DNA from: a virus
Direction: 5' to 3' (one strand)
Virus record (IMG/VR): IMGVR_UViG_3300037069_003700
Span: 1 to 22,076 of that record
DNA length: 22,076 bases
Shown here one piece after another: positions 1 through 22,076 of the stretch. The notes beneath the pieces are model-generated. The model was not told the origin of the DNA, searched no databases, and saw nothing but the letters and a program-made list of their open reading frames with translations. Each line of letters starts with the position of its first letter. Positions within the stretch are counted from its first letter, which is position 1. The translations under genes and the position numbers were made by a program.

Positions 1-14
1 TGCTCTTCCGATCT
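1..14. other. Illumina adapter remnant
   Basis: The first 14 bases, TGCTCTTCCGATCT, match the 3' end of the standard Illumina TruSeq read-2 adapter. They are not phage sequence. The true insert starts at about position 15, and the last few codons of the gene running off this end are adapter-derived. Confidence 0.93.
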
Positions 15-304
15 AGGAGAGAGAGGATCACGCTGCGATTCATGTTGAGTCCCGGGAACTGGGCGAGCATCTTTTGAAAGCCCATCTTGTCCGGGTGGAC
101 CACGAGCATGACGAGCATGTTCCGGTTCGCGAGCCCCGCGTGCATGCTTTCGCCGAAAAGCATCGACTGATACGTCGACTCTTCGATCGCGGTCGGTGCA
201 CGGAGGACGATCTCGCCCGCTGGTCCCATGACGCGCCGGAGCCTTACGCCCGGATGCGCATCAACAATCGCCTGATACTGCTCGTCTGATAGTGTGTCGG
301 CCAT
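1..304 (-). CDS. Probable tail assembly chaperone-like protein, cut off by contig end
   Basis: An open frame starts with ATG at 304 (MADTLSDEQYQAIV) and stays open to base 1, giving about 97 genuine residues before adapter sequence takes over. The protein is small, soluble and mixed alpha/beta. The stretch around VVHPDKMGFQKMLAQFPGL resembles the part of phage tail assembly chaperones where a Pro-containing strand is followed by a helix and a PGL turn. It lies directly downstream of the tail tube gene, where myoviruses and siphoviruses usually carry the tail assembly chaperone before the tape measure. The assignment rests on that position and a loose motif likeness. The programmed frameshift expected in such genes would lie beyond the contig end. 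The start codon lies in a hairpin loop (see 294-313) and no clear Shine-Dalgarno precedes it. Confidence 0.5.
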   Translation of the reverse strand, partial: MADTLSDEQYQAIVDAHPGVRLRRVMGPAGEIVLRAPTAIEESTYQSMLFGESMHAGLANRNMLVMLVVHPDKMGFQKMLAQFPGLNMNRSVILSLLDRKS

Positions 305-313
305 AACCGACAC
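294..313 (-). promoter_or_regulatory. Hairpin with the start codon in its loop
   Basis: In the minus-strand mRNA, GTGTCGG pairs perfectly with CCGACAC around a six-base loop, TTATGG, that contains the ATG at 304. The stem is 7 bp and GC-rich. It falls between the tail tube stop (324) and the next coding sequence, where I see no Shine-Dalgarno. It may modulate initiation of the downstream tail gene. That role is inferred. Confidence 0.5.
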
Positions 314-323
314 TCTACCGCGC

Positions 324-806
324 TCAGGCGATCGCGGCGAGTATCTGCGGTTCGAGCACCGACGGCACTTGGCCCCAGAGGATCTGTCCGGGAATGTGCA
401 TCGTGAATTTACGCGCCAGAGGCTCTTCACCCTCGGATTGCGACGCGTCGACTTCGCCCAGATAAAAGCCGGGGATCGTGTCGGACACGAACGGGACGGC
501 GAGGCCCGGATTCGCCCCGTACGTGACCGTCGCGTACAGCGGAATTTGTCGCCACCCGGGACCGACGGTCGTGATGAGTAGCGCGAATGCGTCGAGATAG
601 AGCTCGATATCGCCGTTCGCTTCGTACCGGCCCTGCGTCAGCCCTAGCGGTTGCATCGCCGTGCCGCGGACCTTCACGCGGCCAAGATTGTCCTTGTAGT
701 TGATCGCCTTCACGCCCGCGATCTGGAGCTCGGCGGCCGGCCCTACGAAGATTTCGACGTTACTGTAGCTATAATAAATGCCATTCACGAGCGGGAACGC
801 GGCCAT
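324..806 (-). CDS. Tail tube (major tail) protein
   Basis: This 160-residue protein starts at ATG 806 (MAAFPLVNGIYYSYSNVEIF). Its size, beta-rich composition and early Tyr-rich segment fit the inner tail tube protein of contractile phages. A central part reading GRYEANGDIELYLDAF followed by a long strand region is typical of tube folds. It follows the sheath gene by 13 bases, and the sheath-tube pair is a standard myovirus arrangement. It should polymerise as stacked hexamers around the tape measure. I cannot assign it to a named family by sequence alone. Position next to the sheath is the strongest argument. Confidence 0.72.
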   Translation of the reverse strand: MAAFPLVNGIYYSYSNVEIFVGPAAELQIAGVKAINYKDNLGRVKVRGTAMQPLGLTQGRYEANGDIELYLDAFALLITTVGPGWRQIPLYATVTYGANPGLAVPFVSDTIPGFYLGEVDASQSEGEEPLARKFTMHIPGQILWGQVPSVLEPQILAAIA

Positions 807-819
807 GGTGGTACCCCTT

Positions 820-2295
820 TCAGGCTCCGATCTGGCTCGACACCTGCACCAGGGCAGGGTTGAGGAAGGTGATCGTCACGTTGATCGTCTTGAGGTACGC
901 CAGCGGCACGATCGAGATCGTGACCAGAAGTTGCGACGTGGACAGGATGTTGTTGGTGCCGTTGATGGCCGCCGTGACCGAGCTGACCGCGCCGGCGTTC
1001 GTCAGGCCAGTGGCGAGTAGCGCGTTGACGGTGCCTTCCATCCGCCCCTTGTCTTGAGGCAGAATGAAGCCCGTTTTGCTGTCGACCCGGACGGAGTTCG
1101 ACAGTTGCCTGACGAAGTAGTTGTACGCGATGACGCACGAGGCATCGACGACGTGGCCGTACTGAAGCCACTTGAAGTCGCTCCCGGGTGCCGCCATCGA
1201 GTTCGGGTTCTTGATGTAGAGCCCGGGGAGACCAGCGAGCGACCACATTGACATGAACCGATTGGCGTCGAGGCCCGCGTTCACCGACTCATCGTGGTAG
1301 ATGAATCCGTCCGGGAGCGCGGGGAGCACGATCGGGATCGCGCCGTCGAGTACGCGGCCAAGGTCGACCTGGATCGCGACGGCCGAATCGCGCGAGGCGG
1401 CACCGAAGAGGAGCGGCCGGCGGAATTGCGTTTGCGAGATCGGGCTGATGAAGTTGTAGTGCCCGCCGGCAACGTGGGTCCGTCCGTTGACGCTGGTGAA
1501 CGTCGAGAAATCCGTTTCGATCGAGTTCATCCACGCGACTTCGGTCTCAGTCGACGTGCCGCCCCAAAGCGCATCGCGCGCATTGGTGAGCAGCCGACAG
1601 AACCGTTTTGAGAGGAACAGCGTGTTCATCTCGGAATCAAACGCGCTCGCATCGCCGCTTGCCGTGTCGCCGACCACGATCACGTCGACGGGGCTCGGAA
1701 CGATCGCGGAAATGAGCGACTGCATCGCGGAGACAGCGGTCGCGTCAGACCATTTCGGCTCGGTCGATACCCACGTGAGCACGTCGCCGGTGTCGAGCGT
1801 TCCGGCGGCGAAGTTCAGGGTAAGGCCCGTGTTTGGGGCCGCGAATGTTGTCGCGGTCAGCATGTTCGCCGTCGCGTATACCGTGCGGCCCGCGTCGAGC
1901 GAGATGGCGAGTTGAATGCCGGCTGTCCCGATCGTTCCGCCCGCCAGTACCTTGACGTTGCCGTAGTACGTGTCGAGCGGCGTGCCGGTCAAGGTCATGA
2001 CCGATGTGGAGCTGGCAACGCGCGTCGCCGTGACGGCCGAATTGGAGCCGGCCGTGACGGTCGCGGCCTTGACGAAAATGACGTCGTTGCCAGTGTCGTT
2101 CGCGATCTTGGCGGCGAGCTCGGGCCCGGGGCCGTAGCCGAATTGGGTCACGAACGGGCCAGGCTGAGGCGATTGGAATGGCTGGTACGGCGTTCCGGTC
2201 GATGACACGCCGATGACCGCAAGCGTGTTGCCACTGCCGGGCGAGGAGACGCCAAGTCCGTTGTCTTCGATTGTGAAGTTTACACCTTGGCCCAT
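820..2295 (-). CDS. Contractile tail sheath protein
   Basis: This is a 491-residue protein starting at ATG 2295 with an AAGGA Shine-Dalgarno a few bases upstream. The N-terminal part (residues 1-75) has the beta-rich pattern with LAVIGVSSTGTP typical of sheath domain I. The middle is a long beta-rich insertion, and the C-terminal domain ends in a PLAYLKTINVTITFLNPAL-type strand pair, as expected for sheath proteins that link to neighbours through their C-terminal arms. Length is normal for a sheath (about 400-700 residues). It sits just upstream of the tube gene. It implies a myovirus-type contractile tail, which agrees with the Mu-like head genes. Confidence 0.8.
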   Translation of the reverse strand: MGQGVNFTIEDNGLGVSSPGSGNTLAVIGVSSTGTPYQPFQSPQPGPFVTQFGYGPGPELAAKIANDTGNDVIFVKAATVTAGSNSAVTATRVASSTSVMTLTGTPLDTYYGNVKVLAGGTIGTAGIQLAISLDAGRTVYATANMLTATTFAAPNTGLTLNFAAGTLDTGDVLTWVSTEPKWSDATAVSAMQSLISAIVPSPVDVIVVGDTASGDASAFDSEMNTLFLSKRFCRLLTNARDALWGGTSTETEVAWMNSIETDFSTFTSVNGRTHVAGGHYNFISPISQTQFRRPLLFGAASRDSAVAIQVDLGRVLDGAIPIVLPALPDGFIYHDESVNAGLDANRFMSMWSLAGLPGLYIKNPNSMAAPGSDFKWLQYGHVVDASCVIAYNYFVRQLSNSVRVDSKTGFILPQDKGRMEGTVNALLATGLTNAGAVSSVTAAINGTNNILSTSQLLVTISIVPLAYLKTINVTITFLNPALVQVSSQIGA

Positions 2296-2314
2296 CGGTC
2301 CTTACCTCGCGCCC

Positions 2315-2962
2315 CTATGGGACGGTGAATGTGCCCTGGTCGGTGCTGGTCCCGTCGGGGAACTGCACCGTTGTGTCGACAACGATCGTGACGCCGACGG
2401 TCGATCCGGCCGTCGATGCGAACGGCAGCACGATCCACGGCTCGTCGGTGACAGGCGTCTCGATCGTGAACCTGAGGAGCAGAAGCCGACCGAGCCGATT
2501 GAGATCGGTTGGCTGCGACCAATCGCCCGACAGTCCTTCGTAGATCGCCGGGTCGTTGCCGCAGTTGCGCATGAGGGCGCCGAGAAATTCGCGCTCGAGT
2601 TCGACGGTACTGTTGAACGAGTACCAAAGGTCGGTTTCGGCGATGGGACTCTGCGGGCTTGGTGATTCGTCGCCCCAGATGTGCGCCGTGAAGTGCATGA
2701 GGCGACGGAAGAACGTTCGCGGATTGACCTGGCTTGTGAGCCCGGCCATCGGCTGCGCGCCCATGCGTCGCATCGGCTTGTAGCTGGTCGACGTGGGCAC
2801 AACGACGATGCGCGGCGGAGACTCTTCGGCCCGCACCCATTCGTTGCCGAGGTGAGCGGACACGAGCGGGGGCAGGCCGCGGGCGAAACGGGTCGCTGCG
2901 ACGTCCGCGAATATCGCCGTGAAGAGCGCGACGAGATCGGTTGGACCGAGGCCATTGGTCAC
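2315..2962 (-). CDS. Uncharacterised head-tail/tail completion region protein
   Basis: This 215-residue protein starts with GTG at 2962, inside a GTGA overlap with the stop of the preceding gpG-like gene. It starts MTNGLGPTDLVALFTAIFAD and includes a strand-rich part with RIVVVPTSTSY, a helical HFTAHIWGDES segment and a C-terminal beta-rich region ending in STDQGTFTVP. I do not recognise a named family. It lies between the gpG-like protein and the tail sheath, the place where tail terminator or tail completion proteins are usually encoded. A neck or tail-completion role is inferred from position only. A short 19-base spacer separates it from the sheath start. Confidence 0.72.
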   Translation of the reverse strand: MTNGLGPTDLVALFTAIFADVAATRFARGLPPLVSAHLGNEWVRAEESPPRIVVVPTSTSYKPMRRMGAQPMAGLTSQVNPRTFFRRLMHFTAHIWGDESPSPQSPIAETDLWYSFNSTVELEREFLGALMRNCGNDPAIYEGLSGDWSQPTDLNRLGRLLLLRFTIETPVTDEPWIVLPFASTAGSTVGVTIVVDTTVQFPDGTSTDQGTFTVP

Positions 2963-3417
2963 CGCCCCGTCGCCCTTCTCGCGCACCGACGAGCGGCATC
3001 GCGAAGAACGATCTTCCACCCCGCCGGCAGGCCCGATTGCGGCAGCACACGGCGCGGCTCTACATCGGTCTTTCCGACGCGGAATCCGACCTGATGAAAG
3101 TACCCGTAAGGCGCTCCGGTCATGAGGACGAGCCCGGACCGGCGACCCTGGCGCGGCGTCGCTTTCGTCCCGTCCCGCAAGTCTTTCGTATCCGTGAGAG
3201 GCGGGGGGCGGCGACCACGCGCGAGCGTTGCGGGCCGAAGCGGGGCCCATGGGCGACCGTACGGATCGGTGCCGTTCGTGAACTCTTCGCGCAAAAGCCG
3301 GTTGATGCCCGGGGCCGCTTCGACGGCGACCGCGCGCGGCAGATCGGAAAGCTTTCGGATCGTCTCTTTCAGACGGCCGATCGCTTCGATCCCTACCATG
3401 GCGTTGCCGCGGATCAT
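2959..3417 (-). CDS. gpG-like phage virion morphogenesis protein
   Basis: This 152-residue protein starts at ATG 3417, overlapping the previous stop as ATGA. Residues 15-75 show helices followed by GTDPYGRPWAPLRPATLARG, a signature of the phage Mu gpG / virion morphogenesis family involved in joining or completing the tail. A PLTDTKDLRDG segment follows, also typical of that family, and then GAPYGYFHQVG. The family usually has about 150-180 residues, so length is normal. Its place between the head connector genes and the sheath fits. The larger frame upstream of 3417 is excluded because it would run through the preceding gene. Confidence 0.75.
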   Translation of the reverse strand: MIRGNAMVGIEAIGRLKETIRKLSDLPRAVAVEAAPGINRLLREEFTNGTDPYGRPWAPLRPATLARGRRPPPLTDTKDLRDGTKATPRQGRRSGLVLMTGAPYGYFHQVGFRVGKTDVEPRRVLPQSGLPAGWKIVLRDAARRCARRATGR

Positions 3418-3692
3418 GAGGGGTTGGGGGCTCCCTTGAACGGCATGGCGGTGAGCCCGAGAACATTCGTCGCGGTAGTCGTCGACGACCACACGCGTTG
3501 GGTTGCGACCGGCAGAATGATGCCGGCGGGCAGGTTCGTGAAGGTTAGCGTTTGCCCGCGAACGTTCGTGAGCTTGATCGTTCCGCCGGCGCCCGTGAAC
3601 ACGCCCGCGAACGGGCCGGCCGGATCGGCGAGAGTATCGCTGGCCGTGATGGCTGCGCCGCCCTCGTAAGTGATCGAGCTGATGTTGCTCAT
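3414..3692 (-). CDS. Small phage structural protein of unknown role
   Basis: This 92-residue protein starts at ATG 3692 in an ATGA overlap. It begins MSNISSITYEGGAAITASDT and contains TLTFTNLPAGIILPVATQRV followed by a strand with TTTATNVLGL. I have seen this pattern (ITxSDT near the N-terminus, a TFTN(L/V)PAGxILPV core, then a VWSxxTTAT strand) in small beta-rich proteins encoded near phage head and connector genes. I cannot give a firm family name. It is likely a minor virion or head-surface protein. Translation is probably coupled to the connector gene upstream and the gpG-like gene downstream. Confidence 0.7.
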   Translation of the reverse strand: MSNISSITYEGGAAITASDTLADPAGPFAGVFTGAGGTIKLTNVRGQTLTFTNLPAGIILPVATQRVWSSTTTATNVLGLTAMPFKGAPNPS

Positions 3693-4147
3693 CGACACGT
3701 CCTCGTCCAGCCGCGGATCGCGTTGTTGCTCGGTCCGCCCGTGCGCACCGACGGCAGCGCGAAGTTGGGATACGCCGCCTTGGTGTAGATCAGATCCGGA
3801 ATCGAAATCTCTTGCCGCTTCACGCGCGAGAAGAAGCCGAGGACGCCCGTGTTCGGATTCCACGTCGCCGCGTAGTAGTTGGCGAGGATCCGGTTATCCG
3901 CGCCCGCGTCGGGCTGAAACCCGCGCGACTGAAAGAGCAGATAGACGGCAATGTAGCTCGTGTACATGACGAGCGACGTCGGGAACGGCGGCGAGTACGG
4001 GGCCGGGTACCTGTCGCAAAGGTACCCGTCGGCCTCGCTGCTTGCCGAGATGCACGAGGCCGTCTGCGTAGCCGGCGCGATCCCCTGCAACGCAAACGCG
4101 TTCGTTGCGTAGAGGACGAGATCGCTTGGCTGGCAGTACTGCGACAT
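3689..4147 (-). CDS. Mu gp36-like (DUF1320) head-tail connector protein
   Basis: This 152-residue protein starts at ATG 4147 with AGAGGG upstream. The opening MSQYCQPSDLVLYAT, followed by a helical segment with an ASCISASSEADGYLCDRY motif and then FPTSLVMYTSYIAVYLLF, is the layout of the DUF1320 / Mu gp36 family. These proteins form the adaptor ring between the portal and the tail. The length is close to the family norm of about 140-150 residues. It lies directly after the major capsid gene, as in Mu and Mu-like heads. It overlaps the next gene by four bases. Confidence 0.75.
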   Translation of the reverse strand: MSQYCQPSDLVLYATNAFALQGIAPATQTASCISASSEADGYLCDRYPAPYSPPFPTSLVMYTSYIAVYLLFQSRGFQPDAGADNRILANYYAATWNPNTGVLGFFSRVKRQEISIPDLIYTKAAYPNFALPSVRTGGPSNNAIRGWTRTCR

Positions 4148-4165
4148 GGCGGCCCTCTGCGACGG

Positions 4166-5158
4166 TTACGGACCGCTGCGCGCGAACAGCCACGAGTACG
4201 ACCAGCCCGGAGCCGCGCGGCCCCATACGCCCCACGCGTAGTGGTGCGTATCGAACACGAGCGGATCGTTTTCGTTCACGCGCGGCGTGAATACCGGCGC
4301 CTCGCGGACTTGCCAGATGAGCGGCTTGAAGCTCTTGGTCGTGTCGAACGCGTAAAACTTCGTGTTGCTCGTGAGGTACGGATTGATGACCGGCTCGACG
4401 CCGAAGCGCTTGAGTGGGTTATCCGCGGCGCCCACCTGTCCCGTGATCGTTCCCCACGCGGGCGGCGCGAAGAACTGGGATTTCATCACGAGTTCGGCCT
4501 CTTGCTTGAGCGCGGCCGGGACCATGACCTTGTTGAAGTAGACGCCGAGGGGCTCGTTATCCTCGCCCTTGAGCGTCATTCCGTACTCGATCATGGTCGC
4601 GAACGCGGTCGGCGAGAACGCCCCGCCGATGAGCGTGCCGTTGATCGTCTGGCCGCCGCCGGTGAAGTCGTTCGAGTACGTGCCGAGTGCGGGAGCGTAC
4701 AGGTTGATGTTGTGCGCCGTGTTGAACGCGGTGAGACCATCGAGTCCGGCTTGCGCGGTCGACCCGGAGAAGTCCCCGCGCGCCTCGAGCAAGTCCCGCG
4801 TCCAGTAGTCCGGCAAGCGCCGAATCTGCCGAGCCTGGTCGGGAAGCTGCCGGTAGTAAATCCCCATCATGTCGTCGTCGAGGTGGAACCGATCGATTGC
4901 GACCGTGGGCCCCTCGTACGGCTCATTGACGAGCGTGTACGTCTGCGGGTTCGCGCGAACCGTCACGCGTGCGCCCTTCCAGACGCGCGGCTTCGGGAGC
5001 ATCCCGGTCCAGCCGTAGACGTTCTGCGATCCGCTCGACGGGATGACGCTTGAGTACTCCTTCCAGATCTCGGGGACGCTGGAATCGGAGTACACCTGAC
5101 CGATCATTGTGTTGACGGTCGAGATGAAGAGATTGAACCCGCTCGGTGTGATGCTCAT
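4166..5158 (-). CDS. Major capsid protein, Mu gpT-like
   Basis: This 330-residue protein starts at ATG 5158, two bases after the decoration protein's TAG, with a GGGAG Shine-Dalgarno. The N-terminus (MSITPSGFNLFISTVNTMIG) and the early PEIWKEYSSVIPSSGSQNVY pattern match the gpT family of Mu-like major head subunits, which have the HK97 fold. The LLEARGDFSGSTAQAGLDGL and FNTAHN parts and a C-terminal HYAWGVWGRAAPG strand also fit. Family length is about 300-340 residues. It sits after protease/scaffold and decoration genes, the standard order. Confidence 0.82.
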   Translation of the reverse strand: MSITPSGFNLFISTVNTMIGQVYSDSSVPEIWKEYSSVIPSSGSQNVYGWTGMLPKPRVWKGARVTVRANPQTYTLVNEPYEGPTVAIDRFHLDDDMMGIYYRQLPDQARQIRRLPDYWTRDLLEARGDFSGSTAQAGLDGLTAFNTAHNINLYAPALGTYSNDFTGGGQTINGTLIGGAFSPTAFATMIEYGMTLKGEDNEPLGVYFNKVMVPAALKQEAELVMKSQFFAPPAWGTITGQVGAADNPLKRFGVEPVINPYLTSNTKFYAFDTTKSFKPLIWQVREAPVFTPRVNENDPLVFDTHHYAWGVWGRAAPGWSYSWLFARSGP

Positions 5159-5160
5159 GA

Positions 5161-5661
5161 CTATGGGCTCCCAGCTGATTCGTTAGAACCGAGCTTGATC
5201 GCGTAGATGCCCGGCGCGTCGGTTCGCGTCGAGTCCGTGTAGATGTGCACGCCTGCGACGGGGAGCGCCGCACTGTCGCTCGTGGCTGCGACCGTCTGCT
5301 CGTCGTAGAGGTAGACCGTCTTGCCCAGCGTCGTGACACCGAGCGCATCGGCTCCGGTCGACGAGGCGAGGAAGAACGTCCCCGTTCGGACCTCGACGGT
5401 GACCTGTCCGTCGACGGTGCCGCCGGTGATGCCGGGGCCCGTGTCGGCGGTGCCTGGACCCGCGTGCTCGTAGAGGCCCCACACGACGTCGGTCGAGAGG
5501 ATGGCCGAGTGCTGCGCCGGGACTGCGACGCCGCTTCGGGTGATCGCGACCGACCCGCGATAGACGGTCGTCGTCGCTTTCAGGTTGAGATTGACGGGCT
5601 GATTGGCGTTCCCGAGATCGCCCAGCCCGACGATCGGGATATCTGCCGTGAGATTCGCCAT
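5161..5661 (-). CDS. Capsid decoration protein (DUF2190-like)
   Basis: This 166-residue protein starts at ATG 5661, whose A is shared with the TGA of the protease gene (TGATG). It is beta-rich throughout: MANLTADIPIVGLGDLG at the N-terminus, a YRGSVAITRSGVAVP strand pair and a GQVTVEVRTGTFFLASS segment. Proteins of this size, placed between protease and major capsid genes with a YRGS-type strand early in the chain, are often capsid cement or decoration proteins of the DUF2190 kind. The residues are compatible with a small beta-barrel that binds the capsid surface. The family assignment is likely but not certain from reading alone. Confidence 0.65.
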   Translation of the reverse strand: MANLTADIPIVGLGDLGNANQPVNLNLKATTTVYRGSVAITRSGVAVPAQHSAILSTDVVWGLYEHAGPGTADTGPGITGGTVDGQVTVEVRTGTFFLASSTGADALGVTTLGKTVYLYDEQTVAATSDSAALPVAGVHIYTDSTRTDAPGIYAIKLGSNESAGSP

Positions 5662-6593
5662 CAGACCTGCCCTCCGCGACCGGCGCCATTGAGGCCGGAT
5701 CCGTTCGTGCCATTCAGGCCGTGGTCAGCCTGGTAGTTCTTGATGAACTGTTCGCGCGTGACCGACCCGTCGCTGGCCATGACCGCCTGATTGACGATCG
5801 CCTCGAGCTCCGGCGGTAGGACGCTCGACCCGTCCGGATTCTGCATCGCGGGAACGGGGAGATCCTCGGACTGACTGTAGACGAGGCCCCGGGGCCGCGC
5901 TTCGAGGAACGCCTCGACGTGCGCGATCGGCTTCTTGAAGAGGCCGGCCGCTTCCTTCTTCGTGATCCGGTTCGCAGCGAGGGCCGTTCGGACGACGCTG
6001 TCGCGGGCGGTCGCAGCATTGGCGCGTTCGAGCGCTGCCACTCGCTTGTTGGTCTCTTCGCTTGTTGCCATGAGCCCCTCGAATGCCCCGAGTGCCGCAG
6101 GGCCAGCGGCGACGGCGACACGCCGAAGTTCTTCCGTTGCGCTCGGACGTGTCGGCGCCGGTGCCGCGGCTCGCGGCTTTGGTACGGCCGGGATGCCGAG
6201 CGCCCGCTTGACGTCCTTGAGCTTGGCTTTCGAAAGGGCTTTGGCCGCGTCTGCGGTCATCTTGCCGCGTGCGACGGCTCGCTGGAGAAGACCCTCGCGC
6301 TTTTGCTTTCGCTCGGCCGAGCTCTTCTTCTCGTCTTCCTCGTCGCCGTCGTCTTCGTCCTCGTCAGGATCGTCCGAGCGGTCGGTCTCGTTACCCTTGG
6401 CCGCCGCGTCGTCCTCGTCCTCTTCGTCTTCCTCGTCGTCTTCCCCCTCTTCCGTCTCGTGCTTCTCGATCGAGTGCTTCGTTTTTTTGTAAGCCTCGAG
6501 AGAAGCGGCGAGCTCGGCCTTGCGCTTTGCATCCTTCTCAGACGCGAGCGCCGCCTCCGTCTTTTTGATCAGCGCGTCCAGGGCAAGGGTCAT
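5661..6593 (-). CDS. Predicted internal in-frame scaffold protein start
   Basis: Inside the protease gene, an in-frame ATG at 6593 (residue 305) is preceded by CCGGAGTC with six bases between GGAG and ATG, a better Shine-Dalgarno than most true starts in this window. The product would be 310 residues (MTLALDALIKKTEAALASEK onward): a helical, highly charged protein with an acidic stretch. That is the composition expected of an assembly scaffold. Phage lambda C/Nu3 and related protease-scaffold genes use the same nested arrangement. I infer the same here. Whether the site is used cannot be read from sequence. Confidence 0.6.
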   Translation of the reverse strand: MTLALDALIKKTEAALASEKDAKRKAELAASLEAYKKTKHSIEKHETEEGEDDEEDEEDEDDAAAKGNETDRSDDPDEDEDDGDEEDEKKSSAERKQKREGLLQRAVARGKMTADAAKALSKAKLKDVKRALGIPAVPKPRAAAPAPTRPSATEELRRVAVAAGPAALGAFEGLMATSEETNKRVAALERANAATARDSVVRTALAANRITKKEAAGLFKKPIAHVEAFLEARPRGLVYSQSEDLPVPAMQNPDGSSVLPPELEAIVNQAVMASDGSVTREQFIKNYQADHGLNGTNGSGLNGAGRGGQV

Positions 6594-7505
6594 TTTTGAC
6601 TCCGGGTCGACTTGATGGGTCTGCTTAGACAGATGGGTCGAATTAGACCGCTGAGTTGAATGTGACCCGGACTCGGCCGGTTGTGCAAGCGGTTTCGCTT
6701 GAGCGCGCTGGACTGGCCCGTTTCCTGCCGCCTCGGACAGGAGCGCGCACGCCTCGTCAAAGGTCATGACCGCGTCGGCAAGCCCGGCCGTTACACCTTC
6801 GCGTCCGAGGAAGATTCCGGCCTGAAATCCCTGGATCGACTTGATCGGAAGACCGCGCGCCTGACGTACGAGCTTGAAGAACTGAAGCGCGAGCTTGTCG
6901 ACGCGCCTCTTTTCCGACGCGACAGCCGTATCGGTGATCGGCACGTGCGGGTGCCCATCGGTCTTTTTTGACCCACTCGCGATCGTGACGTACCGGATCC
7001 CCATCGCCTCGTCGGCCGCGGTCACGTCGACCATCGTTGAGATGACGCCGATAGATCCGACGATCGCGGACTTCGGGAGGATGATCTCGTCGCACGAGCA
7101 CGAGAGGGCGTAAGCGGCGCTCGCGGCCATCTCGTCGACGTACGCAACGAACCGTTTGCCGCTCGCCTTGGCGCATTGCCGAAGCCGATCGACCGCCGAG
7201 CTCAGGCCCGACACGACGCCGCCGGGCGAATCGATCCGGAGCACGACCGCTTTGGCTTCCTCGCACGCGAACGCCTCTTCGGTACGCGCAACGATCGCGT
7301 CGTACGAATCCGAGCACGGATCGTCGTGATGCTCGAGCGGCCCGCGCACGTGCACGATCGCGAGACCGTCGTCGCGGTACTCGGTCTCCTGGATCGGCGG
7401 CGCGAACAGCCAGAAGAAGGCTTGCGGACCGTTGCCGGCCGACTGCCTCAGGAACGACGGGTCGATCGCGAGGGGCTCACCGGCTCGGACTTGGCGAATG
7501 GTCAT
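5661..7505 (-). CDS. Head maturation protease (S49/SppA-like) fused to scaffold domain
   Basis: This 614-residue protein starts at ATG 7505 in an ATGA overlap with the upstream gene. Residues 45-255 form an S49 (SppA/ClpP-fold) peptidase: the VLRIDSPGG turn is at 88-96, the likely catalytic Ser129 is in DEMAASAAY, the IVGSIGV strand is at 148-154, and a likely general-base Lys lies in SGSKKTDG (180-181). A linker rich in Ser, Gln and Thr follows. Then comes a scaffold-like region with Lys/Ala-rich helices at 305-350, a run of about 45 mainly Asp/Glu residues at 347-393, and a basic helical C-terminal part. The protease should cut the scaffold and capsid delta regions during prohead maturation. 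An internal start at 6593 may yield the scaffold alone. Confidence 0.82.
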   Translation of the reverse strand: MTIRQVRAGEPLAIDPSFLRQSAGNGPQAFFWLFAPPIQETEYRDDGLAIVHVRGPLEHHDDPCSDSYDAIVARTEEAFACEEAKAVVLRIDSPGGVVSGLSSAVDRLRQCAKASGKRFVAYVDEMAASAAYALSCSCDEIILPKSAIVGSIGVISTMVDVTAADEAMGIRYVTIASGSKKTDGHPHVPITDTAVASEKRRVDKLALQFFKLVRQARGLPIKSIQGFQAGIFLGREGVTAGLADAVMTFDEACALLSEAAGNGPVQRAQAKPLAQPAESGSHSTQRSNSTHLSKQTHQVDPESKMTLALDALIKKTEAALASEKDAKRKAELAASLEAYKKTKHSIEKHETEEGEDDEEDEEDEDDAAAKGNETDRSDDPDEDEDDGDEEDEKKSSAERKQKREGLLQRAVARGKMTADAAKALSKAKLKDVKRALGIPAVPKPRAAAPAPTRPSATEELRRVAVAAGPAALGAFEGLMATSEETNKRVAALERANAATARDSVVRTALAANRITKKEAAGLFKKPIAHVEAFLEARPRGLVYSQSEDLPVPAMQNPDGSSVLPPELEAIVNQAVMASDGSVTREQFIKNYQADHGLNGTNGSGLNGAGRGGQV

Positions 7506-7717
7506 GCGGCGAATCCCCAAAACGAGGTGAAGTAGGCGCGTAGCGCCGTGATTTCTGGCGCCGTCGCTGCGCGGTTGATTTTGATAAACTCGCCGAGATC
7601 CATGTCGACCCACTGGGTTGCCCCGACGAGTGATGCCCCAAAGATCGACAGCGGCGTGACAGGCGGTCCGCTGGCCCCGCCCGCGAAGCAATCGATCCCG
7701 ATCGCGATACAACTCAC
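7502..7717 (-). CDS. Small hypothetical protein between portal and protease
   Basis: This 71-residue protein is placed at GTG 7717 (MSCIAIGIDCFAGG), with GAGG seven bases upstream. A longer frame to 7855 would overlap the portal gene and is less likely. The N-terminus is small and hydrophobic, and the C-terminal half (MDLGEFIKINRAATAPEITA) is amphipathic. I do not recognise it. In Mu-type heads this position often holds small head proteins, and the MuF minor head protein usually also lies near here, but this product is far too short to be MuF. It ends in an ATGA overlap with the protease start, so both are probably translated together. Confidence 0.6.
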   Translation of the reverse strand: MSCIAIGIDCFAGGASGPPVTPLSIFGASLVGATQWVDMDLGEFIKINRAATAPEITALRAYFTSFWGFAA

Positions 7718-7727
7718 GGCGTGGCCC

Positions 7728-9179
7728 TCACGATCCGAACCCTCCGCCGCCGCCGCCACCACTCGAGGACGGCATCGGGTCGACGATCTCGAAATCAGGC
7801 AACCCATCGAGCCCGAACTTGTCCCGACAGAACGCGCGCAGTTCCTCGGTGTCACGGAACTTCACGCCGCCGCGCCGAAGTACCTCGACCGCCGTTCCGA
7901 ATTGCTGGAACTGTTTCGCGTTGTGCGTGTACTCCTCGCGCGGCGTCACGTCGTGATCCGTGATCGGGGCGAGATCGGGATCGCCGAAGTTCAGCCACGC
8001 GAACGGTCGCGCAACTTGCTGCCAGATCGTCCAGCGCCACGCGGCATTGTCAAACTGGCTCGTCTTCTCGTCGACGCCCTCGTGGGATTTCGATGCGGCG
8101 TACGATCCGCCGCTCTTGATCTCGGTCGTCAGGTTCGCGAACTTGATCGCGAGCACGATCGCCATGTCGCAGTGATCGCGAAGGCCGGGGAACGATTCCC
8201 ACGCGGTGTCCTTCGCCTCGACGAGTTCGAAGTCATACGAGTTCACGCCGTCGTTACCCTGCGAGACCATGATCGTGGTCTCGGTCGCGAGCTGAGAGAG
8301 AGCCGCGGCGAAGGCGTCGCGCTGCACCACATCGGCGCTCGCCGGGACCTTCCCCTTCTTGACGGGAAGCCCGTGCACCTCAGAGAAGCGCGCCCAGTCC
8401 CGTAGCGCCCAGTGCCGCATTAGCCACGGCTCGGCAACGGCGCGGATCGCCCCCCGGATCCAGCCACGATACTCGCCATAAGGGGCGTGTAGCAGCCATT
8501 TGCCGTTGCCCGGCATGATCGGGAGCTGACCATCCTGAGACAGCGCAATGAAGCGACGGAGCGGCCAATGGTAGTACGTGTAACGCGGATGCCAGGGCTT
8601 CAGGTACGGGCAATACTCGATCTCGCCGACGGGGCCCCAAGTGAGCTGCGCCGGTTCCCAGCCCATCAAGATCGTGTAGGCCTGCATCTCGGTCATGGCC
8701 GCCGCGGTCGCGAACATTGGCCATGCCTTCGCCCACGCGTCCATGCACTCGCGTGCGGCCATGCTGTCGTCGGCTGGTCGGAATCGGACCTCGCGACCGA
8801 AGAGGCCCGAGATGCGCGATCCGAGCGTCGCCTGCACGCGGTCGTCGCCGATCACGGCGTCAACGAGCTGCCCGCTTCCCTCGAAAATGCCCCACATGTG
8901 CGCGCGTACCGCGGCCCGCATCTGCGGAACGGTCCACTCGGTCAGCGTCTCGATGAGCGGAAGATCGCGGTAAACGAGCCGCGTCTGTTCCTTCGATGTA
9001 CCCTTGAGCGGATCGGTCGGAGGCTGAAACGCGGGATCGTTCAGCGCGATCGTCGCGGCGCCCCCGAGGTGCTCATTGATAACGCCCGGAAGGTTTCCCG
9101 GGCGGATCTGTTGAGCGTAGGGCGAGTCTGAGATCGAGCCCTTCGGGGGTCCGGAACCGCTGTCGACGGGCTCAGCCAC
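7728..9179 (-). CDS. Portal protein, Mu gp29-like (DUF935)
   Basis: This 483-residue protein starts with GTG at 9179. The chain has the layout of the DUF935 (Mu gp29) portal family: an N-terminal region ending in LTEWTVPQMRAAVRAHMWG, a segment with GDDRVQATLGSRISGL, then MQAYTILMGWEPAQLTW, and an HPRYTYYHWPLRRFIALSQDG stretch followed by WLLHAPYGEYRGWIRGAIRA. Portal rings of 12 subunits form the DNA entry channel and bind terminase. The C-terminus is a glycine-rich tail of about ten residues ending FGS. It lies two small genes downstream of the large terminase and upstream of the protease, as in Mu. The spacer before it carries a tandem repeat. Confidence 0.8.
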   Translation of the reverse strand: MAEPVDSGSGPPKGSISDSPYAQQIRPGNLPGVINEHLGGAATIALNDPAFQPPTDPLKGTSKEQTRLVYRDLPLIETLTEWTVPQMRAAVRAHMWGIFEGSGQLVDAVIGDDRVQATLGSRISGLFGREVRFRPADDSMAARECMDAWAKAWPMFATAAAMTEMQAYTILMGWEPAQLTWGPVGEIEYCPYLKPWHPRYTYYHWPLRRFIALSQDGQLPIMPGNGKWLLHAPYGEYRGWIRGAIRAVAEPWLMRHWALRDWARFSEVHGLPVKKGKVPASADVVQRDAFAAALSQLATETTIMVSQGNDGVNSYDFELVEAKDTAWESFPGLRDHCDMAIVLAIKFANLTTEIKSGGSYAASKSHEGVDEKTSQFDNAAWRWTIWQQVARPFAWLNFGDPDLAPITDHDVTPREEYTHNAKQFQQFGTAVEVLRRGGVKFRDTEELRAFCRDKFGLDGLPDFEIVDPMPSSSGGGGGGGFGS

Positions 9180-9183
9180 ACGC

Positions 9184-9223
9184 TGAGTCTACGCTGACCC
9201 TGTGGATGAGTCTACGTTGACCC
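9184..9223. repeat. Tandem imperfect 17-bp direct repeat in the portal leader
   Basis: Two copies of TGAGTCTACGYTGACCC lie at 9184-9200 and 9207-9223. They differ at one base and start 23 bp apart. They occupy almost the whole gap of about 45 bp between the stop of the upstream gene (9225) and the portal start (9179). No gene reads through this gap. They may be protein-binding sites or part of an RNA leader for the portal. Confidence 0.7.
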
Positions 9224-9224
9224 G

Positions 9225-9794
9225 TCAGACGGCTGCGGCAGCGACGCGCGGCCGGACGTGCGTCGGGAGCGGCTTGCCCACAAATCGGCGGTTGTCGGCC
9301 TTGGCAAACGTCTCGTACTTCCACTGCCGAAACGCGTCCGTCTCTTGCGTCCCGGTCGGCCCGAGCTCGTGCATCGTCATTCCGTCCGGAACGACGCCGC
9401 CCTCGGCCACGTGCTTGTCAATCCCGGCCGGCCACGCGTAGTTTCGCATGACCTTGACGACGCCCTTGTTTTCGAGCTTGCCGACGATCTTGCCCATGTG
9501 CTTGACGACGGGGTACTGAACCTCCGCGTCGAACGTCGCGCCGCTGATGTCCGATGTGCAGCCCTCGACGATCTCGACGAGCCCGAGCGCGTCGAGACCC
9601 TCTTGCTGACCGCGAAGGGCGGCCATGAGCTTCGCCATCGTCTCGTCGGCGGTGAGTGGCGGTTCGTTGTTCGCCGGAGCGCCGGACGAGCGCGCCTCGA
9701 GACGTTCGAGCCGATCGAGCAGCGGCGTGAGGACGCGGTTGAGGACGGTGCCGATGGCTTCGGCGATGTCGGTGCCCTTGTCGTCTTTGCTCAT
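9225..9794 (-). CDS. Conserved-looking hypothetical protein, terminase-portal interval
   Basis: This 189-residue protein is assigned to ATG 9794 because GAGGAG lies eight bases upstream. An in-frame GTG at 9803 would overlap the previous stop as GTGA but has no proper Shine-Dalgarno. Residues 10-35 form a heptad-like helix (VLNRVLTPLLDRLERLEARS) that may oligomerise. The rest is mixed, with LGLVEIVEGCTSDISGATFD and QYPVVKHMGKIVGKLENKG. I do not recognise a family. Lying between terminase and portal, it could be a packaging or head-assembly accessory, but nothing in the chain proves that. Confidence 0.7.
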   Translation of the reverse strand: MSKDDKGTDIAEAIGTVLNRVLTPLLDRLERLEARSSGAPANNEPPLTADETMAKLMAALRGQQEGLDALGLVEIVEGCTSDISGATFDAEVQYPVVKHMGKIVGKLENKGVVKVMRNYAWPAGIDKHVAEGGVVPDGMTMHELGPTGTQETDAFRQWKYETFAKADNRRFVGKPLPTHVRPRVAAAAV

Positions 9795-9799
9795 CGGAA

Positions 9800-9997
9800 T
9801 CACTCCTCACCACTGGAAATCAGGTTGTCCGGCACGGCATCCGGGCGGTTGTTCGATCCGCCGGGAAGACGGCTCGTTGCATCACGGAGACGCTCTTCGC
9901 TTGCGCGCCGCATTCGCTTGGACTCTTCGACGCTCACGCGCTCGCCCTGTTTCCGCGTCTCTCGCACGAGGTCGTCTTCTCGGTTGCTCATGGTCAT
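9800..9997 (-). CDS. Small charged hypothetical protein
   Basis: This 65-residue protein starts at ATG 9997, overlapping the terminase stop as ATGA. A second ATG two codons later is an alternative start. It is rich in Arg, Glu, Ser and Asp (residues 5-40 are a highly charged amphipathic helix) and ends in a disordered Pro/Asn/Gly tail. No domain is recognised. Its place just after the terminase suggests a packaging or head accessory, but that is positional only. Confidence 0.6.
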   Translation of the reverse strand: MTMSNREDDLVRETRKQGERVSVEESKRMRRASEERLRDATSRLPGGSNNRPDAVPDNLISSGEE

Positions 9998-11388
9998 ATC
10001 CTAGGCTTTCCGAAGGTCTTTGCAATGAATCCACCCGAGAATAGCGCCCCATCGCAGCCCGATACAAGCGCGTCGATCTCGTCGTCGTCGCCCGCCTTCG
10101 GGTTCCCAGTGAAGAGGCGACATCGCGACACGAACGCATTGACCCACGGCGCCTGCTCCGGGAGCATAATGCGTCCGGCGTTCCATGCATCGATCGTCTT
10201 GCGTGCGCGCGTCCCTTTGTCGTACCGGGCCGGCATCGCCTCGACGTTGACGCCGCGATCAATGAGGTACTGAATCGCGCCCTTCTCGGGCCCCGAGATG
10301 TACGAGAAGATCGCGGCTCCCGGATACTGGCGGAGCGCGAACAGGAGCCGCTGCGCCGCCATGTCGAGATCGCGTCGCTCGCGGTGCGCCTCGACGACGT
10401 ACGCGCGACCTTCCCAGATCTTCATCACGACGAGCGCAAAGAAGTCGCTCGAGGCCTCCACCGAGTAGGCGAGGTCGATCCCGAAGGCCCATCGGCCGAA
10501 GCTGGGGACGATGGCGTATCGGCTCGGATTGCCGAACAGGCCGAGCACGTCCGGCTGAGGGTTGTTCTGGAACTGCGCTTGCCAGAGTCGCTCGCCTTCG
10601 CCTAGCTCACGGAGCTCCGCGCGCCGCCTCTTGAGATCCTCGAGCGTCATGACGTTGGGAGCAAACGCGCGCTCGTCCGGGCCGTCCTCGTCGACTATCG
10701 CCGGGTGACGGATCTCCTCCCACACGCTCGCCTCGCGCAACAGCCGCCGGCCCGCCGGATCGTCCGGGTGCCATCGCGACATGATGCCGAGCACGGAGCC
10801 TGGACGACCAGGCCGCCCCGCGCGCGCGGTGTAGTGCGCGATCGCCGTATCGACCTCGGTGCGCACCCTGAGATCGAATGCGCCGTGCTCGTTGACGGGG
10901 TCGTCGAAAAACAGGATGTCGCAATCCTGCCCTAGCTTCGATTGCTTCGCGCTCATGACGGACACGCCGCCGCCTTGAGAGTTCTGCCAGATCGTCTGCT
11001 TGTTCCAATCGCGCTCCGGACCGATGCCGGCCGCTTCGCAAATCTGCCTCGTGCGCCGCCCGAGGTACTCCGCGCGCTCGTGGTCGTACGTGAAGAGAAC
11101 GATCTTCAACGTCGGATTGTGGACGAGCAGCCACGCGATGCCGTGAAGCGTCGTCTCCGTCTTGAAGTGTCGGATCGGAACACTGACGAGCGCGCGCACC
11201 GCTTCGGTGAGGCACCTTTCGATGATCGCGCACCAGTCGGCCAGATGGTACGGCGACGAGAACTCCGGCGAGATGCGCGGAATGAAGTCGAGAAGCGAGA
11301 GGCCGCGGAGTTGCTGTGCTAGCGGGATTTCTTCAACGGCCGGCGGCCCTGATATGCTCGGTCCCGGGTCGTCCTTCTTCCGCGCCAC
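9994..11388 (-). CDS. terL: Terminase large subunit
   Basis: This 464-residue protein starts with GTG at 11388 and overlaps the upstream glycosyltransferase gene by 56 bases. The N-terminal ATPase domain has a Walker-A-like motif at residues 70-80 (VPIRHFKTETT, with Lys/Thr in the P-loop position) and a Walker B at 158-163 (ILFFDD). The C-terminal RNase H-like nuclease has its first acidic motif at 303-308 (GIDLAY) and a late acidic cluster at 434-439 (DDDEID), as in large terminases with the ITP/SRWHPDD pattern at 204-210. It packages DNA into the prohead through the portal. It is encoded upstream of the portal and head genes, as in other Mu-like heads. I see no obvious small terminase next to it. 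Confidence 0.87.
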   Translation of the reverse strand: MARKKDDPGPSISGPPAVEEIPLAQQLRGLSLLDFIPRISPEFSSPYHLADWCAIIERCLTEAVRALVSVPIRHFKTETTLHGIAWLLVHNPTLKIVLFTYDHERAEYLGRRTRQICEAAGIGPERDWNKQTIWQNSQGGGVSVMSAKQSKLGQDCDILFFDDPVNEHGAFDLRVRTEVDTAIAHYTARAGRPGRPGSVLGIMSRWHPDDPAGRRLLREASVWEEIRHPAIVDEDGPDERAFAPNVMTLEDLKRRRAELRELGEGERLWQAQFQNNPQPDVLGLFGNPSRYAIVPSFGRWAFGIDLAYSVEASSDFFALVVMKIWEGRAYVVEAHRERRDLDMAAQRLLFALRQYPGAAIFSYISGPEKGAIQYLIDRGVNVEAMPARYDKGTRARKTIDAWNAGRIMLPEQAPWVNAFVSRCRLFTGNPKAGDDDEIDALVSGCDGALFSGGFIAKTFGKPRI

Positions 11389-12052
11389 TTGCAGAGCTTA
11401 CCACTTCGGGCTTCGTCGCCCGATAAACCTGAGCCCCAACATGATCCAGCGGCGATCCGGGGCCCGTGTAAAGGTGAATCTCCCCGCCGATCCGGAGCCA
11501 TCGCTCGCAGAACGAGAAGTCCTCACTGAGCAGCGCCCGGTGCGGCTGCGGATCCTGCACGTCGGAGAAGAGCAACTGAAAGAGCGCGACCGTCACGATT
11601 GGCTTGTCGTCGACGACGTCCGTGAAACGAAGCTCGTCGTAGTACGTGTCCCACATCTTCCGAAGGCACGCCTCTTTGATGAGCGTGAAGCCCATTGGAA
11701 CGAGCGGCTCGTGATGGGTCATGCGCCCGTGAACGCTCTTCTTCGGGTACGGGCACGCAATGACGTCGACGTCGCACCGGAGCATTTCACGGAGCGCGAG
11801 TCCGGCACCGGCGCCCCCGACGTCCGCGTCCCAAAACAAGAGATGCGTGTAGCACCCGTCGAGCGCCATTCTCGCGGCCCGCGATCGGGCGCGTACAAGA
11901 TCCATGTTCGTGAACGCGTTCCCGCTCGCGATCGTCGGGCTTGAGACGATCTGGATCGCTTTCAACATCGACAGCATGTAGTGGAGCGCGACGTCGCCGG
12001 AGAGGCCGCCCATGAGCGGGGTGGCGATGAGGAGACGGGTGGGCTCGATCAT
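11333..12052 (-). CDS. Glycosyltransferase, GT-A-like
   Basis: This 239-residue protein starts at ATG 12052 in an ATGA overlap with the upstream gene. It begins MIEPTRLLIATPLMGG, a Rossmann-like first strand and nucleotide-binding turn. A DXD-type motif, FWDADVGG, lies at residues 73-80, followed by the MLRCDVDVIACPYP strand. That is the layout of small phage-encoded GT-A glycosyltransferases, which use a metal ion and a nucleotide-sugar donor. It belongs to the sugar cassette upstream but lies closest to the terminase. Its 3' end overlaps the terminase start by 56 bases, so this end is constrained by two reading frames. The donor and acceptor are unknown. Confidence 0.7.
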   Translation of the reverse strand: MIEPTRLLIATPLMGGLSGDVALHYMLSMLKAIQIVSSPTIASGNAFTNMDLVRARSRAARMALDGCYTHLLFWDADVGGAGAGLALREMLRCDVDVIACPYPKKSVHGRMTHHEPLVPMGFTLIKEACLRKMWDTYYDELRFTDVVDDKPIVTVALFQLLFSDVQDPQPHRALLSEDFSFCERWLRIGGEIHLYTGPGSPLDHVGAQVYRATKPEVVSSASGAEEGRPGTEHIRAAGR

Positions 12053-12225
12053 TTTCGGGGCCCCGATTTTTTGCGGGCCGCTTTCTTTGCCAGCTCGAGT
12101 CTGTGCCGAAGATCGGAGATCTGTTCTCTCTGCCAACGCGTGGTCTCAAGAGCCGCGTGTAGGTAACTCTGAAGGTCAATCACGAGGGTCTGTAGCTGTT
12201 CGATTGTGAAAGTTGGGCCGCTCAT
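12049..12225 (-). CDS. Small coiled-coil protein
   Basis: This 58-residue protein starts at ATG 12225, overlapping the GroES-like stop as ATGA. Most of the chain (residues 8-52) is one predicted helix with regular hydrophobic spacing (IEQLQTLVIDLQSYLHAALE, then ISDLRHRLELAKKAARKK), so a coiled coil is likely. It has a basic Lys/Arg-rich tail. No family is recognised. It may be an adaptor or a small structural protein. Its place between the co-chaperonin and a glycosyltransferase gives no clear clue. Confidence 0.65.
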   Translation of the reverse strand: MSGPTFTIEQLQTLVIDLQSYLHAALETTRWQREQISDLRHRLELAKKAARKKSGPRK

Positions 12226-12560
12226 GTTCCTACCACCGCGATCACCTCTTCCTGAGTCACCCACACGCACGGCTCGCCATCGTCCCACACGCTCGCGCGC
12301 GTCTTCTCGATGCCGCCCGACGCGAACACGTAGACGACCTCATCACCGACCTCGAACCCGTGCGCGAGCTCGTGCCCGTACTGAAGCGCCGGGGCTCCTA
12401 TGCCGAGCACGCGACCGCGGTGCGACGAGCGCGCCTTGATGCCCTTGGACTTGTCCTCGTCCCGTTCGGTGTCGGGACGCTGGTCCGGGTGCCAGATGAG
12501 CCCGGTGCGCATCGGGATGATGGGACGGATCGCGATTCGGCCGCGCAAGGGTCTCAGCAC
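12222..12560 (-). CDS. GroES-like (Cpn10) co-chaperonin
   Basis: This protein of about 112 residues is placed at GTG 12560, overlapping the upstream stop by seven bases. The order of motifs matches GroES: an early RIAIRPI strand, then GLIWHP where GroES has the GIVL mobile-loop motif, then SHRGRVLGIG, the VGDEVVYV strand and a C-terminal WVTQEEVIAVV strand equal to the GroES 'SESDILAIVE' end. The stretch before the GLIW motif is short, and about 20 residues rich in Asp, Glu and Lys follow it, so the loop region differs from GroES. Phage T4 gp31 and similar phage proteins replace GroES when folding the capsid protein. The role here is inferred. Confidence 0.78.
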   Translation of the reverse strand: MLRPLRGRIAIRPIIPMRTGLIWHPDQRPDTERDEDKSKGIKARSSHRGRVLGIGAPALQYGHELAHGFEVGDEVVYVFASGGIEKTRASVWDDGEPCVWVTQEEVIAVVGT

Positions 12561-13336
12561 GCCAGCCACCTTTCCCAATCCGCATCCGTAGCGCCCTTTA
12601 CCCATCGCCTCGCCAATCGTGGCACCATGTCCCCGTAAAACCGGCTGAGCGGCACCGGCGGCACCCCGCGCCACCATTCCGCGTCGGTGCCCGGCAGACT
12701 GTCGCGCCAGGTCACCACAGGCCTACGATGTGAATGCGCGTCGTTGCCGTACGTGCTCGCGATGCTCGTGTCGTGGTCGATGATCGTCGGGACCGGATGC
12801 AGGATCGGATCGCCGCTCACGACCGCCCAGACGCAAAGGAGCGTGTCCTCGGTGATCGATTCGACGCCGCCTTTGCAGAGCGCGCGCGATCGCCAATCGA
12901 GGAACCGGCGCAGCGTCGGAACCGGCACGACGTAGCCGACGCCAACGAGACCGTCCGGCGTCTCGACCATTCGCGCGCCGCATTCGTGCGCCCGCTTCGC
13001 TTCGGGGTGCACCGTCTCGAGGCCGATGATTCGGTCCGGGTAAGCCTCGACCATCGCGGTCAGTTCGGCCCAGAAGTTCGGCGAGACGATGACGTCGTCT
13101 TGAAGGGTGAGGAAGTGCGGCGTCCCAGATTCGACGCCCCAATTCCACATCTTCTGGGACCAAACGTGATTGTGCTCGCGCTCGACAAAGAACCGTTTTG
13201 TCAGCATGCCGTCGTCGTACGTGCCGAGCGCCTTGCTCTCGCCGTCCTCGAGCGAGTTGTCGAGCAGCCGAAGACTTTGAACCCGCGCCGGCACCCAAGG
13301 CGTGTGCGGAATGCCGAGCGAAAACGTCACCGTCAC
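12554..13336 (-). CDS. Glycosyltransferase, paralogue of the 14753-15493 enzyme
   Basis: This 260-residue protein starts with GTG at 13336 in a GTGA overlap, giving MTVTFSLGIPHTPWVPARVQ. That N-terminus lines up with its paralogue at 14753-15493. A DXD-like LQDDVIVSPNFW is at residues 78-89, followed by RIIGLETVHPEA and a VGYVVPVPTLRRFLDW segment. It is a GT-A-type glycosyltransferase with a probable metal-bound nucleotide-sugar site. It lies directly after a methyltransferase and before the co-chaperonin. A longer start at 13348 exists but would use TTG and extend the gene over the neighbour. The acceptor is unknown. Confidence 0.7.
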   Translation of the reverse strand: MTVTFSLGIPHTPWVPARVQSLRLLDNSLEDGESKALGTYDDGMLTKRFFVEREHNHVWSQKMWNWGVESGTPHFLTLQDDVIVSPNFWAELTAMVEAYPDRIIGLETVHPEAKRAHECGARMVETPDGLVGVGYVVPVPTLRRFLDWRSRALCKGGVESITEDTLLCVWAVVSGDPILHPVPTIIDHDTSIASTYGNDAHSHRRPVVTWRDSLPGTDAEWWRGVPPVPLSRFYGDMVPRLARRWVKGATDADWERWLAC

Positions 13337-13893
13337 TTGACCCGCCAAACCGATCCGCTCGGTCGCAAGATGTTCTCTTTCCCGAATGCCTCATGAACCG
13401 CGCGATCGACGCCCGGGAATGACCCGTACGAGTCGCCCGAGTAGTCGTGCCCGCACATGATGCCGCTCGGCTTCAGCGAGCCGCGCCACGCCGCGATGTC
13501 GGCCTTGACCGATTCGTAGTTGTGGTCCGCGTCGATGAAGATGAGATCGAATACGCCCGGCAAAGCGACGCTCGACCGACCTCGGCTCGTGTTGATCATG
13601 CCCCAGGCCGGGGGAGCCGTCGTACGGATGTGGGACCGAAATATTTCCCACATATCCGGGCACCACGAAGCTTCCCACGCGTCGACGCCCCAGATTTCCG
13701 CCGTCTTCCCGTGCCGCGCGAACGCTTCGGCCAGGTAGATCAGCGACCGGCCCTTGTAGACGCCGACCTCGACGCATCGTGCGCCGTCGGGAAGTTCGGC
13801 GACGAGCGATTCGTAGAAGGGCAGGATATCGCTCGACCAGCCCTCGATTTCGGGCCGCCAGTTGTCCCAGGGATCGCCGCTCGGTTCGCTCAC
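13333..13893 (-). CDS. Class I SAM-dependent methyltransferase
   Basis: This 186-residue protein starts with GTG at 13893 in a GTGA overlap with the epimerase stop. Motif I, VEVGVYKGRS, is at residues 41-50, an acidic residue that would bind the ribose is at Asp71 (WGVDAWE), and FIDADHNYE is at 119-127. This is the Methyltransf_24 pattern seen in enzymes that methylate sugars or small molecules. A GHDYSGDSYGSFPGVDRAV segment lies in the C-terminal part. With sugar enzymes on both sides, the most likely substrate is a sugar hydroxyl on the glycan built by the cassette. That is inference, and a direct role in DNA modification is not excluded. Confidence 0.75.
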   Translation of the reverse strand: MSEPSGDPWDNWRPEIEGWSSDILPFYESLVAELPDGARCVEVGVYKGRSLIYLAEAFARHGKTAEIWGVDAWEASWCPDMWEIFRSHIRTTAPPAWGMINTSRGRSSVALPGVFDLIFIDADHNYESVKADIAAWRGSLKPSGIMCGHDYSGDSYGSFPGVDRAVHEAFGKENILRPSGSVWRVK

Positions 13894-14756
13894 GTTTTCT
13901 CTTCCTTTCCGTACCAGCCCAACGATCGCAACGCGTCGCGCACGCCGTCACCGATCGAAACCGGCGATGGCGGCACGAACTTTTGGAGCCTTCGCGGGTC
14001 GAGCCACGAGTGCGTGTCGCCGATCCAGCCCTCGGCTTTTTCCTCGCACGTTGTCTCAAAGGCGCGCACCGATTGCATCACGTCGGCAGTTTGCCGCCAT
14101 GACCACGTGTCGCCCGCGACGTTGTACGTGCCTTGCGGGACCGTTCCGCAGAGCGCCCCGATCACGGCCCGAACGACGTATTCGACGTGCACGAACGAGC
14201 GCGGGCGAGAGATGCTGCGCGCGTGAAACTTGCCCGTCTTGCGCACCTGCTCGACCATGTCCGCGATGTGGCCGTGGTGGTAGCTATGCCCGACCACGCT
14301 CGCGAGCCGATAGATGTGGGCCGATACGCCGCGCGCGTGGCAATAGGCCTGCACGAGCGCTTCGCCGGCGAGCTTCGACGCGGCGTAAGGGCTCGTCGCG
14401 AACGTGCCGCACGTCTCGTTGCAGATGTTCGCCTTCCGGTAAACCGCGCCCGTTGAGAGGAAGACGACAGGCACCGGACATGCCTCGAGAAGCGCAATCG
14501 TTGCTAGAATGTTGTTGCGATACAGGCTTTCGCGTTCGTCGTCGGATTCCCAATTGCTGGACACATCGGCGTGTGCGGCGCAGTGGACCACGGCGTCGCA
14601 CTTGGCTTCGGGATCGTTCGGGCTGAGAGATTCGAGATGCCGCGGCCCGAGATTGCAGCGCTTGTCGAGGATCGTGTAGTCGATTCCTTCGCGATCGAGG
14701 CCGATGCAGATGTTTCGGCCGATGAAGCCCGAGCCGCCAGTGACCAAGACCCTCAT
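13890..14756 (-). CDS. NAD-dependent epimerase/dehydratase (nucleotide-sugar, extended SDR)
   Basis: This 288-residue protein starts at ATG 14756 in an ATGA overlap. The Rossmann motif TGGSGFIG is at residues 6-13, the VVHCAAHADV strand at 56-65, a catalytic Ser/Thr at 101-102 in STGAVY, and the YxxxK pair is Tyr124/Lys128 (YAASK). These are the extended short-chain dehydrogenase/reductase features of GalE/RmlB-like nucleotide-sugar enzymes. The length is normal for a compact member (about 290-330). It should make a dTDP-, UDP- or GDP-sugar that the adjacent glycosyltransferases use. The substrate cannot be read from the sequence. Confidence 0.8.
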   Translation of the reverse strand: MRVLVTGGSGFIGRNICIGLDREGIDYTILDKRCNLGPRHLESLSPNDPEAKCDAVVHCAAHADVSSNWESDDERESLYRNNILATIALLEACPVPVVFLSTGAVYRKANICNETCGTFATSPYAASKLAGEALVQAYCHARGVSAHIYRLASVVGHSYHHGHIADMVEQVRKTGKFHARSISRPRSFVHVEYVVRAVIGALCGTVPQGTYNVAGDTWSWRQTADVMQSVRAFETTCEEKAEGWIGDTHSWLDPRRLQKFVPPSPVSIGDGVRDALRSLGWYGKEEKT

Positions 14757-15493
14757 CGCGGCAGCCCCAACATCGGAGCCGGCTTGTGCGCGAGCCAAAA
14801 CTGAGGATCGCGCATCGTGGGCCACTTTCCGATCACTTCGTTGTCGTCCCACTTCACCCGTTCATGGCTGTAGTTGTCGCCGTGCCCAGTGTGGCTCCAC
14901 GTCGACGGCCCGCGATGGTGCGAGATCGGTGTTGGGATCGGGTGCCAGGCCTCGCGCGGACCGTGGAACGTGATCCATTCGTTGAGCTCGGAATCGTCCG
15001 ACCAGCCTAACTTGTCGACACTGCCTGCTGGCGTTCGCGCTTCGGACCACGCCAGCAGCTTGACCATCATCGCGTGCGGAACGATGTATGCCGGTCCGAC
15101 GACCCACGAATTGGTGCGGTACCAGCGCACGCCTTCGGTTCGAAGTCTCGGCGCCTCGGGATGATTCGAGAGGAGCCCGATCACCGAGTTCGGTCGCGCC
15201 GTTACGATCGCTTCGATGACCGACCAAAAGCGCGGACACGTGTCGATGTCGTCGGTCATTAGGACGTGATGCGAGACGTCCTGGCGCGCGCACCATCGCC
15301 ACTGATTGAGCGTGAAGTCGACCGGATCGGATTTCGGCGTCGCCATTCCGAACCGATAGTCGATGTCGTGCACGTAGAACGGTAGCGATCCGTCGTCCGG
15401 ATCGGGGAGCAAACGTTGCTGCATCAGGCGTAGACGCGGCTTGCGCTCGGTCGACCACGGCGCGTGATTGATGAGGAGAGAGAAAGAGATCAC
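14753..15493 (-). CDS. Glycosyltransferase, GT-A-like
   Basis: This 246-residue protein starts with GTG at 15493 in a GTGA overlap with the previous gene (MISFSLLINHAPW). A DXD-type motif, MTDDIDTCPRFW, is at residues 79-90. It is followed by SVIGLLSNHPEA, VGPAYIVPHAMMVKLLAW and a WSHTGHGDNY segment. Side-by-side reading with the 12554-13336 protein shows the same N-terminal FSLxIxHxPW, the DD(I/V)..(C/S)P.FW metal site, an IGL...HPEA strand and a (V/G)xxYxVP segment, so the two are paralogues. It probably transfers a sugar made or altered by the adjacent epimerase and methyltransferase. Confidence 0.72.
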   Translation of the reverse strand: MISFSLLINHAPWSTERKPRLRLMQQRLLPDPDDGSLPFYVHDIDYRFGMATPKSDPVDFTLNQWRWCARQDVSHHVLMTDDIDTCPRFWSVIEAIVTARPNSVIGLLSNHPEAPRLRTEGVRWYRTNSWVVGPAYIVPHAMMVKLLAWSEARTPAGSVDKLGWSDDSELNEWITFHGPREAWHPIPTPISHHRGPSTWSHTGHGDNYSHERVKWDDNEVIGKWPTMRDPQFWLAHKPAPMLGLPR

Positions 15494-15684
15494 TTGCCCC
15501 TCTCGATCGTCTCTCCGCACCTGACGCACACGTCGCGCACGTAGGTCCGCTTTCGGAATGCGTCGATCACCTCGCTCAGCCTGGGCCCCTCGACCTTCGC
15601 GCCCGCGATCAGGTGCGACGGCTCTTGATCGTACCGGCCCTCGAACTTGTGGCCGAACGGGTGCATACAAAGGGCCGGCCTCAC
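15490..15684 (-). CDS. Small Cys/His-containing protein
   Basis: This 64-residue protein is placed at GTG 15684 (GTGA overlap). An in-frame ATG at 15666 is an alternative start. It has an early Cys, CMHPFGHKFEGRYD, and a late CVRCGETIERG. The GHKF...RYD start and the CVRC end resemble short proteins often seen in tailed phages. The Cys and His residues could bind zinc. I do not recognise a named family. It is translated in a chain with its neighbours and lies just upstream of the first glycosyltransferase. Confidence 0.6.
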   Translation of the reverse strand: MRPALCMHPFGHKFEGRYDQEPSHLIAGAKVEGPRLSEVIDAFRKRTYVRDVCVRCGETIERGK

Positions 15685-16109
15685 CTCTTCACCATCGGCG
15701 GCAACTTCGCCCCGGCCGGAGCCACCGTGATGCCGCTCTCTTGCGCGCGCATCGCCATGATCAGTTGTTCGCAAGAGTCGACGGACCGCGCAAGTTCCAC
15801 GCGTTCTTTTCGGGACAGCGTCTCGATAGGAATGACAATCGCGTCGAGAGGTACGTTGATCTCGCGGATCGACGGGAACGTGAGGAACGGCATCACTTGC
15901 CGCATCGTCATGAGCTGCGGCGCTTGGCGTGGATCCGGCTGGACCATCTGCATGACGCAGGTGAGGGCGAAGCCGGGATCGATACGGGCGATGGTGCGCT
16001 GGTTGATGTCGTAAAACGCGTGCTTCCCGATCAGTGTGTGCCCTTGAACGCATACGATCGACCAGCCGGCCAGCGGCCCGGTATCGGCGCCGTTTAGAAT
16101 GTCGGTCAT
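15681..16109 (-). CDS. Hypothetical protein
   Basis: This 142-residue protein starts at ATG 16109 in an ATGA overlap. It is strand-rich at the N-terminus (WSIVCVQGHTLIGKHAFYDI), has a Pro-containing middle with MQMVQPDPRQAPQLMTMRQV, and ends in helices (LSRKERVELARSVDSCEQLI). No signal peptide, membrane segment or known domain is evident. It is co-encoded with other small genes upstream of the sugar cassette. I cannot assign a function. Confidence 0.62.
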   Translation of the reverse strand: MTDILNGADTGPLAGWSIVCVQGHTLIGKHAFYDINQRTIARIDPGFALTCVMQMVQPDPRQAPQLMTMRQVMPFLTFPSIREINVPLDAIVIPIETLSRKERVELARSVDSCEQLIMAMRAQESGITVAPAGAKLPPMVKR

Positions 16110-16399
16110 CGGCCGATTCCTGTCGCGATCGCTTTTGCCCGACGACGCAAGCGGCTGTCCGGCTCTCGATACAGCTTCCCCGGGATTGGACGGACGGGAA
16201 GGCGCGCCGTTCCATATATCCAGGCGAGTGCGTCCAGTTGTTCGCCCGTAGACGCGCGGAATGGCGACCGTGCATCCCTGTTGGGCCGAAGGCGGCCTAT
16301 CGTGACCGCGGATCGTTTCGGCACCAGCATTTGGTACAAAGCCACGCGATCCGCGACGATCGCGTTGGCGGTCGCGAAAATCTGATCTAACGGGTTCAC
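16106..16399 (-). CDS. Small basic hypothetical protein
   Basis: This 97-residue protein starts with GTG at 16399, overlapping the preceding stop as GTGA. It has a helical N-terminus (MNPLDQIFATANAIVADRVA), a basic middle and a motif EQLDALAWIYGTARLPVRP followed by REPDSRLRRRAKA. A 'LDxLAxxYGxxR...E.D.xxRxR' pattern is common in phage baseplate and tail fibre proteins, but here it sits in a small, isolated protein far from the tail genes. I see the likeness and do not treat it as a family assignment. The function is unknown. Confidence 0.6.
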   Translation of the reverse strand: MNPLDQIFATANAIVADRVALYQMLVPKRSAVTIGRLRPNRDARSPFRASTGEQLDALAWIYGTARLPVRPIPGKLYREPDSRLRRRAKAIATGIGR

Positions 16400-16566
16400 G
16401 CCTTTTCCCGTCCCGCAGGCCCCGCGTAGAGCGAGCTCACCGCCGTCAAGACTCTGGTGCGCGCGTCCTCTTCGAGGTCGTTGAGGACGCGATCGATCCG
16501 GCGCATCGCGACCATCTCGGTCGAGGGCGGCTTCGGCTTCTTCTTGTTTCGTTCGGGGACGGTCAT
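16396..16566 (-). CDS. Small charged protein
   Basis: This 56-residue protein starts at ATG 16566 (ATGA overlap with the RHH gene), giving MTVPERNKKKPKPP, a basic Lys/Pro-rich N-terminus. It continues into one helix, AMRRIDRVLNDLEEDARTRV, and a short tail. Similar 50-60 residue proteins with a 'L..L.....R.RVL' helix are common in phage early regions, and their function is not known. Being second in an operon headed by an RHH regulator, it could be a regulatory partner. A longer start at 16656 is rejected because it runs over the RHH gene. Confidence 0.6.
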   Translation of the reverse strand: MTVPERNKKKPKPPSTEMVAMRRIDRVLNDLEEDARTRVLTAVSSLYAGPAGREKA

Positions 16567-16724
16567 TTGCGCTTCTCCAGTTCTGCGATCCCACACTCGA
16601 GGACGTACCGGACGACAGCCGCGACGGATGTCTTCGGTTGCTGCGCGTCCGCCCACCGCCTCACCCTCTCAAACACCCGACGAGGAATCCGAAGCGCGTA
16701 GACGATGTCCGGTTCGTCGCTCAC
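16563..16724 (-). CDS. Ribbon-helix-helix (Arc/MetJ-like) DNA-binding protein
   Basis: This 53-residue protein starts with GTG at 16724. The chain has the RHH layout: a short N-terminal strand with YALRIPRRVFERVRRWADAQ, then two helices around SVAAVVRYVLECGIAELE. The (L/V)RIP..(V/L)..R(V/I)R.WA.(A/S)Q.P start and the GI/GM-x-E(L/I)E(K/R)K ending repeat in a second RHH protein at 21179-21373, so the two are paralogues. These proteins bind DNA as dimers of dimers, and many repress their own promoters. A GTTGA-CGT-TCAAC palindrome directly upstream is a good operator candidate. It is the first gene of the operon that leads into the sugar and head genes. Confidence 0.72.
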   Translation of the reverse strand: MSDEPDIVYALRIPRRVFERVRRWADAQQPKTSVAAVVRYVLECGIAELEKRK

Positions 16725-16725
16725 T

Positions 16726-16738
16726 GTTGACGTTCAAC
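16726..16738. promoter_or_regulatory. Palindromic operator candidate at the RHH gene start
   Basis: The sequence GTTGAcgtTCAAC forms a perfect 5-bp inverted repeat around three bases, starting two bases upstream of the RHH GTG. Its place would overlap the -10 region and transcription start of the promoter suggested at 16735-16763. RHH proteins commonly bind such paired half-sites and autoregulate. Binding is inferred. Confidence 0.45.
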
Positions 16739-16763
16739 TACCCCCACCACCCTCCGTAGTCAA
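16735..16763 (-). promoter_or_regulatory. Putative promoter of the RHH / sugar / head operon
   Basis: A -35 box TTGACT (16758-16763) is followed at 17 bp by TAGTTG (16735-16740), a weak -10. The -35 lies in CTTGACTACGG, an 11-base string repeated exactly in the plus-strand promoter at 21863-21873. The GTG follows the -10 by ten bases, so the leader would be short or absent. The poor -10 suggests activator help or a non-standard sigma factor. Confidence 0.4.
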
Positions 16764-16800
16764 GCAACAACAACCCACAACGCCCAAGTAGCAACGGCGA

Positions 16801-16833
16801 AGCCGGAGCGCCCCAGTAGCCGGAGCGACCCAG
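16801..16833. repeat. Tandem 16-bp repeat
   Basis: AGCCGGAGCGCCCCAG (16801-16816) is followed one base later by AGCCGGAGCGACCCAG (16818-16833). The two copies differ at one position and have a period of 17. They lie in the non-coding stretch just before the two hairpins. Confidence 0.7.
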
Positions 16834-16840
16834 CCGCAGC

Positions 16841-16880
16841 GGGCCGGCATCTTCGGCCCAGCGCGAGCCCATCTTCGCGC
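16841..16880. other. Two adjacent hairpins with similar loops
   Basis: GGGCCG (16841-16846) pairs perfectly with CGGCCC (16854-16859) around a 7-base loop. One base later GCGCGA (16861-16866) pairs with TCGCGC (16875-16880) around 8 bases. Both contain CATCTTCG across the end of the loop and the returning stem. No U-run follows on either strand, so ordinary terminators are unlikely. They could act in replication or as a transcript structure. Confidence 0.6.
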
Positions 16881-17131
16881 CCTAGTCGACCCCAGACGCA
16901 AACGTTCGCCCTCACGACGTCGCAGCCAGCCCGCGCCCACAATGGGTACGCCAATGTAGGGCACCGTTCCCTTTAGAGCTCTCTCTCTGAGGTCGTCGAT
17001 CCCGTCGAGGGAACAATCGCCCGACGTTGCCCTGAGCCGGCCTAGTCGATCGCAGACGCCCCAGAGTGAGGCCGGTCAGTAGGTCGCGCGCCAGAGAGGC
17101 GATTGGGGCCGCGCTCGTCGAGCCCAGACGC
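16881..17131. repeat. Dispersed GTCGA-CAGACGC repeats
   Basis: A 19-base string is present at 16881-16899 (ending CCCCAGACGC) and again at 17041-17059 with two changes. A third, shorter copy, CGTCGAGCCCAGACGC, lies at 17116-17131. They are all on the same strand with uneven spacing (160 and about 73 bases), so they are not a CRISPR-type array. They could be binding sites in the origin region. Confidence 0.55.
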
Positions 17132-17340
17132 ATAGGCGCTCGACTGTCGGGCCGTTGTGGGGCGAGCAGAGGCCAGACGTGTGCATCGACCCAATCCGTC
17201 GCCGCTCGAGAGGGGCGTTCGGGCGAGGGGACGCGTTCGTGTGAGCTCTCGGGTTCGGGGCGTTGACGGGCGCCTCGAGCGGGGTGGGGAGGTCGGTTTT
17301 GTGTGCGCGCTCTTCGACGGGGGAGGGATACCTCCGCGTT

Positions 17341-17504
17341 ATTTGCAAAAAATTCTCAATGATTTCGCGAAACGTCTGGTGACCGTGGTGACCGTGGTGG
17401 GGGTTCTTCCCCAGTAGCCTCGCGCGAGATCTAGTCACTGGAATTTTACAACATCCAGCCGGTGGAGCGACCCCGGGACCGTCACCACGGTCACCACGCC
17501 ACCC
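17341..17504. other. Candidate replication origin: iterons with AT-rich patches
   Basis: GGTGACCGT occurs twice in tandem at 17378-17395 and is followed by GGTGGGGGT. At 17478-17495 the complementary form appears twice (ACCGTCACC and ACGGTCACC, the first with one change). The arms share a perfect 16-bp inverted repeat around 88 bases. Between or beside them are an AT-rich patch at 17341-17360 (16 of 20 bases A or T in an otherwise GC-rich genome), the palindrome TTTCGCGAAA at 17363-17372, the palindrome CTCGCGCGAG at 17419-17428, and a second AT-rich patch at 17441-17455. Phage P4's helicase-primase binds iterons starting GGTGA, as I recall, and the helicase gene ends about 130 bases away. 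Function is inferred. Confidence 0.55.
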
Positions 17505-17520
17505 CTGGCGCATCGGCCAC

Positions 17521-17540
17521 ACGACCGCACACGACCGCAC
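17521..17540. repeat. Tandem 10-bp repeat
   Basis: ACGACCGCAC occurs twice in direct tandem at 17521-17530 and 17531-17540. It lies between the inverted iterons and the helicase stop and may be part of the same origin-like array. Confidence 0.65.
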
Positions 17541-17634
17541 ACTGCGGCCCCATCCGACGCCCTCACACGTCCGCCCATCGGCGCCCTCTTGAGCGCTCTC
17601 TGTCCCCCCAAAAGGTCTGGACGCCGTCGACGCC

Positions 17635-19332
17635 CTATCTGGTCATCACGTGCCACAGCTGGACGCCGCCGTGCCCGGTCGACCGCTGTAGCGACCGATC
17701 CCCGAACCAGCGGCCGACGCAGCTTCCGAGCTTCTTCGAAATCGAGTTCGCGACCGGCCCAAGAGAGCCGCGGGCCGGCGACAGCGCTTCGAACGCTTCG
17801 CGCATCAGATTGTGATTGTCGGGCGGATCATTTTTCCCGGGCGCGGGATAGATCGAATCGAGCACGAACTTGAGCGACACGGGACCGCCCATCGCCGGGG
17901 CGACGGTGTCCCACCGATCCACGATGACGCGCACCGCGGCCGACGCGTCGAGCCCGGCACGCTCGGGGGGGGCGATCGCAAGCGAGACGTCCTCCCCGCC
18001 GGCGAACCGGATTGCGCCGCCGACGACATGGGCGAACGGTCCGTACGGATGGCCCATGCGTACGCCGGTGTCCGGGAACCCGTGGCAAGCGAACGCGCGC
18101 AGGACCGTGAGAGCGAGCGTGGCCAGGCGCGGCCGGTTTTCGATCGCGTACGTCGGGAGCGCGTACTTGAATTGCGTTCGGTTCGCCGGGTTCTCTAGCG
18201 GCGATTCCAGCCGGCTAAGAAGCGTCCGCCGCAGCATATCCTCGCTCAGATCCACGTTATTTCCGGACACCATGATGACGGAATACCAAGGCAGGGTGCG
18301 CAGCTGCAGGGCGCCCAGCATCCGGAACTCGACGCTCGTGCTCGTGAGCGTCTGCTCGATCGCGGATCCGCCGAGCGTGCCCTTGACGTTGTCGAGCAGA
18401 AGCGCTTGCGGCGCTCCGATCGCGTACGTGCTGAGCAGCTTCTCCTGCTCTTCCGGGTTGTTCGGCCAGTTCGCATGGGCCGGGACACGACCGACGGCGA
18501 TCACGTGCGCGAGATCGCACTGAAGCGTCTTGCCTGACCCCATCACGGACGCATCGAACAGGAACGCCGGAACCGGGCCGTCGATCGCCGCTCGCGCGAG
18601 GATCGCGAGGATCGACGCGATCGGCACGTACCGGCTCGGCTCGTTCGCGTAAGGGAAGTCGCAAAAGAGGTCGACGAGCTCAGCAAGCGCCGCCGCGGCT
18701 TCGCTCTGCGTCGGTTGGTCAGGGACGGGCGGGTACTCGGTCGACGGCCGATAGAGGTACCCGGTCGCCTCGTCGTAGCCGGCGTGCTGGCGCACGGTGC
18801 CGTCGGGCCGGAAGAGCGGGGATTCGGTCACGCCGCGGAGATCGCGCACGTGGCGCCAGTCGGGGAGCGAAAGGAACGCGCTGAGAAGGGCCGGCGGCGG
18901 TTGCACCGTGCGGCACTCGGCTTCGGCCTTCTCGCCGGTTTCCTCCGCCTTGGCGATCGCGCGCTTCGATGGGGGCTTGAGCGAGAGGCACTTGACATGG
19001 CGCGTGACGCGGGTGAGGAGCGACGAGACGGTGAGGGGCCGGACGATAGGCGTCCCGGTCGCCAGTTTCGCCGCGTCGCCTTTCGGGGGGAGCGTCCCGG
19101 CGACGGTGACGAGCTCGTGCGCGCGCTGGTAGACGAGCGGGTCGGCGGGGCCAAGGATCGCGTCGAGCTCGTCGCAGACGCGGTGCACGTCGGCGCCCAG
19201 GCGGAGCTCCGGACGCTCGTCAGTGCCAGGCGGCGGTCCCTCGTCGTCCCCCCAGGCTGGCCCCTCGCCTGGCGGGTCAACGATCCGCAGCTTCGGCGCC
19301 GGTGAGGCGAAGTCGATCGGGGCTGTGCTCAC
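17635..19332 (-). CDS. AAA+/SF3-like replication helicase, phage D5/P4-type
   Basis: This 565-residue protein starts with GTG at 19332 in a GTGA overlap. The C-terminal half is an AAA+ domain: Walker A MGSGKT at residues 264-269, Walker B-like LLLDN at 310-314, a sensor-like SGNN at 356-359 (after VIMV), and a RR pair at 368-369 that could act as an Arg finger. A segment with LPDW..VRDLRGVTESPLFRPDGTV before the ATPase is common in phage and integrative-element replication ATPases of the D5/P4 type. I see no primase motifs in the first 150 residues, which look disordered and charged, so this may be helicase only. It ends next to the iteron-containing region, which makes a role in replication initiation plausible. 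Confidence 0.75.
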   Translation of the reverse strand: MSTAPIDFASPAPKLRIVDPPGEGPAWGDDEGPPPGTDERPELRLGADVHRVCDELDAILGPADPLVYQRAHELVTVAGTLPPKGDAAKLATGTPIVRPLTVSSLLTRVTRHVKCLSLKPPSKRAIAKAEETGEKAEAECRTVQPPPALLSAFLSLPDWRHVRDLRGVTESPLFRPDGTVRQHAGYDEATGYLYRPSTEYPPVPDQPTQSEAAAALAELVDLFCDFPYANEPSRYVPIASILAILARAAIDGPVPAFLFDASVMGSGKTLQCDLAHVIAVGRVPAHANWPNNPEEQEKLLSTYAIGAPQALLLDNVKGTLGGSAIEQTLTSTSVEFRMLGALQLRTLPWYSVIMVSGNNVDLSEDMLRRTLLSRLESPLENPANRTQFKYALPTYAIENRPRLATLALTVLRAFACHGFPDTGVRMGHPYGPFAHVVGGAIRFAGGEDVSLAIAPPERAGLDASAAVRVIVDRWDTVAPAMGGPVSLKFVLDSIYPAPGKNDPPDNHNLMREAFEALSPARGSLGPVANSISKKLGSCVGRWFGDRSLQRSTGHGGVQLWHVMTR

Positions 19333-19739
19333 GAGTCAAGCCGCTCAGGCCGCCCGTCGTGCACAAGCTCCGGATCCTCAACGTACGGCGCGCGCCGGGA
19401 TTCGAGCTCCGCCTCGATCGCCCGTTCGAACGCCCCTTCGCTCCCGGTCAGTCGGTCGAGCAGCGGGCCGATTCGTTTCGAGGCCTCGACCGCGACGCGC
19501 AATGCCTGGTCTGCCTCTTCGTACCGGCAGAGCGCGGCCATCATCGTGCGGACGCGCATCCGGCTCCCTGGGGCCATTCCTGAAGCGGCCTTGCGTAGCC
19601 GGCGACAGTCACCGAGGGCCCAGTCGGCGACGACCTTGGCGTCGTAGAGGAGCTCGACGGCGGCCTTGTATTCGACGAGAAGGGCGGCGTGGGCGTCGAG
19701 AGCCTGGGCGGGCTTGGTCCCGTTCTTCGCGTGGGTCAC
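19329..19739 (-). CDS. Helical hypothetical protein
   Basis: This 136-residue protein starts with GTG at 19739, in a GTGA overlap. It is almost entirely helical with Ala, Leu, Arg and Glu in heptad-like spacing (LLVEYKAAVELLYDAKVVAD and later YEEADQALRVAVEASKR), suggesting a helical bundle or coiled coil. No family is recognised. Encoded directly upstream of the helicase, it could be a helicase loader or accessory. That is positional inference. The translation is coupled to the helicase through a four-base overlap. Confidence 0.65.
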   Translation of the reverse strand: MTHAKNGTKPAQALDAHAALLVEYKAAVELLYDAKVVADWALGDCRRLRKAASGMAPGSRMRVRTMMAALCRYEEADQALRVAVEASKRIGPLLDRLTGSEGAFERAIEAELESRRAPYVEDPELVHDGRPERLDS

Positions 19740-19972
19740 GATTGACCCGCCACGAAATCGGTAACCTCGTACCGGCCTCGATGCTTGAGGATTCGAAAGA
19801 GCGCGCGACCGAGAAGGCGACGCGTCTCGACGTCGTCACCGGCCGCGATCGCTTCGAAGCGGCGACGGCGGAGATAGGCCTCGTCGACGGCGCGGTGATC
19901 CGGGTCGTCGAGAATCGTCTGGGCTTCGACGCGGATCGCGAGAGAAGCCCGGTAGCATTCACGGCGGCTCAC
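19736..19972 (-). CDS. Small basic protein
   Basis: This 78-residue protein starts with GTG at 19972 in a GTGA overlap. It is basic and helical (ASLAIRVEAQTILDDPDHRA, then YLRRRRFEAIAAGDD) and ends in a short tail. I see no DNA-binding motif I can name. It is one of five consecutive GTG-started genes in this operon. Confidence 0.62.
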   Translation of the reverse strand: MSRRECYRASLAIRVEAQTILDDPDHRAVDEAYLRRRRFEAIAAGDDVETRRLLGRALFRILKHRGRYEVTDFVAGQS

Positions 19973-20265
19973 GACCGCGGCCCCGTCGGCTCGCGACGGC
20001 TATGGCCCGAGCGACACTCATTGCAATTGAGCCGCCCATCGAACCGGCTCGGGAACGCCTTGATCGCCCAGCACTGCGGGCAACGTTTGGTGCCGTCGAC
20101 CGGGACCCGCGTCCCGTAGTCGGACCGTTTCCGCCAGTGGACCGGAACACCGACTGGGTGCGGCGCGTCGGCTTTCGGCTGGTAGGGGCGCGGGGGCGTC
20201 GTCGCCGGCAGGTTCGGGAAGTGCCCGGCGACGGCGGAGACGGGGGGCCATTCGTGCGCGCTCAC
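19969..20265 (-). CDS. Small zinc-ribbon-like protein
   Basis: This 98-residue protein is placed at GTG 20265 in a GTGA overlap whose preceding 17 bases are identical to those before the GTG at 20495. The first half is Pro-rich and looks unstructured. Residues 60-90 hold CPQCWAIKAF...LNCNECRSGH, a pair of CxxC motifs 16 residues apart, enough for one zinc site. A longer frame from 20409 would overlap the upstream gene. Its role is unknown. Zinc-ribbon proteins in phage early regions often bind nucleic acid. Confidence 0.6.
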   Translation of the reverse strand: MSAHEWPPVSAVAGHFPNLPATTPPRPYQPKADAPHPVGVPVHWRKRSDYGTRVPVDGTKRCPQCWAIKAFPSRFDGRLNCNECRSGHSRREPTGPRS

Positions 20266-20495
20266 GTCGACCCCCCAAGGCGGGCAGCAACTTGGGCCGC
20301 GGTTCGTTTGGCCCAGTCCGCAGCGAGGAGCGCTGGGTAGATGATCGCCGCTATGGCCTTGACCAGCGGAAAGACCGTGCCCGCCATCTCGTGCGCGCAC
20401 CCATCGCAAAGGCCGTCGTCCCTATGTTCCTCGGTGAGATCTTTCGCGACGTGAGGAACGTACGTATGCCCGCACATTACGCAGAGGACGATCAC
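20262..20495 (-). CDS. Small protein with paired CxxC motifs
   Basis: This 77-residue protein starts with GTG at 20495 in a GTGA overlap. It reads MIVLCVMCGHTYVPHV and then DDGLCDGCAHE, so two CxxC motifs lie about 21 residues apart and could bind zinc. The C-terminal half is a helix rich in Ala, Ile and Leu (LVKAIAAIIYPALLAADWAK), which may pack against a partner or a membrane. No named family fits. The gene ends LGGST, and the same 17-base end with overlapping GTGA occurs at the next gene boundary upstream. Confidence 0.65.
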   Translation of the reverse strand: MIVLCVMCGHTYVPHVAKDLTEEHRDDGLCDGCAHEMAGTVFPLVKAIAAIIYPALLAADWAKRTAAQVAARLGGST

Positions 20496-20743
20496 GTCGA
20501 CCCCCCAACTTGCGCCGCCGCGATCTGTTTCTTGAGGCCAATGATGACGAGCGAAGCGGCGATAAGCTTTGCGTCCAGTTCGCCCGCGATCCGTTCGGCT
20601 TCGATCGCGCGCTTCTTGAAATGGTGCGCCTCGCGTCGCCAGTATTCCCGCCCGTCGTGCGCCGGTTGTGGAGCGCCCGATCCGGGCTCGGGCTGTTGTA
20701 ATTCCGGACCGTCAATCGTCGCCGCGCCGCCGTTCTTCGCCAT
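20492..20743 (-). CDS. Small helical hypothetical protein
   Basis: This 83-residue protein is placed at ATG 20743 (MAKNGGAATIDGPELQQPEP). The N-terminus is Pro/Gly-rich. From residue 34 on, a helix (REYWRREAHHFKKRAIEAER) runs into LDAKLIAASLVIIGLKKQIA, a coiled-coil-like pattern. No family is recognised. A longer frame to 20875 exists, but its first part is low-complexity Arg/Pro/Gly and overlaps the spacer hairpin. It is the first gene after a 163-base spacer that could hold an internal promoter. Confidence 0.58.
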   Translation of the reverse strand: MAKNGGAATIDGPELQQPEPGSGAPQPAHDGREYWRREAHHFKKRAIEAERIAGELDAKLIAASLVIIGLKKQIAAAQVGGST

Positions 20744-20906
20744 GATGCACGCTCCACATTCAGAACCGATGGGGCTGCCCCGAAGAGAACCGCGACCCGG
20801 TTGCGGTCGCCTTGGGGAAGGCCCTGATCGCGGGCCTCTGCGGAGCAGCGTGGTCGAGCCGCAACGCCCGAGCACGGTTCAATGATGAGCTTGGAAGGAA
20901 GCGAGG
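20744..20906. other. Spacer with a possible internal promoter and hairpin
   Basis: This 163-base gap interrupts an otherwise gapless operon. On the minus strand TTGACC (20905-20910) is followed at 17 bp by CATCAT (20882-20887), a 4/6 match to the -10. Downstream, CCCC and GGGG, with inner ACCGC/GCGGT-type pairing, form an imperfect hairpin near 20790-20830. No gene of good quality fits here. It may be an internal promoter with an attenuator-like stem. Confidence 0.4.
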
Positions 20907-21182
20907 TCAAGCTTTCATCGGGTCGTCAACGATCACGATGAACGACGGTTCGTCAGCGGGCGACCACGATCGGGCCGCTTGATGACATGCGAGCGCCAGC
21001 CGACCGAGCGGGGTGATGAGACAGTGGATCCAGTCCGGATCGTCGCACGAGCACCACTTCAGGAGACCTCGGGCCACAAGTCGATCCTGTAGCGCTACCT
21101 CGTCGTCGTCCGGCTCTTTACAGTCGCAACAGTGGGTGCAGGTTCGTAGGTACGCGCCTTCCTCGTCGGTCAGACCCTTCAC
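20907..21182 (-). CDS. Cys-rich hypothetical protein
   Basis: This 91-residue protein starts with GTG at 21182 in a GTGA overlap. It opens MKGLTDEEGAYLRTCTHCCDCKEPDDDEVA, with four cysteines in seven residues, then has CSCDDPDWIHCLITPLGRLA. The cysteines could hold a zinc ion or an iron-sulphur cluster. The DDxxHCLITPLGR segment resembles a winged-helix-like turn but I cannot call it. No family is recognised. It is placed between two regulatory-looking genes. Confidence 0.62.
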   Translation of the reverse strand: MKGLTDEEGAYLRTCTHCCDCKEPDDDEVALQDRLVARGLLKWCSCDDPDWIHCLITPLGRLALACHQAARSWSPADEPSFIVIVDDPMKA

Positions 21183-21373
21183 GCCGAGCCCCCCTTCGCC
21201 TCGCCCTTCTTCGTCCACTTCCGTTCAATCTCCGTCATGCCCCGCTCGAGCAGGTGCCGGATCGCGGCGGAGATCGTCACGGCAGGCGATTGCGATTCGG
21301 CCCACGCTCGAATGCGGGCGTTGAGGTCGGCGGGGATTCGTACGGGTCGGACCACGTCGGTGTCTCTGTTCAT
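21179..21373 (-). CDS. Ribbon-helix-helix (Arc/MetJ-like) DNA-binding protein
   Basis: This 64-residue protein starts at ATG 21373 (ATGA overlap, with GGGAGG upstream). It has VVRPVRIPADLNARIRAWAE as the strand and first helix, then the second helix with ISAAIRHLLERGMTEIERK, and a basic Lys-rich tail. It is clearly similar to the 53-residue RHH protein at 16563-16724. Such proteins bind operators as dimers and often control early/late switching or plasmid-like maintenance. It is the second gene of the early operon. The basic tail of about 15 residues is absent from its paralogue. Confidence 0.72.
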   Translation of the reverse strand: MNRDTDVVRPVRIPADLNARIRAWAESQSPAVTISAAIRHLLERGMTEIERKWTKKGEAKGGSA

Positions 21374-21804
21374 GCGGCGCCTCCCGCGCACTTGCGAATG
21401 TCGTTCAGCGCGTCTGCGTTCGACGCGAAAAAGTCAGGTACGCGCCCGGTACTGCGGAAATAGATCAGCGCACCGGCCGCCGATGGGCCGAGCGTCTTTT
21501 CCAGTTCGGCCCCTTCTGCCCCTGCGAGCGCGATCGCCCACCCCGCTCGGCAGTGGGTCGTCCCGCAGTGCCACGAGCCCATTTCGAGGCGCGCCCCGTC
21601 CTCGCTGGCCTCCAGTATCTTCCGGTCCAGATCCGGCACCGTTGGGGCGTCCGGGAGACCGACGGCGCCGGTGAGGTTCGCGCCGGTGAGGTACGCGTCG
21701 GCGAGGTTCGCGCTGGCGAGGTACGCGCGGCCACCGGAGACACGTGCGGACTCGACCCACAATTTGTGCTTGGCCAGGATTTCGGAGAGCTCGTCTTTGG
21801 TCAT
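21370..21804 (-). CDS. Pentapeptide-repeat protein
   Basis: This 144-residue protein is placed at ATG 21804 (MTKDELSEILAKHKLWVESA). An in-frame TTG at 21837 would start inside the promoter. Residues 27-46 are four A(Y/N)Lxx pentapeptides (AYLAS ANLAD AYLTG ANLTG), about one coil of a right-handed quadrilateral beta-helix. The rest includes HCGTTHCRAGWAIALAG, a segment common in phage proteins of this type, and a C-terminal helix ending KCAGGAA. Such proteins are frequent in phages and some mimic DNA. With only four repeats here, that is speculative. No Shine-Dalgarno precedes the ATG, and the -10 box is five bases upstream. Confidence 0.72.
   Translation of the reverse strand: MTKDELSEILAKHKLWVESARVSGGRAYLASANLADAYLTGANLTGAVGLPDAPTVPDLDRKILEASEDGARLEMGSWHCGTTHCRAGWAIALAGAEGAELEKTLGPSAAGALIYFRSTGRVPDFFASNADALNDIRKCAGGAA
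21671..21730. repeat. Four 15-bp coding repeats in the pentapeptide gene
   Basis: Four 15-base units, each beginning G(T/C)GAGGT(T/A)CGCG on the plus strand, lie in tandem at 21671-21685, 21686-21700, 21701-21715 and 21716-21730. They alternate T/A at one position, so on the minus strand they encode alternating Asn and Tyr pentapeptides, giving a 30-bp higher-order period. This suggests fairly recent duplication at DNA level. Confidence 0.75.
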
Positions 21805-21809
21805 GCCGC

Positions 21810-21837
21810 AATGTAGCGCGTTTATAACAATTGTCAA
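21810..21837 (-). promoter_or_regulatory. Promoter of the early operon
   Basis: On the minus strand TTGACA (21832-21837), a perfect -35, is followed at 16 bp by TACATT (21810-21815), a 4/6 match to TATAAT. Only five bases separate the -10 from the ATG at 21804, so the mRNA would start at or near the start codon. ACAATTGT lies across the end of the -35 and the spacer and could be an operator. Confidence 0.55.
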
Positions 21838-21863
21838 GGGTCGAAAAAAGTGTGCATCGGCAC

Positions 21864-21892
21864 TTGACTACGGTTTAGGACTGTTGTATATT
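21864..21892 (+). promoter_or_regulatory. Promoter of the plus-strand gene
   Basis: TTGACT (21864-21869) is followed at 17 bp by TATATT (21887-21892): strong -35 and -10 boxes with ideal spacing. The ATG at 21900 starts seven bases after the -10, at the expected transcription start. TGTGACACA at 21892-21900 straddles this point and could be an operator. The string CTTGACTACGG (21863-21873) is shared with the promoter at 16754-16764. Confidence 0.7.
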
Positions 21893-21899
21893 GTGACAC

Positions 21900-22076
21900 A
21901 TGAAGAACGACGCGTCACGATTCTTTGCGACTGACAGGACAACCGCCCGTGTCGACCGGGAAGCCATCGGCCGCTTGTGGGTCAGAGGCCTCCTCACCGA
22001 TGCCGAGCGCCGACGCGCAATGGTCAAGTGGTCCAAGATGTACGGCATCGCGCTTCCGGCCGAGGCAAAGCGGATT
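21900..22076 (+). CDS. Plus-strand gene, start only, runs off the contig
   Basis: The only plus-strand gene starts at ATG 21900 (MKNDASRFFATDRTTARVDR) and stays open for 59 codons to the contig end. It is basic and mostly helical (REAIGRLWVRGLLTDAERRR, then AMVKWSKMYGIALPAEAKR). I do not recognise it, and no HTH motif can be claimed from this part. It is divergent from the early operon, with a strong promoter immediately upstream and no Shine-Dalgarno. By position it could encode a repressor or another regulator, but this is inference. Confidence 0.65.
   Translation, partial: MKNDASRFFATDRTTARVDREAIGRLWVRGLLTDAERRRAMVKWSKMYGIALPAEAKRI

Follow-up and report, generated by a model that had tools for sequence, protein, structure and literature searches.

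A candidate virion-glycosylation cassette with a GroES-like gene, upstream of the head genes of a Mu-headed environmental myovirus

Introduction

What would a bacterial virus do with a set of sugar-handling enzymes encoded directly ahead of its terminase and capsid genes? The question is raised by a stretch of 22,076 nucleotides (the whole of which is here called the window; positions 1 to 22,076 of IMG/VR record IMGVR_UViG_3300037069_003700), which belongs to a Mu-headed myovirus, a bacterial virus seen so far in environmental DNA alone. Virion glycosylation in phages is, as a class, already in print in the passages available to us; the phages with documented virion glycans are few, and since such glycosyltransferases match no Pfam family, their recognition is difficult.

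Results

The cassette occupies positions 11333-15493 of the minus strand, to which all the genes named here belong. It opens with the glycosyltransferase GT1 (14753..15493, 246 aa), whose GTG start is coupled to an upstream ORF, and continues with an extended SDR nucleotide-sugar epimerase/dehydratase (EPI, 13890..14756, 288 aa, ATG start), a class I SAM methyltransferase of the Methyltransf_24 type (MT, 13333..13893, 186 aa, GTG start), a second glycosyltransferase (GT2, 12554..13336, 260 aa, GTG start), a GroES/Cpn10-like co-chaperonin gene (ES, 12222..12560, 112 aa), a small ORF of no family (12049..12225, 58 aa), and a third glycosyltransferase (GT3, 11333..12052, 239 aa, ATG start). The large terminase subunit gene terL (9994..11388; phrog_38, 2e-51; PF17289) overlaps the end of GT3 by 56 nt and is followed by a Mu-type portal (7728..9179; PF06074, 1.7e-41), an S49 head maturation protease (5661..7712, taken from the first start codon, the true start not being set; phrog_53, 6.5e-62; PF01343), a Mu gpT-like major capsid protein (4166..5158; PF10124, 2.5e-35), and a DUF2586 tail sheath (820..2295; PF10758, phrog_907). 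Most cassette junctions are 4-nt overlaps (ATGA or GTGA), with ATGA on both sides of the small ORF and 7 nt between GT2 and ES. The original prediction, that an epimerase/dehydratase, a SAM methyltransferase and three GT-A-like enzymes form one coupled unit leading into terminase and capsid genes, is borne out at the stated coordinates by the Pfam and PHROGs matches, the fold models of GT2 and GT3, the homology of GT1 to GT2, and the overlapping start and stop codons; its gene list included the five enzymes and missed the GroES-like gene and the 58-codon ORF. A scan for promoters and terminators yielded no promoter-like site; terminator-like sites numbered 8, where shuffled sequence averaged 5.0 (sd 2.7). 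By hydropathy, the six cassette proteins have no clear membrane span, the top 19-residue value (2.07) lying in the Rossmann region of EPI.

The structure predictions that had been proposed for the glycosyltransferases gave GT-A folds for GT2 and GT3. The AF2 model of GT2 (pLDDT 89) has GnT-I as its best GT-A match (Z 16.2, rmsd 4.3, 218 aligned), and that of GT3 (pLDDT 76) has STIV A197 (2c0n; Z 15.3, rmsd 2.2, 154 aligned), which the GT3 profile also finds in the PDB (E 1e-3). GT2 further matches phrog_854, “glucosyltransferase” (5e-9), and GT3 phrog_1574 (6e-7). In GT3 the DxD, the ED and the C-terminal His (D75, D77, E177, D178, H204) are invariant in 11 sequences, and in the metal motif shared by GT2 and GT1 D80 is invariant and D81 is present in at least 90% of 12 sequences. 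GT1 has no Pfam match; it carries an xDD motif, is 29% identical to GT2 and 40% identical to its counterpart in record G001, and by its homology to GT2, of which it appears to be a paralogue, is a probable GT-A enzyme. The protein-glycan enzymes GnT-I and POMGnT1 head the list of fold matches of GT2, and collagen galactosyltransferases appear in the lists of both GT2 and GT3; these lists also hold polysaccharide and teichoic-acid glycosyltransferases (SpsA, TarP, hyaluronan synthase), so that the acceptor cannot be read from the fold.

EPI matches PF01370 (7.5e-31) and the PDB GalE structure 3ehe (1.1e-22), and its GxxGxxG and YxxxK motifs are, by eye, intact. At 64.5 bits it falls below the TIGR01179 cut-off of 262.3, for which reason it was rejected as a UDP-glucose 4-epimerase (GalE equivalog) and is, as judged from its sequence, an SDR of unsettled specificity. 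MT matches PF13578 (8.2e-18), and the methyltransferase profile A6 matches PDB 6g7d (4.1e-6).

GT2-type genes, GT3 genes or both occur in a further 10 IMG/VR records, in most cases together with methyltransferases, and all 10 have a Mu-type portal; the scan of IMG/VR with the GT2 profile gave six records, every one with Portal_Mu. The glycosyltransferases are the phage's own genes: the window, like each of the 10 relatives searched, has cassette and head genes on a single record. The order GT1-GT2-GroES-GT3 is seen again at 40-47% identity in the independent record G001, and related gene sets in nine more, an association that in these sequence comparisons goes beyond chance. In three records (L093, L176, L177) GT2 and GT3 are fused in one ORF. 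The tailoring enzymes differ among cassette records, in EPI (that of L093 is 41% identical to that of the window) and in the number of SAM methyltransferases, from 1 to 3, and the “putative sugar O-methyltransferase” of L178 scores above its NCBIfam cut-off. In the portal tree the placed cassette rows fall in exactly two distant clades (2 changes, where shuffles gave 9.6), and the terminase families differ between the two (phrog_38 and phrog_2); the co-occurrence of cassette and head genes is therefore not one inherited block alone. In 8 of the 11 records the cassette lies upstream of terL and portal and shares their strand; in G001 it follows the tail genes and runs the opposite way, in L107 it is divergent from terL, and in L176 some 28 kb separate it from the portal, a tyrosine integrase lying nearby upstream, the one integrase among the 10 records, all of them fragments. 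L019, which belongs to neither clade, has a sugar set of another kind at the position that the cassette would fill ahead of terL. A search of 50 portal relatives for four cassette families located each family in just one or two of them, always G001 and G009, many of the other 48 being short fragments; this makes the trait a dispensable one.

The co-chaperonin gene was found in 5 of the 11 cassette records, all five in one portal clade, and in none of 49 cassette-free relatives (Fisher 8.5e-5, kinship ignored); it was not found in any record of the second clade. In the nearest relative it has moved together with the glycosyltransferases to another genome position, and travels with them and not with terL. 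The single copies of the window (14.3) and L179 (14.4) lie below the Pfam Cpn10 cut-off of 21.1, and the L107 copy has no Pfam match at 0.01; the G001 homologue clears the cut-off (22.0), and the family profile A13, built from five sequences, matches PDB GroES at 1.3e-7 over profile positions 3-100 of 102. By this profile and the G001 copy, the Cpn10 similarity is full-length. At about the place where we would expect the hydrophobic tripeptide of a GroEL-binding mobile loop, LIW, IIM or LLW can be seen by eye.

Searches of viral contigs for close relatives with the single proteins terL, GT1 and GT2 gave no match. The entire window, compared with phages by megablast, likewise found none, and neither did tblastn of GT1 and GT2 against 50,697 phage records at E 0.01. 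EPI gave none at 1e-5 and 88 weak records at E 1. GT3 matched 46 records, with few exceptions those of cyanophages or pelagiphages, and in the stretches examined of the pelagiphages HTVC027P and HTVC023P the GT3 match stood alone. For Mx4, the best isolate by portal, 50 of the 57 kb were examined and gave no match to a cassette protein. GT3 by itself was rejected as a marker of the cassette, being present in at least 263 viral contigs, with head genes like these at 4 of 80 kept loci.

Discussion

The reading that best accounts for this unit, although unproven, is that it is a cassette for the glycosylation of a phage virion protein, to which we give a probability of roughly 0.55. EPI would supply or interconvert a nucleotide sugar, MT would O-methylate a sugar, and a short glycan would be attached and extended on a virion protein from the same operon, be it the capsid, a head decoration or the tail, by two or three GT-A enzymes of the cytosol (GT1/GT2 and GT3), while the GroES-like protein could cap the host GroEL during late expression and aid the folding of the acceptor or of the glycosyltransferases. 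On the side of this reading stand a coupled late-strand unit that runs into terL, portal and major capsid protein, its recurrence with head genes in two distant portal lineages, enzymes that look soluble, and the fold neighbours of GT3 and GT2, respectively a candidate viral coat-protein glycosyltransferase and enzymes of protein glycans; against it stand the records in which the cassette is not beside terL, and the integrase of L176, near which the cassette lies as a lysogenic-conversion gene might.

The main rival is that the enzymes alter the LPS, capsule or another envelope glycan of the host, late in infection or during lysogeny, thereby blocking superinfection. Such a role has been proposed in print for comparable glycosyltransferase clusters of cyanophages and jumbo phages (PMC7824862, in the passages available), and the variability of the tailoring enzymes between related phages, the L176 integrase, and the lipoprotein-like ORF of L093 and small hydrophobic ORF of L179, both seen by eye within the unit, would agree with it. 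We nevertheless consider it unlikely, if still a serious contender, given the usual position of the cassette ahead of the head genes, the rarity of integrases in these fragments, the absence by hydropathy of a membrane glycosyltransferase, flippase or polymerase among the cassette genes, and a co-chaperonin whose use in making envelope glycans is not obvious. The original preference for virion over DNA modification is supported in part, with the host surface as its main competitor. That the enzymes glycosylate a hypermodified base of the phage DNA seems improbable: viruses do have glycosyltransferases that act in DNA hypermodification (a reference in PMC12619734, in the part available), in PHROGs the GT2 family is labelled “glucosyltransferase” and the nearest family of methyltransferases bears the label “DNA methyltransferase,” and base-making genes may lie outside records that are all fragments; however, the thymidylate-synthase/hydroxymethylase family PF00303, which in T4-type DNA glycosylation makes the hydroxymethylated base, was found in none of the 10 related records, fragments as they are, and in 9 of 14 control genomes, and a Pfam scan of 30 ORFs of the window showed none of this type, which agrees with the earlier remark that no modified-base enzyme is to be seen here. 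Methyltransf_24 and the putative sugar O-methyltransferase point rather to the methylation of sugar. The Tet_JBP search, in which no control was matched, is uninformative. It seems about as improbable, finally, that the enzymes add sugar to a host protein or to a small molecule, for takeover, counter-defence or a secondary metabolite; the last role has been suggested for one cyanophage cluster (PMC7824862, in the passages available), but against this reading speaks the fact that the cassette is linked to head genes in two lineages whose terminases differ.

Virion-protein glycosylation, if this is what the cassette performs, has its nearest parallel in the mycobacteriophages of the Che8 type, whose capsid and tail subunits bear glycans (Freeman et al., 2023, as described in citing passages) and which likewise use phage glycosyltransferases; a coat of phage-made sugar, originally called unusual, is so only in part, virion glycans being documented in few phages but already in these, and the immune evasion also proposed for it finds no support here for an environmental phage. 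In contrast to Che8, the window phage is a Mu-headed myovirus with a co-chaperonin inside the unit and with GT1 and GT2 proteins unmatched among the phage records, and its virion glycan is a proposal from genes. GT3 resembles A197, the GT-A enzyme of the archaeal virus STIV, in fold and sequence profile, yet it is borne by a bacteriophage, within a multi-gene unit. With the capsular and LPS clusters of cyanophages and jumbo phages the unit shares paralogous glycosyltransferases, sugar enzymes and O-methyltransferases that vary between relatives (PMC7824862, in the passages available), from which it differs in being small, linked to head genes and, in one clade, joined by a co-chaperonin. ES is, like T4 gp31 and other phage GroES-like co-chaperonins, a virus-encoded Cpn10 relative, a group that serves phage proteins (PMC6318259, in the part available), but unlike gp31 it is joined by translational coupling to glycosyltransferases and changes position together with them. 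The Xanthomonas jumbo phage XacN1 has a GroES-like protein, two glycosyltransferases and at least two detected glycoproteins, although from separate ORFs (282; 328 and 334) and not from one unit (PMC5852040, in the part available). In the portions of the literature available, no paper text was found that unites phage glycosyltransferase, co-chaperonin, operon, capsid and methyltransferase, such genes being named apart in PMC9599517 and PMC5852040; the co-chaperonin-linked, fusion-prone cassette therefore looks like a new gene combination.

For a group of enzymes so hard to recognise, the cassette would offer a set of markers (GT2 with GT3, sometimes fused, SAM methyltransferases, and the GroES-like gene) in environmental myoviruses with Mu-type heads, beyond the actinobacteriophages in which virion glycosylation was shown. 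A more tentative and rather doubtful idea is that of a co-chaperonin-coupled module, in which the phage GroES-like subunit would turn the host GroEL into a chamber where the glycan acceptor or the glycosyltransferases fold, so that virion-protein folding and sugar attachment would be one process. If the link to the co-chaperonin is functional, chaperonin biology would be joined to protein glycosylation in a virus.

Organization of the sugar unit

The minus strand of the window carries a Mu-type head and contractile-tail module, comprising terL (11388-9994; phrog_38, 2e-51), a portal (PF06074, 1.7e-41), an S49 protease, a gpT-like capsid protein (PF10124, 2.5e-35), a gp36-like protein and a DUF2586 sheath, and the sugar genes run into this module on the same strand. 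Their order is GT1 (15493-14753), the putative epimerase EPI (14756-13890), the methyltransferase MT (13893-13333), GT2 (13336-12554), a GroES-like co-chaperonin gene inside the unit that the original prediction had missed (12560-12222), a 58-aa ORF (12225-12049) and, directly before terL, GT3 (12052-11333). Overlaps of 4 nt join GT1 to EPI, EPI to MT, MT to GT2, the GroES-like gene to the small ORF and the latter to GT3, while GT2 and the GroES-like gene share 7 nt, and GT3 and terL 56 nt; these overlaps bear out the proposal that glycosyltransferases, epimerase and methyltransferase form a coupled unit leading into the terminase and capsid genes. The cassette reading frames checked contain no internal stops, and the G+C of six cassette genes (0.62-0.67; 0.77-0.84 at third positions) is near the head-gene values, so that a recent import is not evident.

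As the window is an entire record of 22,076 bases, it is probably a fragment. A tRNA search of it found none. Among isolates, Myxococcus phage Mx4 gives the best match to its portal (33.9% identity). A pentapeptide-repeat protein (21370-21837; PF00805, barely above the cut-off) is encoded upstream of primase-like genes.

The encoded enzymes

No Pfam family was matched by GT1 or GT2. Of the structure predictions suggested for the glycosyltransferases, those made for GT2 and GT3 gave GT-A-type matches: GT2 is predicted to adopt a GT-A fold (pLDDT 89), its top match being Mimivirus R655 by Foldseek and GnT-I by VIA-align (Z 16.2, rmsd 4.3, 218 aligned); the list further includes protein O-mannose GlcNAc-transferase and collagen galactosyltransferase. 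The GT3 model (pLDDT 76) is best matched by STIV A197 (Z 15.3, rmsd 2.2, 154 aligned), level with LH3 (Z 14.9); COLGALT1 comes next. Since polysaccharide and teichoic-acid enzymes also occur in these lists, the fold does not fix the acceptor. A passage in PMC4187194 presents A197 as a strong, uncharacterised candidate glycosylator of the STIV coat protein.

EPI is an extended SDR (PF01370; closest PDB chain GalE 3ehe, 1.1e-22) that scores far under all NCBIfam cut-offs listed. MT is a Methyltransf_24 protein whose profile has as its top match PDB 6g7d (4.1e-6), presumably a sugar O-methyltransferase. The GroES-like assignment rests on a five-homologue profile that matches PDB GroES chains over almost the full length (1.3e-7); the copy of record G001 exceeds the Pfam Cpn10 cut-off of 21.1 (22.0), and the window copy alone falls under it (14.3).

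GT2 and GT3 form a single ORF in three related loci (L093, L176, L177). Four other GT2 proteins bear a Cys-rich C-terminal tail (CxxC..CxxC), namely those of L178 (3376-4350), L179 (3724-4554), L107 (8395-9243) and L098 (849-1673); we take this tail to resemble a ClpX-type zinc-binding domain, and a Pfam search with the L178 and L107 proteins left it unmatched.

Distribution among relatives

A three-portal alignment search gave 70 viral loci, and scans with GT2 and GT3 alignments contributed L093, L096-L098, L107 and L176-L179. Among the matches listed, GT1/GT2-type genes occur in 10 records, window included, and L097, cut at the contig start and holding only GT3 and MT, brings the cassette records to 11. 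Portal_Mu is present in all ten cassette records searched, plus the window. In eight of the 11 records the unit precedes terL (window, L093, L096, L097, L177, L178, L179) or, in L098, the portal, and is encoded on the same strand as that gene. The L107 unit is divergent from terL, and in L176 some 28 kb separate the unit and the portal. A tyrosine integrase (4979-6343) precedes the MT and GT2::GT3 genes of L176, for which reason this phage may be temperate.

The nearest relative is L010 (G001, 44,752 bases; portal 61%, MCP 56%, terL 54%). The cassette is absent upstream of its terL and comes after the tail genes, on the opposite strand to them, at 39.5-44 kb, in the order three methyltransferases, GT1, GT2, GroES-like gene, GT3; the four genes common to both cassettes are 40-47% identical. 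The GroES-like gene thus stays with the glycosyltransferases when their place changes.

The cassette-family search covered 50 portal relatives, 20 shorter records being left out, and found epimerases in one, phrog_1574 in two, phrog_854 in one and Methyltransf_24 in two (one above cut-off), every match falling in G001 or G009. In the latter (L019), the slot before terL that the cassette takes in the window is filled by other sugar genes (1052-5163): they encode a Glycos_transf_2 protein, a GDP-mannose 4,6-dehydratase and a Gly_transf_sug protein, the ORF of the last being also the source of the phrog_1574 match (GT3-like region). The portal row of L019 lies outside both cassette clades. Inspection by eye of the ORFs listed upstream of terL in L011, L015-L018 and L020 revealed no sugar enzyme.

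In a portal tree of 83 rows, from which L176 was left out because its locus was fetched without its portal, the ten cassette rows fall in two clades, one with the window, L010, L097, L107, L178 and L179, the other with L093, L096, L098 and L177. This distribution requires 2 changes (shuffled mean 9.6; 0 of 500 shuffles as low), a clustering that is partly a sampling result, since cassette queries were the source of every clade member but the window and L010. The portals of the window and L093 are 24% identical, and their terminases (phrog_38 and phrog_2) give no significant match to each other. The GroES-like gene is found in the window and four of the ten other cassette records, all five in the first clade, and in none of 49 other portal relatives, L019 with its other sugar genes included (L107 served as positive control).

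Several loci show further features. In L178, part of the N-terminal region of the terL ORF (6183-8003) matches families of phage acetyltransferases (phrog_1249, 8e-4), owing either to a fusion or to a mis-set start; L097 has, between GT3/MT and terL (1373-3032), a pentapeptide-repeat ORF and, by eye, a DNA-methyltransferase-like ORF; and L093 has a small lipoprotein-like ORF (about 1132-1494), without a match in phrogs, between EPI and GT2::GT3. Low-complexity repeats at contig ends (L089 2-226, L097 3-120; Gly/Tyr/Asp or Arg/Val in called frames) may be assembly stop points.

What the cassette may modify

The gene set fits the synthesis and attachment of a methylated glycan. The absence of PF00303 from all 10 related records argues against glycosylation of DNA by way of hydroxymethyl-type bases, and for this enzyme family it also extends beyond the window the earlier remark that no enzyme making a modified base is seen. 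Alternatively, cytosolic cassette enzymes could act on lipid-linked host sugars and so modify host polysaccharide or envelope glycan, as in the host-polysaccharide diversification proposed for cyanophage and jumbo phages in a portion of PMC7824862; against a complete route of this kind, none of the six cassette proteins has a clear membrane span.

Phage virion glycosylation is already known as a class: virion glycans are mentioned for mycobacteriophages in sections of PMC12619734 and PMC11256854 (both citing Freeman 2023), and glycoproteins were detected in XacN1, according to part of PMC5852040. In CC0, CC BY and CC BY-SA PubMed Central text we found no description of a fusion-prone GT2/GT3 pair with methyltransferases and a GroES-like gene travelling with them in one clade. 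The acceptor and the sugar are inferred, as is the contribution of the GroES-like protein; since two lineages carry the cassette in linkage with head genes, the virion is favoured as the target, and its glycosylation would be, at a probability of about 0.55, the role of these genes.

Follow-up and report, generated by a model that had tools for sequence, protein, structure and literature searches.

Where does a phage begin to copy its genome, and can the place be recognized when only a piece of that genome is at hand? Phage origins are seldom found from sequence alone. The window that we analysed (the whole stretch of DNA, a linear viral contig of 22,076 bp whose genes read on the minus strand) offers an unusually compact version of the problem: an ATPase gene is followed by about 0.95 kb of noncoding DNA and then by late genes, among them a terminase, a Mu-type portal, an S49 protease and a tail sheath. 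In the noncoding region, which occupies 16700–17634 between the ATPase gene and the terminase and portal genes, iterons face their own mirror image 3' of the ATPase gene, 136 bp past its stop codon. What are they for? Many plasmids and phages show this layout in the same position next to a related helicase gene, and one of these loci is a proven origin; most probably, therefore, the phage begins its replication here, at an origin of the pWTY27 type where the adjacent RepA-like initiator helicase acts on two facing iteron arrays. The features on which the argument turns are these.

16700–17634, no strand assigned: noncoding region holding the element; a codon-usage scan gives no coding signal in any frame
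17335–17372, no strand assigned: AT-rich patch lying beyond the second arm; possibly a DNA-unwinding element, possibly a late promoter
17376–17402, plus strand: first iteron array, CTGGTGACC GTGGTGACC GTGGTGGGG; three 9-bp copies, of which one is degenerate and the others good
17377–17498, no strand assigned: whole mirrored-iteron element, where replication is presumed to start and the initiator to bind; the arms measure 16 bp in each of two registers and enclose a spacer of 83–88 bp
17403–17477, no strand assigned: spacer (loop), candidate unwinding site; its AT-rich stretch GGAATTTTACAACATCC is enclosed by the short inverted repeat CTGGA/TCCAG
17480–17498, minus strand: mirrored iteron array, GTGGTGACC and GTGGTGACG
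17518–17545, minus strand: possible accessory iterons (weak); two exact 10-bp repeats (CACACGACCG on the plus strand) and a partial third
17635–19332, minus strand: ATPase gene, 565 aa, AAA+/SF3-like; homologue of pWTY27 RepA and putative initiator helicase

Are the repeats more than chance? The motif GGTGACCGT occurs three times in the window (17378+, 17387+ and 17487−) against 0.31 expected, a count reached in 1 of 100 shuffles. In the best register the iteron unit is the 9-bp GTGGTGACC, which stands in tandem on the plus strand at 17376–17384 (one mismatch) and 17385–17393 (exact) and returns on the minus strand at 17489–17497 (exact) and 17480–17488 (one mismatch). Perfect 16-bp inverted repeats are found in two registers (17377–17392/17481–17496 and 17384–17399/17483–17498), and these are the longest inverted repeats of the window for loops of up to 150 bp, the next being 11 bp. 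Because 1 of 60 whole-window shuffles also reached 16 bp, the repeat by itself is good, not overwhelming, evidence; when the 400 bp past the ATPase gene were shuffled, none of 100 trials equalled the observed repeat. The tandem 9-bp iterons with complementary copies some 100 bp away, which a preliminary description of this DNA had noticed, are thus real by register, shuffle and inverted-repeat scans alike. The AT-rich patches and palindromes that it had listed beside them also exist, but they are less telling. The window holds 50 perfect 10-bp palindromes, so that TTTCGCGAAA (at 17363) and CTCGCGCGAG (at 17419) carry no weight, and the patch at 17335–17372, although among the lowest-GC 31-mers in the window (0.29), is equalled at about 748 and about 21821. 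The spacer has an AT content of 0.40 against 0.36 in the flank, and the 10-bp repeats of 17518–17545 occupy part of the interval from the nearer arm to the ATPase gene.

The mirrored iteron pattern has no other exact match in IMG/VR; that is, no close relative carries the same iterons, which suggests that what is conserved is the architecture and not the sequence. A search with the iteron sequence GGTGACCGTGGTGACCGT did return 36 viral contigs, none of which encodes the window ATPase or has the long mirrored layout. Read in frame, this sequence gives a Val-Val-Thr repeat, so these matches are probably coding repeats for the most part.

What kind of protein lies next to the repeats? The window ATPase carries a Walker A motif (GSGKT), a Walker B motif (LLLDN) and a motif-C-like SGNN. 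It is matched by no Pfam model, those for D5 and P4 included, and PHROGs relates it to phage DNA polymerase/primase families. Both the window ATPase and pWTY27 RepA match phrog_29234, phrog_10537 and phrog_19930. Through phrog_19930, and through tblastn, in which it aligns with the ATPase part of large phage proteins, the window ATPase shows homology to the ATPase moiety of replication proteins that combine Prim-Pol and ATPase. BLASTP aligns it with pWTY27 RepA at 29% identity over 411 aa (E=1e-35). Its nearest full-length relative, encoded by contig L060 (33% over 554 aa), led on to homologues annotated as bifunctional primase/polymerase units, which are found on small plasmids (pWTY27, pMNOD06, pCM32 and others). 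On several small plasmids a Prim-Pol/ATPase unit is the sole evident replication gene, and in locus L058 a separate Prim-Pol ORF adjoins the homologous ATPase; Prim-Pol (PF09250) has no match in the incomplete 22-kb fragment or in the L060 fragment. A structure model built from four sequences is of low confidence (mean pLDDT 52), with no DNA-binding domain or winged helix assignable in it, and a Foldseek search of the PDB with this low-confidence model puts AsfvPrimPol and the D5/E5 helicases of poxviruses at the top (E ~1e-6, low TM-scores). Direct sequence searches of the PDB gave no useful match, genome scans of 84,980 species gave no relatives of the window ATPase or of the portal, and the deep profile search of viral contigs for the ATPase was limited by low conservation. 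Motifs, Foldseek matches and homology together lead us to read the protein as a replicative helicase without a primase domain, likely of the SF3/D5 fold.

Is it then a P4-like origin, as had been supposed? In the strict sense, with the ATPase an orthologue of P4 alpha and the repeats P4 type I iterons, this is highly improbable, and yet it is easy to see where the idea comes from. Phage P4 alpha is a helicase of the SF3/D5 fold. In the P4 record, crr follows the alpha gene immediately and contains type I repeats both in tandem (at 9-bp spacing) and in mirror image, so the layouts of P4 and the window match; GGTGA occurs in both iterons; and D5-type hexameric helicases come first in the structure search with the low-confidence model, which gives the earlier label "D5/P4-type ATPase" partial support. 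Against this, the Toprim, D5_N and Pox_D5 models match alpha and none matches the window protein, and alpha and the window ATPase share no significant protein similarity. The motif that had been named, iterons beginning GGTGA, is correct for P4 (GGTGAACAGT), but it misleads as a sign of descent: the P4 type I iteron agrees with that of the window at 6 positions, as compared with 10 for a Streptomyces RepA plasmid, and the window iteron is much closer to the GTGGTAACC/GTGGGAACC of such plasmids. In other words, "P4-like" is apt for the layout (the place of crr) and weakly for the fold, but not for the sequence family, whether judged by homology, domains or iteron. The element may well work like crr, but it is probably not an origin of the P4 family.

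The relative that matters most is the Streptomyces plasmid pWTY27. Wang et al. (2012; PMC3583192) found three things indispensable for its replication in S. lividans: repA, repB and the 300-bp noncoding stretch 321–620. The minus-strand gene repA has its end at 621, so that this stretch is the DNA directly following its stop codon. RepA gave a specific gel shift (EMSA) and a footprint over a discontinuous inverted repeat of ~105 bp built of iterons, and the locus, once provided with telomeres, propagates as a linear molecule, from which the authors infer bidirectional replication (PMC3583192). By analogy with this homologue, we infer that the window ATPase would bind the iterons beside its own gene. 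The iteron itself gives mild support: CGTGGTGACCG of the window and CGTGGTAACCG of NBC_01139 are equal at 10 of 11 positions, a match found among many registers and relatives.

One relative could be a coincidence; how general is the arrangement? We took 25 other loci, chosen by ATPase homology alone, which with the window make 26, and scored, over the 400 bp that follow each ATPase gene, the best mirrored arms with loops of 35–200 bp, using as controls dinucleotide shuffles, the upstream flank and every other 400-bp block of the same loci (540 blocks). The downstream mirrored repeat ranks first among the blocks of its locus in 17 of 26 cases, the window included, where the block past the ATPase gene is likewise on top. 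A score of at least 16 is found in 12 of 26 downstream flanks and in 0 of 540 control blocks (Fisher p ~5e-18), and one of at least 12 in 16 of 26 against 9 of 540 (p ~2e-18); when the window is left out, p is ~1e-16 to 3e-16. Upstream of the homologous genes a mirrored repeat is rare. Nor is this one origin counted repeatedly, because among the proteins compared only those of pWTY27 and NBC_01139 exceed 45% mutual identity. The nine loci without a first-ranking repeat include phages of ~130–215 kb and plasmids that possibly depend on other replicons, as well as Moulinsart, TPWB-08 and L076. (Counting 9-mer iterons at one mismatch proved too blunt for the window, and the mirrored-arm score is the useful measure. 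The polarity of a G-rich first arm was considered as a further conserved trait and rejected, as it holds in only about 10 of 17.)

The iterons themselves differ from locus to locus, whereas their place and symmetry are kept: AZO_p2 has three AGTGGGTTT iterons and an exact mirror (31 bp perfect), pA32H2 three mirrored copies of GGTAGGGATA, NBC_01792 three mirrored iteron copies and vir525 nine copies of ATACCCGCA. That iteron sequence changes so freely while position and two-fold symmetry persist may point to a paired, face-to-face loading of helicases as the common mechanism. The preliminary description had proposed an initiator-helicase acting at its own iterons, and had allowed that their absence beside homologous helicases would count against it. 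Mirrored iterons or long inverted repeats lie downstream of most homologous ATPase genes, and pWTY27 RepA binds just such an array, so that this proposal has gained rather than lost. Another of its suggestions, cumulative GC skew, with minima elsewhere counting against an origin here, gave a minimum at 17760. Because the 22-kb contig is incomplete, this is weak support; the range of the skew is marginal against block shuffles (p ~0.05), and a minimum equally close arises in ~2% of them.

Could mirrored repeats in this position be doing something else entirely? They stand between an early ATPase gene and late genes, all on the minus strand, and the AT-rich patch at 17335–17372 could contain a promoter; one might therefore imagine an operator at which a transcription regulator, bound to the 9-bp repeats, switches the late operon just beyond. 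We consider this unlikely. A consensus scan of the region shows no sigma-70-like promoter, small plasmids that have no late genes show the same layout past the same gene, and the protein bound in pWTY27 is RepA itself (PMC3583192); the element may, of course, be an origin that also regulates transcription. As RNA, both strands fold better than shuffles (z ~−4.3 and −4.0), as a transcription terminator or a structured RNA 3' of the ATPase gene would, but any mirrored repeat would fold in this way, and the best fold merely mirrors the iteron arrangement. The loop of 83–88 nt, the lack of a U-tract directly past the stem and the lack of any Rfam family matching the stretch make a terminator or structured RNA very unlikely, the more so as in pWTY27 and pA32H2 the gene is followed first by a short hairpin that, with its T-run, resembles a terminator, and then by the mirrored array, so that there the two are separate features.

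Iterons and inverted repeats are typical of centromeres too, and a plasmid-type partition site, its iterons bound by a ParB/ParR-like protein, might look much the same. To this we give hardly any credence: no ParA or ParB was identified among the scanned genes of the window, the element accompanies the replication ATPase gene in one unrelated replicon after another, and in pWTY27 it is RepA that binds and replication that depends on the site (PMC3583192).

If the element is an origin, how might it work? The RepA-like ATPase would bind the 9-bp iterons on both arms, a step that others have demonstrated for the pWTY27 homologue. The mirrored arms would then set two groups of subunits face to face, or perhaps, in supercoiled DNA, pair up as a stem-loop; one or two hexameric helicases could then assemble and open the DNA, either in the AT-rich spacer or in the AT-rich patch alongside; and a primase (a Prim-Pol encoded beyond the end of the contig, or that of the host) would prime bidirectional synthesis.

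The company that this origin keeps deserves a word. The main virion proteins encoded at 324–11388 are 41–61% identical to those at 8053–21020 of another IMG/VR contig, L038, with which the window has terminase, portal, protease, major capsid and sheath in common. The replication module of L038 is a different one, however (an AAA_25 helicase, an AAA_24 ATPase and a DEAD/DEAH helicase), which, with the virion modules so clearly related, suggests module exchange; none of the portal-based virion relatives that we examined has an ATPase of the window's type or iteron arrays. Here, then, a plasmid-type replication module accompanies a head and tail module of the Mu type, and the nearest virion relative has another replication module. 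Within the virion module, the S49 protease ORF (5661–7712) extends into a C-terminal part that is long, acidic and scaffold-like (EDDEEDEEDEDD...), and in this it resembles the protease/scaffold fusions of the Mu type. Between terminase and noncoding region, within 11333–15670, an SDR/epimerase-like gene (13890–14852) and neighbouring unassigned ORFs form an unusual late-region cargo.

What is gained if all this is right? A site, a likely initiator and an experimentally studied relative together yield a simple rule for predicting origins in this ATPase family: seek mirrored iterons in the first few hundred bases past the stop codon. The rule held in 17 of 26 replicons, the exceptions including several large phages and multi-replicon plasmids. 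It predicts origins for two small Psychrobacter plasmids (L068 and L065) and for Methanothrix pGP6 (L072), also small, whose replication regions are unannotated. In the 750-kb conjugative Azospirillum plasmid AZO_p2 (L061), the mirrored AGTGGGTTT array at 4004–4185, past a RepA-like ATPase gene and upstream of a terminase gene, looks like the replicon of a prophage or phage-plasmid lodged inside a plasmid. The role of two-fold iteron symmetry in loading two helicases head to head also becomes testable.

How, finally, does the element compare with systems already known? It looks like a phage addition to the pWTY27-type class of origins, and the class itself looks wider than described; in the open-licence literature we found no description of mirrored iterons past the ATPase gene as a general feature of actinomycetotal, alpha-/gammaproteobacterial and archaeal plasmids and of several phages. 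Such a class would span plasmids of Actinomycetota, alpha- and gammaproteobacteria and methanogens as well as tailed phages with different virions. Whether mirrored iterons directly past an SF3-like ATPase gene make up one widespread class, with P4 crr and pRN1 as outlying members and paired face-to-face helicase loading common to all, is a proposal on which we are evenly divided. With pWTY27 the window shares a homologous RepA-type ATPase, a noncoding mirrored-iteron array directly 3' of its gene and G-rich iterons of 8 to 9 bp (GTGGGAAC there, GTGGTGACC here); pWTY27 differs in having 10 iteron copies, a longer inverted repeat (the ~105-bp footprint), a plasmid way of life and a separate Prim-Pol gene, repB, whereas the phage has fewer iteron copies and its 22-kb fragment contains no Prim-Pol. 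AZO_p2 and L060, compared at the level of annotation, repeat the order of ATPase gene (34% and 33% identical) and mirrored repeats, followed in AZO_p2 by terminase genes and in the viral contig L060 by what may be a small terminase gene and by a portal gene of the Mu type; their iteron sequences are unrelated to those of the window. Archaeal pRN1 needs for its replication a stem-loop of ~100 bp (21-nt stem, 58-nt loop) starting 54 bp downstream of its primase-helicase gene, and a similar one has been proposed for phage BIP-1 (PMC4234260). The window's stem-loop agrees in position with this long stem-loop 3' of a replication gene, as found in pRN1 and pRN2, but the pRN1 arms are not iteron arrays according to the authors, the protein has its own primase and winged helix, and its binding to the stem-loop site was not detected in vitro (PMC4234260). 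P4 crr, for its part, has tandem and mirrored iterons directly 3' of the initiator gene, as in the window, but it has an iteron of another sequence, and P4 has a second, distant site, ori1. The layout thus links a proven plasmid origin (pWTY27), the archaeal stem-loop of pRN1 and P4 crr.
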